From positions 62,001-126,000 of the forward strand of contig JAABRM010000002.1 of assembly GCA_011390955.1 (NCBI GenBank): a stretch of 64,000 nucleotides of DNA. The letters run 5' to 3'. Below, in pieces: positions 1 through 64,000 of this stretch (positions are counted from its first letter, which is position 1; every line of letters begins with the position of its first letter). The position numbers were made by a program, and so were the translations under genes. The DNA is from Oscillatoriales cyanobacterium (GTDB lineage: Bacteria > Cyanobacteriota > Cyanobacteriia > Cyanobacteriales > Laspinemataceae). The notes below the pieces were generated by a model. That model did no database searches. It saw only the letters and a program-made list of their open reading frames with translations, and had not been told where the DNA came from.

Positions 1-251
1 TGCAACAAAGAATTTTTGACCCATTTTTTACCACGAAACCAGTAGGAAAAGGCACAGGTTTAGGGTTATCCATTAGCTATCAAATTGTGGTACAGAAACA
101 TCGCGGTTCCCTAATATGCAAATCAGAACCAGGGCAAGGTACAACATTTTATATTGAAATTCCGGTGCGGCAACCAAAAATCTCGAAAATTTCTGCGGAA
201 AAACATCATGTCACCGTTGATAAATTGGCAGCTTATCCCGCAATTGCTTAA
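1..251 (+). CDS. Sensor histidine kinase, C-terminal fragment (cut by window start)
   Basis: The reading frame is open from base 3 to the TAA at 249-251. It encodes the end of a HATPase_c domain: a DPFFTTK F-box, a [10 protein letters not shown]2-box and a [11 protein letters not shown] ending. These are the ATP-lid and final beta strands of a sensor kinase of the group with the F-box DPFFTTK. About 30 residues follow the domain with no recognisable motif. The sensory and dimerisation parts lie outside the window, so the signal and partner regulator are unknown. Confidence 0.9.
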
Positions 252-650
252 GGGATATTTACTGGTCAGCCTTTAGGGATCGGCGATCGCGGATATGCGA
301 TCGCATAAGTAGATGAACATAATTATGTTCATCTACTTATATTATCTGGGGTTTAAATCGCTTTCTATGAATCTGCAAACCTTTTCATATTCATAGACTA
401 ATATTTAAAAAGATTTAAACATAAAAAGAATAATCAAAACCAGAAAATATTAAAACTTTATAACGATTCAGCGGCATGGATAATTTTTGCTGTTAGGCTA
501 CTAAATCAGGCAGAATCAAAGAATTGCTCTTCAAATTATTGCCGATCTAATCGTTATCAGCCAAAGCAATCAGAGAAATTTTGGCTCGCTCCTATAGAAA
601 GATGAAAGGGCAATTTCACCAAAATCTGCCAAATAGTTCCAGTAGTTTTC
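252..650. other. Intergenic region with two palindromes
   Basis: No gene is supported here. It holds a 14-bp HIP1-centred palindrome at about 295-308 and directly after it a perfect 36-bp palindrome (305-340, annotated separately). The rest is AT-rich leader DNA ahead of the next gene; no clear promoter could be fixed. Confidence 0.6.
305..340. repeat. Perfect 36-bp palindrome, solo-TIR form of the TA-target MITE
   Basis: Bases 305-340 equal their own reverse complement. The half-site ATAAGTAGATGAACATAAT matches the end of the MITE copies at 16554-16698 and 24169-24311 (ATAAGTAGGTGAACATAAT), with one difference. It therefore looks like two MITE ends joined head to head with the interior lost, flanked by TA on each side. 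It could also form a cruciform or act as a hairpin terminator for the upstream kinase. Confidence 0.75.
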
Positions 651-2594
651 GTGAATAAATTGTTCAGGAAGTTTATGGCACCAATAAATTCGCTTCCTAA
701 TTTTAAGTTACCTCCAGAACTGATCGATATTCTCCAATCCTGTCCCAGCTTTACCTTTGCCTCAAACGTGGAGGAACTGATCGACTTGGCGGTTCGGGAT
801 GCCCAGTCCAATACCTCAATGCCCGGTTATCACGAAGTAGCATACGAAATTCCCGGTCGGGGCAAAGTAGTTGAAGCGGTGGTATGCAAAGTTAAAAATG
901 GTATCTGCGCTAACTATACCGAGCCCTATATGCGACGGCGCGATCCCGATTGCATGGTGATTGGTGACGACCAACCCACCAATAAAAAGACCTTTGATTC
1001 CCGGTATGGCTCTGATTTTGACACCCTGCGATCGCAGACTTTTGAATGGCTGAAAACCCAGGAACTGGCCTTATTTGTATTCGTGGCTGGGGTTCAAGGC
1101 AAAGGCCCAGAGATCGTAGTTGTGGCACCAGCCAATGCCGGATTTTTTGCTTTTGGACTATCCTTGCTCCAAGGAATTCACGACCCAGCCAGCTTAGGTC
1201 CAGAATTTTCCCTAGGCGGGGTCATCTATGTGGCTCCGCCTTTCCGCCATACAGTCTTTGGCGGCAAACAAGTGGTAGTCCACAATCGTTGTCCTGGTTT
1301 GCACGAAATTTTCAGCTACAACCTCTATCCTGGGCCGAGTGCCAAAAAAGGGATTTACGGCATTCTGTTAACTTTGGGCGAACAAGAAAACTGGATTACC
1401 GCTCACGCTTCCACCGTTAGAGTCGTCACTCCCTACGATAATCACATCACCTTGATGCATGAAGGGGCAAGTGGCGGCGGTAAAAGCGAAATGCTGGAGC
1501 AAATTCACCGCCGGTTTGACGGTAGCCTCCTGCTGGGGAAAAATATCACCACTGGAGACGAGCGCACCTTAATCTTGCCCAGAGGCTGCGAATTGCATCC
1601 TGTCACCGATGACATGGCATTGTGCCATCCCAGTCTCCGCAGACCGGAAAATCAAGATAAGCTGGCGGTGATGGATGCAGAAAATGCCTGGTTTGTTCGC
1701 CTGAACCATATCACTCGCTACGGCACAGACCCCGCCCTGGAAGAATTGACCATCCATCCCCCGCAACCCCTGCTATTCCTGAATGTTGATGCGCCTCCTC
1801 ATAGCACTGCCCTGATTTGGGATCATATTGAGGACGCACCGGGTCAACCTTGCCCCAACCCCCGTGTGGTGATTCCGCGAGCAATTATCCCGCAAGTGGT
1901 GAACCGCCCCGTAAGTGTGGATATTCGCAGTTTTGGGGTACGCACTCCTCCCTGTACTAAGGAATTGCCCAGTTATGGAATTATCGGTTTACTGCATTTT
2001 CTGCCACCAGCCCTAGCTTGGCTGTGGCGACTGGTTGCCCCTCGCGGCTACGCTAACCCCAGCATCGTGCAAAAAGAAGGGATGACTTCGGAGGGGGTCG
2101 GTTCTTATTGGCCTTTTGCCACGGGTCGGCGGGTGATTCAAGCGAATTTAATTCTGCAACAAATTGTTTCTACTCCTAAAGTGCGTTATGTTTTATGTCC
2201 CAATCAGCATATTGGGGCTTGGGAAGTGGGCTTTATGCCTCAGTGGATCGCACGGGAATATCTCGCTCGTCGTGGTGGCGCTCGAATTAGTCGCGAGCAA
2301 GCGGTGGCTTCTCGTTGTTCCCTGCTGGGCTATACTCTGCGATCGATGATTGTGGAAGGCCAAACTATTGGTAATTGGTTTTTTCGGGTCAATTTACAGC
2401 CGGAGGTCGGGGATGAAGCTTTCGATCGCGGTGCAGAAATTCTCAAGGAATTTTTTGACCAGCAAATTAAGCAGTTTCTCGAACCGGATCTTGACCCCGT
2501 AGGTCGAGAGATTATCGATTGCTGTTTATCTAATGGCACCCTGCAAGATTATGAACGCTTGATTCCTTATCCCGTGGTGGTGAACGAAAGTTAA
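651..2594 (+). CDS. DUF4914-type P-loop protein, possibly PEPCK-like
   Basis: A 647-residue soluble protein starting at GTG 651; an ATG at 675 (residue 9) is an equally possible start. It has a P-loop, GASGGGKSE, at residues 272-279, of the kind found in PEP-carboxykinase/HPr-kinase-like folds, followed by a hydrophobic FLNVDAP strand at about 380 and a GSYWPFATGRR segment near 480. The overall sequence resembles the uncharacterised DUF4914 family as I remember it; that assignment is from recall and not from a search. No transmembrane segment or signal peptide is seen. It stands alone, with repeat-rich DNA on its 3' side and an oppositely oriented arsR-type gene beyond. A nucleotide-dependent kinase or carboxykinase-like activity is an inference. 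Confidence 0.6.
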   Translation: MNKLFRKFMAPINSLPNFKLPPELIDILQSCPSFTFASNVEELIDLAVRDAQSNTSMPGYHEVAYEIPGRGKVVEAVVCKVKNGICANYTEPYMRRRDPDCMVIGDDQPTNKKTFDSRYGSDFDTLRSQTFEWLKTQELALFVFVAGVQGKGPEIVVVAPANAGFFAFGLSLLQGIHDPASLGPEFSLGGVIYVAPPFRHTVFGGKQVVVHNRCPGLHEIFSYNLYPGPSAKKGIYGILLTLGEQENWITAHASTVRVVTPYDNHITLMHEGASGGGKSEMLEQIHRRFDGSLLLGKNITTGDERTLILPRGCELHPVTDDMALCHPSLRRPENQDKLAVMDAENAWFVRLNHITRYGTDPALEELTIHPPQPLLFLNVDAPPHSTALIWDHIEDAPGQPCPNPRVVIPRAIIPQVVNRPVSVDIRSFGVRTPPCTKELPSYGIIGLLHFLPPALAWLWRLVAPRGYANPSIVQKEGMTSEGVGSYWPFATGRRVIQANLILQQIVSTPKVRYVLCPNQHIGAWEVGFMPQWIAREYLARRGGARISREQAVASRCSLLGYTLRSMIVEGQTIGNWFFRVNLQPEVGDEAFDRGAEILKEFFDQQIKQFLEPDLDPVGREIIDCCLSNGTLQDYERLIPYPVVVNES

Positions 2595-2628
2595 AAATTC
2601 AGCGATCGACAGCGATCGGCAGCAGAGG

Positions 2629-2810
2629 AGCAGAGGAGCAGAGGAGCAGAGGAGCAGAGGAGCAGAGGAGCAGAGGAGCAGGGGAGCGGGAGTGCCCGCC
2701 ATCAGCGGGGGAAAACAATTAACAATTGACAATTGACAATTAAACAGATAGATTATCAATTATCAATTATCAATTATCAATTATCAATTATCAATTATCA
2801 ATTATTCCCT
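2629..2810. repeat. Composite satellite array: 8-bp then 7-bp tandem repeats
   Basis: From about 2632 to 2685 the unit AGCAGAGG (8 bp) repeats about seven times. After a GC-rich spacer with the motif CGCCATCAGCGG, a 7-bp unit of the CAATTGA type repeats at 2717-2745. A 7-bp unit ATTATCA then repeats about seven times at 2752-2803. The same module order recurs in arrays near 6.4, 52.5, 55.7 and 63.3 kb. The 7-bp parts fit the short tandemly repeated repetitive (STRR) sequences known from cyanobacteria. Confidence 0.9.
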
Positions 2811-2851
2811 CTGCCCCTCCGCTCCGGAAGCTCGTTGGCGGCCCCTCCGCC

Positions 2852-3172
2852 TCACTCTAGTTTTTCCAAAGTTTCCCGCACGTCAACTAGGTGGTTGTTA
2901 AACACTTCCAAGGCGGCATCTAGCACTTTAAAAATCGCCAAATCGCGGATTGAGTAAAACACCTGGTTGCCTTGCTTGCGAGCGATCACCAAGTTACTGC
3001 GACGCAATACCGTCAGTTGATGAGAAACCGAAGAGGCTTCCAACTCCAGATAGTGAGCAATATCATTGACGCTTTTTTCTCCTGTACGCAGGGTATCCAG
3101 AATTTGAATGCGGATCGGATTAGAAAGCACCTTGAAAAAATCTGCCTTAAAGTAACTTGCTGGAAAACGCAT
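2852..3172 (-). CDS. ArsR/SmtB-family winged-helix regulator
   Basis: A 106-residue protein with the ArsR-type winged helix: FFKVLSNPIRIQIL at residues 12-25, a recognition helix ELEASSVSHQLTVLRRSNLV, and a wing RKQGNQVFYSIRD. It would bind operator DNA as a dimer. There is no cysteine anywhere in the protein, so the classical ArsR/CadC thiol metal sites are absent; it may sense something else or use an N/O-type site. Its C-terminal codons abut the composite repeat array. No adjacent metal transporter or sulfur gene is present, so the ligand cannot be inferred. Confidence 0.85.
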   Translation of the reverse strand: MRFPASYFKADFFKVLSNPIRIQILDTLRTGEKSVNDIAHYLELEASSVSHQLTVLRRSNLVIARKQGNQVFYSIRDLAIFKVLDAALEVFNNHLVDVRETLEKLE

Positions 3173-3315
3173 TTGAATATTTTAGGGTGTTATTTTTTTA
3201 TTTTTATCGGACTGCCGCACTCATGTAATGCGGGGCTTTTTCTCGGAGAAGAGCCCCGACAAAATCCTAGATAGAAAATAGCGGCGCAAGTCTTACTGTA
3301 TAACGCTGAGAAGTG
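3173..3315. promoter_or_regulatory. arsR upstream region with GC-rich hairpin
   Basis: The stem CGGGGCT (3231-3237) pairs with AGCCCCG (3252-3258) and extends into the TTTTCTC/GGAGAA loop. A smaller overlapping stem, CCGCA/TGCGG, lies at 3215-3233. This is the 5' side of the ArsR-type gene and the 3' side of the truncated gene that ends at 3316. It could be a leader hairpin or a weak terminator; no uridine tract follows on the minus strand. Confidence 0.45.
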
Positions 3316-3975
3316 CTATAAACGTTGATGAATTGTTAATCTGTGCCAATGTTTGGGGAAGGCTTGGCGACCAATTACTTCAACGGCTGTTTGATAGTGA
3401 GTAAAGGCTTGCGATAGATTGGCTGCCCGATCGCCCATCAGCCTTTCTGCATAAGCAAATGCTAGATTGTTGTGAATTTGTCCCCAGGGTTGAGAAAATT
3501 TTTCTGACTCTAGTAGATGTAACGCTGTTTCACCACAGGCGATCGCTACTTCTCGGCGGTACACTTTTTGCCCATCGGACAATTTCCAGATTAAACCGCC
3601 AAAATCGACCAAAACCGAAGCAAAGGTAAATTGCTGATGCTGAGAAAGACTCCCAGGGGCTTGAGTAGACAGCCATTGTTGTAAATGATTCGGTAAAGAT
3701 TTGATTATTTCTAAATTCTCCGCTAAGAATATGGAGACTTTTTGGGGTTCCACCTGATACGGAAATATCACCGATAAAATTTCCGTTAACAATGCGGCAA
3801 GTATTGGGGCTTGTTTTTGGCGGGTTTCCAGGGTTTGCGCCACCAAAGCCCCACTTTTATGACTGAGTTGTTCCCAGTTTTCCGATAACTCTAGAGGGCC
3901 GATCTCTGGTGGATGGAATTTAACTCGCTGGTGCGATCGCCCATGAGAAAGCGTTGAAAATCGTTCTTCCTGCAT
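3316..3975 (-). pseudogene. Truncated TPR-type protein (probable 5' remnant of a larger TPR/CHAT-like gene)
   Basis: A 219-residue product. The last 70 residues contain NNLAFAYAERLMGDRAANLSQAFTHYQTAVEVIGRQAFPKHW, written here in two parts: NNLAFAYAERLMGDRAAN, then LSQAFTHYQTAVEVIG. This is the tetratricopeptide unit that in cyanobacteria normally repeats many times ahead of a CHAT or similar domain. Here the protein stops eleven residues after the first unit, so it looks like a 5' remnant. The first 150 residues are helical without a recognised motif. It may still be expressed as a short protein. Stand-alone position; function unknown. Confidence 0.55.
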
Positions 3976-4366
3976 AATTTAAGCTCTTGCGATCAAATTT
4001 TGTTTGTATATGTAGAACTTGGCTGCATTGGCTGCATATTGATGGTTGCGGCAATCCCAAGGCTATTTGTGCTCTAAAACTATGGTGTCTCATTTGCGAA
4101 GTTCTCCTGGTAAGGATTTTTACCAGAGTGAGTCAATTACACCATCAGACCCTAACTTTGTGATTAAACGCTGACTTGTTTCCCCGATCGCGAAATCACT
4201 ATCGCTTGCGACACTGGTATGGGCGATCGATTGCCCCCATCACGTTGGATCCGATCCCATTAGCATCCTTTGATCCTGGGTTTTGCGCCCCGAATTTGCT
4301 ATGACTTGCCAATGGGCGATGGTTTCTGAGAAACTAGCGAATATCATTTTCAGGAGAAGTCAGATT
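3976..4366. other. Intergenic region, nothing recognised
   Basis: About 390 bases between divergent genes. Some HIP1-type palindromes are present (for example near 4220-4230). No gene, RNA or clear repeat was found. It should contain promoters for both neighbours. Confidence 0.5.
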
Positions 4367-4849
4367 ATGGCAGCAAATAACGAAGCTTCTTGGGAGTTGG
4401 GACACGATCTGTATGTGCCAATTTTGTATCAAGGTTCATTAGCAGGGTTTTGCAGCCCTGAATATTCTGAAGAAATCATAGAAATTTTGAATCAAGAAGA
4501 AAGACTTCGCAAAGCTTTACGGATCGCTTGTTTAGATTTGTTGCGTCAAGCTGGGGCAGATTCCAGTAAAGTCGATGCGCTGATGAAAAAGTATCTGAGT
4601 CTGGCTGAACGGCCTAAGTTTGGCCCAAGAGCGATCGCCTTTCTCTTGCGGGAAAGACAACAAGATTTACAGGTCAGTACCCAAGAATTTGTCAAATTTT
4701 GCGATACTTTCAAACTCTCTCCCAAGCAACTCCAAAGTATTTTTGCCGGAAAATCCATCGAGCCAAGTTTAATTTCCCCAATTGCGAGAATTTTAGGCAA
4801 AACTAATGCCGAAGTGGAAGAAGTTCTTTATGGAACACCAGACTCATAG
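4367..4849 (+). CDS. Conserved-looking hypothetical protein, 160 residues
   Basis: The start is set at ATG 4367 because AGGAG (4352-4356) lies ten bases upstream; the frame is open to a TTG at 4283 but that has no ribosome site. The protein begins MAANNEASWELGHDLYVP, has a helical middle (RLRKALRIACLDLLRQAG), and a C-terminal part STQEFVKFCDTFKLSPKQL followed by SLISPIARILGKTNAEVEEV. The last part resembles a helix-turn-helix or small helical bundle. I do not recognise the family. It is monocistronic. Confidence 0.65.
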   Translation: MAANNEASWELGHDLYVPILYQGSLAGFCSPEYSEEIIEILNQEERLRKALRIACLDLLRQAGADSSKVDALMKKYLSLAERPKFGPRAIAFLLRERQQDLQVSTQEFVKFCDTFKLSPKQLQSIFAGKSIEPSLISPIARILGKTNAEVEEVLYGTPDS

Positions 4850-5145
4850 TCGGCGCTATCTTGGTAATGGCTGGTAAAAAATAATATTATAAAAATATAG
4901 CCTAAAAATCAATCATGGGCTATTATTTTCTGGCTTTTCCTGTTTTTTCTCATTATTTTCGTTAGTTAAATAATCTTCATTTTTTATAATAAGGTGAAGC
5001 AATCCGAGCGATAAATAATATTAATTATTTCATATATAGAAACAAATAAAAGTATTAGTTGTTTTATGATTTTTTTGTGATTTATTCTGGGGATGAATCT
5101 TGTAAGTAATTTCAAGACTCATCCCCAGAATCACGCCAACTAAAA
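4850..5145. other. AT-rich intergenic region, nothing recognised
   Basis: This stretch lies between two convergent genes. It is very AT-rich, with many TTATTAT and ATAATA runs. Apart from the desaturase terminator at its right edge, no gene or repeat family was seen. Confidence 0.5.
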
Positions 5146-5175
5146 AGATTGGCGATCGCTCTCGATCGCCAATCT
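5146..5175 (-). terminator. Rho-independent terminator of desB
   Basis: A perfect 13-bp inverted repeat: arm AGATTGGCGATCG (5146-5158), loop of 4, arm CGATCGCCAATCT (5163-5175). On the minus strand it is followed by TTTTTA and lies eight bases past the desaturase stop codon. The arms contain a HIP1 half-site. Confidence 0.85.
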
Positions 5176-5182
5176 TAGAAAT

Positions 5183-6268
5183 CTATTTGTTGTCTAGGGT
5201 AGTTTTAGCTTGGTAATAAACTTGTCCGCCCTGATTGGGGACAAAATGACAAGTTTTGTAAGCACGCCAGAAAGCCTCAAAGACTGACCGCTCGGATTTA
5301 CGGTAGTAATCTCCTAAAATCGGTTTAATGGCCTCAGTAGCCGCTTTGATATGGTAGTGAGGAATGCTCAAGAAAATATGATGGACGACGTGGGTGCCAA
5401 TATTATGGTGGATATTGTTGATCAACCCATAATCATGGTCAACGGTGGAAAGCGCACCTTTGAGAAAATACCAGTCATCACCGCGATACCAGGGGATGTC
5501 AGGATCCGTATGATGCAGAAAGGTGACGAAATCCAGCCACATCACGAAGACAATATAAGGGCCGAGGTAGTATTTCACCAGCCACATAAAGCCCCATTGA
5601 TAGGTGAGGAAACCTAATAAGCCAACCATCAGACTCCAGCAGATGGTGCTAGTAATCACATCCCATTTTTCCGAGGGCTTAAATAGGGGACTACCGGGCA
5701 TAAAATGAGATCCACCTGGTCTTTCCGGCGAACGTTTAAATAAGTAAAGGGGATAGACCAGGAGTAAAGCCCACTCGAAGCGCAAGAATTTTTCATACCA
5801 GAGCATTTGCTCGTAGGTAGATTGTTTGACCGGATACCAGCTTTCATCGGTGTCCAGGTTGCCGGTGTTTTGGTGATGAGTCCGGTGACTGATTCTCCAG
5901 CCGTGGAAAGGCACGAGGATGGGGGTATGGGAAAGATGACCGAAGAGGTCATTGACCCATTTATGGCGAGAAAATGAACGATGTCCGCAGTCGTGTCCCA
6001 CCACGAATAATGCCCAGAACATGGTGCCTTGCATGAACCAGAAGACTGGCCAGAAGAACCAGGAGTCTAGGGTATGCGCGATCGCATATAGTCCCGCGAT
6101 GATCCCTATATCCAGAAAAAAGTATGAGAGCGATCGCCCTGTCGAAGGTTGAAAGCATTCTGCGGGAATCGCTGCCTTTAACTGTTGTAAAGTAAATGGC
6201 GGATTGGACGTTGTTTTTGAAACTTCCTCTGTGCGAGGCAGGTTGAACTCGAGAGTGTTTACTTGCAC
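5183..6268 (-). CDS. desB: Membrane fatty acid desaturase, omega-3 (Delta15) type
   Basis: 361 residues. It carries the three histidine boxes of di-iron acyl-lipid desaturases: HDCGH (92-96), HRTHH (128-132) and HVVHH (293-297). Hydrophobic segments lie at about 50-66, 72-92, 165-175 and 205-245. The HRTHH box and the ending HHIFLSIPHYHIKAA fit the omega-3 group (DesB and plastid FAD7/8) better than the Delta12 group. It would insert the omega-3 double bond in membrane lipid acyl chains, using ferredoxin as electron donor. This is known in cyanobacteria as a cold response, but no cold-regulatory motif was identified. Gene symbol by family resemblance. A strong terminator follows the gene. Confidence 0.88.
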   Translation of the reverse strand: MQVNTLEFNLPRTEEVSKTTSNPPFTLQQLKAAIPAECFQPSTGRSLSYFFLDIGIIAGLYAIAHTLDSWFFWPVFWFMQGTMFWALFVVGHDCGHRSFSRHKWVNDLFGHLSHTPILVPFHGWRISHRTHHQNTGNLDTDESWYPVKQSTYEQMLWYEKFLRFEWALLLVYPLYLFKRSPERPGGSHFMPGSPLFKPSEKWDVITSTICWSLMVGLLGFLTYQWGFMWLVKYYLGPYIVFVMWLDFVTFLHHTDPDIPWYRGDDWYFLKGALSTVDHDYGLINNIHHNIGTHVVHHIFLSIPHYHIKAATEAIKPILGDYYRKSERSVFEAFWRAYKTCHFVPNQGGQVYYQAKTTLDNK

Positions 6269-6349
6269 TTGAATTTTGTTGTAAGTAGAAATGAAATGAC
6301 AGAATTGATTTTGCCTTCACATAGCTTTACAGGTAGTGGGTTATAAAGT

Positions 6350-6599
6350 CAAGCGTTGGTTGTTGGTTGTTGGTTGTTGGTTGTTGGTTGTTGGTTGTTG
6401 GTTGTTGGTGGTTGGTGGTTGGTGGTTGGTGGTTGGTGGTTTGCCCCTCCGCACCTCCGCCGATGGCGGGCCCCCTGCCCCCTGCCCCTCCGCCGATGGC
6501 GGGCACCCCTGCCCCTCCGCTCCCCCGCTCCCCTGCCCCTCCGCTCCCCCCCCCACACCCTACACCCTACACCCTACACCCCCACACCCCGATCGCACA
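6350..6599. repeat. Composite satellite array: TTGGTTG heptamers, GC-rich octamer-like units, ACCCTAC heptamers
   Basis: Bases 6355-6410 are a 7-bp TTGGTTG array, which grades into GGTGGTT units to about 6440. From 6441 to 6550 there are C-rich units (CCCCTGCC/CCTCCGCT) and two copies of CCGATGGCGGG. Then about four ACCCTAC heptamers run at 6555-6580. It sits between desB and the 3' end of recG. Short open frames across it on both strands are artefacts of the repeat. Confidence 0.9.
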
Positions 6600-9305
6600 T
6601 TAAGTCAAAATTGCCCCACCCATCAGCCGTTGATAGCGCTGGTCTAACTCCAGCTTTAACAGCGACCAGCGAGTTAAATGGGGATCTTTTTCGATCGTTT
6701 TTTCCGCCGCATCCCGCGCCAAAACCAACACATCCTGGTCTTCGGACAAACTAGCCAGGGCAAAGTCCGGTAAACCAGATTGTTTGGTGCCCAAAACTTG
6801 ACCAGGCCCGCGCAAGCGCATATCCATTTCCGCAATTAAAAAGCCATCCTGAGACTGGGCCATCACATTTAAGCGTTGTTTGGCGTCATCGGTGGCTTTA
6901 GCATGGGTCATTAACAAACAATAAGACGAGGCTGCCCCCCGACCAACCCGTCCGCGTAGCTGGTGTAGTTGAGATAGGCCAAAGCGTTCGGCATTTTCAA
7001 TCAGCATAACCGTAGCGTTGGGGATATCGACTCCCACTTCCACCACGGTGGTGGAGACTAAAATTTGGGTTTCTCTTTCCCGAAATTGATTAATCGCTGC
7101 TTCTTTTTCGGCGGAAGTCATCCGGCCATGTAGTAATCCCACTTTGAATTCTGGATAAATCACTTCCTGAAGTCGCTGATATTCTTCGATCGCCGATTTC
7201 AAGTCGATTTTTTCCGATTCTTCAATTAATGGCAACACTACATAAGCTTGTCGCCCCTGGACAATTTCTCGCCGAATCAAATCATAAGCTTCGTGGCGGT
7301 TTTTCCCTGATAGGACTGTGGTTTGAATCGCTTTGCGTCCGGGGGGCAATTCATCAATTTGGCTGACATCTAAATCCCCATGTAAGGTTAGGGCAAGAGT
7401 CCGAGGAATGGGGGTAGCGGTCATGGTCAGGACATGAGCAATTCCATCGACTCCTTTTTGTTGTAATAGCGCCCGCTGTTGCACCCCAAACCGATGTTGT
7501 TCGTCGATCGCAATCAATCCTAAGCGGTGGAAGTTTACCGAATCTTGGATCAGGGCGTGGGTTCCCACAATCACGGGTAATTCCCCGGTTTCCAGTTGAG
7601 CGTAAATTTGTTTCCTTTTGGCGGCTTTGGTGGAACCCGTGAGCAGTTCTACGGGCAAATGCAGTAAATTGAACCATTCAACGATTTTTTTATAATGTTG
7701 TTCCGCTAAGACTTCCGTGGGGGCCATGATTGCGGTTTGATAGCCGGATTGAATGGCGGCTAACATGGCGACGACGGCGACCACGGTTTTCCCAGACCCC
7801 ACATCCCCTTGAACTAAGCGGTTCATCGGTTCGGGTTTTGCTAAGTCGCCGAAAATCTCGTTGATGACTCGCTGTTGGGCTTTGGTGAGTTTAAAGGGCA
7901 GCAGCCGATAAAATTTGTCAATCAATTCCCCTTTGGGTTCTAAGATGCCGGTGGTGGCCGATTGTTTGGCCGCTTGACGGCGGTTGAGTAGTCCCAGTTG
8001 GAGATAGAAGAATTCATCAAAGACCAAACGGCGCCGGGCTTCCGTAAGGATATGGCGATCGGGGGGAAAATGGATGTTGGCGATCGCTTCTGGTAAATCG
8101 ATTAACCCGTACTTTTTCTTCAGCCAGGGGGGTAAGGGGTCTTGTAAAAGTTCCGCCATGGGCAAAATTTTCAGCGCCGCCCGCCGCACTACATCAGCGG
8201 TGACTCCCTCGGTGAGAGCATAAACTGGGACGACTCGACCAACGGTGGTGGAGTCCAATTCCCCACCGATCCGATCCAGCACTTCCAATTGGGGATTATC
8301 TAGGGTGGTGCCATATTTACTTTTTTTCACTAGGCCCGAAGCGGCTACCATTGCCCCAACGGGGTAAAGCTGTTTTTGTTGTTCTTGCCAGCCACGAGAA
8401 CTCATCCGACCGGCAAAAAAACGACTCAGTTTAATTTCCCCAGTCTGGTCTTTAAGCACAATGTCCAGGATGCTTAATTTTTTATTCCGAGGACTGGTAA
8501 AACAATTACACCGTTTCACCCTACCCAAAATCGTCACGGTTTCACCGGCTTCTAATTCTTCGATCGGCACTTGACGGGCGTAGTCAATATGATCCCTTGG
8601 GTAATAAAATAGGAGGTCGCGCACCGTATAAAGTCCCAATCTGGCAAGGCGATCGCCGGTTTTGTCTCCCAGTCCCGGCACCGAAATCAATCCTTGATCC
8701 AGAGAAATGAGGCGCGAACTCTTGGCGGCGGATTTTTGCCCGGACTGGGTTAATTGCCCGCCATTATACGTCGGATTAGACGCCACCATATTTTGATTTT
8801 TATCTAGATTTTTATTTTGATTTTTATCTAGATTTTTATCTAGATTTTTCTGAGAAGTTTTATCGGGATTTTTATCTAGATTTTTATCGGGATTCTTATC
8901 TAGATTTTTACTGCCGTTTAATCTCACGAATTGATGGGAACTTTTCGATGCCTTAGATGCATGATTTTCTGCCCCAGAATTCCCCTGGTGCGATCGCTCC
9001 TGGTTATATTTTGAATCTGGTTGACAAGTGAGCGATTGCTGCATTTGTAACAAAAACATTTGTGTTTGGGCAATTAAGGTTTTTCGCTGTTCATAATTTA
9101 ACTTAGGATAGGCAGCAAACTGACTGGCTAAACTATGCCATATTTGGCGATCGGCAGCCCCCAATCCCGCTGGACTATCTTTTAAACTCAAATGCAAAAA
9201 CTCGCTAAAACGGTACTGATGACCCATCAAGTCTTGAAAGCCTTTTTCCGCTTCAATGGACAAGGCTTTTTGTAATCTAATCCAATCTGGTAATTCTGTA
9301 ATCAC
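6600..9305 (-). CDS. recG: ATP-dependent DNA helicase RecG
   Basis: 901 residues, longer than the roughly 690 of E. coli RecG because of an N-terminal extension typical of cyanobacteria and plants. The wedge (OB) region begins at LISVPGLGDKTGDRLARLGL. The helicase core has Walker A GDVGSGKT near 500, the DEQH box near 602 with HRFGVQQR, TMTATPIPRTLA, and the C-terminal domain QLRGRVGRG with GQVLGTKQSG. RecG remodels stalled forks and Holliday junctions. At about residues 133-170 the extension holds a tetrapeptide repeat of the type NLDK/NPDK, encoded by a 12-bp minisatellite (8794-8907). The next gene upstream ends eleven bases before the RecG start, so the two are probably co-transcribed. 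Confidence 0.95.
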   Translation of the reverse strand: MITELPDWIRLQKALSIEAEKGFQDLMGHQYRFSEFLHLSLKDSPAGLGAADRQIWHSLASQFAAYPKLNYEQRKTLIAQTQMFLLQMQQSLTCQPDSKYNQERSHQGNSGAENHASKASKSSHQFVRLNGSKNLDKNPDKNLDKNPDKTSQKNLDKNLDKNQNKNLDKNQNMVASNPTYNGGQLTQSGQKSAAKSSRLISLDQGLISVPGLGDKTGDRLARLGLYTVRDLLFYYPRDHIDYARQVPIEELEAGETVTILGRVKRCNCFTSPRNKKLSILDIVLKDQTGEIKLSRFFAGRMSSRGWQEQQKQLYPVGAMVAASGLVKKSKYGTTLDNPQLEVLDRIGGELDSTTVGRVVPVYALTEGVTADVVRRAALKILPMAELLQDPLPPWLKKKYGLIDLPEAIANIHFPPDRHILTEARRRLVFDEFFYLQLGLLNRRQAAKQSATTGILEPKGELIDKFYRLLPFKLTKAQQRVINEIFGDLAKPEPMNRLVQGDVGSGKTVVAVVAMLAAIQSGYQTAIMAPTEVLAEQHYKKIVEWFNLLHLPVELLTGSTKAAKRKQIYAQLETGELPVIVGTHALIQDSVNFHRLGLIAIDEQHRFGVQQRALLQQKGVDGIAHVLTMTATPIPRTLALTLHGDLDVSQIDELPPGRKAIQTTVLSGKNRHEAYDLIRREIVQGRQAYVVLPLIEESEKIDLKSAIEEYQRLQEVIYPEFKVGLLHGRMTSAEKEAAINQFRERETQILVSTTVVEVGVDIPNATVMLIENAERFGLSQLHQLRGRVGRGAASSYCLLMTHAKATDDAKQRLNVMAQSQDGFLIAEMDMRLRGPGQVLGTKQSGLPDFALASLSEDQDVLVLARDAAEKTIEKDPHLTRWSLLKLELDQRYQRLMGGAILT
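8794..8907. repeat. 12-bp minisatellite inside recG
   Basis: The unit TTTTTATCTAGA and variants repeat about nine times, in frame. On the coding strand they give the tetrapeptide Asn-Leu/Pro-Asp-Lys. The repeat lies in the variable N-terminal linker, ahead of the conserved helicase. Confidence 0.9.
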
Positions 9306-9315
9306 GGCTTATCCC

Positions 9316-10386
9316 CTAATCTTCAAACCAACTCGATCTCCAAGCATCTTCTGCTTCGGCAATCATGCGCTCTTGTTGTTTCTTTTCATACTCCTTTAAA
9401 AGATTATCTAACCGATGAGAAAGTTCGCGGATTTGATTGCGTCTGGCCATCAATAACGGATCGGCAAATTCAATATCAGACAAACGCAAATATATTTTTA
9501 AAAGACTCATCGTTTCTAGGGATTTCTGTTCTCGACTCCTGGGCTTTCCCGATTCAGAATCATCGCCAATTTCTATAGTGACATTGGCCAAATTGGGCAA
9601 GTTTCCCGTTGGTTCAGGAAACCGAGAATTTTTCAACCCAATTCCTAACAAAATATCTGGTATTTCCGGTAAATTTTTCGGTAAAATTTTATACGATTGT
9701 AAATCTTTATTCGTCTTCCGGGAAACCGTTCTTAAAATTTCTTGAATCCCTTGTTCTAAGGTTTTATGCCACTGAGAAACGCGGTGGGGAGTTTTTAACA
9801 ATACACCAGCTTCGAGAGGTTCTACCCCTGGGAGGTTTAAACTTAAAGTCCTTGGGTCTATTTCTTTCTCTGCCTCTAGTTCTGCCTCTGACTCAGTTTC
9901 ATCTAAAAAGTCTTCTAAATAATCTAAATCATCTTCTAAATCATCGTCTATGTCATCGTCTAAATCATCGTCTAAATCATCGTCTAAATCATCGTCTAAA
10001 TCATCTTCTAAATCATCTTCTAAATCATCTTCCATGTCATCGAGTTCGATTCTATTCGCTAAATCAGCTTGGAATCTTAAAGTTAAATTAAGTAAAATCG
10101 ACAAATCCCGAATGGCATTCAGAGCATTTTGCCGAATTGCTGATTGTAACTCCTGTCTTTCTTTAAAAGATAAACTTAAAAAAGCTTCGGGATATCCTTG
10201 AGTACATAGATAATAACTGGCTAAAATTAGTTGTTTTTTAACCGCCGATCCCAAACATTTTAAGTAATTCAAGAAAGTATGTTGCAATTCATTGGCTAAA
10301 GCTTGTGAAGATTGTTCGATCGCAGCTAATTGTTTCTCAACTTGTTTAAGGCTATTGGACATATTTTCCCGGTTTTTTTTCGACAT
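9316..10386 (-). CDS. Hypothetical protein with Asp/Leu tetrapeptide repeat
   Basis: 356 residues with no membrane segment. The first 110 residues are helical (for example LKQVEKQLAAIEQSSQALAN). A strongly acidic tract of DDLD/DDLE units follows at about 117-156, encoded by the 12-bp array at 9926-10035, and then a mixed C-terminal half ending in coiled-coil-like RRNQIRELSHRLDNLLKEYE. I do not recognise a family. It is placed between tsf and recG on the same strand, eleven bases from recG, so it may share that transcript. Two ATGs (residues 1 and 9) could serve as start. Confidence 0.75.
   Translation of the reverse strand: MSKKNRENMSNSLKQVEKQLAAIEQSSQALANELQHTFLNYLKCLGSAVKKQLILASYYLCTQGYPEAFLSLSFKERQELQSAIRQNALNAIRDLSILLNLTLRFQADLANRIELDDMEDDLEDDLEDDLDDDLDDDLDDDLDDDIDDDLEDDLDYLEDFLDETESEAELEAEKEIDPRTLSLNLPGVEPLEAGVLLKTPHRVSQWHKTLEQGIQEILRTVSRKTNKDLQSYKILPKNLPEIPDILLGIGLKNSRFPEPTGNLPNLANVTIEIGDDSESGKPRSREQKSLETMSLLKIYLRLSDIEFADPLLMARRNQIRELSHRLDNLLKEYEKKQQERMIAEAEDAWRSSWFED
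9926..10035. repeat. 12-bp minisatellite (TCATCGTCTAAA) in the acidic protein
   Basis: About nine in-frame copies of TCATCGTCTAAA, TCATCTTCTAAA and similar. Translated on the minus strand they give LDDD and LEDD units. The copies near the centre are identical, which points to recent slippage. Confidence 0.92.
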
Positions 10387-10413
10387 TTAAAGAATTTAAT
10401 CACCGAAAAAGTA

Positions 10414-10454
10414 AAAGGTAAAAGAAACAGAAATCCTGCTTTTCTTTTACCTTT
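10414..10454 (-). terminator. Probable terminator downstream of tsf
   Basis: The arms AAAGGTAAAAGAAA (10414-10427) and TTTCTTTTACCTTT (10441-10454) are perfect 14-bp complements around a 13-base loop. Read on the minus strand the hairpin is followed by TTACTTTTTC. It lies 29 bases beyond the tsf stop. It is weak in GC, but its position suits a terminator for rpsB-tsf. Confidence 0.6.
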
Positions 10455-10482
10455 CATCGCTTAAATCATTACCCTGATGGGG

Positions 10483-11145
10483 TTATTTATTTCCACCTGT
10501 TTGAGCGGCCACTTCCTCCGCAAAGTTTTTCTCTTCTTTCTCAATGCCTTCACCCAAGACAAAGCGGACAAACCGACGGACTTGGATATTTTCACCGAGT
10601 TGAGCAATGCTTTCTTTGACCAGTTCTTCTACAGTTTTATTCTGATCCCGAATATAGGGCTGATCCATTAAAGACAATTCTTTCAGGCGCTTTTCAATGC
10701 GACCTTGAACAATTTTTTCTTTAATATTTTCCGGTTTGCCACCCAGGTCATCCCGACCCATTTCGATGTCTTTTTCTTTCTGGGCGATCGCTTCGGGAAT
10801 GTCCGCAACTTTGACATATTCCACATTCGGGCAAGCGGCAACTTGCATCGCAACATTGCGTACTAGGGCGTGGAACTCTTCCCGACGAGCAACGAAATCA
10901 GTTTCGCAGTTCACTTCCACTAAAACCCCAATGCGTCCCCCAGTGTGGATATAACTGTCTACAAGACCTTCGGCAGCTACCCGTCCGGCTTTTTTGTCTG
11001 CGGAAGTGATGCCTTTTTGTCGCAGCCATTCTGCCGCTTTCGCGGGATCGCCGTTATTTTCTTTAAGAGCTTTCTTGCAGTCCATCATGCCTGCGCCGGT
11101 TTTTTCGCGCAGTTCTTTTACTGCCTGTGCAGATATTTCCGCCAT
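10483..11145 (-). CDS. tsf: Translation elongation factor Ts
   Basis: 220 residues, the short EF-Ts of cyanobacteria. It starts [20 protein letters not shown], the classical N-terminal domain with MMDCKKAL. The core motif ETDFVAR follows near residue 80, and the end has [15 protein letters not shown] and [16 protein letters not shown]-Ts exchanges GDP for GTP on EF-Tu. It lies 129 bases downstream of rpsB on the same strand, the usual rpsB-tsf operon. Confidence 0.97.
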
Positions 11146-11274
11146 GTTGCCTTATTTTAGAAATTTATGGTTAGTTTGAACAGGGAAAATTGACGACTGA
11201 TTTAATATTTTATCTCGTTAAACCAGTCAGTCAATGGTTAACTTATTAGTTAATTCATTTCCAGTGAAAATGAA

Positions 11275-12072
11275 TTAATTTTCACCAGATTCATCGGATT
11301 CATCATCAGAATATTCAGACGAATCGTAATCATCTTCATACTCGTCTTCGTAGTCGTCTTCGTACTCATCATACTCTACTTGAGGAGCATCTCCGTGACG
11401 ACCTTCGTAAATAGCATCAGCTAATTTACCCACAATTAATTTAATGGAGCGAATTGCATCATCATTTGCCGGAATATGAATATCCGCCAAGTCTGGGTCG
11501 CAATTGGTGTCCAGCAGCGCCACAATGGGAATATCTAATTTTTGGCATTCGAGTACGGCGTTGTATTCCCGACGTTGATCCACGATCACTACGATATCGG
11601 GGATTTTCCGCATATTCTTGATGCCGCCCAGATATTTTTGCAGTTTAGTTTTTTCCCGGCGCAGCATAGAAGCTTCTTTTTTGGGCCGCCGATCTAAGGC
11701 CCCGGTGTCTTCTAAGCTTTCTAATTCTTTGAGGCGCTGGGCACGGCGTTTGATGGTTTCCCAGTTGGTGAGCATTCCCCCCAACCACCGTTGGTTCACA
11801 TAGTAGGAACCGCAACGGTTGGCTTCCGCTGCCACAATTCCTGCGGCTTGGCGTTTGGTGCCCACAAATAAAACTTTTTGGCCTTTTTCCGACGCATTCC
11901 GCATATATTCATAGGCTTCTTCCATTAACTCGGCAGTTTGCACCAAGTCAATGATATGCACTCCATTGCGATCGGTAAAAATATAAGGAGCCATTTTGGG
12001 GTTCCAGCGTCGGGTCTGGTGCCCAAAGTGTACCCCTGACTCTAGCATTTCGGCTAATGATACAACTGGCAT
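11275..12072 (-). CDS. rpsB: 30S ribosomal protein S2
   Basis: The start is set at the ATG whose complement is 12070-12072 ([19 protein letters not shown]), because GAGGAG lies just upstream; the frame stays open twelve codons further without support. That gives 265 residues. S2 motifs: [29 protein letters not shown] and [18 protein letters not shown]. After the usual end there is an acidic tail of YEDD/YEDE units (11322-11375), a 12-bp minisatellite in frame, finishing in DESGEN. S2 binds the 30S head/platform; the tail is not part of the core fold. First gene of rpsB-tsf. Confidence 0.96.
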
Positions 12073-12108
12073 GATCTTTGATTCTCCTCGTTCGGGTTTA
12101 TCCTCCAT

Positions 12109-12311
12109 CTGGGCGGATTTTCAAAATACTTCAGAATACTTCAAAACACTTCAAAATATTGATGAGTATTGAAAACACCCGAAACCCCAGATGTGCGATT
12201 TTTCACAACTTAACTAGGGTAGCACAAGATCATTAAAATTTTCGACTATTTTCCCAAAACTGCCAAAATTCTCCAAGGTTTAATCTCAAAAGTTTAATCC
12301 TGGATTGGTAA
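12109..12311. promoter_or_regulatory. rpsB upstream region
   Basis: About 200 bases between rpsB and the downstream end of the GT2 gene. It holds three near-repeats of CAAAAYACTTCA at 12122-12155. The rpsB-tsf promoter must lie here, but I could not fix -10 or -35 boxes. Confidence 0.4.
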
Positions 12312-13280
12312 TTAGTAATTGGGCGGATTTTGGGGCGGGGCTAATTCCGCATAAGCTTGATAAACCGCTTTGACGTTGTACCAGTTGAGAAATATGCGGG
12401 CAATTTCTAAGGCAAGTTGGGATTTTCCTCGGTTAATCATCCATTGTAAAAAACCAGATAAGGTGCGTTCGTTGACCATTCCCCCTAGGGAAAGGGTGCC
12501 CCAAAGAATGCGGTGCAACCAAGTCATTTGAATCATTAAACGGACTTCCCAAGTGGGATGTTTTTGGTAAAATATTACGCCCATTTTGCCTCGTTGAATT
12601 TCTCGGTCAATTAATCGGGGAATTTGGTCTAAGGCAAATGGGGGATGCCAGTGATAACCCACTGCTTCGGGGCATTTAATTAGTTTTAATCCGATTTTTT
12701 TCAGCCGGACTCCTAGTTCTAAGTCTTCCCAACCATAGAGGGAAAAAGTCTGGTCAAATAACCCCGCTTGTTCTAACCAATTTTTCGCGATCGCGACATT
12801 TCCCGTCGCAAAATAAGCGGCAGAAAAATCGGTGATTTTATAAGGTTCGCTGGTGGGATTTTCCAAGTTACAAGTATCGATCACTGCCCCATAGGTAAAG
12901 ATGCGCGAATGGCCGATTTTTTCCTGGGCTTGTTGTAATGCCGTAGCATGGGCAAGGAGAAAGTTTTCGGTGACGACTAAATCACTATCGATAAAAATAA
13001 TTGTATCCCCTTGGGCGGATTTAATCCCTAAATTTCTCGCTGCCGCTGGGCCTAAATGGGGTTGTTCTAACCAGCGGAGGTGAGGCAATTCTTCAGCGTG
13101 CGATCGCAGCCATTGAATTGTATCATCGGTCGAACCGTCATCAACAACGATGATTTCATAGCCGGAAATTGGAGAATTTATGGGGCGATTTGGGGGAATA
13201 TTTTGCTGTTCTAAGGCTTTGAGGCACTTTGACAGAATCGGCAAACGATTGTAAGTAGGAATAATAATGGTAAAAAACAC
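12312..13280 (-). CDS. Family 2 glycosyltransferase
   Basis: A GT-A-fold transferase. It begins VFFTIIIPTYNRLPILSKCL, with the nucleotide-binding strand YEIIVVDDGSTDDT, the metal-binding FIDSDLVV (DSD replaces DxD), and YGWEDLELGVRLKK, the ED motif of the galactosyltransferase-like C-terminal part. It transfers a sugar from a nucleotide donor; donor and acceptor are unknown. The frame is open to an ATG at 13370, but that ATG lies inside a dispersed repeat (TGTCATTCCCGCG), so I prefer the GTG at 13280, giving 322 residues. It is not in an obvious polysaccharide operon. Confidence 0.85.
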   Translation of the reverse strand: MFFTIIIPTYNRLPILSKCLKALEQQNIPPNRPINSPISGYEIIVVDDGSTDDTIQWLRSHAEELPHLRWLEQPHLGPAAARNLGIKSAQGDTIIFIDSDLVVTENFLLAHATALQQAQEKIGHSRIFTYGAVIDTCNLENPTSEPYKITDFSAAYFATGNVAIAKNWLEQAGLFDQTFSLYGWEDLELGVRLKKIGLKLIKCPEAVGYHWHPPFALDQIPRLIDREIQRGKMGVIFYQKHPTWEVRLMIQMTWLHRILWGTLSLGGMVNERTLSGFLQWMINRGKSQLALEIARIFLNWYNVKAVYQAYAELAPPQNPPNY

Positions 13281-13365
13281 GGTTGACTCTATAGCAAATT
13301 GGGGACTTATAGTTATTTTACCCGAAATATAGGGATTGTCATAGTTATGAAGTACAAAAAAATTT

Positions 13366-13395
13366 GTCATTCCCGCGTTAGGCGGGAATCCAGCT
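13366..13395. repeat. Short dispersed hairpin, CATTCCCGC type
   Basis: TCATTCCCGCG and GCGGGAATCC form an imperfect inverted repeat. The same hairpin stands alone at 24346-24375 and forms the interior of the MITE copies at 16554, 24169 and 24931. Confidence 0.75.
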
Positions 13396-13399
13396 TTTC

Positions 13400-13471
13400 G
13401 TAGGGTGTGTTAGGCGGCACAAATTAACAAATTTAACCAAAATGTGATTAACCCCGCCGCCGTAACGCACC
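13400..13471. repeat. 70-bp imperfect inverted repeat, family A copy 1
   Basis: It begins GTAGGGTGTGTTAGGCGG and ends CCGCCGTAACGCACC, so the ends are imperfect reverse complements. Eleven copies lie in the window: 13400, 14503, 15381, 15580, 16392, 20270, 20359, 20463, 20567, 38537 and 39105. It encodes nothing and behaves like a small non-autonomous element. Confidence 0.9.
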
Positions 13472-13490
13472 ATTTTTTCGATTGTTTGGT

Positions 13491-13596
13491 GCTATAATAT
13501 AGTATAAAATATTATAGCATAATATTTTATTAAACCACAGAGACACAGAGGACACAGATAATTGTTATTTTATGCATTTCTTTGTGTTTTTGTGGT
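13491..13596. repeat. AT-rich linker plus inverted repeat family B copy 1
   Basis: An AT-rich segment (TATAATATAGTATAAA type, 13491-13533) is followed by ACCACAGAGACACAGAGG (from 13534), which is mirrored by TTTGTGTTTTTGTGGT (to 13596). The A, AT-rich and B order is repeated at 16392-16746. At 13522-13566 this copy shows the uninterrupted site into which a MITE has inserted in the other copy. Confidence 0.8.
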
Positions 13597-13862
13597 AAAA
13601 AGATAGTAGGTCGCGATTTATCCTCAATTAGTCAAGGGGAAGGCTACCAACATTTATTTGATTTACATTTTCAGATTAATAAATCACGATCGGGCGAAGC
13701 ATGACCGGATTCAGATTAATATTTTCAACAATAATTTGTCTGCGGTCATGCTTCGCCCCTACAAAAATTTGTGGTAGATTCAATAGAAAATTGCTGTAAT
13801 ACTTTAAATATATTATACTTTAAGTGTAAAATAGTCTTTTATTCTCTAATATCTGGGGCATA
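13597..13862. other. Intergenic region with another short inverted repeat
   Basis: GATCGGGCGAAGCATGACCG (13689-13708) and CGGTCATGCTTCGCCCCTAC (13743-13762) are inverted partners, the ends of a further small repeat. The 3' part is AT-rich and leads into the next gene. Confidence 0.6.
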
Positions 13863-14207
13863 ATGGCCAAATTACCAGACCAAACTTTAACGACTATCTT
13901 TTACTTGCAGCGACGATTAGTAGAATTGATTGACGAAGCCAAAGCCGCTGAGTTTGCTATATTTGAACGGTTTGGCGAGAATGAGGCAACCCTGCCAGAA
14001 TTAGATCAGATGCAAAGCAGCGTCGAAAGACTGAGAATGCCTTATTTGCGTCTGCATACCCTGGCGCTGGGGATAGCTGAATACCAGCCAATAGCAACCG
14101 ATGCTATGCTGAATTTATTGGCTCACACTATTGAGCAGACTGAGGCATTAATCGCTGCTGTAGAGGCAAGCATTTCTGAAACTAAACAAAATTGGAATCT
14201 GCCATGA
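13863..14207 (+). CDS. Hypothetical protein, first of a coupled pair
   Basis: 114 residues, largely alpha-helical: TIFYLQRRLVELIDEAKAAE, then ELDQMQSSVERLRMPYLRLH and NLLAHTIEQTEALIAAVEAS. No catalytic motif was seen. Its stop codon overlaps the start of the following gene (ATGA at 14204-14207), so the two are translationally coupled. The size, coupling and island setting recall a toxin-antitoxin or small regulatory pair, but neither protein is recognised. Confidence 0.65.
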   Translation: MAKLPDQTLTTIFYLQRRLVELIDEAKAAEFAIFERFGENEATLPELDQMQSSVERLRMPYLRLHTLALGIAEYQPIATDAMLNLLAHTIEQTEALIAAVEASISETKQNWNLP

Positions 14208-14401
14208 ATCAACAAATACCCGACCCCAAAATCAGAGAGCAAAGTGTCGCTAGGTGGCGCGAAGTTAACCAACAAATCGATTTGCTCACACTTCAGCTTG
14301 ATGAATTAATTGCGATCGTAGAAACTGGTCTGCGAGAGCAACGTTTGGCTAGACTTCAAGCTAAAAGTAAAAGTTCAACCGCAGAGACGATTAAAGGGTG
14401 A
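14204..14401 (+). CDS. Small hypothetical protein, second of a coupled pair
   Basis: 65 residues starting at ATG 14204, which overlaps the upstream stop codon. Sequence features: MNQQIPDPKIREQSVARWR followed by a heptad-like stretch QQIDLLTLQLDELIAIVE, suggesting a coiled coil that could pair with the upstream helical protein. No family recognised. Confidence 0.6.
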   Translation: MNQQIPDPKIREQSVARWREVNQQIDLLTLQLDELIAIVETGLREQRLARLQAKSKSSTAETIKG

Positions 14402-14669
14402 CAAAGATTCGCCCCAACCCTCCTTAAAAACCTCACTTGGCTTTTTTTGTGCCGATCTTTCTCCGTGTTTCCCTGTGTCTCTGTGGTAAAAAAATATTGT
14501 TTGGTGCGTTACGGCGCTGAATTAAAGTTAACTATTTCAGGCAAAAATCACTCCAGCGCCTAACACACCCTACGGCGATTATTTCATCGGTGTAAATAAT
14601 CCCAGGGAACAGATAATTTGCGAGGACTGAACGGCGGCATCTTGGTTAATTAAACAGAGGCGATCGCTT
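14402..14669. repeat. Repeat-filled gap: half B copy and family A copy 2
   Basis: A half copy of family B (TGTGTCTCTGTGGT) lies at about 14472-14487, and family A copy 2 (GGTGCGTTACGGCGCTG to TAACACACCCTAC) at 14503-14573. The segment ATTATTTCATCGGTGTAAAT with the DNA after it (14579-14660) closely matches 20643-20720, the 3' end of the helicase gene, so it is a duplicated fragment of that gene's end. Confidence 0.75.
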
Positions 14670-15017
14670 TTAAAAAGGCAAATGTTCGATCGCATTTAGC
14701 CATTCATCCAGTTCAGATCCTTGAGCAATTATCTCTAAATCTCTAACATACTGTCCAATTGTTCCTCCCATTTGATGTCCAAAAATCAAACCAGCAAATT
14801 CTCGACCTTGACGTTGCCAATTTTCAGCGAGGGCTTTAAAGCGAATATCTTGGGTAAAAATAACTCTACCAAGTGTTCTAACTCGTTCCAGTAATTCTTC
14901 ATCGGTTAATGTCGCTGATTCATCATCGATCGCCGTTAAAACATCAACCCCACGACGACGCAACCGATCGGTAATTGCCTGGGGAACATGAACGTCCATA
15001 TAAAGTTTTAGAGACAT
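14670..15017 (-). CDS. DUF5615-type PIN-like toxin
   Basis: 115 residues starting MSLKLYMDVHVPQAITDRL. Acidic PIN-like positions are Asp8, the TAIDDES cluster near 40, and FTQDIRF near 77. Small proteins of this type are partners of DUF433 proteins and are predicted RNases. The upstream DUF433 gene ends one base before this start, so the pair is one transcript. Activity has not been shown for this pair. Confidence 0.8.
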   Translation of the reverse strand: MSLKLYMDVHVPQAITDRLRRRGVDVLTAIDDESATLTDEELLERVRTLGRVIFTQDIRFKALAENWQRQGREFAGLIFGHQMGGTIGQYVRDLEIIAQGSELDEWLNAIEHLPF

Positions 15018-15332
15018 TTATCGTAATCCTTTGGCTTGTAACCGAACAAAAAAGGGCGATCGGGGCAACTGGGATTTTGCTTGTTCTGCTTGTTCCCATT
15101 CGGTGCGAATTTCTTGGTTAATTTCTTCTTGATGATCGAAATAATAGGTCATTGCTGCATGAGCTTCTGATAATTTTAAATATGGATGTTGACGGCAAAT
15201 TTCCTCAACTGACCATCCATAAGCTAGGTAGTCCATGACAATTTGAGCTACACGCACGCGGGGAATTCTTTGCAATTTGGCGGGTTCGCCAGAAACTTTC
15301 TCAATATGAGGATAAGTTACAGTAGAGGTCAT
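15018..15332 (-). CDS. DUF433 antitoxin-type protein
   Basis: 104 residues. The DUF433 helix-turn-helix is visible in RIPRVRVAQIVMDYLAYGWS followed by VEEICRQHPYLKLSEAHAAM (about residues 22-61). The tail is charged and probably wraps the toxin. It directly precedes the DUF5615 gene. It should bind DNA as well as neutralise the partner, by analogy with other VapB-like proteins. Confidence 0.82.
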   Translation of the reverse strand: MTSTVTYPHIEKVSGEPAKLQRIPRVRVAQIVMDYLAYGWSVEEICRQHPYLKLSEAHAAMTYYFDHQEEINQEIRTEWEQAEQAKSQLPRSPFFVRLQAKGLR

Positions 15333-15693
15333 AGGATTTTCTCAATACCTTTGTGTCTTTGTGGTAAAAAAATATTGCTTGGCGCGTCTAGGCGCTGAAT
15401 TAAGATTGATTGTTTGAGGCAAAAATCACTCCAGCGCCTAACACACCCTACTATAATATAGTATAAATTATTATAGCATAATATTTTAGTAAACCACAGA
15501 GACACAGAGGACACAGATAATTGTTGTTTTCTGCATTTCTTTGTGTTTCTTTGTGTCTCTGTGGTAAAAAATATTGCTTGGTGCGTCTAGGCGCTGAATT
15601 AAGATTAATTGTTTGAGGCAAAAATCACTCCAGTGCCTAACACACCCTACTTTTCTTTCTTTGTGTCTCCTTCTGGTGAATCCAAAAACAATA
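15333..15693. repeat. Gap made of family A copies 3 and 4 and family B copy 2
   Basis: Family A copies lie at 15381-15451 and 15580-15650, both with GGYGCGTCTAGGCGCTG at the left end. Between them are the AT-rich linker and a complete family B element (15493-15565, ACCACAGAGACACAG to CTGTGTCTC mirrored). The B copy is intact and shows the empty site GACACAGATAATTGTT. Confidence 0.85.
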
Positions 15694-16077
15694 TCACCAA
15701 ATTCGCTGAATAGAATAGGCATCAAAAGCGGAATCTCGACTCATTAAAATAAGGGAATGATTCATCGCCTGGGCTACTAGAATGCGATCGAATGGATCTC
15801 GATGATGTAAGGGTAAATTTAGATAGCACTCTGTATCAGCAAATGTGATGGGTAAAATTTCTATTTTTAAAGTTTGTAACACAGGTTTTAAATCGGAGAA
15901 AGAATTTTGTAATTTAAGTTTCCCCAAACCTAGCTTAATTGAAATTTCCCATAAACTGCCAATACTCAAGTAAAGGTTATTGCTTGAATCTTCTAGGATT
16001 TTAGCAGCTTTTACACTTAATTGATTACTATTTTCTAAATACCAGAGAAGAGTATGAGTATCGAGGAGAATATTCAT
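15694..16077 (-). CDS. VapC-type PIN-domain toxin
   Basis: 127 residues. PIN-domain acidic residues are all present: Asp6 in LLDTHTLLWYL, Glu44 in SLWEISIKLGLGKL, Asp94 and Asp97 in HHRDPFDRILVAQA, Asp115 in MSRDSAFDAY. This is the type II toxin RNase fold. The antitoxin-type gene ends two bases upstream on the same strand. Confidence 0.9.
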   Translation of the reverse strand: MNILLDTHTLLWYLENSNQLSVKAAKILEDSSNNLYLSIGSLWEISIKLGLGKLKLQNSFSDLKPVLQTLKIEILPITFADTECYLNLPLHHRDPFDRILVAQAMNHSLILMSRDSAFDAYSIQRIW

Positions 16078-16079
16078 AG

Positions 16080-16298
16080 CTACATATAATCCTTTAAATC
16101 ATCAAGTGGTTCATCAAAATCATCAGACATCCAAATTTTCCCTTGCCATATTCCCAGACCGCCTCGCTTTGCCGTTTCTACCTGGTTCTGCGGGGATTCT
16201 GCGTAGCGTTTGACCAAAAAATCTGTATAGTCAAAAACTGCCTGTTTTACGGATTCTGGCAACTTTTCGATATTTTTTAATATCTCATGTTCTAGCAT
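16080..16298 (-). CDS. DUF2281-type antitoxin
   Basis: 72 residues. It begins MLEHEILKNIEKLPESVKQA and continues VFDYTDFLVKRYAE, the helical start typical of DUF2281/VapB-like proteins, and ends in a charged tail (SDDFDEPLDDLKDYM) that would contact the PIN toxin. It lies immediately upstream of the VapC-type gene. Confidence 0.82.
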   Translation of the reverse strand: MLEHEILKNIEKLPESVKQAVFDYTDFLVKRYAESPQNQVETAKRGGLGIWQGKIWMSDDFDEPLDDLKDYM

Positions 16299-16767
16299 AT
16301 TTTTACCTCTTTATTGCTCTTAAGTAAAATTAAATTACATCCGCTATCATATAGGATAAATTATTATAGCATAATATTTTCGTAGCTTTTCGTAGGGTGT
16401 GTTAGGCGGCACAAATTAACAAATTTAACCCAAAATGTGATTAACCCCGCCGCCTAGACGCATCATTTTGTCGATTGTTTGGTGCTATAATATAGTATAA
16501 ATTATCATAGCATAATATTTTAGTAAACCACAGAGACACAGAGGACACAGATAAGTAGGTGGCAGAAATAAATGCAGACCATATCAAAAGAAAAACTGTC
16601 ATTCCCGCGTTAGGCGAAGCCCATGCCAAAGGCTATAGGCGGGAATCCAAAGCCTATCGGTGGGGAACGAAAAGTGCAATTAATTATGTTCACCTACTTA
16701 ATTGTTATTTTCTGCATTTCTCCGTGTTTCTCTGTGTCTCTGTGGTAAAAAAATATTATTTAGTGCG
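16299..16767. repeat. Gap made of family A copy 5 and a B element interrupted by a MITE
   Basis: Family A copy 5 is at 16392-16463, the AT-rich linker at about 16485-16525, and family B copy 3 spans 16527-16746. The B copy is split by the 145-bp MITE at 16554-16698, annotated separately. No gene is present. Confidence 0.85.
16554..16698. mobile_element. 145-bp TA-target MITE inserted in a family B repeat
   Basis: Terminal inverted repeats AGTAGGTG and CACCTACT bound a 145-bp non-coding element whose interior holds the CATTCCCGC hairpin. It is flanked by TA at 16552-16553 and 16699-16700. Removing the element plus one TA restores GACACAGATAATTGTT, exactly the uninterrupted sequence of the B copies at 13534 and 15493. 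TA duplication is the signature of IS630/Tc1-mariner-type transposition. No transposase is encoded. Confidence 0.9.
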
Positions 16768-19700
16768 TTACTGCTGTTTATAGGCACTTAATGCCGCAGC
16801 TTTCACCGCGTCCGGGACAATGGGAAAAGTATTCAGAATATGCTGAAATTCCGTTTCGGTGAGTTGATAAAGATGGGCAATCATGCCATCAAGTTCCGCC
16901 CGCAGTTTTGCCCGTTCCGCTGCATCAGTAACACCATATTGCACATTCCCCCCTTTTGAAGGGGGGTTAGGGGGGATCAAACCCACTTCTGCCGCTAAAT
17001 CATCAAATTCTGGAGTAGTGCAAATCAGTTTTGCTGCCCGTTCCACAATTTCCTTAAAATAAGGGTCTCCTTCCGTGAGTCGGGGGACGGGTGTTTGATA
17101 AATAAAAAACATTGTTAAATTAGCAGAAACTTGCTGCCGCAATGAGAAATCAAAGCAAAAACTATTTAGTAAAGTAGAAATAAAAATAGTATATTTATTT
17201 TCAAAATTTGATATTCCAACATTCAAAGAGTGACCGCAAACTACATTTTTAGGAATTACAGAACTTATGACAGTTCGAGAATCTGTACTTCTTGCAATAG
17301 ATCGATAAGCAAAACGATATGTTTGATAATCTAGGATTTGCCCTCGATCGGTTTCACCCCGCTTTAATAATGCTTGTCTTGCTTCTTTTTCATCCACCCA
17401 ATATCTCGGTTCAGCAAACTGATGAGTAAACTGATGAATCATTTTCCCTTCATAAAGTGGCAACCGACCTGGTTTGGGTTCCGTTTTAAACAGATGACTA
17501 TCATTAGTCATGTGAAACTCTGCGGTTAATTTCAGATTCCACTTATCGGGAATTTGTGCGCCCAACAGTGGAAAACGAGTCATTTTTTCAGCAATTTGAA
17601 TATCTAACGGATTCTGAAACTCCATCACTGAAATAGAATCCGGTGATAGTTTACGAATTAGGTCAACAGTAATTGATAAAGTTTCATCATCAGGAAATTG
17701 CCGTAATTCTTGGACATCATGGCGCATAAATTTAGCTGGAAATGCCTGAGTTTGACCATTTTTTTCAAAACTCAGGACAACAAACTTAAACCGACTATCA
17801 ACTCCCTCAAATATTGCCTTGCGATTCTCAAAACAGAATAATCCGGTGACTTTTGTTTGAGAAAACAACATTTCTCTTAACTGCTTGCTGCCTAAATCTG
17901 TATAAATTCCACTGGGAATCACCATCCCACATTGCCCACGGGGATGCAGCAAATTAAAACATTGTTCCACAAATAGCTTATACAGATTAATATCCGTTCC
18001 TTGCTTTTTGCCATTCACCACAGAAATTTGATTTTTGTACTGTTCCGTTGACCGATAATATTGACTCACATGGGGAAATTCACTCTGATATTTTAGCCAA
18101 GCTGCCTTTATTTCATCGTCTTGTAATAACTCTTTTTGGGCTTTCTCAAAAGCCTTAATATCCATCTTTTTCTTACTAATCAAATCGCTATATTCGGCAA
18201 AAAACTCCTTAGCATTGGGCTTGAACACTTCCCAGGGTGGATTAGCAATAATCACATCAAAGCCGCCTTTTTCCTGAAGAATTTTATCGAAGTGATAACC
18301 CCAGTGAAACGGCTTTAACGGTTCCATATCGGCAATGGCTAAAACTCGCTTTTTACCCTTGCCCTTTAACTGGGCTGCTTCATACTTAATTTTCAAATCT
18401 TTGAACTCATCTAACAATATCAAATTCAGGGTTTTAGCGGCGTCAGCTTTCTTTTCTTCGATTTCATCCTTAAGTTTCTGGAGATCATCATAGTAACTCT
18501 CGGTATAACGATAAGTATCAATTAACCGATTTTTTTCGTTTAAAATTTCTTGATAAGTTTTACGAAATAAATCTTGCTGAATATGATGACCATTATAGTC
18601 TTCATTATCAACCTGCATCAAACCAATCAAAGAATTCCCCGCCATAATATTAAAATCAATATTCGGCAACGGTTCCAACTCTGCCACGGACTGCGCGGAA
18701 GAAACCAACGCCAAAAATAACCGTAACTTGGCAATTTCTGTGGCTTCTTCCATAAGATCCACCCCATAGAGATTATGGGTGATAATCCGCTTTTTGATAA
18801 AATAACTTAACGACGGATGCTGCTTTTCCGTTTCCTTTAACCACTGCTTTAACTCGCGGCTACCTTTTAGCTGAATTGTGCCAATTACTGCACTATAAAT
18901 CCCGATCAGGGTCTTCATTGCTGCCACCAAAAACGCCCCCGACCCACAAGCGGGATCTAATATCGATAACTGGGGCAATATTTCCTGAAGTAGCAATTGA
19001 CAAAGGTGGCTATCTAAATTTAGCAATAGGTGATTAATATCTTTAAATAAACAACGGTCATTATAGGCATTCACCCGATCCAAAATCCACTGATAAATCG
19101 TCTTTTCACATAAATATTCGGTAATCTCCGGGCGGGTATAATACGCCCCATAAGCTTTCTGGTTAATATATTTTTCAAAAATATAACCCAATACATCTGG
19201 GTTAATCTCATCATCCCGTCCCCCTGGGGTGTCATTCAGGTTCCAAGAATACCGAGAAAATAGGTCTAAAATTTGCTCAAATGCCCCATCCAAAATCTTA
19301 ATTTGAGGATAATCTTGTTCTATTTTATGCTTGAGAAATAATCCCCCATCCAGATATGTCACCTCACCGACTAAGGCTTTCACTTTTTCATCCCGGTCTT
19401 TCTCCGGTTTGGCAAAAGCTTCAAAAAATAGGGTATGTAAAAATTCTCGATAAAATAAGTCTTTGCCCCGCTGCTGACTGGCTTTTAACTGATTTTGCAG
19501 ATAGTCCAAATTGCCGCGATCTAAAAATCCCTTCCGCTGCAAGAAATAGACAAACATCAAGCGGTTTAACATCACCGAAGTGTACCAACGTCGGTCTGCT
19601 TCTTTGTCAATTCCCTGGATATAGCCTAAAAAATTATAGTGTTCTTCCTTAAACTCTTGATAAAATTTCTTGGTGACTCGTTCGATATCAAAGCCAGTTT

Positions 19701-20178
19701 TTAACTTATCGGCAATTTCGATAACTGACGGTTCCCCCAGTTCCCAGTCCGATAACTCAATCACCAGAGAACTTAACTTACTTAAAAATAAATCTCCGGG
19801 CTGCCCCTTAATATATAGATGGTCGCGAATATACCGTTTTGTCCCGTCCCGCTTCACCCAATACCATAAACTCTGACTGCGATCGCGATCGACAAAAATT
19901 AGCAAATTTTCCCGATAAAGCTGTTCAATTTCCTGATAAATTGCCGTTCTCACTTTCCCATCAGGAATTTGCCCATCTCCAGCGGTGACTTCAAACACCA
20001 CCACCCCAGAAACTTGGGCAATCATCAAATAAGCATAACTCTCAGAGGCGATTTCTAAAGTTCGGGGTTTGGTGGTTGCCGGTTGCGACCAGCCTAATTC
20101 TTGAATAAATAGATCGTGAAAGCGAAACTCATTCAGGAAATCGCGGGTTTGGGGGAAAAAGTTCTCATCTAGGGACAT
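16768..20178 (-). CDS. Type IIG-like restriction/adenine-methylase protein
   Basis: 1136 residues. It holds a gamma-type N6-adenine methyltransferase core: motif I DPACGSGAFL near 409 and motif IV NPPWE near 646, preceded by YINQKAYGAYYTRPEITEYL near 340. The C-terminal 300 residues resemble the target-recognition part of Eco57I/TaqI-like enzymes. The N-terminal 190 residues form a separate domain with VVVFEVTAGDG and LLIFVDRDRS; I cannot say whether it is a nuclease. Near the end, PPNPPSKGG is encoded by a dispersed cyanobacterial repeat (about 16946-16980). The upstream helicase gene is in the same orientation, separated by a 460-bp repeat block. The pair is probably a restriction-like defence system. 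Confidence 0.82.
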   Translation of the reverse strand: MSLDENFFPQTRDFLNEFRFHDLFIQELGWSQPATTKPRTLEIASESYAYLMIAQVSGVVVFEVTAGDGQIPDGKVRTAIYQEIEQLYRENLLIFVDRDRSQSLWYWVKRDGTKRYIRDHLYIKGQPGDLFLSKLSSLVIELSDWELGEPSVIEIADKLKTGFDIERVTKKFYQEFKEEHYNFLGYIQGIDKEADRRWYTSVMLNRLMFVYFLQRKGFLDRGNLDYLQNQLKASQQRGKDLFYREFLHTLFFEAFAKPEKDRDEKVKALVGEVTYLDGGLFLKHKIEQDYPQIKILDGAFEQILDLFSRYSWNLNDTPGGRDDEINPDVLGYIFEKYINQKAYGAYYTRPEITEYLCEKTIYQWILDRVNAYNDRCLFKDINHLLLNLDSHLCQLLLQEILPQLSILDPACGSGAFLVAAMKTLIGIYSAVIGTIQLKGSRELKQWLKETEKQHPSLSYFIKKRIITHNLYGVDLMEEATEIAKLRLFLALVSSAQSVAELEPLPNIDFNIMAGNSLIGLMQVDNEDYNGHHIQQDLFRKTYQEILNEKNRLIDTYRYTESYYDDLQKLKDEIEEKKADAAKTLNLILLDEFKDLKIKYEAAQLKGKGKKRVLAIADMEPLKPFHWGYHFDKILQEKGGFDVIIANPPWEVFKPNAKEFFAEYSDLISKKKMDIKAFEKAQKELLQDDEIKAAWLKYQSEFPHVSQYYRSTEQYKNQISVVNGKKQGTDINLYKLFVEQCFNLLHPRGQCGMVIPSGIYTDLGSKQLREMLFSQTKVTGLFCFENRKAIFEGVDSRFKFVVLSFEKNGQTQAFPAKFMRHDVQELRQFPDDETLSITVDLIRKLSPDSISVMEFQNPLDIQIAEKMTRFPLLGAQIPDKWNLKLTAEFHMTNDSHLFKTEPKPGRLPLYEGKMIHQFTHQFAEPRYWVDEKEARQALLKRGETDRGQILDYQTYRFAYRSIARSTDSRTVISSVIPKNVVCGHSLNVGISNFENKYTIFISTLLNSFCFDFSLRQQVSANLTMFFIYQTPVPRLTEGDPYFKEIVERAAKLICTTPEFDDLAAEVGLIPPNPPSKGGNVQYGVTDAAERAKLRAELDGMIAHLYQLTETEFQHILNTFPIVPDAVKAAALSAYKQQ

Positions 20179-20642
20179 GATTTATTGCTTGAATTGGGGT
20201 TATATTTTTGATTATACTATAATATAGCATATAATATTATAACATAATATTATAGTTATCGTAGTTATCGTAGGGTGTGTTAGGCGGCACAATTTAACAA
20301 ATTTAACTCAAAACGTGATTAACCCCGCCGCCGTAACGCACCATTTTGTCGATTGTTCGGTGCGTTACGGCGCTGAATTAAGGTTAATTGTTTGAGGCAA
20401 AAATTACTCCAGCGCCTAACACACCCTACTTTTCGGTTTTTCGGTTATAAAAAATATTGTTCGGTGCGTTACGGCGCTGAATTAAAGTTAACTATTTTAG
20501 GCCAAAATAACTCCAGCGCCTAACACACCCTACTTTTCGGTTTTTCGGTTATAAAAAATATTGTTCGGTGCGTTACGGCGCTGAATTAAAGTTAACTATT
20601 TTAGGCCAAAATTACTCCAGCGCCTAACACACCCTACGGGGA
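20179..20642. repeat. Four family A repeats between methylase and helicase genes
   Basis: An AT-rich linker (20210-20252) is followed by family A copies at 20270-20342, 20359-20429, 20463-20533 and 20567-20637. The last two, with the spacer TTTTCGGTTTTTCGGTTATAA, form a near-identical direct tandem repeat of about 104 bp, indicating recent duplication. Confidence 0.92.
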
Positions 20643-23600
20643 CTATTTCATCGGTGTAAATAATCCCAGGGAACAGATAATTTGCGAGGACTGAAATGTG
20701 GCATCTTGGTTAATTAAACAGAGGCGATCGTCTAAATAAAGGGAAACAACTAATTCGGCAAATTCGCGATCGCCTATGCCAATTCTCAGGCAACGGTTTA
20801 AGCGTTCGATCGCCGATTGTCGCAAGGGATGGTTATAAATCAAATTAATCGCCTTATGCAAATCTTCCGTAACAAATAATGTCCCTTTCCATTCCTGCAT
20901 ATACCGCTTTAAGCGTTCATAAGTGCGAAATCTCACCCCAGAGGGACGCCCCAATTGACCGCCCAGAGTTTTCTCTTCTTCTTCAATTAAATCAGCCCCT
21001 TTTTGGACTAATTCGTGATGTTCGGGTTGGTGAGGAATTGCCGGGGTTTCTGGGTGACAAGCGGCGGCCCGTAAAATAGCTAATTGAGATTTAGTGACGC
21101 TATTTCCTGGCAAATCAATCCAAGCGAGAGAATCATTTCCTTCCGCAGTTCGCATATATAACATCACCCCTTCAGGATGGGTCACTGTACCTTCATGGGG
21201 GCGGGTGGAAAAGACCACATTGGGCAAAGTTTCGATTTTTTGCTGTAAAGATGGATCGGTATCAATGGCATTTTTCCAAATTTGATAAGCCTCAGAAGTT
21301 AAATCCACTTCTCCATCTTCCTCTTCCTCGAAAATGTCGGATTTTTCGTGATATAAATCCACCATCATATCCCGTCCCATATCTTCCTCAAAAAATGCCT
21401 CATCGGTGCCCACTACTTCGGCATTTTCTTGCAGCCGTTGCCGCAAGCGACTCCGCAAGCGAATAATCTTTTCTAAACCTTCTGCGGGTAAGAAAGAATA
21501 GCAGAGAATTTTTTCCGCAGTTTGCCCAATGCGATCGACCCGACCGGCCCGTTGAATCAGGCGAATAATTGCCCAAGGCAAGTCATAATTGACAATAATT
21601 GCGGCATCTTGTAAGTTTAAACCTTCACTCAAAACATCCGTAGCAATTAATATCCGCAATTCTGCCTCTGGGGGAATGGATTGATGATTGCTGCGAGGAC
21701 TAAATTGCCCCGCAATTTTTGCCGGATCGCTGGATTTGCCGGTGACGCTTCCCACCTGTAGAATACCCCGCTTTTCTAATTGCTTTGCCAGATAGGCAAC
21801 CGTATCCGCAAATTGCGTAAAAATTAATATTTTTTCTTGGGGATGGTCTGCACAAATCAGCTTTAATAAGGCATTTAACTTTTCGTCTTCCTTGGGTATC
21901 CATTGGCCAAAATTTTGCCGTAACCCGATTAAAGCTAAACCATCCGATCGCAAATCTTTTTTTAAGTCCGTTTTAAATAACTGGGGCCGCAGCCATTTAA
22001 ACCGTCGGGAGTAACGGCTTTCATAAATTTGATAGACTTGGGCAGCGCGATCGCGATATTGTTTTTCCAGGGATTTAAGATTATTTGTATCCAGAGAATT
22101 CGCTAAATTATTCCCTAAATTAGCCGCTGGATCTAACTCATTATCTACATCATTATCTACATCATTATCTAACTCATTATCTACATCATTATCTAAGTCA
22201 TTACCTAAGTCATCATCAAGGTCTGTGTCAGAGTCCAACAAAGTAGCATCCAGAGTCCCAATGGGCAAGGGTAAATTTTGGGCGATCGCATATAAAAAGA
22301 TATAGTTGCGTAAAATATGGCGATCGATGGACTGAAGAAAAGCGGGGCCACTACTTTCTAACCGCTTAAATAAATTAGTCCGACAAAAACCCATTAACTG
22401 CTTCTTCCCAGACCGAGAAATATTCTTAAGTTGCTGCAACTCTTCGGGACTAGCTAACTTGATCTTAGCTGGTTCGGAAACCTGATAACCCGCTAATCCA
22501 TATCGGGGCAAATTCAGCCGATTTAATAATGTCACCACCTCCTCAGAATACAACAAACCATAGCGATCGCTTTCTCCCCCAAAGCTAAACTTAATTGTCC
22601 GGGGTTGCCGGAGGGGAAAATAAGACCGGGAACCATCGGCAAATTCCAGATATCTTCGCCCAATATCGTCAATTTTAGCATAATTTTTTTGAATAAAACT
22701 GCGAGTTCGGCGTAACAGATACAGTCGCATCAACTCTTGCCAATCATCCGCATATTCGCTTTGTTCAAATGCTGCCAAAGACTGGATCGGAACTTGGTGT
22801 TTTTGCCGAAACTCGACTTCCCCACCCATTTCTTTTAATAACCGCTTCGGACTAATGCCCAAAGGCCGATCTTCGGGGATAAATAAGCGCAATTGATTGG
22901 ACAAATCCAAACAAGTCTTATTATAAGGAGTTGCCGTAAGTAAAATACAGCGACTTTCGTTTAACTCAATATATTCTTGAATTGCCTGATAGCGTTTTCC
23001 CTGGCGATTTCGCAGGTTATGACTTTCATCAATAATTACTAACTGATAGCGGCGTAATTCTGGCAAAGTCTGCTGTACCATACTCACAGAAACTACCTTA
23101 CCATATAACCGATATTCATCCACATAACCTTGCCACATAGAAACCAAGTTTTTCGGGCAAATAATCAAGGTTTCTAATAATAAATCTTCCTGCAAAATGC
23201 GGGCGATCGCTGTTGCCATTAAAGTCTTGCCCAAACCCACCACATCACCTAACATCACTCCCCCGCGACGGGTGACATGACGGGCGGCAATTTTTACGGC
23301 AATTTTCTGATATTCAAACAACTGCCGATCCAATTCACGAGGAATTTTAAATTCCGCCAATCCTGACCGGGCTTCTTGAGATAAATGATAGGCCATTTTC
23401 AAATAGATATAATAAGGCGAAATCAGAGTTTCTCGCGCCCAACTTTGGTCGATAATCTGCATAATTTCAGCGGAAATATCCACACACCAGCGTTCTTGCC
23501 AGCGATCGTTAAACCATTTTTGCAACTTCTCACAAGCATCATGGTCTAACACATCAATATTTAACTCTCCCTGCTTTTGTAACCCCGAAAGGGTGAGATT

Positions 23601-24086
23601 ACTACTGCCCAAAAACCCCGTAATCGGATTATTGCGATCGGTTCGATGTAGCAAATAAAGTTTCGCATGAAGGGGATATGCTAAAAATAGCTTAACTTGC
23701 AGTTTTTTATCTTGAATTTGGCGCCGTAGTTGCTGCAAAGCCCGTTCATCTTGATTAGAGGGGGCGCCCCAAGTGAGTTGCTGACAAAACTCTTGGGCAA
23801 CTTCTTTTTTTAAGATATTGACTAATCGATTATCCATCCCTTCGGGAGTTTTATAGCCAAATTCTAAAGATTTTTTCAACACATCTTGGGGTGACTTTTG
23901 CATTCCGATTAATAGGCGACAACAAGCCCCATCACCTCCGGCAAACTGGGCAATTAGGTCATCAATTTTTTGCCATCCCCGCAAATTAAAATAACCGACA
24001 CAAAAGTCAGCACTTTTTGACTGTTTGAGGGTATCTCTGAGGATATCCAGAAATTCTAGTTCTATGTTATCAAAAATTCTGGGCAT
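20643..24086 (-). CDS. PLD-nuclease and SNF2-type helicase fusion
   Basis: 1147 residues. N-terminal phospholipase-D-type nuclease half: HAK at 140-142 with GSSN near 160-163 (an HKD-like motif). Helicase: Walker A GLGKT at 284-288, DESH at 353-356, ILLTATPYNK, and C-terminal LSEGLNLQDA with QRAGRVDRIGQ. An acidic insert of Asp/Asn-Leu/Val units (about 625-650), encoded by a 12-bp minisatellite (22135-22215), separates the helicase lobes. Such helicases occur next to methylases in restriction-like and DISARM-related defence loci; here the methylase is the next gene. Because there is one HKD, a dimer may be needed for cleavage. The exact defence type is not assigned. Confidence 0.85.
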   Translation of the reverse strand: MPRIFDNIELEFLDILRDTLKQSKSADFCVGYFNLRGWQKIDDLIAQFAGGDGACCRLLIGMQKSPQDVLKKSLEFGYKTPEGMDNRLVNILKKEVAQEFCQQLTWGAPSNQDERALQQLRRQIQDKKLQVKLFLAYPLHAKLYLLHRTDRNNPITGFLGSSNLTLSGLQKQGELNIDVLDHDACEKLQKWFNDRWQERWCVDISAEIMQIIDQSWARETLISPYYIYLKMAYHLSQEARSGLAEFKIPRELDRQLFEYQKIAVKIAARHVTRRGGVMLGDVVGLGKTLMATAIARILQEDLLLETLIICPKNLVSMWQGYVDEYRLYGKVVSVSMVQQTLPELRRYQLVIIDESHNLRNRQGKRYQAIQEYIELNESRCILLTATPYNKTCLDLSNQLRLFIPEDRPLGISPKRLLKEMGGEVEFRQKHQVPIQSLAAFEQSEYADDWQELMRLYLLRRTRSFIQKNYAKIDDIGRRYLEFADGSRSYFPLRQPRTIKFSFGGESDRYGLLYSEEVVTLLNRLNLPRYGLAGYQVSEPAKIKLASPEELQQLKNISRSGKKQLMGFCRTNLFKRLESSGPAFLQSIDRHILRNYIFLYAIAQNLPLPIGTLDATLLDSDTDLDDDLGNDLDNDVDNELDNDVDNDVDNELDPAANLGNNLANSLDTNNLKSLEKQYRDRAAQVYQIYESRYSRRFKWLRPQLFKTDLKKDLRSDGLALIGLRQNFGQWIPKEDEKLNALLKLICADHPQEKILIFTQFADTVAYLAKQLEKRGILQVGSVTGKSSDPAKIAGQFSPRSNHQSIPPEAELRILIATDVLSEGLNLQDAAIIVNYDLPWAIIRLIQRAGRVDRIGQTAEKILCYSFLPAEGLEKIIRLRSRLRQRLQENAEVVGTDEAFFEEDMGRDMMVDLYHEKSDIFEEEEDGEVDLTSEAYQIWKNAIDTDPSLQQKIETLPNVVFSTRPHEGTVTHPEGVMLYMRTAEGNDSLAWIDLPGNSVTKSQLAILRAAACHPETPAIPHQPEHHELVQKGADLIEEEEKTLGGQLGRPSGVRFRTYERLKRYMQEWKGTLFVTEDLHKAINLIYNHPLRQSAIERLNRCLRIGIGDREFAELVVSLYLDDRLCLINQDATFQSSQIICSLGLFTPMK
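22135..22215. repeat. 12-bp minisatellite in the helicase gene
   Basis: Units of the form TCATTATCTACA and variants repeat about six times in frame and give DNDV/DNEL tetrapeptides on the minus strand. It is placed in the linker between helicase lobes. Confidence 0.88.
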
Positions 24087-24168
24087 ATTGTTCTCTGATT
24101 TGATGAATGGAAAAAAAACGCATAGGAGACAAAAAAATCGGGCGATCGGATAAAATTATAATTATATA

Positions 24169-24311
24169 AGTAGGTGAACATAATTAATTGCACTTTTCTT
24201 TCCCCGCCGATAGGCTGTGGATTCCCGTCGGAGTTTACCCCCGCGAATGCGTGGGGCGGGAATGACAGTTTTTCTCCCGATCTGGTCTGCATTTATTTCT
24301 GCCCACCTACT
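24169..24311. mobile_element. TA-target MITE, second copy
   Basis: 143 bp with ends AGTAGGTGAACATAAT and CCCACCTACT, flanked by TA at 24167-24168 and 24312-24313. The interior has the GGATTCCCG/CGGGAATG hairpin. It is in inverse orientation to the copy at 16554 and lies upstream of the helicase gene. Confidence 0.88.
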
Positions 24312-24345
24312 TATAGCATTTATGAGAGTTATCAATTACAAAAAA

Positions 24346-24375
24346 ACTGTCATTCCCGCGAAGGCGGGAATCCAG
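24346..24375. repeat. Short dispersed CATTCCCGC hairpin
   Basis: GTCATTCCCGCG and GGCGGGAATCC pair around a short loop. It directly abuts the broken DUF3368 gene and is the probable agent of, or a later insertion into, that break. Confidence 0.75.
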
Positions 24376-24380
24376 AAAAA

Positions 24381-24575
24381 CTATTTAATCCGCATTGCTA
24401 CCGTTAGCAGAAACGATGGATTGGGTAGCGCTACACCTTGGGCTCGACCAGCCGCAAGTTCCTGATTAACCGCCTGGGGAATTAAAATTTCGCCATAGAT
24501 ATTGGGGAGTAAATCCAGCAAATTAGTTTGATAGAGGTACTGAATTGGCGAAGTATCTGCGATCGCTTTAGGCAT
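24381..24575 (-). pseudogene. Truncated DUF3368 (PIN-like toxin) gene
   Basis: The first 53 residues are the DUF3368 start: ADTSPIQYLYQTNLLDLLP, then IYGEILIPQAVNQELAAGRA and QGVALPNP. The family is normally around 150-160 residues. Here the frame runs into unrelated sequence and stops after residue 64, beside a dispersed hairpin. The catalytic half is lost, so a toxin activity is unlikely. The start overlaps the antitoxin-type gene by eight bases. Confidence 0.78.
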
Positions 24576-24819
24576 TAGCTACATCCTCTGTCAGTTCGGC
24601 TTCAGTCAACTGAAACGTATCAACACCATAGTCAGCCAGCTTTGACAAAAAAATAACTCTTGATACACCAGCAAGGTTCGCCGCTACCCCGGAAGAAATC
24701 CTGCCTAATTCATAAAGTTTAACGGCGGCGGCTAAACACATTTCGTCACGCACCTGTTCGGGCGTCAGGTTAAGGGCAGAAATCGTTTCTTCTGACACAG
24801 TTAATTTCACTTCGTACAT
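24568..24819 (-). CDS. UPF0175-type antitoxin
   Basis: 83 residues: VKLTVSEETISALNLTPEQV, then MCLAAAVKLYELGRISSGVA and AANLAGVSRVIFLSKLADYG. This is the UPF0175 helix-turn-helix fold that pairs with DUF3368. The partner downstream is broken, so this is an orphan antitoxin-type gene. Confidence 0.85.
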   Translation of the reverse strand: MYEVKLTVSEETISALNLTPEQVRDEMCLAAAVKLYELGRISSGVAANLAGVSRVIFLSKLADYGVDTFQLTEAELTEDVANA

Positions 24820-24930
24820 CTAAAAACCTCTGAAATAAGTAGATTTTAATAATCGGCTTTAATATTATACCAATTTACCGCAAATTTGGCCATAAAAAAT
24901 TTGGTGGGCATTGCCCACCAAACGGGGATA

Positions 24931-25049
24931 TTTAGGTGAACATAATTAATTGCACTTTTCTGTTCCCACCGATAGGCTGTGGATTCCCGCATTCGCGGGA
25001 ATGACAGTTTTTTTCTGGTATGGTCTGTGGTTATTTCTGCCCGTAAACT
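24931..25049. mobile_element. TA-target MITE, third and degraded copy
   Basis: TTTAGGTGAACATAATTAAT at the left and CCCGTAAACTTAT at the right are decayed forms of the MITE ends seen at 24169-24311. The interior hairpin ATTCCCGCATTCGCGGGAAT is well kept. It lies between the antitoxin-type gene and the response-regulator kinase. Confidence 0.8.
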
Positions 25050-25074
25050 TATTTAGGCAAAGATATATTCGGGT

Positions 25075-26175
25075 TTAATTGTTAATCTCAATGGTAAATA
25101 TTGAGCCATTTGGCGTATTATCTGCTACCATAATGTTGCCGCCGTGGGCCTCAACCACAATCTTACAAAATGCTAAACCCAACCCGATTTGATTAACCCC
25201 TTTCATCAAAGTGCCAATTTCGTATTTTTCAAAAATACCTTGACGTAAATTCTCATTGACTCCGGGACCAAGATCGGCGACCTGAATTCGGGCGCCGGTT
25301 TCCCCTGGGAAATCCACTAATAGGGTGACTTCGCTATCTTGTGGGGAAAACTTAATGGCATTAGATAATAAATTATCGATCGCCCGACGAAACAGCATGG
25401 GATCGACTTTGACGCTGCGGCGATTTGCGGCGGGAATTTTGCCAATCAGTTGTAAATTTTTTCGTTCTGCAACCGATCGCATATCGGCGATCGCTGAGGC
25501 ACAAATTTCGCAAATATCTGCATCTTGGTAATCGAGGACTAACTTATTCGCTTCTAATTTAGCTTTTAAAAGTAAATCATCTACTAGCCGCCGCAATTGG
25601 TGTGAGCCATTTAAAATTCTTTCTAGATTTTTCTGACGTTTTTCCAGGGGCAGGTTCGGATATGCTATTAGTAGATCGGCGGTGGGCATAATCATCGCAA
25701 TGGGATTGCGTAAATCGTGGACGATCATATTCACCATATCTTCGCGGAATTTGAGTAAGTCCCGCAAATTATCCAAAGAAGTTTTTAGGGTCAGTTGGGT
25801 GTTGACTCTAGCCATCAAAATGGGCGGACTAACGGGTTTGGTAATATAGTCAGCAGCCCCTAATTCTAAACCTTTCCGTTCGTCTTCAATTTCCGATTTA
25901 GCGGTGAGAAAAATCACGGGAATTTCTTGCGATCGCATATCCGCCTTGAGTTGACGACAAACTTCATAACCATCCATTCCGGGCATCATAATATCCAGTA
26001 GGATTAAATCAGGGGGACTAGCTGACTGGGCGATCGCCAATCCTTTTTCCCCGTTGTTGGCAACTTTAACCCGAAAATTATCCTTAAGTAAACCGCTAAT
26101 AAAAGCCAGATTGTCTGGGGTATCATCTACCACCAGAATTGTCTTTTTATCGCTCGTAATTGGTGAAATTTCCAT
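25075..26175 (-). CDS. Response regulator-histidine kinase protein
   Basis: 366 residues. A receiver domain comes first (acidic pocket near 17, phosphorylatable Asp61 in LILLDIMMPG, Lys113 in YITKPV). A HisKA domain follows with His153 in IVHDLRNPI, then HATPase_c with NLLSNAIKFSP, GPGVNE and GLGLAFC. No membrane segment is present, so it is cytoplasmic and probably receives phosphate from another kinase. It starts 21 bases after the hybrid kinase stop, in the same direction, so the two likely form one phosphorelay operon. Confidence 0.93.
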   Translation of the reverse strand: MEISPITSDKKTILVVDDTPDNLAFISGLLKDNFRVKVANNGEKGLAIAQSASPPDLILLDIMMPGMDGYEVCRQLKADMRSQEIPVIFLTAKSEIEDERKGLELGAADYITKPVSPPILMARVNTQLTLKTSLDNLRDLLKFREDMVNMIVHDLRNPIAMIMPTADLLIAYPNLPLEKRQKNLERILNGSHQLRRLVDDLLLKAKLEANKLVLDYQDADICEICASAIADMRSVAERKNLQLIGKIPAANRRSVKVDPMLFRRAIDNLLSNAIKFSPQDSEVTLLVDFPGETGARIQVADLGPGVNENLRQGIFEKYEIGTLMKGVNQIGLGLAFCKIVVEAHGGNIMVADNTPNGSIFTIEINN

Positions 26176-26196
26176 ATAGATACCCCGTTAATTTTT

Positions 26197-29100
26197 TTAC
26201 TGGTGAACATTTGCTTTAGCCAAGGTTAAAGCTTGATAAGCAGCATCAAAGTCAAAGGAATCGATCCCATCAGCGATCGCCTGATAATGGTCAGGAAAGG
26301 CATTTTTCAGTAAGTCGCCATAATCCTGTAAAATTTCGGCGGCATCCGCATCATTTTCGCTTAACAATTCCCCTAAGCGATCGCTAATTTTGCTTACTTT
26401 ATCCCAGTCAATTGTGACTGGGGAGGAAACGGTTTCTGGGGGCAATTTAACTTCCAGAATATGAATTAACTTTTCCAGAGGACAACGCACGGCGATTAAC
26501 AGTGAATCGATTTCCATACTGGAACCTCCATCTTTAACCGCCTTTTCTAAAGCGGAGGATGCGGCTTGGATTTCTTCAGCCCCAATATTGCCCGCTACCC
26601 CACGCAATGTATGGGCCAATCTTTCTGCTAATTTATAGTCACCAACTTCCCAAGCTTGAATAAATTGTTGGGTAAAGTTTTTTTGTCCCGATATAAACTT
26701 GCGTAACATAGACAGATAAAGGGATTTTTTCCCCAGAACCCGACGCAAACCTTCGCATACATTCAGACCCGGAATATCTGTAGGAATGGCGATCGCATCT
26801 TCGGGGGGGGCGATCGCCGGGACAGGAGTTTTTGCTAATTTCTTCGTGGAAGGCTGGGGTTTAATCCATGTTAATAAAGTATTCCAGAGTTCATCGGGTT
26901 CAATAGGTTTAGCCACATGATCGTTCATCCCCGCAGCTAAACAGCGATCGCGATCGCCTTGCATTACATTCGCAGTCATGGCCACAATAGGCAAAGCTTG
27001 GTAATGAGAATCTTGGCGAATCTGAACCGTAGCTTCAACCCCATCCATTTCGGGCATTTGCATATCCATTAACACCAAATCGTAATCATCAGCCCGGACT
27101 TTTTCCACCGCAACGCGCCCATTTTCGGCCAAATCAACCGCAAATCCGGCATCTTGTAACAACTCTATTGCCACTTCTTGATTCACTTCATTATCTTCAA
27201 CCAAAAGAATCTTTGCCCCTTGAATTTCTTTGAGGCGATCGACCAGCAAACTAGGAGTTTCATAAACCGGACTATTGCCCTGGTGGGATGAGGGATCGCC
27301 CAGTAATCTGGCCAGACTATCAAACACAATGGAAGCATTTACTGGCTTGACCAAAACATCAGCAATCCCGCTGGATTCTGCCTCTTTAAATACTTCCTCT
27401 CGTCCGTAAGCGGTGACGATTAAATGATGCGGTTTATGCTTCAAAGGAGTTTTTTTGATGCGGCGGGCTACTTCCAACCCGTCCATCCAGGGCATTTGCC
27501 AATCCAGAAACACAATTTCATAAAAGCGATCGGAGGCATCTGCCGCCGCGACTGCATCCAAAGCTGCCTGACCGGAACTCGCCAGATCCACATCAAATTT
27601 CATCTGTTCCAGGAGATCCTTCATCACCAATCGGGCATTTTCATTGTCATCAACCACGAGGACTCGTTTGCCTTGAATATCTCGACTCAGTACCATTCGC
27701 CGTGGGGGTAAGGTACTCTTTTGCAAACAAACCGTGCTCCAGAAAGTGCTACCTTTTCCGTATTCACTTTCCACCCCCACTTCGCCCCCCATGAGTCCCG
27801 CAATTCGCTTACAGATGGCCAGCCCTAAGCCGGTGCCACCAAACTTCCGGGTGGTGGAAGTATCTGCCTGTTGGAAACTGTTGAACAAGGCGGTCATTTG
27901 CTCCTCGGTCAAGCCAATCCCGGTATCTTTGACGGCCAAATACAGCACCACATCGCGATCGCGGTATTCTTTCAGCTTAACAATGATGGTGATTTCCCCT
28001 TTTTCCGTAAACTTAACCGCATTATTGGCATAATTAATCAGAATTTGCCCCAAACGTAGGGGATCGCCGATAAAATTTCGGGGCAAATTTTGCTCAATAT
28101 CAAATAGCAATTCTAGACCCTTGCCGGTGGCTTTTTCCGTAATCAAAGTGGCCACATTTTCTAATACTTTTTCCAAATCAAAATCGATCTGTTCAATCTT
28201 CAATTTCCCCGCTTCAATCTTGGAAAAATCGAGAATATCATTAATCACTCCTAATAAATGTTGACTAGATGTCTGGATTTTTTTGACATATTCCCGCTGA
28301 CGGGAATTCAAATCAGTTTTAAGGGCGAGATGGGTCATGCCGATAATGGCATTCATGGGAGTACGAATTTCATGGCTCATATTCGCCAGAAAATCAGATT
28401 TAATGCGGGTGGTTTCCTCCGCCAATTCTTTCGCCCGTCGCATTTCTGCTTCAGCGGCTTTAATTTTACTGATATCCGTTAACCAACCTAAAACACCGGG
28501 CTTGCCTTCATATTCCGTGGCGACAAAAGTGGCCATAATATCCCGAATTTCTCCATCGGAACCATACATTTTATAAGTACCGCCTTCAAGTACGCCATAA
28601 CTGGCTAGTTGTTCCAGCATATAAAGGCGATCGAATTTATCCACATAGATTTTTTCTGGGCTGTCGCCAATTTTGAGATCGACCAGGGAGGCAATGCAGG
28701 GGTTAGCAAAACGAGTGACGCCATCTACAGAGATGGCAACGCCCGCTGGTGCTTTATCCAGAATCCACTGCAATTGTTCCCGCTGGCGGATAATTGCCGA
28801 TTCCGTCTGCTTGCGGGCGGTGACATCGCGCACTGAGGCAAAGACACTGATGCCACGATCCCCCAGTTCCGGCAACCGGGCTAATCCCACTTCGATGGGA
28901 AACCGGGAACCATCTTTACGCTGACCCTGTAACTCCAAATTGCGATCGCCAACCAGACAAGCGGGATTTTTGGCGACTAAGTGATGATAAAAGTCAACCT
29001 GCTGGGAAAAAGCATCCCCTAGTCCCAGGACTCCCCAGCATTGACCAATCAGTTCGTCTCTCTCGTAACCGAACATCCCATCAAGAACCGGGTTAGTCAG

Positions 29101-30018
29101 AATAATCTCGCCCTGGGAGTCAATTACCAACACCCCATCGGGGGCATATTCAATAATCCCACGATACCAGGCTTCTGTATCTGCCAGGGCTTTGCTTTGA
29201 TTCCGTTGCCAAGTAGTTTCCCGCAGTACCAACAACATGATGATACCCGTCAGTAAGGTGCTTGCCAGGGTGACACCAATGGCGATCGCCTGGATTTGCA
29301 GCCCAGAACCAACAACACTGCTGAGGGGATTACCGAAAAACCGAGTGGATGTCATGGCGATGTAGTGCATCCCGGATGTAGCCAGACCCATGACTACCGC
29401 TGAACTGGCTAGGGCATAGCGTCCCGCGCCGGAAAATATGTTGCTGATATAAAACCGAAACCAAAGGGCGATCGCCGCCAAAGCGATCGCCACCAGAATT
29501 GACAGGGAAAACAGCACGGGATCGTAGCGAATCCAACCATCTAACTGGATCGCGGCCATCCCTGAATAGTGCATCGTCCCAATCCCTAGCCCCACAAATA
29601 CCCCCCCAGCGAGTAAAACGGGGAAACTGGGTTGGGGGCGGGCGATGAAATGCATAGTATAGATGCTGGCCCCTACACTGGGAAGCACCGATATCGCCGT
29701 GATCCAAGGGTTATAGCTGGTGCTACAGGAAAGGTGAAATCCCAGCATCCCAATGAAGTGCATCGCCCAGATGCCCACCCCCAAAGCCAATCCACTCAGG
29801 GAAAGAAGTGTATCGCGAACCTGCTTACTGGCAACTTGCTCGGCAAACTGACCCATTAAAAATGCCATATATGAAGTAAAAATGGCGATCGCGATCGACA
29901 GAATTACCAAAAAAGGCTGATACTCCCCGTGATGGACAATATGGCTGGCGGATACTTGGTTCATTAAATGGAAATAATTACTCAACATTGCTGTTAAACC
30001 CACAGAAAAAATTGCCAA
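26197..30018 (-). CDS. MHYT-PAS hybrid histidine kinase with two receivers and HPt
   Basis: 1273 residues. Seven-helix MHYT sensor at about 35-265 with the motifs [23 protein letters not shown] and GMHYIAM, proposed in this family to bind copper and sense O2, CO or NO. Two PAS domains follow (about 285-400 and 410-530). HisKA has His near 548 ([11 protein letters not shown]), with HATPase_c GTGLGLAIC. Two receivers follow ([11 protein letters not shown] and [11 protein letters not shown]), then an HPt with [12 protein letters not shown] near 1136. It carries a full phosphorelay in one chain. An alternative start is the internal ATG eleven codons in. It lies upstream of the response regulator-kinase in one operon. 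Confidence 0.93.
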
Positions 30019-30794
30019 AACTTGCCGAAAAAGTCTATATTCTAATTTTACACCTCAGCCCCAGATTTTTCCTACTAAATTATCCCGATCGAACACATAA
30101 AATACACGGGGAAGATAAAACGATCCTTTAAATGTTTCTCTGTATTTTCTTGGTGGTAATGGCAAAACATATCTCGGTTTTATTTACCGATATATGTTTA
30201 ATAGACTGTTTAATATACCCCTGGCTGCAATTCCAAAGCGATTTTCTTTGACGATTAATTGCCGGTTGCCTAGAAATCTGCCTAATTGCTGAACCATTGC
30301 CAGAATCTATGTCAGACACTTCAAATCTGCCAATTAAAAAGCGATATATCGAGGGGGATGAATGAGGGGTAGAGGGTTACATCATCGGCGGGATAAGGGG
30401 CCGCAGAGGCGTTTCTGCCATGTCACCGAGATACTCCGGGATACTCCGGGATACTCGGTGCATAGTTATTTTTCCAGAGTAAAACCTCAGCTTTGTAAAG
30501 ATTTTACAAAGCTGAGAAGACTTAAGGGGGCAAGACAAGGGAGAAATTTAAAACTTTTGTAAAGATATTCCGGTCAAGAGGTCGATTTATGCCAAAATTC
30601 GGTAAAATTACATAGATTTCACAACCACAAAGGCAAAAGCACTCTGCCTGTAATGGCAAACAACTGCATCAGATCGACATCAGATCGACATCAGATCAAA
30701 AAAAATCAGCTTAACAAAATTTTCCAAGTCATTCAGAAGCAAAAAAATGTAGCTAGAAATATCCTAGTCAATTGGTGAATATAACAGGAGCTTT
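30019..30794. promoter_or_regulatory. Divergent intergenic region with inverted and direct repeats
   Basis: About 775 bases between the hybrid kinase and the WecG-type gene, read in opposite directions. It contains an 11-bp direct repeat GATACTCCGGG (30431-30455), a 10-bp direct repeat ATCAGATCGAC (30669-30697) and the 31-base hairpin at 30486-30516. No gene is supported; small open frames lack ribosome sites. The promoters of both operons must be here. Confidence 0.5.
30486..30516. promoter_or_regulatory. 14-bp perfect inverted repeat (operator or hairpin)
   Basis: CTCAGCTTTGTAAA (30486-30499) and TTTACAAAGCTGAG (30503-30516) are exact complements around a three-base loop. There is no uridine tract on the plus strand; on the minus strand GGTTTTA follows. 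It lies 278 bases ahead of the WecG-type start. It could be an operator, a small-RNA terminator or a cruciform; the choice cannot be made from sequence. Confidence 0.6.
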
Positions 30795-31982
30795 ATGAGT
30801 AAAGTCAAGATTCTCAATGTATCATTGGACAATTTTTCTAAAATTGAACTTTTAGAAAAACTCAAGGAAGGTGGGTTTGTCATTACTCCGAATGTAGATC
30901 ACTTAATGAAGCTACAAAAAGATCCAGATTTTTATCACGTTTATCAAGCAGCCGATTATCGAGTTTGCGATAGCAAAATTTTAATGTATGCGGCGAAAAT
31001 TTTGGGGAATCCATTTAAAGAAAAATTATCAGGATCGGATTTTTTTCCGGCTTTTTATGAATATTATAAGCATGATGAATATGTCACAATTTTTCTCTTA
31101 GGTGCGGCGGCAGGAGTTGCCCAACAAGCCCAGCAAAATATTAATCAACGGGTGGGCAGAAACATGGTAGTCGGGGCTTATTCTCCCTCTTTTGGGTTTG
31201 AAAAGAATGAGCCGGAATGTGACTATATTATTGATTTAATTAATCGATCGGGAGCGACAGTTTTAGGCATTGGGGTCGGCGCCCCTAAACAAGAAAAGTG
31301 GATTGCTAAGTATAAGCATCGACTAAATAATATTAAAGTGTTTCTGGCCATTGGCGCTACGATTGATTTTGAAGCGGGTTATCGGGCGCGATCGCCAAAA
31401 TGGATGAGTGAACTGGGCATAGAATGGCTGCATCGCCTGATGTCGGAACCGCAACGTTTGGCCAAACGTTACCTAATTGAAGATATGCCATTTTTCTGGC
31501 TATTGTTCCAGCAAAAACTTAATCGTTACAATTACAAAGTTCCCCTAGGAGTGCATTTGAGACAAGCAGGATTAATCTCTAATGCACAATTAGAACTGAT
31601 TTTAGAACAGCAACGGAAACACCCAAACTTGCGGTTTGGAGAGATTTTGACGATGCATGGGTGGCTGAAGCCGGAAACTGTTGATTTCTTTGCGGAACAA
31701 TTTCCTGAATTGTCCCGAATGAGCCCACAACCCTTGGGTCAATATCTCAAAGCTGCTGCTTTGTTAGATGATTTACAAATCAGCCGAATTTTAGAAGAAC
31801 AAAATCAAGTAAATTTACGCTTTGGGGAATTGGCGGTTCAAAAAGGATGGGTGAAACAGGAAACTATCGACTTATTCCTTTCATCCTTAAATGCCGCACC
31901 AAAATCTCCACCATCAGTGAGCCTTAGCGACCAAGATTCCATTGGGCTGAATCCTGCCCAAAAAACGGTGAAATTATCGTAA
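30795..31982 (+). CDS. WecG/TagA/CpsF glycosyltransferase with two MshEN-like modules
   Basis: 395 residues. The first 245 are the WecG/TagA/CpsF fold: TPNVDHLMKL (31-40), GIGVGAPKQEKWI (158-170), RARSPKWMSELGIEWLHRL. It transfers an aminosugar-type residue to a lipid-linked saccharide at the membrane face. The last 150 residues hold two repeats shaped like the MshEN c-di-GMP-binding motif: 249-302 (PLGVHLRQAGLIS, a five-residue spacer RKHPN, then RFGEILTMHGWLK) and 312-365 (PLGQYLKAAALLD, then RFGELAVQKGWVK). The known motif starts Arg-Leu-Gly; here it is Pro-Leu-Gly or Arg-Phe-Gly. AGGAG lies at 30786-30790. A Wzc-like gene follows. Confidence 0.85.
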   Translation: MSKVKILNVSLDNFSKIELLEKLKEGGFVITPNVDHLMKLQKDPDFYHVYQAADYRVCDSKILMYAAKILGNPFKEKLSGSDFFPAFYEYYKHDEYVTIFLLGAAAGVAQQAQQNINQRVGRNMVVGAYSPSFGFEKNEPECDYIIDLINRSGATVLGIGVGAPKQEKWIAKYKHRLNNIKVFLAIGATIDFEAGYRARSPKWMSELGIEWLHRLMSEPQRLAKRYLIEDMPFFWLLFQQKLNRYNYKVPLGVHLRQAGLISNAQLELILEQQRKHPNLRFGEILTMHGWLKPETVDFFAEQFPELSRMSPQPLGQYLKAAALLDDLQISRILEEQNQVNLRFGELAVQKGWVKQETIDLFLSSLNAAPKSPPSVSLSDQDSIGLNPAQKTVKLS

Positions 31983-32359
31983 TTTCTTACCATAAAGGAT
32001 CTGGATTGCCGTGGAGTGTTGATGACAATGATCGACACTCCTTTTTTTAGGGTGAAGCGTCTGAACAAAAAAGCGATCGGCTTCTAGGTAGAATGGGAGG
32101 TAATACCAGTGTGAATTGTCAAAAAAACAAAGGCGATCGCGTAAATCAAGCCCAGAATCAAGCCCAGAATCAAGCCCAGGCAAGGTGTTGATTCGGGGAC
32201 GATCCAGCACTTTTTTCTTCAAAACCCCAGGAAGATGCGCGATCGAGTGGTCAAAAGACTAAAAGCTTACAATAATATTATCTAGATCAAAATGCCCAGA
32301 TATGGGATCTGGTTTTTATCTAGTGCTTATCGCAATGGCTGACCCACGCAGAGGTGACA
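31983..32359. other. Intergenic region with a 12-bp direct repeat
   Basis: CAAGCCCAGAAT repeats about three and a half times at 32139-32180. The antisense open frame across it (LDSG units) lacks a plausible start region and I reject it as a gene. AACAAAAAAGCGATCGGC and other HIP1 sites occur. The tyrosine-kinase promoter should be in the last 150 bases. Confidence 0.55.
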
Positions 32360-34708
32360 ATGGAAGCAAAACAATACACGGACAACCAAATCGAACCAGC
32401 ACAGGATTTTGAGCAACTGTCACCGATTCAGCCGGTAGCGCCGCAGTTGCCGCCATCATTGCCATATATAGACGATGAGGTGGATCCGGAGAACGCACCC
32501 AAGCCGAAAAAAGCCAACATCATCCCCCCACTAATCAGAATTTTACTAAGAAAAGGGTGGCTAGGTCTGATTCCCGCCATCTTACTTGGTGGGCTGGCAT
32601 TCAAGTTCGTTCCCTCACCCCCTCTGGGATTCAGAGGTTCTTTTCGGTTATTAGTGGAACCCTTGACTTCTGAAGGCGCTAGATCTGAACCCGGTGCTTT
32701 AGCGGGAACTAATAGAATTGCCGGAGCCCCTGGGTTAGATTATGTGACTCAGCTACAAATTTTACAAAGTCCTCAGATATTAGACGCAATTCTGAAACAA
32801 GTTCAAACTAAGTACCCAGATTTTCAAAAATTTCAACTTAGACAAGGGATGGTAGTTCAGCAGGTTGTTGTGGGTAGGAATGCGAGAGATGGGGCGACAA
32901 AATTAATCGAAGTCGTATATCAAGATACACAATTGCCTACGGAAGGCCAGAAAAAAACCCAAGAAAGAGTTTTATTTGTTTTAGATGCTATTGCTGATAA
33001 ATACTTACAATATAGCTTAGATGAACGCCGCAGTCGCATTAGTGAAGGGGTGAAGTTTATTGACGAACAACTTCCCGGATTAGAGGAAGAAATGAATCGG
33101 ATTCAAAACCAAATCCAAGAACTTCAGCAAAAATATAATTTGACGGATTTGAGTGTTTTAGCCTCTGAGTTAGCGGGTCAAAGAAGCACTTTAAATGGTC
33201 AACTGTTTGAAGTGAATCAGTTACTCGCGGAACAAAGAACCCTCTATCTAAGCTTAAAACAATCCCTGGGAATCACCACCAACAATGAAGCCGTAGAAGA
33301 GTTTACACTGATCCAAAGAACTCGCTATCAAGACCTGTTGGTACGGTTACAAGCTGTAGAAACTCAGATTGCCACGGAGTTAGTGCGCTTTAAAGAGGAG
33401 AACCCGGTGATTTCTGTGCTCAGGGAGGAGCAACAAAATATTTTAGCCGCCCTGAGAGCGGAAGCACAGACCGCCTTGGGCGAAAAGCTCACAGGGGCAG
33501 AAAGTAATCCACAGTTGCTGGGGTTGCCGAATCAGGTTCGGCAGGGTCGAATTGTTCAGATAGTGGATACGTTAACTCAAATTGATATCTTGGAAGTCCG
33601 TAAACGGGTCTTAGAACAAGAACAACTTATTTTACAACAAAGAACTCGTGACTTTCCCGAAATTTCTCGTCGATATAATCAATTACAAAATAAGTTACAA
33701 ATTACGAATCAAACCTTTTATCAACTGTTGGAAAATCGCCAGAAACTATTAGTTGAGGCAGCCCAAAAAGAAGTGCCTTGGCAGGTAGTTTCTCAACCAG
33801 ATTTACCTCGTTTTCCTGATGGTTCGGTGATTCCGATTTATGGAGAATCTCGAAAAAAACTCTTGCTGATGGCAATAATCGCCGGTCTAGGATTAGGTTT
33901 GGGGGTGGTTTTGCTGATCGATATCGCCCGGAATATCTTTTTTACCCCTCAAGATATCGACGATCTGGTTCCATTTCCCCTGTTGGGAATTATTCCCCGC
34001 GATCGCGGCGTCACAAAATTGGCCATGTCTTCAGAAGATACCAGTTCTTTATCCTTGACCAATTCGGGCGCCGCATCGGATACCAATCAACCCGTGGGGG
34101 GCTATTCTGACAATCCTGAGTTCTTGGAAGCCTTTAGTTTGCTATTTGCGAAACTGCGGTTTCTTGCGGCGGATTTTCCCATCCGTTCTTTGACCATTGC
34201 ATCCGCGCAAGTGGGGGATGGTAAGTCTACCATTGCTTTACATTTGGCGCAAACTGCTGCCCTGATGGGCCAACGAGTATTATTAGTCGATGCGAATTTA
34301 CGCCGACCAGCCCTGCACCTTATGTTAGATATTCCTAACTTCAAAGGACTGAGCGATCTGTTGATCGATAAATTGCCACCCAAAGAGATGATTTCGCGAT
34401 CGCCTCTAGCGGATAACTTATTTGTGCTGACTGCCGGTGCGCCCACCCCGGTTGCCCCCAAATTACTGGCATCTCCGCAAATGCGTTATTTAATGGAAGA
34501 ATTAGAATCAATGTTTGACTTGGTAATCTATGACACTGCTCACCTGCTGGAGTTAGTAGATACGAATTTTCTGGCTGAACATACCGATGGCATTTTAATG
34601 GTAGTGGCGGTGAAGAAAACTAAACTCTCTGCGGTGAACCAAGTCATCAATGACCTGAAGAATTTTAATTTATCGGTTTTAGGGACTATTGCCAACGATC
34701 TCAGATAA
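32360..34708 (+). CDS. Wzc-like chain-length regulator and BY-kinase
   Basis: 782 residues from ATG 32360 (GAGGT at 32351; a GTG two codons earlier is also open). A Pro-rich cytoplasmic start is followed by membrane helix 1 (LIPAILLGGLAFKFV, about 75-90), a large periplasmic Wzz-type region with coiled coils (220-450), helix 2 (LLLMAIIAGLGLGLGVVLL, about 505-525) and a BY-kinase: Walker A QVGDGKSTIA, Walker A' VLLVDANLRRP, Walker B LVIYDTAH. The protein ends LGTIANDLR with no C-terminal tyrosine cluster, so it cannot autophosphorylate at the usual tail. It controls polymerisation or export of exopolysaccharide, in keeping with the upstream glycosyltransferase. Confidence 0.9.
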   Translation: MEAKQYTDNQIEPAQDFEQLSPIQPVAPQLPPSLPYIDDEVDPENAPKPKKANIIPPLIRILLRKGWLGLIPAILLGGLAFKFVPSPPLGFRGSFRLLVEPLTSEGARSEPGALAGTNRIAGAPGLDYVTQLQILQSPQILDAILKQVQTKYPDFQKFQLRQGMVVQQVVVGRNARDGATKLIEVVYQDTQLPTEGQKKTQERVLFVLDAIADKYLQYSLDERRSRISEGVKFIDEQLPGLEEEMNRIQNQIQELQQKYNLTDLSVLASELAGQRSTLNGQLFEVNQLLAEQRTLYLSLKQSLGITTNNEAVEEFTLIQRTRYQDLLVRLQAVETQIATELVRFKEENPVISVLREEQQNILAALRAEAQTALGEKLTGAESNPQLLGLPNQVRQGRIVQIVDTLTQIDILEVRKRVLEQEQLILQQRTRDFPEISRRYNQLQNKLQITNQTFYQLLENRQKLLVEAAQKEVPWQVVSQPDLPRFPDGSVIPIYGESRKKLLLMAIIAGLGLGLGVVLLIDIARNIFFTPQDIDDLVPFPLLGIIPRDRGVTKLAMSSEDTSSLSLTNSGAASDTNQPVGGYSDNPEFLEAFSLLFAKLRFLAADFPIRSLTIASAQVGDGKSTIALHLAQTAALMGQRVLLVDANLRRPALHLMLDIPNFKGLSDLLIDKLPPKEMISRSPLADNLFVLTAGAPTPVAPKLLASPQMRYLMEELESMFDLVIYDTAHLLELVDTNFLAEHTDGILMVVAVKKTKLSAVNQVINDLKNFNLSVLGTIANDLR

Positions 34709-34722
34709 AAACGATCGAAACA

Positions 34723-34752
34723 TCAGATGCTTTCACAATTAAAAGCATCTGA
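34723..34752 (+). terminator. Possible terminator of the Wzc-like gene
   Basis: TCAGATGCTTT (34723-34733) pairs with AAAGCATCTGA (34742-34752) across an eight-base loop, fifteen bases after the stop. No run of T follows directly, so efficiency is doubtful. Confidence 0.5.
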
Positions 34753-34962
34753 ATCGGCAATTTTCCGCCAATCGTCTAAACAGGGTGCTGGCAACAAATC
34801 CGGCAATAAATTAATTTAGCAAAGGCAATTTATTGCTGGTAAAAATTTCTTTTTCTGTCGCTACAAAAGAGGGGTATGAGAATATAGTTTTGCTCTTTTT
34901 TCCCCACGAAACATCGATAATATCGATGCTTTGGAGACCAACCGCATACTTCTGTAACGCTA

Positions 34963-35112
34963 TATAATACCATTTCTAATTTTCCACAAATACGCAACGT
35001 TAGGGGCGCAAGCATTGCGGCCCTACTTCTGGTGATTTATCTGTAGGGGCGCAATGCTTGCGCCCAAATTAACCTCGAAATCGTAGCAATAATTTTTGAA
35101 ATAGGGATAAAT
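34963..35112. repeat. Dispersed element F, copy 1
   Basis: About 150 bp with two hairpins of the GGGGCGCAAGCATTGCG type (35004-35027 and 35042-35066). Its outer sequences (AATACCATTT and GAAATCGTAGCAATAATTTTT) recur in inverse orientation at 38667-38812. Non-coding. The rest of the gap up to 35285 shows no gene. Confidence 0.82.
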
Positions 35113-35285
35113 AAATAATTGTTAATCAGTAATTTAGTAAAAATCGTCAAGTCCGCAAGTAATTTTCAGCATAGGTGACAAGGGCTACAATTTTTTTAAT
35201 GAATTGCTCTAGTCATGGATGACAATCCTGCCTAAAATTTGGAAAAAACCTACCAATTTTGGCAATCACGGATTAGCATATAAGC

Positions 35286-36494
35286 GTGAGCAATCTTAAT
35301 TCTCCTTTGAACTCATTGAAACAAGGCCATTGGTTTAAACTGATTTGTGGTGCAAGTTATCAACACCTGCCATCGGTGCGAAATCTGACTCTGGCCTACG
35401 CCCTCGCAGGCGCTGACTGTATTGATGTCGCAGCAGATCCGGCGGTGATTGCCTCTGCAAAAGCAGCCCTACAAGTTGCAGAGCAAATTGTGGCGGATGG
35501 AATTTTCCCCCATGCTGAAGATATTTCCCAGAGAAGAGGGAAGTATTTTGGCCGCACACCCCTGCTGATGGTGAGCTTAAATGATGGAGAAGACCCTCAT
35601 TTTAGAAAAGCGGAATTCGATCCAGCGGTTTGTCCGCCAAGTTGTCCCCGTCCTTGTGAAAAAATTTGTCCCGCAGAAGCGATCGCCTTTCCCAAATCTT
35701 CGACAGATGGCGTCTTTGCTGGGGTGATCGACGCCAAATGCTATGGTTGCGGGCGTTGTGTGCCGGTTTGTCCCCTGGGACTAATTCAAACTCGTTCTTA
35801 TGTCTCCACCCCGCAAGCGGTGGCGGAATTAGTTTTACCTTGCGGGGTGGATGCGGTAGAAATCCATACCCAAGTTGGTCGCTTAGAAGATTTTAAACGG
35901 CTATGGAGTGCGATCGCCCCTTGGGTACATGGACAAGGGAATCGCCCACCCCTCAAACTCATAGCCATCAGTTGTCCCGACGGAGAAAACTTAATTGACT
36001 ACCTATGGTCACTCAATCAAGTCATCTCTCCCCTCCCCTGTGCCCTGGTTTGGCAAACCGACGGTCGTCCCATGAGTGGCGATATCGGCGCGGGCACCAC
36101 CCATGCCAGCATCAAACTCGGCCAAAAAGTGCTCCGGGCGGGACTTCCGGGCTATGTGCAACTAGCTGGTGGCACCAATCACCACACAGTTAGCAAACTG
36201 CGATCGGTCAACTTGCTGAAAAGCAGCCATCCAGGAAATCACACTGAGCCAAAAGATCGACCAACGGAGCCACCAACCATCGCCGGAATTGCCTATGGCA
36301 GCTATGCCCGCGTCTTGTTATCTCCGTTATTAGATCGTCTGGAACAACTCAGCAGCCCAGAACTCCAGAGCAACATTTATCTGGAAAATTACCCCAATTT
36401 GCTAGTAGAGGCAATTAATTTAGCCAATTCCCTTGTTTCTCAAATCAAAATGGGTTTAGAATTACAATGTAGTACACATAATACAAAACCATGA
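35286..36494 (+). CDS. ldpA: Circadian light-input iron-sulfur protein LdpA
   Basis: 402 residues starting at GTG 35286. Two cysteine clusters fit iron-sulfur centres: CPPSCPRPCEKICP (about 117-130) and the ferredoxin-like CYGCGRCVPVCP (about 152-163). LdpA is known from Synechococcus elongatus as a redox-sensing protein that passes light information to the KaiABC clock. The protein begins HWFKLICGASYQHLPSVRNL, with a TIM-barrel-like region. The next gene, a Ycf45-type ATPase, follows after 86 bases on the same strand. The C-terminal 60 residues are variable. Confidence 0.88.
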   Translation: MSNLNSPLNSLKQGHWFKLICGASYQHLPSVRNLTLAYALAGADCIDVAADPAVIASAKAALQVAEQIVADGIFPHAEDISQRRGKYFGRTPLLMVSLNDGEDPHFRKAEFDPAVCPPSCPRPCEKICPAEAIAFPKSSTDGVFAGVIDAKCYGCGRCVPVCPLGLIQTRSYVSTPQAVAELVLPCGVDAVEIHTQVGRLEDFKRLWSAIAPWVHGQGNRPPLKLIAISCPDGENLIDYLWSLNQVISPLPCALVWQTDGRPMSGDIGAGTTHASIKLGQKVLRAGLPGYVQLAGGTNHHTVSKLRSVNLLKSSHPGNHTEPKDRPTEPPTIAGIAYGSYARVLLSPLLDRLEQLSSPELQSNIYLENYPNLLVEAINLANSLVSQIKMGLELQCSTHNTKP

Positions 36495-36580
36495 CCAAAC
36501 CACCACTCACAACCCCTAACTAACCAAAACCTTCTCTCGTTCTCTTTTATTTACTGCCCACTTCTCGACGCGACTTATAT

Positions 36581-38425
36581 ATGGTGAATTCCAACGGTAT
36601 GCAAATCGTCCACAAGCAGAATAATCGGCCAGCATCAATGGTTGGATCGGAAAACGTCGATCTCGGGCGGACTCAGATGACCGACGATCTCGACATTTTG
36701 CTGGAGATTTTTCCTGATTCCATTCGGAAACACTTAGAAAACCATCCGCAGCTTGCCAATTTGGTAGAAGTAGTGATGGATTTGGGGCGGCTGCCGGAAG
36801 CTCGTTTCCCCGGTGGAGCCGAATATCTGTCCCAGACCCCCATCTCCAAAGCGGATTTAGAATACTCGATTTCTCGCGTTGGTAGCTTCAGTGGAGATAA
36901 CCGAGCCGGAATCGAGAAAACCCTGCATCGGATTAGTGGAATGCGGAATCGCAAAGGCGAGGTAATTGGTTTAACTTGCCGGGTCGGTCGGGCAATTTTT
37001 GGCACCATTAACATGATCCAGGACTTAGTGGAAAGTGGCCAATCGATTCTGATGTTGGGCCGTCCTGGGGTTGGCAAAACCACTGCTTTGCGGGAAATTG
37101 CGCGGGTATTAGCGGATGATTTGCACAAACGGGTGGTGATTATTGACACTTCCAATGAAATTGCCGGAGATGGGGATATTCCCCATCCCGCCATTGGTCG
37201 AGCCCGTCGGATGCAAGTGGCAACCCCGGAACTTCAGCATAAGGTGATGATTGAAGCGGTGGAAAACCATATGCCAGAAGTCATCGTGATTGATGAAATT
37301 GGCACCGAACTGGAAGCCCAAGCCGCCCGAACCATTGCCGAACGGGGGGTACAGTTGGTGGGCACCGCTCACGGGAATCAGATTGAAAACTTGATTAAAA
37401 ACCCCACCCTGTCCGATTTAGTTGGGGGCATTCAGTCTGTCACCCTGGGAGATGATGAAGCCCGTCGTCGGGGTTGTCAAAAAACCGTGTTAGAACGCAA
37501 GGCGCCGCCGACCTTTGCTATTGCGGTGGAAATGTTGGAACGCCAACGGTGGGTCGTCCACGAACAGGTCAGCGAAACCATTGATGCCCTGCTGCGGGGC
37601 CGCGAACCCGTGCTGCAAGTGAGAACGGTCGGCGATACGGGTGAGGTGACGATTAGTCAGCAGGGAGGCGCTGAAACCCCTGGGAAAATTCCCGTGCAAC
37701 CTTTTGGGGTGAGTGGTTGGCGGTCTTCGGGGAAGATGAAGCCATTGCCCAATCAAATGGACTTGAATATGGGCCGTCAGAGTCGTGCCGACCGAGGGAG
37801 TGAACCCAAGTCTTTTGAGCAATTGCTGAATGAATCTTTGCCCCCCTCAGACCATCTATTTAATCAGGCTGATTTTGATTACGATTCGGTAGAAAATTAT
37901 GCCGGTCCAAACGGGGAAGATTTGCCGATTCATGTCTATTCTTATGGGATTAGTCATCAAAATTTAGAGCAAGTGGTGAAATCTCTGAATTTACCGATCG
38001 CGATTACCAAGGATATTGATAGCGCTGATACGGTTTTAGCGTTGCGATCGCACGTCAAAAACCACTCTAAACTGCGACAAATGGCCAAAAATCGGCAAGT
38101 TCCCATCTATACGATTAACTCCAGCAGTATTCCCAAAATCGCTCATTCTTTGCGGCGAATGTTGCACATGGATGACGCAGAAATGACGGAATTAACTGAC
38201 CTTCAGTTATTCAGTGAAAGTGGTAGCGAACATGAGTTAGAAGCCCTGGAAGAAGCCCGGTTAGCAGTGGAACAAATCGTCATTCCCAAAGGACAGCCCG
38301 TGGAATTGTTGCCGCGATCGCCCAAAGTGCGGAAAATGCAGCATGAGTTAGTGGAACATTATCGCTTAAAATCTACCAGTTTTGGCGATGAACCTAACCG
38401 CCGTCTGCGGATTTATCCCGCTTAA
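36581..38425 (+). CDS. ycf45: Ycf45-like SpoIIIAA-type ATPase with R3H domain
   Basis: 614 residues. An AAA-type P-loop ATPase of the SpoIIIAA/Ycf45 group: GRPGVGKTT near 160-168, VIVIDEIGTELEAQAA near 230, and VQLVGTAHGNQIENLI. A low-complexity linker follows (about 340-420), then an adjacent alpha/beta part, and a C-terminal R3H-type segment with RKMQHELVEHY and PNRRLRIYP, which binds single-stranded nucleic acid. Function in cyanobacteria is not established. It follows ldpA on the same strand and may share its transcript. Several ATGs occur near the start; the first is kept. Confidence 0.85.
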   Translation: MVNSNGMQIVHKQNNRPASMVGSENVDLGRTQMTDDLDILLEIFPDSIRKHLENHPQLANLVEVVMDLGRLPEARFPGGAEYLSQTPISKADLEYSISRVGSFSGDNRAGIEKTLHRISGMRNRKGEVIGLTCRVGRAIFGTINMIQDLVESGQSILMLGRPGVGKTTALREIARVLADDLHKRVVIIDTSNEIAGDGDIPHPAIGRARRMQVATPELQHKVMIEAVENHMPEVIVIDEIGTELEAQAARTIAERGVQLVGTAHGNQIENLIKNPTLSDLVGGIQSVTLGDDEARRRGCQKTVLERKAPPTFAIAVEMLERQRWVVHEQVSETIDALLRGREPVLQVRTVGDTGEVTISQQGGAETPGKIPVQPFGVSGWRSSGKMKPLPNQMDLNMGRQSRADRGSEPKSFEQLLNESLPPSDHLFNQADFDYDSVENYAGPNGEDLPIHVYSYGISHQNLEQVVKSLNLPIAITKDIDSADTVLALRSHVKNHSKLRQMAKNRQVPIYTINSSSIPKIAHSLRRMLHMDDAEMTELTDLQLFSESGSEHELEALEEARLAVEQIVIPKGQPVELLPRSPKVRKMQHELVEHYRLKSTSFGDEPNRRLRIYPA

Positions 38426-38443
38426 TTGATTGTTTTACCGAAA

Positions 38444-38536
38444 AGAAACCCGCCCAAAAAACCGGGTTTCTGTCTTAACCTTTCGGTGGATAGCCACAAT
38501 TTATTTAAGAAACCCGGTTTCTGGTTTTTTATCATA
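38444..38536. repeat. Inverted-end repeat of the AGAAACCCGG type, variant core
   Basis: Copies of AGAAACC(C/G)GGTTTCT at 38457-38471 and 38508-38522 bound a core GTCTTAACCTTTCGGTGG, different from the core used in the 44.7-51 kb copies. AGAAACCCG (38444-38452) also pairs with CGGGTTTCT (38463-38471), close enough to the ycf45 stop to act as its terminator. Confidence 0.7.
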
Positions 38537-38605
38537 GTAGGGTGTGTTAGGCGGCCATAATATTTGAGGCAAACCTAGTTATATTTAGATCCGCCGTAAC
38601 GCACC
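38537..38605. repeat. Family A inverted repeat, copy 10
   Basis: GTAGGGTGTGTTAGGCGG at the left and CCGCCGTAACGCACC at the right, with a diverged middle. Confidence 0.85.
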
Positions 38606-38617
38606 TTTATTTAAGCA

Positions 38618-38832
38618 ACTAAGAAACCGGGTTTCTGTCTTAAATTTTCGGTTAATCGCCACAACTTATCCCAATTTAAAAAATTATTGCTACGATTTCG
38701 AGGTTAATTTGGGCGCAAGCATTGCGCCCCTACAGATAAATCACCAGAAGCTTTTAGGGGCGCAAGCATTGCGCCCCTACAGATGCATAAATTTTTGTAA
38801 ATGGTATTATTTAATAAACCCGGTTTCTGTCG
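38618..38832. repeat. Variant AGAAACCGGG repeat split by element F copy 2
   Basis: The left half AGAAACCGGGTTTCTGTCTT (from about 38620) and the right half AAACCCGGTTTCTG (to about 38831) match the uninterrupted element at 38457-38522. Between them lies element F (about 38667-38812), an inverse copy of 34963-35112 with GGGCGCAAGCATTGCGCCCC hairpins. This is a nested insertion; exact borders and target duplication are uncertain. Confidence 0.7.
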
Positions 38833-38858
38833 CTCAAATCCAAATTTAGCTAACTTTA

Positions 38859-39098
38859 TCACTCCTCTACAAAAATCGAGGGAATATCTCTGGAACCATG
38901 AATTAGTCTAATCACCTCTAAAATTGATTCGGAATGTTGGTAAAAAACCAAATACTTATCAAACCGTTTAACCTGCCATTTTCTCAATCCTTGCAAACGA
39001 AGATTTGAGATTTCATCCACCCTGCCAATATTGGGATTTTTAGCCAACGGGGAAAAAGTCTCTCTGACTGCATCAAAAAACGCAGAACCGCATCCATT
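38859..39098 (-). pseudogene. ParE/RelE-type toxin, 5' end missing
   Basis: The open frame runs from 39098 to the stop at 38859 with no ATG. It encodes FFDAVRETFSPLAKNPNIGR, then the RLQGLRKWQVKRFDKYLVFY core and SILEVIRLIHGSRD of ParE. About twenty N-terminal residues are absent, because the frame meets a stop (TAA) directly at family A copy 11 (39105). A TTG at 39047 could start a shorter product. No antitoxin gene is left beside it. Confidence 0.72.
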
Positions 39099-39104
39099 TT
39101 AATG

Positions 39105-39173
39105 GTAGGGTGTGTTAGGCGCGGGGATAAATTTTCTCGGAAAATGCAAGATTTTATTTCCGCGCCTAGACGC
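39105..39173. repeat. Family A inverted repeat, copy 11
   Basis: GTAGGGTGTGTTAGGCGCGG to CCGCGCCTAGACGC. It lies at the point where the ParE-type frame is lost, so it may have replaced the start of that gene. Confidence 0.82.
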
Positions 39174-39213
39174 TTATTTAATCCTTAAACAATATTACAG
39201 CAATTTTCTATAT

Positions 39214-40647
39214 TTAGAAACCTGGTTCCTGGGAAAAACCGGGCTTCTGGGTTAAATACTGCCTCAAGACTGGGCACAAAGTATAAACATTGTCTATTTT
39301 TTCAATTAAACCACGTCGCAATAGAGATTGCAGCGCATTCAATAAATCTAACCCTTCTATAGGGGAATTTTCCAGCAATTTTGCCAAATTAACTGCTGCC
39401 CTTTCCTTTGCCAGCAAAAATAACGCTTGTTTTTCGATTGTCGATAGGCGATTAAATTGTTGATCTAATATCTCTTTTAAATCTTCCGGCAATAAGATAG
39501 TATCATCGGGCAATAAATCGGTGACGGATTCCCCCAACTCCTGAATCTGTAGGGCGACACTTTGTAACCATAAAGGATTGCCTTGATAATGGGAAATTAG
39601 GGCGGAGTAGTTTTCGATTTCTGGTAATCCGTAATCTCTCAGGATTTCTTGTGTAGCCGCAATATCTAAGCCAGTGAGTTGTAAGGAAAAAATAGCATTT
39701 TTTGGCTGAGGGACTTTCGGGAGTGCCACTGCGGGTTCCCAACCGATTAACAATAAGCAACTTTGATGGGATAGTTGTTCGATTTGTTTAAAAAATGAGC
39801 GATATTCTTCATAACCGGGTTGATATTTTCCGGCAAATTCACCGCTGCTGAAAAGGTGGTGAAAGTCATCTAAGACCACTAAGCAGCGATATTTTTGTAA
39901 ATACTTAATCAGCGATAAGCTTTTGCCGTTATTCAGAGGGTAATTGAGAGGGGTATCTAGTTGTTCTGACTGGGAGAAAAACTGAATTAAGTTATCTTGA
40001 AATTCAGCAAAAGTCGGGGATAGTTCTAAGCTGTACCATAAAACATATTCAAATTCATCTTTGATTTGGTGAACCAGTTGCACCGCTAAAGTAGTTTTGC
40101 CAATGCCGCTGATACCCGTAATTGTCGCCAGGTGACAACGTTGTTGTAAAATCCAGTTTTTCAGGGTTTCCAGTTCGGGAGTGCGACTGTAAAAAGCCCC
40201 TAACTCTGGCATTTCGCTTAAGTCTTGATGTGGGGTTTGAGAGGGTTTTGAGTTAGATGTTTCAGGATGATTCGGTTGTGGTGAATTTGGGATATCTGGG
40301 GGATGTCTCGCCGATCCACAGGTGTTAAAACTATCACTAACTACACCACTCACTACAAAATCTTGTGCAAAGCTTAAAATATTAGAGTTTTGCCACCTCT
40401 CCATAGTCGATAAAAAGTTCGATTTATTCACTTCTTCCCCTAACTCTTCTGAAAGTATTTGCCATAACTTTGCCCCCGTATTCCTGATACTACTTTCAGA
40501 ACAATCAAAATCTTTAGCAATTTCTTTGTATCCCTTCCGTTGCAGAGTCCCTTGCAATATCGCTGCTTGTAAATCGTCGAGGTGCTGCCCTGTTTTGGTA
40601 AAGACTATCTCATCCGCGAGATTTAACATTTCTTTAAGATTTCTCAT
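39214..40647 (-). CDS. STAND/NB-ARC ATPase with vMAP-type N-terminal HTH
   Basis: 477 residues from the ATG at 40647 (MRNLKEMLNLADEIVFTKTG); the frame runs 23 codons further. The N-terminal 85 residues are a helix-turn-helix (LQRKGYKEIAKDFDCSESSI) common at the start of cyanobacterial STAND proteins. A Pro/Ser-rich linker follows, then an NB-ARC NTPase with Walker A GISGIGKTTLA (about 178-188), Walker B CLVVLDDFHHLF and LIGWEP, and a winged-helix region. There are no WD40 or TPR sensor repeats at the end, which is unusual. The C-terminal TQKPGFSQEPGF is encoded by a copy of the AGAAACC repeat, so the sensor part may have been lost. Possible role in signalling or defence. Confidence 0.8.
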   Translation of the reverse strand: MRNLKEMLNLADEIVFTKTGQHLDDLQAAILQGTLQRKGYKEIAKDFDCSESSIRNTGAKLWQILSEELGEEVNKSNFLSTMERWQNSNILSFAQDFVVSGVVSDSFNTCGSARHPPDIPNSPQPNHPETSNSKPSQTPHQDLSEMPELGAFYSRTPELETLKNWILQQRCHLATITGISGIGKTTLAVQLVHQIKDEFEYVLWYSLELSPTFAEFQDNLIQFFSQSEQLDTPLNYPLNNGKSLSLIKYLQKYRCLVVLDDFHHLFSSGEFAGKYQPGYEEYRSFFKQIEQLSHQSCLLLIGWEPAVALPKVPQPKNAIFSLQLTGLDIAATQEILRDYGLPEIENYSALISHYQGNPLWLQSVALQIQELGESVTDLLPDDTILLPEDLKEILDQQFNRLSTIEKQALFLLAKERAAVNLAKLLENSPIEGLDLLNALQSLLRRGLIEKIDNVYTLCPVLRQYLTQKPGFSQEPGF

Positions 40648-40716
40648 GGCTAGGGATCGGGGAGAGTTTTGTGTACTATAGCACAGTTTGAGACTTTTTT
40701 GTACATTTTTAGACAT

Positions 40717-41310
40717 TTTTGGACAAATTTAGATTAAATGGTGACTAAAAAAGAACAAGGTGGTGACAAAATAAAACATTTTTGTTGTTGACAAAGCTTT
40801 GATGACTAAGGGATACTGCAAAAGGTGTAATACGTCAATCTAGTTATTCATAAAATCCTAATTCACGCTAGTAGGGATTGACCAGTTACAGATTTTATGA
40901 TTTTATTTTGATAATTTTCGGGACTGCAAGAAACGATTTTTCTTCGGTTGATGCTTCTTTATGTGTTTTGGGCGCATAATTCACATACAAACCTTTTTAT
41001 TAAGCCCCAAAACCAGAATTTTCTTGACAATAACCGATGCTATCTGGTCTTACTCTCGATATTTTAAATTATTGTAATCTGTGATTCAATTGTCCCCGCT
41101 TCGTATAATAACAATTATGGATGATGAATCTCAGGCCAATAATAACTTTGTGTAATTGGCACTATAGGAATTATTACACATATAAGAGACAGAGAAAAAA
41201 GCTGTCTCTATCGGCTTTCATAGGGAATTGATTCAATAAATTGTGTGGTTCACAGGAAACAGAAACGCTATATCAGGGTATTTAACATTTAACTTGATTG
41301 GAGAAATGTT
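40717..41310. promoter_or_regulatory. Divergent AT-rich region before the RTX-like gene
   Basis: About 590 bases. TTTTTAGACATTTTTGGACA-like direct repeats occur at 40695-40730. No gene was found. A ribosome site GGAGAAATG lies directly before the RTX-like start (ATG 41311). Promoters were not resolved. Confidence 0.45.
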
Positions 41311-44300
41311 ATGGCTGTCAATATTTTGTCTGTTTTTAACGCCAATTTTTATCGCTTAAAGAATCCAGATGTCGCGGGATTCGATGACGAACAAGCTTTG
41401 CAACACTTTCAAGAATTTGGTTTGAATGAAGGACGTGAATTTTCTTCTGTAATTAACCTCAATTTCTATCGTTTGCAATATGTAGATTTGCAAAATTTTG
41501 CTTTCGCAGAACTTCTGGATCACCTATTCAAATTCGGCATCGGTGAAGGTCGTCAGTTTTCTCGGTTCATTGACTTGAATTACTACAAGCAAGTGAACGC
41601 GGATTTGACCGAGTTAAAGAATGAAGATGCTTTAATTCATTTACAAACTTTTGGTTTCAAGGAAGGTCGTCAGTTTTCTCGGTTCATTGACTTGAACTAC
41701 TACAAGCAAGTGAACGCGGATTTGACCGAGTTAAGCAATGAGGATGCTTTAATTCATTTGCAAACTTTTGGTTTAAAGGAAGGTCGTCAGTTTTCTCGGT
41801 TCATTGACTTGAACTACTACAAGCAAGTGAATGCGGATTTGACCGAGTTAAGCAATGAAGATGCTTTCATTCATTTGCAAACTTTTGGTTTCAAGGAAGG
41901 TCGTCAGTTTTCTCCTAATGTTGATATCAATTTTTATCAAGCAGTCAACGCAGATCTGGCGAATTTAAGCTTTTTAGAAGCTTTTACCCATTTGGTTACT
42001 TTTGGGGTTGCGGAAGGACGCATTTTTGCCCCGCCTCCAGAAACCAGCGAGGCGCAAACCGAACAAGGTGAAGCAAACATCGAGAATGTTGATCAAAGCG
42101 ATCAAAGCGATCAAAGTAGTCCTGATAGTAGCGATCGAGGCGATACCACTGTTGCCAGCGATGATAGCAGTTCTGACAGTTCTGACAGCGAAAACGATGA
42201 CAGCAGTTCTGACAGCGAAAGCGATGATAACAGTTCTGACAGTTCTGATTTCTTTTCTAACCTTCCGATCTCTACCAATAGCGGTAACAGCGGTAACACC
42301 AATACCCCGGACGATACCGATACTCCGGACGATACCGATACTCCGGACGATACCGATACTCCGGACGATACCGATACTTTACCATCGGGAAGCCTGCCCG
42401 TAGCCCAGCCAGATACGATTACAGGTGGACAAGCTGAATTAGTCGGCACTACAGAAGATGATGAGATTACTTACACTGTTTTCTCTTCTGTGACTATCCC
42501 AGTTGCAGACTTATTGGCTAATGATAGCGATCCCGGTGGCGACTCGTTAAGCATTACCGCCATCAGCGAATCTACAAATGGAACCGCGACACTATCTGAC
42601 GACGGTGCGAATATTTTCTTCACTTCTGATCCGACGGCTTCCGAACCTGGTAGCTTTCAATATGAGATCACCGGCAGTAATGGCAATACCGCTACGGCTA
42701 ATGTCACGGTTAATTCTCAACCAGTTCAAAGTATTGATGGTAGTGATGGTAACGATACTTTGGTTCTAGCAATGTCGATACCAGGATCGATCGATCTGGG
42801 TAATTCCACGGACCAAACTAATGGTGATACGATTACCGTGATTAATTTTGAGAATGTAATCTCATTAGGGACTGGAAATGATTCCATTCGTGGCAGTCAA
42901 GATCCCAATTTGCTCGATGGTGGTCTAGGATCCGATACTCTGATTGCGGTGGGTTCCCGCAATACCTTATTAGGTGGCGAAGGGAATGATAGCCTATACG
43001 GTGCTGATGGTTTTGCAAACATCTTGGGAGGGGGTGCAGGAAATGATATCCTGATCGCTGGTAGCCCTGATGATAGTCTGGCAGGTGGTGAAGGGAATGA
43101 CTTCTTCATCGGTAGTTCCGCTGCTGATACTCTAGGTGGTGAACCAAATCGTCAAGGTTCTGACACCTTGTATGGTGGTCTCGGTGCGGATAGTCTAATT
43201 GGTCGTGCCGGTTTCGATGGCTTCTATTATGCCGGAAACAATGAAATTGGCGATACGATTAGCTCATTTCAGTCGGGGGCTGATAAGATTTACCTGCGTT
43301 CTGCTGCATTCGGCAGTGTTGATTCAAGCGGGGTAACAGTTAGTAACCTAGCGGCACCGGGTCAAACTTTACGGACTGGTTTGGACTTTTTCTCCGTTCC
43401 TAGTGGACAAGACTACAGTACCCTTGGCGGAACATTCTCTGGTGGTTCGCCGTTTCTACCAGCGATTATCTTTGACTCCAATGCCGGTGGCGGTGGTACT
43501 CTCTACTGGGATTGGAATGGTGGTGGTAACGTAAATATTGGTGGTAGCTTGTCAGCGATCGCGACCATTCAAAGCGGTTCGGTCAATGTCAGTGATATTG
43601 TGATTTTCGGGAATGAATCAACTCCTCCGATTAGCCCCAGTAATGATTTCTTGCAGGGGACTGCGGGGAACGATACTCTTGGTGGACCAGAACCTCGTGA
43701 TGGTTCCGATACTTTATATGGTGCCGAGGGGGCAGATAGCCTGATTGGAATTTCTGGGTTCGATGGCTTCTACTATGCTCAAAACAATGAAATTGGCGAT
43801 ACCATTAGCTCATTCGAGTCGGGTATTGATAAGATTTACCTGCGTTCTGCTGCATTCGGCAATGTTGATGCAAGCGGGGCAACAGTTAATAACCTAGGCG
43901 CACCGGATCAAACTTTACGGACTGGTTTGGACTTTTTCGTCGTTCCCAGTGGACAAGACTACAGTACCCTTGGCGGGACATTTTCTGGTGGTTCGACTAC
44001 TCTACCAGCGATCGTGTTTGATTCTAATGCGAATGGTGGTGGTACTCTTTACTGGGATTTCAATGGTGGTGGTAACGCGAATGCTGGTTTAACTGGCTTG
44101 TCGGCGATCGCGACCATTCAAAGCGGTACTGTCAACATCAACGACATTGTGATTTTCGGGGATGATTCAACTCCTTCGAGTAGCCCAAGCAATGATTTCT
44201 TGCAAGGAACTGCGGGGAACGATACTCTTGGTGGACCAGAACCTCGTGATGGTTCCGATACTTTATATGGTGCCGAGGGTGCAGATAGCCTGATTGGAAT

Positions 44301-44706
44301 TTCTGGGTTCGATGCCTTCTACTATGCCAACAACAGCGACATTGGCGATACGATTAGCTCATTCGAGTCGGGGACTGATAAGATTTACCTGCGTTCTACT
44401 GCATTCGGTAATTTTGATGCAACCGGGTCGTTGACTAACCTAGCGGCACCAGGCCAAACTTTACGGACTAATTTGGACTTTTTCTTCGTTCCCAGTGGAC
44501 AAGACTACGCTGGCTTTGCCGGGACATTTCCTGGTGGTTCTACTACTCTGCCAGCGATTATCTTTGACTCCAATGCCGGTGGCGGTGGTACTCTCTACTG
44601 GGATTGGAATGGTGGTGGTAATGTCAATACTGGCGGCGCTAACCTGTCTGTCATCGCGACCATTCAAAGCGGTTCGGTCAATGTCAGTGATATTGTGATT
44701 TTCTAG
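41311..44706 (+). CDS. Large repetitive RTX-like surface or secreted protein
   Basis: 1131 residues. Six N-terminal repeats of about 39 residues, pattern FYxxxNxDL...HLQTFGxxEGRxFS (1-235). Then a Ser/Asp/Thr-rich linker with a DTDTPDD array (about 245-365), an Ig/cadherin-like region near 370-470, and glycine/aspartate calcium-binding repeats (GGxGxD type: GGEGNDSLYG, GGGAGNDIL) near 520-610. Last come three near-identical modules of about 180 residues, each with SDTLYG, FDGFYYA, DKIYLRSAAFG and GGGTLYWDWNGGGN. No signal peptide is seen, so a type I (C-terminal signal) route is likely. It probably acts in adhesion or as a matrix protein. It is monocistronic. Confidence 0.82.
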   Translation: MAVNILSVFNANFYRLKNPDVAGFDDEQALQHFQEFGLNEGREFSSVINLNFYRLQYVDLQNFAFAELLDHLFKFGIGEGRQFSRFIDLNYYKQVNADLTELKNEDALIHLQTFGFKEGRQFSRFIDLNYYKQVNADLTELSNEDALIHLQTFGLKEGRQFSRFIDLNYYKQVNADLTELSNEDAFIHLQTFGFKEGRQFSPNVDINFYQAVNADLANLSFLEAFTHLVTFGVAEGRIFAPPPETSEAQTEQGEANIENVDQSDQSDQSSPDSSDRGDTTVASDDSSSDSSDSENDDSSSDSESDDNSSDSSDFFSNLPISTNSGNSGNTNTPDDTDTPDDTDTPDDTDTPDDTDTLPSGSLPVAQPDTITGGQAELVGTTEDDEITYTVFSSVTIPVADLLANDSDPGGDSLSITAISESTNGTATLSDDGANIFFTSDPTASEPGSFQYEITGSNGNTATANVTVNSQPVQSIDGSDGNDTLVLAMSIPGSIDLGNSTDQTNGDTITVINFENVISLGTGNDSIRGSQDPNLLDGGLGSDTLIAVGSRNTLLGGEGNDSLYGADGFANILGGGAGNDILIAGSPDDSLAGGEGNDFFIGSSAADTLGGEPNRQGSDTLYGGLGADSLIGRAGFDGFYYAGNNEIGDTISSFQSGADKIYLRSAAFGSVDSSGVTVSNLAAPGQTLRTGLDFFSVPSGQDYSTLGGTFSGGSPFLPAIIFDSNAGGGGTLYWDWNGGGNVNIGGSLSAIATIQSGSVNVSDIVIFGNESTPPISPSNDFLQGTAGNDTLGGPEPRDGSDTLYGAEGADSLIGISGFDGFYYAQNNEIGDTISSFESGIDKIYLRSAAFGNVDASGATVNNLGAPDQTLRTGLDFFVVPSGQDYSTLGGTFSGGSTTLPAIVFDSNANGGGTLYWDFNGGGNANAGLTGLSAIATIQSGTVNINDIVIFGDDSTPSSSPSNDFLQGTAGNDTLGGPEPRDGSDTLYGAEGADSLIGISGFDAFYYANNSDIGDTISSFESGTDKIYLRSTAFGNFDATGSLTNLAAPGQTLRTNLDFFFVPSGQDYAGFAGTFPGGSTTLPAIIFDSNAGGGGTLYWDWNGGGNVNTGGANLSVIATIQSGSVNVSDIVIF

Positions 44707-44770
44707 TTCTAATAAAACTTAGAATTCCAGAGAAAAAGCGATCGCGTCTCCAAACTTTCATAACCAAACA

Positions 44771-44836
44771 AGAAACCGGGTTTCTCATGTTTTTTGCCCA
44801 AATTTTTGGTTAATTCCGAGAAGAAACCCGGTTTCT
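44771..44836. repeat. 66-bp inverted-end repeat, copy 1
   Basis: AGAAACCGGGTTTCT at the left, AGAAACCCGGTTTCT at the right and a conserved core GCCCAAATTTTTGG, 66 bp in all. Copies of the same length lie at 45294, 45410, 45508, 46495, 47508, 47606, 48524, 48619 (67 bp), 49516, 49609, 50328 and 50426. Variants with another core (TTGCTTTTGCC, AAGCAAGAGTTAATTAA) lie at 46383, 48714 and 50966, and a half copy at 49757. Confidence 0.93.
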
Positions 44837-44966
44837 CATGGCCTAAGAAAAGTGCGATAAGCCTAAAAGCATAGTTCCGCTTGCCGCATATTCTTTCGCC
44901 GATTATCCTGGACATCGGGGCAAATAAGGTTTATTATAGATTCAAGCAATTACTGTTAAAACTATT

Positions 44967-45191
44967 ATGAAATACGATGATATCATCACTATTGAACCGG
45001 GAAAACGCAGTGGCAAACCCTGCATTCGAGGAATGCGAATTACTGTGTACGATATCCTGGAATATCTGGCAGGTGGAATGACAGAAGCAGAAATTTTAGA
45101 AGATTTTTCGGAACTGACTTCGGAAGACATCAAAGCTTGTCTTGCCTTTGCAGCGGAGCGTGAGAAAAAACTATTTGTGGCATCGTTGTGA
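44967..45191 (+). CDS. DUF433 antitoxin-type protein
   Basis: 74 residues: IEPGKRSGKPCIRGMRITVY, then DILEYLAGGMTEAEILEDFS and ELTSEDIKACLAFAAER. This is the complete short DUF433 helix-turn-helix. The stop overlaps the GTG of a DUF5615-type gene (GTGA, 45188-45191) that is cut after 32 codons. It is therefore an antitoxin-type gene without a working partner nearby. Confidence 0.9.
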   Translation: MKYDDIITIEPGKRSGKPCIRGMRITVYDILEYLAGGMTEAEILEDFSELTSEDIKACLAFAAEREKKLFVASL

Positions 45192-45286
45192 AATTACTAC
45201 TGGACGAAAACCTATCAGACCGGATTATTCCCAAGATAGTCGATTTGTATCCTGATTCGGCTCATGTTAAAACCTTACTTTCATAA
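45188..45286 (+). pseudogene. DUF5615-type toxin fragment cut by a 66-bp repeat
   Basis: The 32-codon frame MKLLLDENLSDRIIPKIVDL, then YPDSAHVKT, is the standard DUF5615 start with the acidic DEN triad. After Thr29 the sequence passes into the leader of the 66-bp repeat (TTTCATAACCAAACAAGAAA) and stops. The family is normally about 110-120 residues. No 3' remainder was found on the far side of the repeats. Confidence 0.85.
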
Positions 45287-45600
45287 CCAAACAAGAAACC
45301 GGGTTTCTGGCGTTTTCAGCCCAAATTTTTGGTTAATTCCGAGAAGAAACCCGGTTTCTCATATCCCAGGAAAAGCGCGATCGCGCCTCCAAACTTTCAT
45401 AACCAAACAAGAAACCGGGTTTCTGGCGTTTTCAGCCCAAATTTTTGGTGAATTCCGAGAAGAAACCCGGTTTCTCATATCCCAGGAAAAGCGCGATCGC
45501 TCAACCAAGAAACCGGGATAAGAGTGTTTCTTGCCTAAATTTGTGGTGAATTACGAGAAGAAACCCGGTTTCTCATGCTTCAATGCTTAAGAAAAATAGG
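45287..45600. repeat. Three 66-bp repeats in tandem
   Basis: Copies lie at 45294-45359, 45410-45475 and 45508-45573. The first two share long flanks (ATCCCAGGAAAAGCGCGATC) and form a direct duplication of about 116 bp; the third has the left end AGAAACCGGGATAAGAG. Confidence 0.92.
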
Positions 45601-45642
45601 AAAACTCCTGCTAAGATAGACTTAAAGAATCAAAATTAAGTT

Positions 45643-45813
45643 ATGAAATACCCAATGCATACAGTTTCCAAACCCGTCTCAGGCAGCGAAGTGGAGAAAA
45701 TAGCTTATGCCTTGAAAAGTGGCGGTTATATTGCCAATGAAGCTGCTTTGGCGTTAGCTGAAAGGATTGTTGCTCGTCGTCGCCAGAAATCTGCAAATGT
45801 CGTCCAAAAGTAA
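45643..45813 (+). CDS. Small protein upstream of and overlapping a GNAT gene
   Basis: 56 residues: MKYPMHTVSKPVSGSEVEKI, then AYALKSGGYIANEAALALAE, with a basic end RIVARRRQKSANVVQK. The start ATG 45643 has AAG-rich sequence upstream but no strong ribosome site. It overlaps the GNAT start by 17 bases. Size, order and overlap fit the antitoxin position of a GNAT toxin-antitoxin pair, but the protein has no clear ribbon-helix-helix motif and I do not recognise a family. Confidence 0.6.
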   Translation: MKYPMHTVSKPVSGSEVEKIAYALKSGGYIANEAALALAERIVARRRQKSANVVQK

Positions 45814-46378
45814 GTTTGCTGGAGTTGATTTCTCCGAGCTACCCGTTGAGCATTTCACCCCGGATCTGACTATTTCTGGCCAGGGGTTTCGTTGTTTACG
45901 CGGTGAGTTTGTCACCTACTGGCGAAAAGGCCGAATTCAGCGAGAGATCGACGCTCGGATCAGCCAATGCTGGATTTTACGCCATGAAGACAATTTGGCC
46001 GGTTATATCACTCTACTGGCGGATCAACTGGAACTTGATGAACCGATTCTGCTTGAGGAGGGTGTTCAGTACCGATCTTTTCCCGCAATTAAGATTGGTT
46101 TACTGGCGGTCGATCAACGTGCGAAAGGAGCCGGTAGCCGTCTAGTTGAATGGGCGGTGGAGTACGTTGCTGCGGAAGTTTCACCTACCGTTGGCGTGCG
46201 TTTTATGACTGTTGACGCACTCTACGATTCAGATACTATTCCTGCTTATGACGCATCGGGCTTTTATGAAAAGTTTGGGTTTCAATTTGCCGATCCTTAT
46301 GAGTCTTTACCTCCATCTGTACCCTATCGCACTATGTATCTCGATCTTAAACCATTAATTGATTTATTGAGTTCATAG
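45797..46378 (+). CDS. GNAT acetyltransferase, possible toxin
   Basis: 193 residues from ATG 45797; the frame is open ten codons further. The GNAT core has the acetyl-CoA loop IGLLAVDQRAKGAGSRLVEW (100-119), where R108 and GAG form the pyrophosphate-binding turn, and a terminal FYEKFGF with Tyr157 as likely general acid. Size and the small overlapping upstream gene resemble TacT/AtaT-type toxins that acetylate aminoacyl-tRNA. An ordinary acetyltransferase is the alternative. Confidence 0.78.
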   Translation: MSSKSKFAGVDFSELPVEHFTPDLTISGQGFRCLRGEFVTYWRKGRIQREIDARISQCWILRHEDNLAGYITLLADQLELDEPILLEEGVQYRSFPAIKIGLLAVDQRAKGAGSRLVEWAVEYVAAEVSPTVGVRFMTVDALYDSDTIPAYDASGFYEKFGFQFADPYESLPPSVPYRTMYLDLKPLIDLLSS

Positions 46379-46691
46379 CGAAAAAAAACCGGGTTCTCCG
46401 TTGCTTTTGCCTTTGAAGCAAGAGTTAATTAAGCCTGCCCCCGCCTTCGCGGGGGAAACCCGGTTTCTGACTTCCCACGTTTCATAACCAAACTATAAAC
46501 CGGGTTTCTGATGTTTTCTGCCCAATTTTTTCGTGAATTCCGAGAAGAAACCCGGTTTCTCATGCCCCAGGAAAAGCGCGATCGCCCAAAAGACCTACTG
46601 CTCAAATGGTGAGAAACGCGATCGGAATTTTCGATTTGAGATGGTAGGGTTGGCATTCCCCCACCGGGGCGATCGATGAGATATCATAAAA
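46379..46691. repeat. Two inverted-end repeats between GNAT and DUF433 genes
   Basis: A variant copy at 46383-46468 (left AAACCGGGTTCTCC, core TTGCTTTTGCC, with a CCCCCGCCTTCGCGGGGG hairpin) and a standard 66-bp copy at 46495-46560. No gene is present. Confidence 0.85.
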
Positions 46692-47084
46692 ATGACTTCT
46701 CATCATCCGATCGATATGACTTTAGTCTCTAATGGGCAGACAGCTATTATCAGGACAGAGCGGGGATTAACGATCTCAGGTACACGAATCACTCTTTATG
46801 ACATTATGGATTATCTGAGAGATCGGTATCCACCTAAGTTTATTGGTTCCCTGTTTGACTTGACCGAAGAACAAATTAACGTTGCTCTATCATACATCAA
46901 AACTCATCGGGAGCAAGTAGAAACCGAATATCAAGTTGTTATCAAGGAAGCGGAAGAACTCCGGCATTACTATGAAGAACAAAATCGCGATCGAGTCGCC
47001 CAAATTGCCACCATGCCGCCTCCACCAGGTTTAGAAAAAGCCTGGGCAAAACTTCAAGCAGCAAAGGCACGGTATCAGACCTAA
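46692..47084 (+). CDS. DUF433-type antitoxin with extended C terminus
   Basis: 130 residues. The HTH core is IIRTERGLTISGTRITLYDI, then LFDLTEEQINVALSYIKTHR. The C-terminal 60 residues are a charged helix (EVVIKEAEELRHYYEEQNRD type) ending in PPPPGLEKAWAKLQAAKARY. It is longer than the usual DUF433. The toxin-type partner starts two bases after the stop. Confidence 0.85.
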   Translation: MTSHHPIDMTLVSNGQTAIIRTERGLTISGTRITLYDIMDYLRDRYPPKFIGSLFDLTEEQINVALSYIKTHREQVETEYQVVIKEAEELRHYYEEQNRDRVAQIATMPPPPGLEKAWAKLQAAKARYQT

Positions 47085-47086
47085 TT

Positions 47087-47482
47087 ATGATTTTTTTAGT
47101 CGATCATAACCTGAAGGGACATGGGCGAATTCTCCTGGGCAGCATTGCTAGTCAAGGTTGGCTTGATTCGATTCCAATTCGGTTTGTTACATTTGAAGAA
47201 GTAGGATTATCAATTGATAGTCCCGATCGCGTAGTCTGGAGGTTGGCACAGGAAAACAAAATGATTTTGCTCACAGCCAATCGCAGCATGAAAGATGAAG
47301 AATCACTCGAACAAGTTATGCGTGAAGAAAATACCCCAAATTCATTCCCTGTAGTGACAATTGGTAATGCAGATCGAGTTTTGAACGATTCAATTTATCG
47401 AGAACGGTGCGTCGATCGCCTGCTTGAGATTGCGATTTATATTGGCAACTACATGGGGGCAAGAAGGGTTTTTATTCCTTGA
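47087..47482 (+). CDS. PIN-like toxin of the DUF5615 type
   Basis: 131 residues: MIFLVDHNLKGHGRILLGSI has the acidic start with Asp6, VTFEEVGLSIDSPDRVVWRL, then MILLTANRSMKDEESL. The pattern (DxN/DHN near the start, LLTANR in place of TxD) fits DUF5615-like PIN proteins, although divergent. It directly follows the DUF433 gene, forming an intact pair. Confidence 0.75.
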   Translation: MIFLVDHNLKGHGRILLGSIASQGWLDSIPIRFVTFEEVGLSIDSPDRVVWRLAQENKMILLTANRSMKDEESLEQVMREENTPNSFPVVTIGNADRVLNDSIYRERCVDRLLEIAIYIGNYMGARRVFIP

Positions 47483-47722
47483 TAAAGAAAGAATTAATAG
47501 CCAACAAAGAAACCTGGTTTCTGATGTTTTAAGCCCAAATTTTTGGTGAATTCCGAGAATAAACCCGGTTTCTCATGACCCTGGAAAAGTGCGATCGCCC
47601 AACCAAGAAACCGGGTTTCTGATGTTTTCAGTCCAAATTTTTGGTGAATTCCGAGAAGAAACCCGGTTTCTTATGCCCACGCGATAACGAGATTTTCATC
47701 AATATTTATAATTTAGCTGACT
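47483..47722. repeat. Two 66-bp repeats between convergent toxin-type genes
   Basis: Copies lie at 47508-47573 (with AGAAACCTGGTTTCT) and 47606-47671. The interval separates two toxin genes that read towards each other, so the hairpins may act as bidirectional terminators. Confidence 0.88.
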
Positions 47723-48070
47723 CTATGATGACACCGCAGGACGAACAATACGAATTAATTTACCTTGCAAAGATTCTTCCGCGATAATCGCCTCGTGGAT
47801 TCGGTTAGCTAACCCCTGCCAATCGCGATCGTTTGTACAGGCAATAATACCAGCATGATCTGGTTGAATGCGGTGTAAACGAAAGAAATCTTTACGATTT
47901 TCGGTAATCACAGCACGTTTTTCCGCACTAGCAAAAGCTAAAACATCTGAGTCAGAAATCCTTTGATTTGCTTTGCCTGCTTCTTGAACCGTTAAAACAT
48001 CATGACCCAAAGCTCGCAAAAACTCTACAACAGGATAGGGGTATTGCTCATCAGCATAAAGACGTGCCAT
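47723..48070 (-). CDS. DUF5615-type PIN-like toxin
   Basis: 115 residues: MARLYADEQYPYPVVEFLRA, GHDVLTVQEAGKANQRISDS, AVITENRKDFFRLH. Acidic residues Asp7, Glu8, Glu32 and Asp64 suit the PIN-like site. It starts three bases after the DUF433 stop codon. Confidence 0.85.
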   Translation of the reverse strand: MARLYADEQYPYPVVEFLRALGHDVLTVQEAGKANQRISDSDVLAFASAEKRAVITENRKDFFRLHRIQPDHAGIIACTNDRDWQGLANRIHEAIIAEESLQGKLIRIVRPAVSS

Positions 48071-48073
48071 TTG

Positions 48074-48415
48074 CTAAAAATCCTCGGACATCACTTCATT
48101 ATTTTCCCTAATTTCTGTTTCAATTTCATCGGAAAATTGTTCAGCATAAGCCCAAGCGTTGGCTAAATCGGTAGCCGATAGAGATGGATAGCTGGTGAGT
48201 AAGTCCGCTTCACTATAGCCAATGCGACGAGCTTCTACAAGACCCCAAACGGTGATGCGAGTTCCAGCAATGCAGGCAGAACCGCCACAAACACTCTTGT
48301 TTTTTTCTATCCCCCGCCCAAATACGATTTTACCTTGAGATAGAAGTTGAACGGCTTGATTTTTTTCGTCCTCAGACAGTGCCAGCAATTGAGGTTCTAA
48401 TTCTTTCAGTGTCAT
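48074..48415 (-). CDS. DUF433 antitoxin-type protein
   Basis: 113 residues. After a helical lead (LEPQLLALSEDEKNQAVQLL) the DUF433 part reads CGGSACIAGTRITVWGLVEA, then RRIGYSEADLLTSYPSLSAT and DLANAWAYAEQFSDEI. The two Cys in CGGSAC are uncommon. It precedes the DUF5615 gene as an intact pair. Confidence 0.9.
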   Translation of the reverse strand: MTLKELEPQLLALSEDEKNQAVQLLSQGKIVFGRGIEKNKSVCGGSACIAGTRITVWGLVEARRIGYSEADLLTSYPSLSATDLANAWAYAEQFSDEIETEIRENNEVMSEDF

Positions 48416-48810
48416 AGTTAATAAATAAAATGGTTATTTTCTATGTTATCAAATAATTTGCCTAGCGGTAATTTTAATGCAGTAATAGCGATCGCGCCCC
48501 TCTTTCTTTTTATCGCTCAACCAAGAAACCGGGATAAGAGATGTTTTTAGCCAAAATTTTTGGTGAATTCCGATAAGAAACCCGGTTTATCATGCCCTAG
48601 GATGCGATCGCCCAACCTAGAAACCGGGATAAGAGATGTTTGTTGCCCAAATTTTTGGCGGATTCAGAGAAGAAACCCGGTTTCTCATACCCTAAGATGC
48701 GATCGCTCAACCTAGAAACCGGGTTTCTGAAATAAGTTTTGCCTTGAAAGCAAGAGTTAATTAATCAACCCGGTTTCTAGGGAGTTAAGTCTTCTGTTGC
48801 CATGATGAAT
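48416..48810. repeat. Three inverted-end repeats
   Basis: Copies at 48524-48589, 48619-48685 (67 bp) and a core variant at 48714-48779 (TTGCCTTGAAAGCAAGAG). HIP1 sites lie between copies. No gene. Confidence 0.88.
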
Positions 48811-49095
48811 TTAATAAACTTCGTCATGGCTACCAATGTCAATCAGAAGGATTTCCTCCACATCTGAATCTGAAGATTTTTTGAAATTAAAGACTATTCT
48901 ACAGTCATAGTCTACAGTACAAGCCCAAGCGCCGGATAACTTACCTTTCAGCTTGTGGGTTTTGAGTGAGGGATCGAATGGATCGTTTGCCAATAGTTCG
49001 AGTCGTTCAGCTATTTTGTCCTCTACTTCAGGGCTTTGGCGGATTAAGGCCTTGAAAGCTCGTTTGAAAGAAGAGGCTAAGACAAGGGTTCTCAT
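48811..49095 (-). CDS. YafQ/RelE-type toxin
   Basis: 94 residues: LASSFKRAFKALIRQSPEVE, LELLANDPFDPSLKTHKLKG, GAWACTVDYDCRIVFNF, and IGSHDEVY at the end. The LKTHKLKGKLSGAW and YRIVF-like parts and terminal H-D-Y are the RelE/YafQ ribosome-dependent mRNA interferase pattern. It overlaps the antitoxin-type gene by four bases (ATGA). Confidence 0.9.
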   Translation of the reverse strand: MRTLVLASSFKRAFKALIRQSPEVEDKIAERLELLANDPFDPSLKTHKLKGKLSGAWACTVDYDCRIVFNFKKSSDSDVEEILLIDIGSHDEVY

Positions 49096-49304
49096 CGTTT
49101 TAACTCTGCCATTATATCATTTACTGTTCCTCGGAATACTTGTTCCTGTAAATACTCTTCTTCAGCACGAACAATATTCAAAGCGATCTCATCTCTCCTT
49201 CTTTCCTTAATTCGTCTTCCGATTAAATTGATGAGAACGATCTGTTCATCATCAGACATTTCTTCAACTAACTCTATAATTGCATCAAAGCTATAGGTTT
49301 TCAT
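49092..49304 (-). CDS. Antitoxin of the YafQ/RelE-type toxin
   Basis: 70 residues from ATG 49304 (a TTG two codons earlier is open). It reads MKTYSFDAIIELVEEMSDDE, QIVLINLIGRRIKERRRDEI, ending FRGTVNDIMAELKR. The helical, charged protein has no obvious DNA-binding motif but occupies the antitoxin place, coupled by overlap to the toxin. Confidence 0.82.
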   Translation of the reverse strand: MKTYSFDAIIELVEEMSDDEQIVLINLIGRRIKERRRDEIALNIVRAEEEYLQEQVFRGTVNDIMAELKR

Positions 49305-49310
49305 TGTCAA

Positions 49311-49776
49311 ACTCCAAAATTACTGCACAATTATATTATAGCTGATATTTGTTTTATTTTACCACAATGATTAAACATAAGTTAGCATAAGTGAAGCATA
49401 TCTATTGGTTAACAATAGGCTCGCGGTCAGTTGTCGAAACCCCTGGTTTTCAGTTTGGAGGGCGATCGCTGATTTCAAAAAGCGATCGCCCCCTCTTTCC
49501 TTTTATCGCCAAACAAGAAACCGGGTTTCTCATGTTTATTGCCCAAATTTTTGGTGAATTCCGAGAAGAAACCCGGTTTCTCATGCCCAAGATGCGATCG
49601 CTCAACAAAGAAACCGGGTTTCTTATGTTTCCAGCACAAATTTGTGGCGGATTCCGAAAAGAAACCCGGTTTCTCATGCTTCAAGAAAAGTGCGATTCCC
49701 GTCTCTGGATCCGCTGCGCGGAATCGCTCATTTCCATCTTTCATAACCAACAAATACACCCGGTTTCTGGCTTCTG
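49311..49776. repeat. 66-bp repeats and a duplicated gene-end fragment
   Basis: Copies lie at 49516-49581 and 49609-49674, plus a half end at about 49757-49771. The sequence AAGTGAAGCATATCTA at 49388-49403 matches the 3' end of the DUF6887-type gene at 50938-50956, so a gene-end fragment has been duplicated here. No gene is supported. Confidence 0.8.
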
Positions 49777-50041
49777 CTAGGGAAAATAACGGTAAAATTC
49801 CCGACGATGGAGCACTCGCATTATTTCTATAACATTTTCATTAACCTCTATGCCAATCCGGTAATCGCCGATGCGAATCCGATAACGCCCTGCGTAACCT
49901 TTCATGGCTTTAATGTCAGAAATATCCTGTAATGTGTTGATTAATGGTAGAGTGGTAAATGCTAAATCGTAGATGCTTTGGTATGAAGGGGAACTCTTGT
50001 TTCAAGTCTTTTAGAAAAGCTTGACGGTATTCAACTTCCAC
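49777..50041 (-). pseudogene. RelE/ParE-type toxin with a +1 frameshift
   Basis: From GTG 50041 the frame reads MEVEYRQAFLKDLKQ, the normal start of this toxin type, then goes out of phase. One base on, the next frame reads SSPSYQSIYDLAFTTLPLIN, then IKAMKGYAGRYRIRIGDYRI and IEIMRVLHRREFYRYFP, ending at the TAG 49777-49779. Fusing the two gives a standard toxin of about 88 residues. The shift is near AAACAAGAG. Either it is inactivated or the base is a sequencing error. Confidence 0.82.
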
Positions 50042-50046
50042 AGTAA

Positions 50047-50271
50047 TTATTCCTCAAGATACGCTAAAGCTTCAGAACGATCTAACAAAGGAGTGTTAAC
50101 CGCTTCATCCATTGCTTTGTTCATGCAATAATCTTCTATCGCGTCCGCAAGTTGCTCGGTAGAAACTTCTTGATTAGGTATAATTTTTCGCCATAGATCA
50201 ATCGGAATCACTACAGCGCTTACTTCTCCATCTTGGTTAGTAATATATTCAAGATTTAAACTTGTTTCCAT
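50047..50271 (-). CDS. Phd/YefM-like antitoxin-type protein
   Basis: 74 residues from ATG 50271: METSLNLEYITNQDGEVSAV, VIPIDLWRKIIPNQ, ending TPLLDRSEALAYLEE. The EYITNQDGEVSAVVIP start is the common short antitoxin of ParE/RelE pairs in cyanobacteria. The frame extends upstream only through a 66-bp repeat, so the longer form is rejected. It ends five bases before the frameshifted toxin. Confidence 0.82.
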   Translation of the reverse strand: METSLNLEYITNQDGEVSAVVIPIDLWRKIIPNQEVSTEQLADAIEDYCMNKAMDEAVNTPLLDRSEALAYLEE

Positions 50272-50743
50272 ATCAAAATCCAAACACTTATAGTAATTAT
50301 AGCTTATCCGATGAGGTGAAGCAACCAAGAAACCGGGTTTCTCATGTTTGTTGCCCAAATTTTTGGCGGATTCAGAGAAGAAACCCGGTTTCTCATGTCC
50401 CTAAGATGCGATCGCTCCTGAACCAAGAAACCGGGATAAGAGTGTTTCTTGCCCAAATTTTTGGCGGATTCAGAGAAGAAACCCGGTTTCTCATGCTTCA
50501 AGAAAAGTGCGATCGCTTGTCCCAAAAAGCGTCCCCGATTTATTCCTGCTTATCCACACCACAATATAATAATTTAACCTATATAGTTACGAGGTATAAT
50601 AATTTTAAAAAAAAGTGATACAGCTATCTCCGAGCGCTATATGTAACAAAACCCGATTTATTGCTTGTAATGATTCTAATGTTGGGTTTCGTTCCTCAAC
50701 CCAACCTACAGAATAATGCATCATTTGGTCTTTGGAGGTTTTT
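50272..50743. repeat. Two 66-bp repeats and AT-rich leader
   Basis: Copies lie at 50328-50393 and 50426-50491. The DNA from 50550 to 50733 is AT-rich and includes GTTGGGTTTCGTTCCTCAAC, a short inverted repeat (50683-50702). GGAGG at 50734-50738 serves the next gene. Confidence 0.82.
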
Positions 50744-50956
50744 GTGATTAAGCCTGACTTTAGTAGCATGACTAAAATTGATCTAAGAGCTTACGTCATT
50801 GCAAATCCGAACGATCGGATGGCTTTTCATGCTTTTGTCGATCGTTTTACCTCGTCAGCTTCGACCGAGACTTTTGACATTCCTAAATCAAATTCTGAGG
50901 TTGAAGAAGTCGATGTATTGATTAGGCAAAAATTAGCAGAAGTGAAGCATATCTAG
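50744..50956 (+). CDS. DUF6887-type small protein
   Basis: 70 residues from GTG 50744, six bases after GGAGG. It begins VIKPDFSSMTKIDLRAYVIA, followed by NPNDRMAFHAFVDRF, the pattern of short cyanobacterial proteins I recall as DUF6887. These usually have a second small gene (DUF6888) next to them; none is seen, the downstream DNA being a repeat. Function unknown; a toxin-antitoxin role is possible. Confidence 0.72.
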   Translation: MIKPDFSSMTKIDLRAYVIANPNDRMAFHAFVDRFTSSASTETFDIPKSNSEVEEVDVLIRQKLAEVKHI

Positions 50957-50965
50957 TGGCTAAAA

Positions 50966-51027
50966 ATAGGGGGTTTTCTGTTGCTTTTGCCTTGGGAAGC
51001 AAGAGTTAATTAAGAAACCCGGTTTCT
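50966..51027. repeat. Inverted-end repeat, core variant
   Basis: Left end GGGGGTTTTCTGTTGC, core TTGCCTTGGGAAGCAAGAG, right end AGAAACCCGGTTTCT. It marks the right border of the 66-bp repeat territory. Confidence 0.8.
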
Positions 51028-51045
51028 CTGCCCACAGCCAATGTT

Positions 51046-52446
51046 TTACCTTCTAATTGCCCCGCGCCATCCGATTTTTTGTTCTGCTGACCGTTCGCCT
51101 AAAGAGCGAATAATTCTCAATTCAATTTTGATATTTAAGCCGCTGCGTAAATATTGATCTGGAATGGGTAATTGACCGATATTGACGGTAAAGCGATCTG
51201 AAGTAAATGAGACTAATTCAGGGGGTATTTTGCCTTGATAGCGGGTGGTATAATTGTCATCAAAGCGTCCCCTTGGGGCAGCAGGAGTGGTTTGATAAAC
51301 TATTTCTAATTCCGTGTCTAAAATATTTGACTGTCTGGCTACGTCAATTAAGGTTAATTGCAGATTTTTGCCATTGTTGGCGACATCCACTAGCCTAAGT
51401 TGGGTGGCTTCACTGGCTAAAATTGCCTGAGAAATGACGAATTGAGTCTGGTTGTCGGTTTCAATTTGGCTGGTTTGTAGCCAAAGTTCTTCGGGAACAG
51501 ACATTTCTACGGTTTGGTCATCTTTTAGCTGAAAGGTGACGCTGGTGTTGGCAAAATTTCTGGCCGATCGCTCCGCATTCCAGACCAATTCTACCGGCTT
51601 TTCAATGCGCTTGATAAACTGACGATATTCATCGGCAATAATCGAGTCACTACCTAATAAATTGGTTGCCCCACGGCGCGTTTCCCAGATATGTTTAGAT
51701 AAGACAAAAATCTGGTTGCTAAATTCCGCTAAAGAACGGGCGATCGCCGGTTGTTCCTGGGGCAAAAGTTCGGTGCCTTGAATCAGGCTTAAAGTGCCCA
51801 ATTTGCCATCACTCCCAGAACTCCCAGAACTGCCATCATCCCCATCATCGCCATCGCTACAAACAAAAGAACGAGTCTCACAACGGTAGTCGGGATTTCC
51901 CGGAGTCCCGGTACAAACTTCTTCATTCCAGCGGCGATCGCGACATTCGCAACCATCGCCACCATATCCCCGTTCTCCCCCACTGCCACCCCTGCCCCCG
52001 TCAGCGAGCACATAGATTTTTTTCAGGTCTTCAAGGTTGGTGTAATACACCGTCAAAGCCCCGCCATTGCCGCCATTGCCACCGCGTCCCCCGTCACCTC
52101 CGTCCCCACCATCGGCCCCTTCTTGGTCGCGATCGCCTCGGTTCGGTTGGCGGCAAGACCGGGCATCTTCCCCATCTTCCCCATCCTCCCCATCTCCTCC
52201 ATCTTCCCCAGACAGGTTTAGATATAATTCCGAACCATCCACAAAAATCGTGCGATTTTCACCATTGCGACCATCTGCACCACTCCTCCCGTCACGACCA
52301 TTACTCCCCCTTTGACCAAAGTCTTTCACTTCTCGACTTAGTACCAATAGAGGACAGAAAAAACTATCAGCAATGGGCAGAAAAATTACACCACTGCCTA
52401 CTAAAAAAAGAATTGGTGAAATTTTGGCTAAAAAATGTAGTTTCAT
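51046..52446 (-). CDS. Secreted collagen-like protein
   Basis: 466 residues. An N-terminal hydrophobic helix (ISPILFLVGSGVIFLPIA, 9-26) acts as signal or anchor. Gly-X-Y tracts follow: 44-63 (GQRGSNGRDGRSGADGRN), 80-93 (GEDGGDGEDGEDGED), 110-129 (GADGGDGGDGGRGGNGGNGG) and about 198-217 (GDDGDDGSSGSSGSDGK). A Cys-rich segment (CECRDRRWNEEVCTG) lies between them. The C-terminal 240 residues are a beta-rich domain without a known name. The acidic triplets lack proline, so the triple helix would be unusual. It may be a matrix or sheath component. Confidence 0.8.
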   Translation of the reverse strand: MKLHFLAKISPILFLVGSGVIFLPIADSFFCPLLVLSREVKDFGQRGSNGRDGRSGADGRNGENRTIFVDGSELYLNLSGEDGGDGEDGEDGEDARSCRQPNRGDRDQEGADGGDGGDGGRGGNGGNGGALTVYYTNLEDLKKIYVLADGGRGGSGGERGYGGDGCECRDRRWNEEVCTGTPGNPDYRCETRSFVCSDGDDGDDGSSGSSGSDGKLGTLSLIQGTELLPQEQPAIARSLAEFSNQIFVLSKHIWETRRGATNLLGSDSIIADEYRQFIKRIEKPVELVWNAERSARNFANTSVTFQLKDDQTVEMSVPEELWLQTSQIETDNQTQFVISQAILASEATQLRLVDVANNGKNLQLTLIDVARQSNILDTELEIVYQTTPAAPRGRFDDNYTTRYQGKIPPELVSFTSDRFTVNIGQLPIPDQYLRSGLNIKIELRIIRSLGERSAEQKIGWRGAIRR

Positions 52447-52635
52447 ATTCGTTTTTAGTTGTTAGTTGTTGGTTGTTGGTTGTTGGTTGGCCGGAATTAA
52501 CAATTGATAATTAAAAATTGACAATTAAACAAAATCATCAATCATCAATCATTAATTATCAATTATCAATTATCAATTATCAATTACTGCCTGTTGCCTG
52601 AAAGCAAGAACTCTAGTAGGGAATAGGGACAAAAC
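52447..52635. repeat. Composite satellite array: TTGGTTG then CAATTGA/ATTATCA heptamers
   Basis: TTGTTGG units lie at 52456-52490, then CAATTGA/AATTAAA types at 52498-52535, then TCAATCA and ATTATCA units to 52586. It lacks the octamer module found at 2.6 and 63.3 kb. It sits between uvrA and the collagen-like gene. Confidence 0.9.
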
Positions 52636-55608
52636 TTATGGTTTGGGCGGATGTTGTTGTAAGACTTGTTTTAAATATTGCCCAGTATAAGAGTCAGAAT
52701 TTTCTGACACTTGTTCCGGGGTGCCTACGGCGACAATTTCCCCACCGCGATCGCCTCCTTCTGGGCCTAAATCAATCACCCAGTCTGCACAACGAATTAC
52801 GTCTAAATTATGTTCAATCACTAAAATTGAATTGCCTTTATCTACTAACCGTTGCAGAACATTCAACAACTGATGTACATCATAAAAAGATAAGCCGGTG
52901 GTCGGTTCATCAATTAAATAAAGGGTTTTTCCTGTAGCCCGACGGGATAATTCCGTGGCTAATTTTACCCGTTGGGCTTCACCACCGGAAAGGGTTGGCG
53001 CTGGTTGTCCCAGGGTAATATATCCTAATCCTACATCCACTAAAGTTTTCAGGCGAGTGGCGGCGCGGGGAATATTTGTAAACATTAAACAAGCTTCTTC
53101 CACGGTCATATTTAGCACTTCGGCAATGGATTTATCCTTATATTTCACTTGCAAAGTTTCTCGGTTATATCGCGCCCCTTTGCAAATTTCACATTGCACA
53201 TAAACATCGGGCAAAAAGTTCATGGAAATGACATTAACCCCTTGACCGCTACAAGCTTCACAGCGTCCTCCTTTGACATTAAAAGAAAAACGTCCCGGTT
53301 GATATCCTCTAGCTTTGGCTTCAATGGTTTCGGCAAATAACCCCCGAATAATATCAAAAACTCCCGTATAAGTTGCCGGGTTTGACCGAGGTGTTCGGCC
53401 AATGGGTGATTGGTCAATAATAATCACTTTATCGATCGCTGCTTTGAGGTCAATTACCTGATTTTTTTTCGCGGATAGCTTTTCCAACGTTTCTAAGCGA
53501 TCAATACCTTTGGGTAGAGAGACTTTCCGAGTCAAATAATGTTCCAACGCCGGATATAATAACTCATTAACCAGGGTAGATTTCCCCGAACCGGACACCC
53601 CAGTAATACACACCAGTTTGCCTAAAGGAATCTCAATATCTAGATTTTTGAGATTATTCTGTTTGGCGTTTTTCACATAAAGAGATTTGCCGTTGCCTTC
53701 CCGTCGGTTTGCCGGGGTTTCAATGGCCATTTTTCCAGATAAATAAGCCCCGGTCAGAGAACGCTGACTATTTAATAGTTCCGTTAAGGTTCCTTGGACG
53801 ACAATTTCTCCGCCATGTAGTCCTGCACCTGGGCCAATATCCACCAAACGATCGGCGCTTCTAATGGTTTCTTCGTCATGTTCAACGACAATTAAAGTAT
53901 TGCCCAAATTGCGTAATTTGGTTAAGGTTTTTAACAGTCGTCCGTTGTCTCGCTGGTGTAGTCCGATGCTGGGTTCATCTAATACATAAAGCACTCCGGT
54001 TAATCCTGCCCCAATTTGGGTCGCGAGACGAATTCGCTGGGCTTCTCCCCCAGAAAGCGTCATTGCTGAACGGTCGAGGGTGAGGTAGTCTAAGCCTACA
54101 TCGAGTAAAAATTGCAAGCGGGCGCGAATTTCTCGGAGAACTAATTCGGCAATTTTTGCTTGGCGATCGCTCAATTCTAACTGATTAATTCGGGTTAAGG
54201 CTTCGCGAATAGAAACACTGGTAATTTGATTAATTTGATATTGTCCCACTCGGACTGATAACGCTTCTGGTTTGAGGCGCTGTCCTTGGCAAGTTGCACA
54301 GGGTTGATCGATGCGATATGGTTCCAGTTTCTGTTTTTGCAGTTCGCTGGCGCTGTTCTCATAATAGCGGTCAAGCATAGCCAATACTCCGATATATTGA
54401 TGCTCATAGCTTTCCCGCTTTTGTTCGATCAAAATTGGTTCATCGCTGCCAAATAAAATCACCTTTTGCTGTTCAGCAGTCAACTGGTTCCAAGCATTGT
54501 CTAATTCAAACCCTAATGCTTGGCCAACACTATAAAGTAAGGACAAATAATAATGATTGTCTTTATCAGCCCAAGGCGCAATCGCACTATGCACTGGGGC
54601 ATCGGGATCTGGGATAATTAAATCTGGGGAAAACCGGCGAAAATAGCCCAAACCATGACAGTCAGGACAAGCCCCATAGGGAGCATTAAAAGAGAATAAT
54701 CGCGGTGAAAGTTCTTCCATCACTGCCCCATGTTCGGGACAGGCAAAGTTTTCCGAAAAGAGTAAATCTGGCTGTTCCTCAATTACGACTAAAGCCAACC
54801 CTTCCCCATGATGTAAAGCCGTCGATAAAGAATCCGTTAACCGTTCTTCAATGCCCGGTTTTTTAATCAGTCGGTCAACGACAATTTCAATGGTATGTTT
54901 TTGATTTTTATCCAGTTCAACCGCATCGGTTAATTCGCAAATTTCTCCATTAATCCGCACCCGGACAAATCCTTGAGAAGCAATACTGGATAAAAGTTTT
55001 TTGTGAGTGCCTTTTTTGCCGCGCACCACTGGGGCAAGAATTTGAAATTTAGTCCGATCGCCTAGTTGCATAATGCGATCGCACATTTCATCAATAGTTT
55101 GCGGGGTAATAGAGCGATCGCAGTGGGGACAGTGGGGTTCTCCAGCCCGTCCAAATAATAATCGCAAATAATCATAAATTTCTGTCACCGTCCCCACCGT
55201 AGACCGAGGGTTATTAGAAGTTGACTTTTGGTCAATAGAAATCGCTGGAGACAGTCCCGAAATTGACTCCACATCCGGTTTATCTAATTGGCCCAAAAAT
55301 TGACGGGCATAAGCGCTTAGAGATTCCACATAACGCCGCTGTCCCTCCGCAAAAATCGTATCAAAAGCCAGAGAAGACTTGCCGGAACCGGACACCCCAG
55401 TAAACACAATCAGGCGATCGCGGGGCAATTCTAAATCAATATTTTTCAGATTATGCTGCCTCGCCCCCCGAATCTTAATCCGATTATTCGTCGGTTGGTC
55501 ATTAACTGGATTAATCGCCTCCGCTAAAGATTGGCCATCCAGAGTTGCCACAGCATTCAAATCGGCATTCACATCACCATCAAAATCAGCGCGTTCAGTA
55601 CGGTCAAG
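52636..55608 (-). CDS. uvrA: Excinuclease ABC subunit A
   Basis: 990 residues from the ATG at 55608 (MLDRTERADFDGDVNADLNA); 24 further open codons lie in repeat DNA and are rejected. Two ABC ATPase modules: Walker A GVSGSGKSSLA near 60 and GVSGSGKSTLV near 680, signatures LSGGEAQRIRLA and LSGGEAQRVKLA. Zinc modules CPHC, CPDCHGLG, CATCQG, CEACSGQG and CEICKG. UvrA finds bulky DNA lesions and loads UvrB. It stands alone; uvrB is not in the window. The N-terminal 45 residues are an unusual acidic extension. Confidence 0.96.
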   Translation of the reverse strand, partial: LDRTERADFDGDVNADLNAVATLDGQSLAEAINPVNDQPTNNRIKIRGARQHNLKNIDLELPRDRLIVFTGVSGSGKSSLAFDTIFAEGQRRYVESLSAYARQFLGQLDKPDVESISGLSPAISIDQKSTSNNPRSTVGTVTEIYDYLRLLFGRAGEPHCPHCDRSITPQTIDEMCDRIMQLGDRTKFQILAPVVRGKKGTHKKLLSSIASQGFVRVRINGEICELTDAVELDKNQKHTIEIVVDRLIKKPGIEERLTDSLSTALHHGEGLALVVIEEQPDLLFSENFACPEHGAVMEELSPRLFSFNAPYGACPDCHGLGYFRRFSPDLIIPDPDAPVHSAIAPWADKDNHYYLSLLYSVGQALGFELDNAWNQLTAEQQKVILFGSDEPILIEQKRESYEHQYIGVLAMLDRYYENSASELQKQKLEPYRIDQPCATCQGQRLKPEALSVRVGQYQINQITSVSIREALTRINQLELSDRQAKIAELVLREIRARLQFLLDVGLDYLTLDRSAMTLSGGEAQRIRLATQIGAGLTGVLYVLDEPSIGLHQRDNGRLLKTLTKLRNLGNTLIVVEHDEETIRSADRLVDIGPGAGLHGGEIVVQGTLTELLNSQRSLTGAYLSGKMAIETPANRREGNGKSLYVKNAKQNNLKNLDIEIPLGKLVCITGVSGSGKSTLVNELLYPALEHYLTRKVSLPKGIDRLETLEKLSAKKNQVIDLKAAIDKVIIIDQSPIGRTPRSNPATYTGVFDIIRGLFAETIEAKARGYQPGRFSFNVKGGRCEACSGQGVNVISMNFLPDVYVQCEICKGARYNRETLQVKYKDKSIAEVLNMTVEEACLMFTNIPRAATRLKTLVDVGLGYITLGQPAPTLSGGEAQRVKLATELSRRATGKTLYLIDEPTTGLSFYDVHQLLNVLQRLVDKGNSILVIEHNLDVIRCADWVIDLGPEGGDRGGEIVAVGTPEQVSENSDSYTGQYLKQVLQQHPPKP

Positions 55609-55639
55609 CATAGATACAAAGTCCAGGAAAACGTTAACA

Positions 55640-55793
55640 ATTGTAACGGGGAACGGGGTGTAGGGTGTAGGGGAAAACAATTAACAATTGATAATTGACA
55701 ATTGACAATTAAAAAGAATTATCAATTATCAATTATCAATTATCAATTATCAATTATCAATTATCAATTATCAATTATCAATTATCAATTAAA
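55640..55793. repeat. Composite satellite array: TGTAGGG, CAATTGA and ATTATCA heptamers
   Basis: GGTGTAGGGTGTAGGGG (55657-55673), then CAATTGA-type units (55677-55711), then about ten ATTATCA units up to 55790. It reaches into the stop region of the next gene (55794). Confidence 0.9.
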
Positions 55794-58238
55794 TCAAGAT
55801 AAAACTTTCAACATGGGCGAACTTTTTTCTGGTTCCGAGGCAATCACCACGCGATCGCGCCCTTCTTTTTTCGCTCGATAAAGTGCTTGATCCGCCGCTT
55901 CCAGAAGTCGATCGCTCGTCCAACCATCTTGAGGGAAAATAGCGACTCCTAAAGAAATAGTAATTGACCCCACAGACTGATGATGAGATTTCAGACTTAA
56001 CTGCTTAACTCCCAGGCGAATTTTTTCCGCAATTTTTTGAGTATCCTCTAAAGAAACTTCCGATAAAATCAGGGTTAACTCTTCGCCACCATAACGACAA
56101 ACCACATCGGAAGTGCGAACATTGTTTTGCAAAAACTTTGCCAACTCTTGCAGCACCATATCCCCCGTCTCGTGACCAAAAGTATCATTAAAATGCTTAA
56201 AATGGTCAACATCGATCATCACCACTCCAAAAGATTTTCCAGAGCGTTGAAAGCGATGAGTTTCTGTGGCCAAATATTCTTCTAAATAACGACGATTATA
56301 TAACCCAGTGAGAGCATCCCGAATACTTTGTAACCGGAGAGTTTCCCGCAATTTTAAATTGGCTAACGCTAACCCAGTATGTTCGGCCACAGCCAAAGCC
56401 AGTTTTTGCTTGGCTACTGTTAATTTATTTGACGATGAATTGGATGTTAAATGTAGGAGTCCAAAGGTTTCCCCTTGAGCCATCAAAGGAATACACAAAG
56501 ATTGTTCTGTAGAAGTCGAATGGTAATGCTGGCAAGGTAAATCATTATGCTGCCGGTCGAATAAGTGCGATCGCCCACTGCGTAAAGACCAGCAATCATG
56601 GATGGGGAAAACAAACTCAATCGGCGCATTTTTTCCCCAACTCACCAATAATTCTACCATATTTATCGACTCACAAACCCGATAAATTGCCCCAGAGTGT
56701 TGGGGAAAAAGCTGGCGCATAAATTCAGAAATTGTGGTCTGAGCCTCTTGTTCAGTCAAACAAGCCTGAAGCAAATTACTCATTTTGCCTAATAACATCA
56801 CTTCCGAGTTAATTCTTTTGAGTTCGAGGTTAGCTTGTTCCAGTTCTTGATAAGCATCATTTTGTCTTTCTAAAACTTTTTGTAGATCATTTTTAATCCC
56901 ATCAGCGTGTTCAGTGGTCGTTTCTAGTAAAAATTTTAAATCATTTTTCTGCTGCCGTAATTCTATCAATTCTTGCTGCATTTGCAGCGAAGAAAGCCGA
57001 TATTTTTCCAGTTGTTGATAGCGGCATAAGAACCGAGGCAAGTAGGCACTCACAATCCCGGTTATGCTCAGACCAAAGAGTAAAGTTAGCCATGCTTGCG
57101 ACTGCGCTTGGGTTTGAATATAGGCAGCGGTGGGTAAAAACTGCACCGACCATTGTTGATTGCCAATTTGCAGAGGTAGAATACAACCATTGGTTTTCGG
57201 ACAAAGAGATTGGAGCAGATTTAAATCCGGTTCAGCAGTGAGGGTTTTGCTCCAACTTCCGGTCTGGGCTTCATAACTTGCCATCGTCAAAATTTGCTGA
57301 TTTGACTTGGTTAAATAAGTCAGATTTAATTTAGGCAAATTTTGGGGATTTTTGGCGAGAAAAATTACCAGATTACTTGTCCGTAAAATATCCCATTCAT
57401 AAGATTCGGGACTGGGGGTAATTTCCGCGAAAATATTGGTCAGAATATTGGTCAGATTAAAATTAGCAATCAGAAAACCTTTTAAATTTTGACGGCGAAC
57501 TTCCACGGTAGAATAATTGAATGAATTTTGATAAATCGCCGATATTGCCCAAATTTTCAAGGGTTGATCTGGGATTAGGATAAATTTGTCCGAGGAGGCG
57601 ATCGCATTCATCGGATTAAATAAAATGATTTCCCCCGTATCTTTTGCTTCTTGAAAATAGGGCAAGCTGGTTTCCAGGGCAAAATCAAAGCCGATATTTA
57701 ATTCTGGGTGAAATCTGGAAGCGAGATATTTAACAGGCAAAGATGGCTGGCGATCGCCTCCCTGAGTAGAGACTAAGTGATTTCCTGGGGGACGCGAAAG
57801 CGAATCGCGATCTGGGTTTGCGGGATTCAAAGTTTGCGGCGAATGAGTTGCCGGTAAAGAAGGAATCCAGGCGACCATATCCACGCAAGGATGTTGGGAC
57901 ATAGAACTTTGGACAAAAAGCTGAAATTCTGCTGCTTCAACCGCTTCAGAAGCGACATAAAAAGCTTTTACCTCTTCAAAGACCTTCAAATTAGCATTAA
58001 TCGCCTTTTGCAAAGCGATCGCCACTTTTTTTGTCCCAGCTTCATATTTATTTACCAACCGATCTCGTTCCGACTGCCAGACCATCGTCGAGGCTATGAC
58101 GGACAAAACGATCCCAGTCAGCAGAGTAACACCAAAACATTGAGCATCAGAAAAGCTACCACGACTCAACTTTTCTCTCGATGGTTGGGTTCCTTTCATC
58201 CGTTGATTGATTTCCTCCCGAATTATATCGCTGGTCAT
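55794..58238 (-). CDS. CHASE-GAF-GGDEF diguanylate cyclase
   Basis: 814 residues from ATG 58238 (MTSDIIREEINQ); an ATG seven codons earlier is also open. Membrane helix (GVTLLTGIVLSVIASTMVW), extracellular CHASE-type sensor (about 80-350), second helix (WLTLLFGLSITGIVSAYL), coiled coil, GAF domain (about 485-630), then GGDEF with the active site YGGEEL. RTSD (Arg-x-x-Asp) five residues ahead is an intact inhibitory site. It should make c-di-GMP with feedback inhibition, in response to a periplasmic ligand and a GAF ligand. Reading leftwards, it is followed by a satellite array and uvrA. Confidence 0.92.
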   Translation of the reverse strand: MTSDIIREEINQRMKGTQPSREKLSRGSFSDAQCFGVTLLTGIVLSVIASTMVWQSERDRLVNKYEAGTKKVAIALQKAINANLKVFEEVKAFYVASEAVEAAEFQLFVQSSMSQHPCVDMVAWIPSLPATHSPQTLNPANPDRDSLSRPPGNHLVSTQGGDRQPSLPVKYLASRFHPELNIGFDFALETSLPYFQEAKDTGEIILFNPMNAIASSDKFILIPDQPLKIWAISAIYQNSFNYSTVEVRRQNLKGFLIANFNLTNILTNIFAEITPSPESYEWDILRTSNLVIFLAKNPQNLPKLNLTYLTKSNQQILTMASYEAQTGSWSKTLTAEPDLNLLQSLCPKTNGCILPLQIGNQQWSVQFLPTAAYIQTQAQSQAWLTLLFGLSITGIVSAYLPRFLCRYQQLEKYRLSSLQMQQELIELRQQKNDLKFLLETTTEHADGIKNDLQKVLERQNDAYQELEQANLELKRINSEVMLLGKMSNLLQACLTEQEAQTTISEFMRQLFPQHSGAIYRVCESINMVELLVSWGKNAPIEFVFPIHDCWSLRSGRSHLFDRQHNDLPCQHYHSTSTEQSLCIPLMAQGETFGLLHLTSNSSSNKLTVAKQKLALAVAEHTGLALANLKLRETLRLQSIRDALTGLYNRRYLEEYLATETHRFQRSGKSFGVVMIDVDHFKHFNDTFGHETGDMVLQELAKFLQNNVRTSDVVCRYGGEELTLILSEVSLEDTQKIAEKIRLGVKQLSLKSHHQSVGSITISLGVAIFPQDGWTSDRLLEAADQALYRAKKEGRDRVVIASEPEKSSPMLKVLS

Positions 58239-58259
58239 TTTTCTTATACCTCGGCTCAT

Positions 58260-58991
58260 TTTTTTGGTTTTCTATTCTTTACAATTTCTTTATATTTAAA
58301 TTGATGAATAGCTTATTCTAGATCGCGGGGAAAATTATGGCTATACTGGGTTGCGACAGGAGAGTCAAGGACTAATTTGAGTAGCTGTTAACCGATCGCC
58401 GATCTGTTGACTTCTACAAACACTCTCCCTAGGTTTGGCGGTTTTTTTACATTATCGTTTAATTCTATATCATTTTTCAGGCTTATACCGTTGAAACAGC
58501 AATAACCTGATGGGTTAATTCACCGTAAACCAACCTGGGATCAATCTGTGGGGCAAAGTAATTGGTGACAATTCGAGGGTTAATCTAGGTGTTAAACTTC
58601 TAGGTTGTTAGGGTTTACCCGATGAAAAAAACTATTTTGATAGTGGCAAATTTTTTAATAAAATTTAAAGTTGTTCAAAAAAAATAGATAAAACAATAAT
58701 TTTTTACCCAGCACTTCTAGAGAAGTAAATCTGTAAAATTGAGACTTTTTGGCTCAGAGCAGAACTCGTTAAATAATCGCTTTGGCAGCCAAAGGTCAGA
58801 GGAATGTAGTTTTCTATACAGACAATATAATGCTTTTCTGATGATTTTGAAATCAGTATATCTAGGGATTTTTATTTCTGTAAATATACTTACATAATAC
58901 CGAGATATATCCGTATGACACCGAAATGAAGTAGGGGGCAAGGGTACTTTTATGTCAGACCCCTGCCCCCTAGAAAAGCGCCCCGTAGCTG
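58260..58991. other. AT-rich intergenic region, no gene
   Basis: About 730 bases between two GGDEF genes on the same strand. A 74-codon open frame at 58717-58941 (minus) has no ribosome site and I do not support it. CTTCTAGGTTGTTAGGGTT and long A/T runs occur near 58600-58720. It should contain the cyclase promoter. Confidence 0.5.
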
Positions 58992-61900
58992 CTATCCCGC
59001 TTGAATTTGCCGTGAGATTTTCGGTTTTTGTTTGGCGATCGGCATATTAATCAAATTTCCCCCCAAGGGAGTGGGTTTGGCAATGCCATAGCCTTGGACA
59101 TAATCCACCCCTAATTCTTGGAGTTTGTGCAAAATTTGCTCATTTTCGACAAATTCCGCAATGGTTTGTAAGCCGATCGCATGAGTAAGTTTGTTGATGG
59201 CTTCAATCATGGCCGCATTAACCGGATCTTCGAGAATATTTCTGACAAAGTAGCCGTCAATTTTGACATAATCTACCGGCAGATTTTTTAAATAGGTCAA
59301 AGAAGACATCCCACTGCCAAAATCATCTAAGGCAAAGGAGCAACCCAGTTGTTTTAGGGCGTGAATAAATTGGATCGCTTTGTTTAGATTACTAATCGCA
59401 AAGGTTTCGGTTACCTCAAAGCAGATCATCGGAGGGGGAATTTGATAGTAAGCAAATTGCTCTTGGAGAAAAGAGAGAAATTGCTCATCGTTAAAACTGG
59501 CACCGGAGAGGTTGACGGTGTAGATACTGCCAGGGGAAACGGTTTTAGCCTGATGGGGCAGTAGAGTTTCGGGGACAATCTTGTTTCCACAGGATGAGTG
59601 ATGGAGATGAGTGGCGAGATAACTAAATAAATTGCGGATTACCCAACGGTCAATTTTGGGCATCAGGTTATAGCGTTCAGCAGCAGGAATAAACATTCCT
59701 GGGGGAATTAATGCGCCATTTTCATCGGTCATTCTAATTAAAATTTCACAGTGATCCGGCTTTCCTGAGTCCGGTTGGGCAGGGGCGATCGCCTGTGAAT
59801 ATAAGCAAAACCGATCCTCTTCCAAAGCTTTCACCAACCGGGAAACCCACTGCATATCCCCTTGTCGTTGCGCCAACTCCCGATCGTTGACTTGATAAAC
59901 ATGAATCCGATTTCTTCCTGCATCTTTGGCGGCGTACATAGCGGAGTCAGCGGCACTCATCACATCCGCCAAGCTAGTAACAATTGGGTCAAGTTTAACT
60001 AACCCAATACTCACACCAATAGAAAAGGTTTTATCTTGCCAAACAAAGCGGAAATCTTGCACTACTTGCCGCAAATCTTCGGCCACTTGTCGCGCTTGCT
60101 TCAGAGGGCATTCATATAATAAGAGGGCAAATTCATCCCCACCCAAACGAGCCAGTAAATCAGTTTTCCTAATTTGAGATTGTAACAAGCCGGTGACTTG
60201 GCGTAAAAGTTCGTCTCCAGCCGCATGACCGCAGGTATCATTCACGATCTTAAATTGATCTAAATCCAGATAGCATAAGCTATGTTCCGATTCAGTTTTT
60301 GCTTTTTCTTCCATCAATTCTGACAGCCGCCGCTTAAATTCCCGTCGGTTAATCAAATTAGTTAAGGGGTCGTGACTGGCTTCCCAACATAACTGGGCGG
60401 CGAGTTTACGATTTTCCGTGACATCTCGACAAATCACCACCATGCCGATAATTTCGCCACTGCTCATTCTAATGAAGGCGACGGAAGGTTCCACCATGAA
60501 TTCTTCCGAGTCACGATTTCTAATTAAAGTATGGTGGGAAAATGCGGACAACCGGCTCGTGTTGGATCTGTCCAGGAAATTTTCCACAGGATCTCCAGTA
60601 ACGGCGTTGAATAGCTGCAACACCCGTTTCAAAGGTTGACCTTGGGCCTCGGACTGTCGCCACCCGGTGAGGGTTTCCGCTTGGGGATTCAAGCTTTGAA
60701 TGATGCCGTTGAGGTCGGTGGTAATTACCGCATCGCCGATGGAGTTTAAGGTGACTTGAGCAACTTCCTTTTCGTGATAAAGTTGTTCTTCTATTTCTTG
60801 CCGCCGATCGATTTCTTGGCGGAGTTTTTCATTAACTTCGAGGAGTTCGGCGGTGCGATCGGCGACGCGCTGCTCTAGTTCCTGGGCGTAAGATTGCACG
60901 GTTGTGCGTAAGCGGGCTTGTTGAATGGCGATCGCCAAAGAATCCGCGACTTCCTGGGCAATGGCGATTTGTCGATCGCAGAAGCCACCGGGACGGTCTG
61001 ACCAAATATTCAGACTACCCAGGAGGAGGTTTCTGGATTTGAGGGGAATACAGACACAGGATCGCAGTCCTTCCGCTTTCAGGCTTTCTTGCACAAAGGT
61101 TAAATTCGGTAATTCCCACAGATCCTCCACCACCAAGACTCCGTTGGTTAATTTGTCTGGGTTGGCGAAACCATCTTGGTTCATCAGGGGTAAACGGTTT
61201 CCGGCTAAAATACAGCTTTCTCGGTCGGCATCGATCGCCAACATAATCGCTTCCCCGGTCTTCAGGTTAAATTCAATGACACTGACCCGTTCACAAGGCA
61301 GTAGGGGTCGAAGATGTTTTACGGTCACCTCGGCGATCGCCTCTGGTTCTTCTGCTTCCAGAATTGCCCGGTCAATTTGGTGCAAAATACTCAAACGTTT
61401 TTGTTGCTGACCCATGGCTTTTTCCGCTTGCTTGCGATCGCTGACATCCGTGCGAATGGATAAATATTCAAACGGTTTACCCTGCCGATCCAACAATGGC
61501 ACAATCGTGGTATCCACCCAGTAATCATCGCCATCTTTGGTTTTATTTCTGATTTCACCCCGCCAAATTTTGCCCTGGGCGATCGTAGACCAAAGAGTGC
61601 GGAAAAACTCTCGCGAATGTTCATCAGACTTGAGGATGCGATGGTTCTGACCGATCAGTTCCTCGCGGGAATAGCCGGAAATATCGCAAAACTTATCATT
61701 GACATAAGTAATTTTGCCTTTTAGATCCGTCGCTGCCACGATCGCCGATTGATCCAAAGCATATTTAATATCTGATAATTCCTTATAAGATTGGCACAAT
61801 GCGCTTTCGGCTTGTTTTTTATCGGTGGTATTGCGAATGAACATCATAATTTTTTGATTGCCAAATGGGATTAGTCTTGCTTCTAATGTTTGCTCACCGG

Positions 61901-62750
61901 CAGATCCACCCATCTCGTACTCAATGGTGGTCATCCATTGTTGCTTGGTGACAAAACGGATTGCTTGTTCATACTGACTAGCCACTGGGGATGGCAATAA
62001 TTCTTGGATTTTTTGTTGACCAATTGCCGTGGGGGAAATGTGGACATTGCAACGCTGTTCTCCTCGATAGTCTAAAATCGTGCCATCAGTACCAAGGAGT
62101 AAAAATAAGTCGGGAAATGCTTGAAAAATTCCTTCAAATTCAGCATTTTTTTCCTGAAGTTTTGTATGCAAATTTTGACATATAGCCAACTGTTGTGCTG
62201 AATTAGCATCTACACAGGATGTCACACAGGGATATGCTGAAAATACTGAACTTATGGGGCGAACGCGCAGGAGCGTTGCGGATGCAACATCGGGTCGCGT
62301 TACGGATACAACATCGCCGTTAGCTGAGGCAGTAACCCTAGAAGGCAAAAACGATGACTCACCAAGGATAAACGCCCCATCTTTCCCCTTGCCAGTTTGG
62401 GAATTAAGGATCGTCCCCAGGAATGCCACCGCTACAGTACCCATCATCCCTGGTAAAATATTAAACAGCCAGTAGATCGAAGCAGAATCGGGCAAAGGAA
62501 CCAGCAAATTTAACAGCCCAGAAGAGATCGTTAAGAATAGCAACAGCCAAAATATTATCACTGGTGCGATCGTAAATTCAGGGTGAAAACTGCGTAACCA
62601 TTGCCAGAAAATGATGCCGATCGCGAGATAGATTGCAGCGTTACAAGAAGCCAAAACTATTGACAAGCAAACCCTAGGCATTTCTGGAATCGTACTCCCT
62701 AGAGCGATCGATAGTTTTTGCGTCCATATCATACTGAATAAATTTAACAT
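58992..62750 (-). CDS. PAS-GAF-PAS-GGDEF-EAL c-di-GMP protein
   Basis: 1252 residues. Three or four membrane helices (about 30-50, 58-85, 90-110), then PAS domains (about 205-310 and 325-445), a GAF domain (about 460-600), a coiled coil, another PAS (about 655-780), GGDEF with RLGGDEF near 867 and inhibitory site RKTD, and EAL (about 975-1235). The EAL triplet reads EIL; Asn in NLSGASF, Glu in EVTET, DDFGSG and KIDG are kept, so phosphodiesterase activity is plausible. Both halves look competent, so the net direction is unknown. The start of the soluble part includes repeated VTRPDVASATLLRVRP-like sequence of dispersed-repeat character. Confidence 0.93.
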   Translation of the reverse strand: MLNLFSMIWTQKLSIALGSTIPEMPRVCLSIVLASCNAAIYLAIGIIFWQWLRSFHPEFTIAPVIIFWLLLFLTISSGLLNLLVPLPDSASIYWLFNILPGMMGTVAVAFLGTILNSQTGKGKDGAFILGESSFLPSRVTASANGDVVSVTRPDVASATLLRVRPISSVFSAYPCVTSCVDANSAQQLAICQNLHTKLQEKNAEFEGIFQAFPDLFLLLGTDGTILDYRGEQRCNVHISPTAIGQQKIQELLPSPVASQYEQAIRFVTKQQWMTTIEYEMGGSAGEQTLEARLIPFGNQKIMMFIRNTTDKKQAESALCQSYKELSDIKYALDQSAIVAATDLKGKITYVNDKFCDISGYSREELIGQNHRILKSDEHSREFFRTLWSTIAQGKIWRGEIRNKTKDGDDYWVDTTIVPLLDRQGKPFEYLSIRTDVSDRKQAEKAMGQQQKRLSILHQIDRAILEAEEPEAIAEVTVKHLRPLLPCERVSVIEFNLKTGEAIMLAIDADRESCILAGNRLPLMNQDGFANPDKLTNGVLVVEDLWELPNLTFVQESLKAEGLRSCVCIPLKSRNLLLGSLNIWSDRPGGFCDRQIAIAQEVADSLAIAIQQARLRTTVQSYAQELEQRVADRTAELLEVNEKLRQEIDRRQEIEEQLYHEKEVAQVTLNSIGDAVITTDLNGIIQSLNPQAETLTGWRQSEAQGQPLKRVLQLFNAVTGDPVENFLDRSNTSRLSAFSHHTLIRNRDSEEFMVEPSVAFIRMSSGEIIGMVVICRDVTENRKLAAQLCWEASHDPLTNLINRREFKRRLSELMEEKAKTESEHSLCYLDLDQFKIVNDTCGHAAGDELLRQVTGLLQSQIRKTDLLARLGGDEFALLLYECPLKQARQVAEDLRQVVQDFRFVWQDKTFSIGVSIGLVKLDPIVTSLADVMSAADSAMYAAKDAGRNRIHVYQVNDRELAQRQGDMQWVSRLVKALEEDRFCLYSQAIAPAQPDSGKPDHCEILIRMTDENGALIPPGMFIPAAERYNLMPKIDRWVIRNLFSYLATHLHHSSCGNKIVPETLLPHQAKTVSPGSIYTVNLSGASFNDEQFLSFLQEQFAYYQIPPPMICFEVTETFAISNLNKAIQFIHALKQLGCSFALDDFGSGMSSLTYLKNLPVDYVKIDGYFVRNILEDPVNAAMIEAINKLTHAIGLQTIAEFVENEQILHKLQELGVDYVQGYGIAKPTPLGGNLINMPIAKQKPKISRQIQAG

Positions 62751-63113
62751 AAAGCCTCCTGGTTAGGGTCAGTGAATCTCCCTCAGACATCCCTAATGGT
62801 CATACAACCCAAATCAATCATAAGTTTCTGGCTGGAATAATTTAAAAGCCCAGTCAATTTTCAGACTTTAGACCTCGTGCAAACAATCAATCCAATCCGG
62901 TCTAGCCTGAAAAAAAACTGGTTTATCCCTAGGATTATCCCGGATAGTACATAATTAGTTCAGTTTTTTTAAGCACAATTTTTTTATAAGTTTTTATTTA
63001 TCTTGATTGGATTTGACTTTTTCGATGAAATCAGTATAAATCTTGTGCTTACCAGTACAAGAGAAATATAACATTAAGAAATTAATTCAGCCATCGTTAC
63101 ATTTGCATAATTT
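62751..63113. other. Intergenic region upstream of the GGDEF-EAL gene
   Basis: No gene. AGGAGG lies just above the ATG of the GGDEF-EAL gene (62755-62760 on the complement). The remainder is AT-rich with no known repeat. Confidence 0.5.
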
Positions 63114-63162
63114 AATATCCGTAAATATACGGACACCTACTGTCAGTATATTTACGGATATT
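63114..63162. repeat. 49-base hairpin with 17-bp perfect arms
   Basis: AATATCCGTAAATATAC (63114-63130) and GTATATTTACGGATATT (63146-63162) are exact complements. In the 15-base loop GACA and TGTC can pair further. It directly borders a TTGGTTG satellite. It could be the remains of a small transposon, a cruciform, or a bidirectional terminator. Confidence 0.8.
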
Positions 63163-63465
63163 TAGTTGTTAGTTGTTGGTTGTTGGTTGTTAGTTGTTGG
63201 TTGTTGGTTGTTGGTTGTTGGTTGTTGGTTGTTGGTTGTTGGTTGTTAGTTGGTTGGGGCGGCCATCGGTGCAGAGGAGCGGAGGGGCAGAGGTGCGGAG
63301 GTGCAGAGGAGCGGAGGGGCAGAGGTGCGGAGGGGCAGAGGTGCGGGAGGTAATTAACAATTAACAATTAACAATTAACAATTAACAAAATCATCAATTA
63401 TCAATTATCAATTATCAATTATCAATTATCAATTATCAATTATCAATTATCAATTACACCCTCTG
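63163..63465. repeat. Composite satellite array, full module order
   Basis: TTGGTTG heptamers (63165-63250), then 8-bp GGAGGGGC/AGAGGTGC units (63268-63345), then CAATTAA heptamers (63352-63387), then ATTATCA heptamers (63395-63455). This is the most complete version of the modular array, also seen at 2.6, 6.4, 52.5 and 55.7 kb. Confidence 0.93.
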
Positions 63466-63494
63466 CTCCTCATTTAACCCGCAGGTTAGATGGA

Positions 63495-64000
63495 TTAACG
63501 ACGGACTAATAAAACTGGGCAGTCAGCGTTAACGCGCACATAGTCGGAAAGGGAATTACCCAGGAGGCGATCGAGATCCACCAAGCTCTTGGCAATGTTC
63601 GGACGGCGATCGGGAGAACCGAGTAAGAGGAGATCCGCGTTGGTTTCCTCGGCAATCCGGCAGATTTCTGGGCCGGGTTTACCACTGCCGGTGATGCAAC
63701 GATAGTTAACTCCGGCTTTTTTCGCTTCCGCAGCAGCAGCGGCTAACACTTCGTCTTCTTCCGCTCGATCGACCGCTTTGGGTGGGTTGACGTGAGCGAG
63801 GATTAACTGACTCCCCGATACACTTCGGGTGAAAGCCAAGGCCATTTCTAAGGATTGTTTGGCTTCAGGGGAATTATTCAGCGCTACCATGACGCGGTTG
63901 ATCCGTTTGACATATGTATCGTCTTTCACCAGTAACATGGGACGGGAAGCAAGCTGGAAGACATACTGACTGACGGATCCTTCTAAAACGGCGCGTAAAC
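63495..64000 (-). CDS. Tandem universal stress protein (5' end outside window)
   Basis: The frame stays open to the window edge: upstream of the ATG at 63938 it reads LRAVLEGSVSQYVFQLASRP, the end of a first Usp domain. The second domain follows: RVMVALNNSPEAKQSLEMAL, HVNPPKA, NADLLLLGSPDRRP and SDYVRVNADCPVLLVRR. The nucleotide-binding G-x2-G-x9-G-(S/T) motif is poorly kept here, so ATP binding is uncertain. Tandem Usp proteins are cytoplasmic stress factors. The protein should be near 280-290 residues in full. Confidence 0.9.
   Translation of the reverse strand, partial: LRAVLEGSVSQYVFQLASRPMLLVKDDTYVKRINRVMVALNNSPEAKQSLEMALAFTRSVSGSQLILAHVNPPKAVDRAEEDEVLAAAAAEAKKAGVNYRCITGSGKPGPEICRIAEETNADLLLLGSPDRRPNIAKSLVDLDRLLGNSLSDYVRVNADCPVLLVRR

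Follow-up and report, generated by a model that had tools for sequence, protein, structure and literature searches.

The window, by which we mean the whole stretch of 64,000 nucleotides analysed here from an assembly of 7.1 Mb, contains a gene for a GT26 glycosyltransferase in which two MshEN-fold units (residues ~250–303 and ~313–365) follow the enzyme domain. The features of the gene and of its 3' neighbourhood are collected in Table 1.

Table 1. Features of the glycosyltransferase gene and its 3' neighbourhood, in window positions.
Feature	Position	Strand	Evidence
Whole gene (single 395-aa ORF) for a GT26 glycosyltransferase with a tandem of MshEN-fold units at its C-terminus	30795..31982	+	ORF, Pfam, NCBIfam
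GT26 (WecG/TagA/CpsF) domain, residues 1–245	30795..31529	+	PF03808, TagA alignment, fold match, residue counts
GT26 C-terminal appendage, ~residues 196–245, immediately 5' of MshEN unit 1	31380..31529	+	TagA alignment, helices in the model, role as described in PMC6493773; exact limits presumptive
Unit 1 motif I, P250–Q273: Arg1 replaced by Pro; Gly3, Gly10, Leu17, Leu21, Gln24 retained	31542..31613	+	motif alignment
Unit 1 motif II, R280–F303: Arg1, Gly3, Gly10 retained; position 21 Ala, position 24 Phe	31632..31703	+	motif alignment
Unit 2 motif I, P313–Q336: Arg1 replaced by Pro, Gly10 by Ala; Gln24 retained	31731..31802	+	motif alignment
Unit 2 motif II, R342–L365: Arg1, Gly3, Gly10, Leu21 retained; position 24 Leu	31818..31889	+	motif alignment
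Probably disordered low-confidence tail, residues 370–395	31902..31979	+	pLDDT <50 in the full-length model
Terminator-like hairpin in the gap before wzc, 11 pairs followed by seven T	32013..32041	+	consensus match only
Wzc-like polysaccharide copolymerase/kinase	32354..34708	+	AAA_31 match; adjacency in L040, L011, L012

The Wzc-like ORF, a neighbour that the original prediction had named correctly, starts 371 bases 3' of the glycosyltransferase gene. No Wzz domain was detected in it by Pfam at E 0.001. The terminator-like hairpin between the two genes weakens the idea of a glycosyltransferase-wzc operon. A Wzc-like tblastn match was obtained in 7 of 31 loci, the window included, where many of the flanks covered only about 1.5 kb. 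Such sequence lies near the gene in the same genus (L040, L011 and L012) and near fused GT26 genes in L021, L120 and L122; in L120 a Bac_transf gene is found on the opposite side of the fused gene.

A GGDEF protein (55794–58259) and a GGDEF-EAL protein (58992–62750) are encoded on the opposite strand, ~24 and ~27 kb from the gene. They had been cited earlier as context for c-di-GMP control. Both are indeed present, but the genome holds 38 GGDEF matches, some of them partial, and together with the distance and the other strand this number makes the two genes weak context; as evidence for cognate partners they were rejected. The same 38 matches indicate that the genome can make c-di-GMP.

Elsewhere in the window, an MHYT-PAS-histidine kinase-receiver-Hpt hybrid (26197–30018) is divergent from the glycosyltransferase gene, neighbouring large Eco57I-type methylase and PLD/SNF2-helicase proteins (16768–24086) look like a restriction/defence pair, and a 500-aa NB-ARC (STAND-type) ATPase is encoded at 39214–40716.

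The GT26 domain and the fold of the tail

PF03808 (GT26) matched the protein with 181.5 bits (Pfam cut-off 27.4) and TIGR00696 with 106.1 bits (NCBIfam cut-off 69), and GT26 was the sole glycosyltransferase domain detected by Pfam. By sequence alignment the nearest solved structures were TagA/TarA (7mpk, E 1.1e-32), and the fold of the GT domain was matched to TagA (7n41) with a TM of 0.90 of the target. T31, D59, R214 and R221 aligned with T37, D65, R214 and R221 of TagA; the catalytic Asp and Thr and the appendage Arg of TagA (D65, T37 and R221) are accordingly all represented, by D59, T31 and R221. Among the fused proteins of our tree set D59, R214 and R221 were found in 33 of 33. The equivalent of T31 was present in 26 of 33, the window protein included, and replaced in the remaining 7. 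A complete WecG/TagA/CpsF domain over residues 1–245, as first proposed, is therefore borne out by the Pfam score, the TagA fold and the catalytic residues.

TagA is described as inactive in its soluble dimeric form and active at the membrane, where the appendage folds and supplies Arg221 (PMC6493773). The window protein shares with TagA/TarA (GT26; PDB 7n41, 7mpk and 5wb4) the GT fold, the catalytic residues and the arginines of the C-terminal appendage. The TagA/TarA sequence ends after the appendage and lacks MshEN, whereas the window protein continues into the tandem units. In the full-length model (pLDDT 89.1, pTM 0.75) the appendage helices were followed by eight more helices, and a structure search with this model returned only TagA/TarA matches below E 0.001. 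The nearest named relative found, from the cyanobacterium Planktothricoides sp. SR001, was 84% identical over the entire protein. Within the window genome the GT part gave 4 matches, and the module was covered in the window gene only; a tail-less paralogue (G000:C3:28341-29078) was 65% identical over residues 1–246.

An HMM search of the tail against MshEN had been put forward as a check of the assignment, and its outcome was divided. PF05157, the Pfam model of MshEN, gave no match to the window protein at E <= 10, while in the genome search it exceeded its cut-off at three other places. NF053729, the NCBIfam model of an MshE-related c-di-GMP motif (cut-off 38), matched the protein with 73.0 bits in 2 stretches and the tail alone with 78.9 bits. 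In a six-frame search of the genome the single units scored 43.2 bits (E 2.5e-10) and 39.8 bits (E 2.9e-9), so each unit on its own lies above the cut-off and beyond chance. Two results led us to reject the possibility that the tail is an artefact or a chance match: the scores of both units lie over a curated cut-off, and the loci examined contain 51 distinct fused GT26 proteins. DUF4388, with a Pfam match (E 0.02) under the cut-off, was also dismissed as the family of the tail.

Structure prediction of the C-terminal part agreed with this family. The AlphaFold2 model of the tail, built with 31 relatives in the alignment, had a pLDDT of 92.1 and a pTM of 0.83 and comprised eight helices, and the best 5 of 46 PDB matches in Foldseek were MshEN structures (PilF GSPII and MshE domains). 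The match to 5htl superposed with 1.9 A over 57 columns at a probability of 0.97; the Foldseek E-values were all weak (>=0.76), with no match of the tail model below E 0.001. We concluded that the original prediction is right in family and fold, with two repeats of the MshEN form behind the GT26 domain.

The window protein has in common with the MshEN of MshE and the GSPII of PilF (PMC5013675, PMC11731258 and PMC12002112) the fold and the two 24-residue half motifs, and with PilF the presence of several units, one of which is a non-binder in PilF. MshE and PilF are ATPase hosts with Gln24 in both motifs of the binders, whereas the host here is a GT26 enzyme, and the second subdomain described for MshE/PilF has no counterpart in the window protein, where another unit stands instead. 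Another NCBIfam model, that of the EpsG chain-length tyrosine kinase (TIGR03029), matched the tail with 34.4 bits against a cut-off of 313.8. EpsG is a kinase and the window protein a glycosyltransferase; the sub-cut-off match suggests that an EpsG-type polysaccharide protein may carry an MshEN-like stretch.

Residues of the ligand site

The canonical MshEN domain consists of two 24-residue motifs separated by a five-residue spacer. Arg1 makes the stacking contact with guanine, which is also held by the backbone of Gly3 and of the residue after it; Leu triangles are built from positions 2, 17 and 21, and Gln24 contacts ribose and phosphate (PMC5013675). In the window protein the spacers are of six residues (RKHPNL) in unit 1 and five in unit 2. 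The original prediction had read the first spacer as exactly five (RKHPN), the length that belongs to the second; motif II of unit 1 begins at R280, which places Gly at positions 3 and 10 and makes the spacer six. The fused family follows the same pattern, with a first spacer of six in 36 of 51 modules and of five in none of the 51, and a second spacer of five in 47 of 51.

These and the following counts refer to a motif table of 51 modules from 50 proteins. L136 is left out because its match was split and L234 contributes two modules; the second piece of L169 was too weak, and L172 (first unit only) and L160 (partial GT domain) are included.

Position 1 is Pro in both first motifs and Arg in both second motifs (R280 and R342), the glycines at position 3 are kept, and Gln24 is present in motif I and absent from motif II in both units. 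The relaxed motif of Wang et al., used as printed, found no match anywhere in the window protein; when the rule for position 7 was dropped and Leu allowed at position 1, both first halves matched. The replacement of the leading Arg by Pro had been seen correctly and named as the reason for doubt about binding. We consider it the lesser worry beside the loss of the motif-II Gln (F303 and L365), because in PilF GSPII-B other residues at position 1 of motif I bind better than Arg (Lys 6 nM, Leu 2 nM, Arg 150 nM; PMC11731258, a series in which Pro is absent). The search motif of Wang et al. itself allowed Pro at position 1 (PMC5013675). Loss of the glutamines is more costly in PilF: Gln190 to Glu gave 950 nM and Gln218 to Glu 460 nM, a 77- to 158-fold loss, and with both exchanges there was no binding (PMC11731258). 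In PilF GSPII-A, which naturally does not bind, the two Gln are replaced by His and Arg, along with other differences (PMC12002112).

The same division is seen across the family. Gly3 was found in 51, 51, 50 and 49 of the 51 modules in the four motifs, and motif I had its Gln in 48 modules in unit 1 and in 49 in unit 2; from this near-invariance we judge these ligand-contact positions to be held. Position 1 of motif I was Pro in 37 (unit 1) and 39 (unit 2). Of the 51 modules, 49, with the window protein among them, lacked the motif-II Gln of unit 1; the other two, L137 and L138, are gapped in the alignment and have Gln by direct reading. In unit 2 it was present in 11 of 51 and missing in 40 (one row incomplete), the window protein among the latter. 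Mostly hydrophobic residues had taken its place.

A complete unit-2 site, in which neither half deviates at any of the 7 key positions, occurs in L046, L047, L048, L023 and L241, which are Pleurocapsa-type orthologues; the four of these five that were aligned are 55–57% identical to the window protein, and a looser rule gave a complete unit-2 site in 9 of 51 modules. In a third GT26 set (L136, L137 and L138) none of the four motifs lacks Gln24, and position 1 is occupied by Lys, Arg or Leu; Gly10 is replaced in most motifs.

From one remaining phosphate- and ribose-binding Gln per unit, and from the effect of Gln losses in PilF, we predict that the orthologues bind well and that the window protein binds weakly or not at all. 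Judged from its residues, whether the window copy binds c-di-GMP at all is about a coin toss, and any binding is expected to be weaker than in MshE. The description "c-di-GMP-gated" is thus possible for the window copy and better supported for the Pleurocapsa-type orthologues and the third GT26 set.

Spread of the fusion and other carriers of the module

Some part of the window protein was matched in 59 of 59 genomes of the relatives search. The tail module was found at E <= 1e-20 in at least 113 of 291 genomes of the order (at least 51 of 121 genera) and at E <= 1e-6 in at least 65 of 194 genomes of the phylum, all lower bounds, since for many genomes the scoring covered a subset of the candidates. 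Many of the 51 distinct fused GT26 proteins in the loci examined are close relatives.

The GT26 tree had 141 rows and included 33 of 34 fused proteins (L160 was left out for its partial GT domain) and 108 of 111 unfused ones (the three left out had a short GT part, came from the same locus or were duplicates). The distribution of the 33 fused rows on this tree requires 9 changes, and well-supported branches force at least 3 of them. A single fused clade was rejected (p-AU 6.75e-43) for a group chosen after the tree had been seen. The AU test thus speaks against one fusion origin, and an ancient gain followed by many losses is still compatible with its result. We compared 9 hand-picked proteins of subfamily A with 3 of subfamily B. 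Between A and B the modules were 51.1% and the GT domains 30.1% identical, and the module was the more similar part in 27 of 27 pairs; within subfamily A the GT domains (64.5%) were more alike than the modules (50.2%), and the module was ahead in 0 of 36 pairs. Modules that resemble each other more than their GT domains do across A and B indicate that the module was gained after the A/B split in at least one of the two subfamilies. For this pair of subfamilies the comparison, with its 9 and 3 picked proteins, disfavours the scenario of an ancient gain and later losses.

Two GT4-type glycosyltransferases (L171 and L159) likewise end in the tandem module, and in L170 it lies N-terminal to a Bac_transf (WbaP-like) domain. 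In one genome, G198 (L170, L171, L172 and L173), it is carried by one GT4, one Bac_transf and two GT26 proteins, of which L172 has the first unit only. The module is not exclusive to polysaccharide enzymes, as TPR, pentapeptide and OmpA proteins carry it too, and so do proteins in which Pfam finds no domain. For the motif comparison these other carriers were represented by 40 modules at >=100 bits, weaker ones being left out. In a module tree of few columns and many open forks, which can be read as a hint only, 36 of 37 rows from other carriers grouped apart from the polysaccharide enzymes.

Several proteins with a different arrangement were met in these searches. An NAD-dependent epimerase/dehydratase of the window genome (L005:1456-2688; G000:C12:59207-59365) ends in a single, more canonical MshEN (53.3 bits) with Lys at position 1 and Gln24 in both motifs, the second Gly10 being Glu; judged by these residues it is a stronger c-di-GMP candidate than the window protein. 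L259 and L278 are GT26-like by eye and carry similar canonical MshEN units. L234:1096-2649 is a 518-aa GT26 protein with two consecutive tandem modules, i.e. four MshEN units, and L255:318-2876 an 853-aa protein with a tandem module and a C-terminal OmpA domain.

Possible roles of the module

Control of a glycosyltransferase by c-di-GMP through MshEN, the central idea of the original prediction, has a proven precedent in NfrB of E. coli, a c-di-GMP-activated exopolysaccharide synthase made of GT2 and a C-terminal MshEN (PMC8669469), but the window copy lacks the motif-II Gln in both units. NfrB and the window protein have a glycosyltransferase, a C-terminal MshEN and a polysaccharide output in common. 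They differ in that NfrB, a GT2, has transmembrane helices and a single MshEN that is reported to be fully conserved (PMC8669469), whereas the window protein is a peripheral-type GT26 with two units, each short of one glutamine. It is no member of the NfrB family of GT2 joined to MshEN, the NCBIfam NfrB model scoring 26.2 bits on the tail against a cut-off of 1170. A c-di-GMP-controlled MshEN glycosyltransferase is thus already known, and the GT26 tandem form with its partial site would be a variant of this kind. The protein cce_1044 is, we presume, cyanobacterial. It served as a search query in PMC5013675, where the fusion of MshEN to glycosyltransferases was already mentioned in 2016. Among titles and the starts of abstracts we found no paper on the GT26-MshEN architecture, although the supplementary tables of PMC5013675 may list such fusions; in PMC13075795 and PMC7690835 the word MshEN appears in the reference list only.

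The reading we favour, at slightly under an even chance, is that of a TagA-type GT26 enzyme whose tandem MshEN-fold units are an allosteric control module descended from a c-di-GMP receptor. The enzyme would transfer a sugar onto a polyprenol-linked intermediate in the synthesis of an extracellular polysaccharide, and by analogy with TagA this could be a committed step of its assembly. A ligand or partner of the module would then shift the appendage switch and favour or hinder the active membrane-bound form. The module starts ~5 residues beyond the appendage, which ends at residue 245, and nine beyond the last modelled helix (232–241), and because it begins within ~10 residues of the appendage end its movement could act on the active form.

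The results support the two types of domain and the MshEN fold, the catalytic residues, a partly kept site and the recurrent joining to polysaccharide enzymes. Regulation, its coupling to the appendage, the sign of the effect and c-di-GMP as the ligand of the window copy are what we infer beyond this, and regulation of polysaccharide assembly by the tail appears likely. Allosteric control is favoured by the NF053729 matches and the MshEN fold, by D59, R214 and R221 in all fused proteins of the tree, by the retained Gly3 and motif-I Gln, by the orthologues with a complete unit-2 site and the third set with Gln24 in all four motifs, by the repeated joining to GT26, GT4 and Bac_transf, by NfrB and by the GGDEF matches of the genome. 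It is disfavoured by the motif-II Gln losses, the Pro in both first halves and the Ala at Gly10 of unit 2, by the third set without Gly10 in most motifs, by the silence of PF05157 and the weak Foldseek E-values, and by the replaced Thr in some fused proteins and the module on TPR, pentapeptide and OmpA proteins.

A rival reading is that of a docking module. Ligand binding would have been lost in most lineages, and the units would hold polysaccharide enzymes together or tether them to a partner such as a Wzc protein or a c-di-GMP-bound relative. The wide loss of the motif-II Gln, mostly to hydrophobic residues, is in line with this, as are the carriers in G198, the TPR proteins with the module, the Wzc-like sequence near the gene in the genus and near fused genes in three other loci, and PilF GSPII-A as a natural non-binding MshEN fold (PMC12002112). 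Pure docking, however, would have no need of the motif-I Gln and Gly3 that are kept almost everywhere, nor does it agree with a complete site in some orthologues, and we regard it as possible but rather doubtful.

The kept positions could alternatively serve a ligand other than c-di-GMP, for example a different cyclic dinucleotide or a single guanine nucleotide in each unit, bound by the motif-I half-sites. Each unit does have one intact half-site, with Gly3, hydrophobic residues at 17 and 21 and Gln24 in motif I and a hydrophobic position 2 in motif II, and the MshEN of V. cholerae binds cGAMP weakly (PMC5013675). Binding by a single half-site is, however, not reported in the literature consulted, and this reading seems improbable to us. 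Still less probable, and in our view very unlikely, is a tail without regulatory role, a stabilising or neutral extension. The tail-less paralogue indicates that such an enzyme manages without it; against a neutral extension stand modules that are still ~50% identical across a deep divergence, their nearly invariant glycines and glutamines, and a gain that took place more than once.

The module may have a wider history, which we propose tentatively and at somewhat less than even confidence. A mobile cyanobacterial tandem module derived from MshEN, with canonical receptor ancestry as seen in the Pleurocapsa-type orthologues, would have been joined separately to GT26 (in at least two subfamilies), to GT4 and to the initiating Bac_transf. 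In most lineages examined, the window protein's among them, it would now have one Gln per unit and either sense c-di-GMP with altered affinity or mode, or dock the enzymes of a pathway into one complex. The more interesting outcome of this study is that the module recurs on several polysaccharide enzymes.

The PilZ protein Tll0007 was called the first validated cyanobacterial c-di-GMP receptor in 2018, with a Kd of ~64 uM (PMC5871770). In our judgement the action of c-di-GMP on cyanobacterial surface polysaccharide is poorly known at the level of the receptor. A module fused to the assembling enzymes themselves provides concrete receptor candidates, and the natural variants with and without a complete site allow the question of binding to be addressed by direct comparison.
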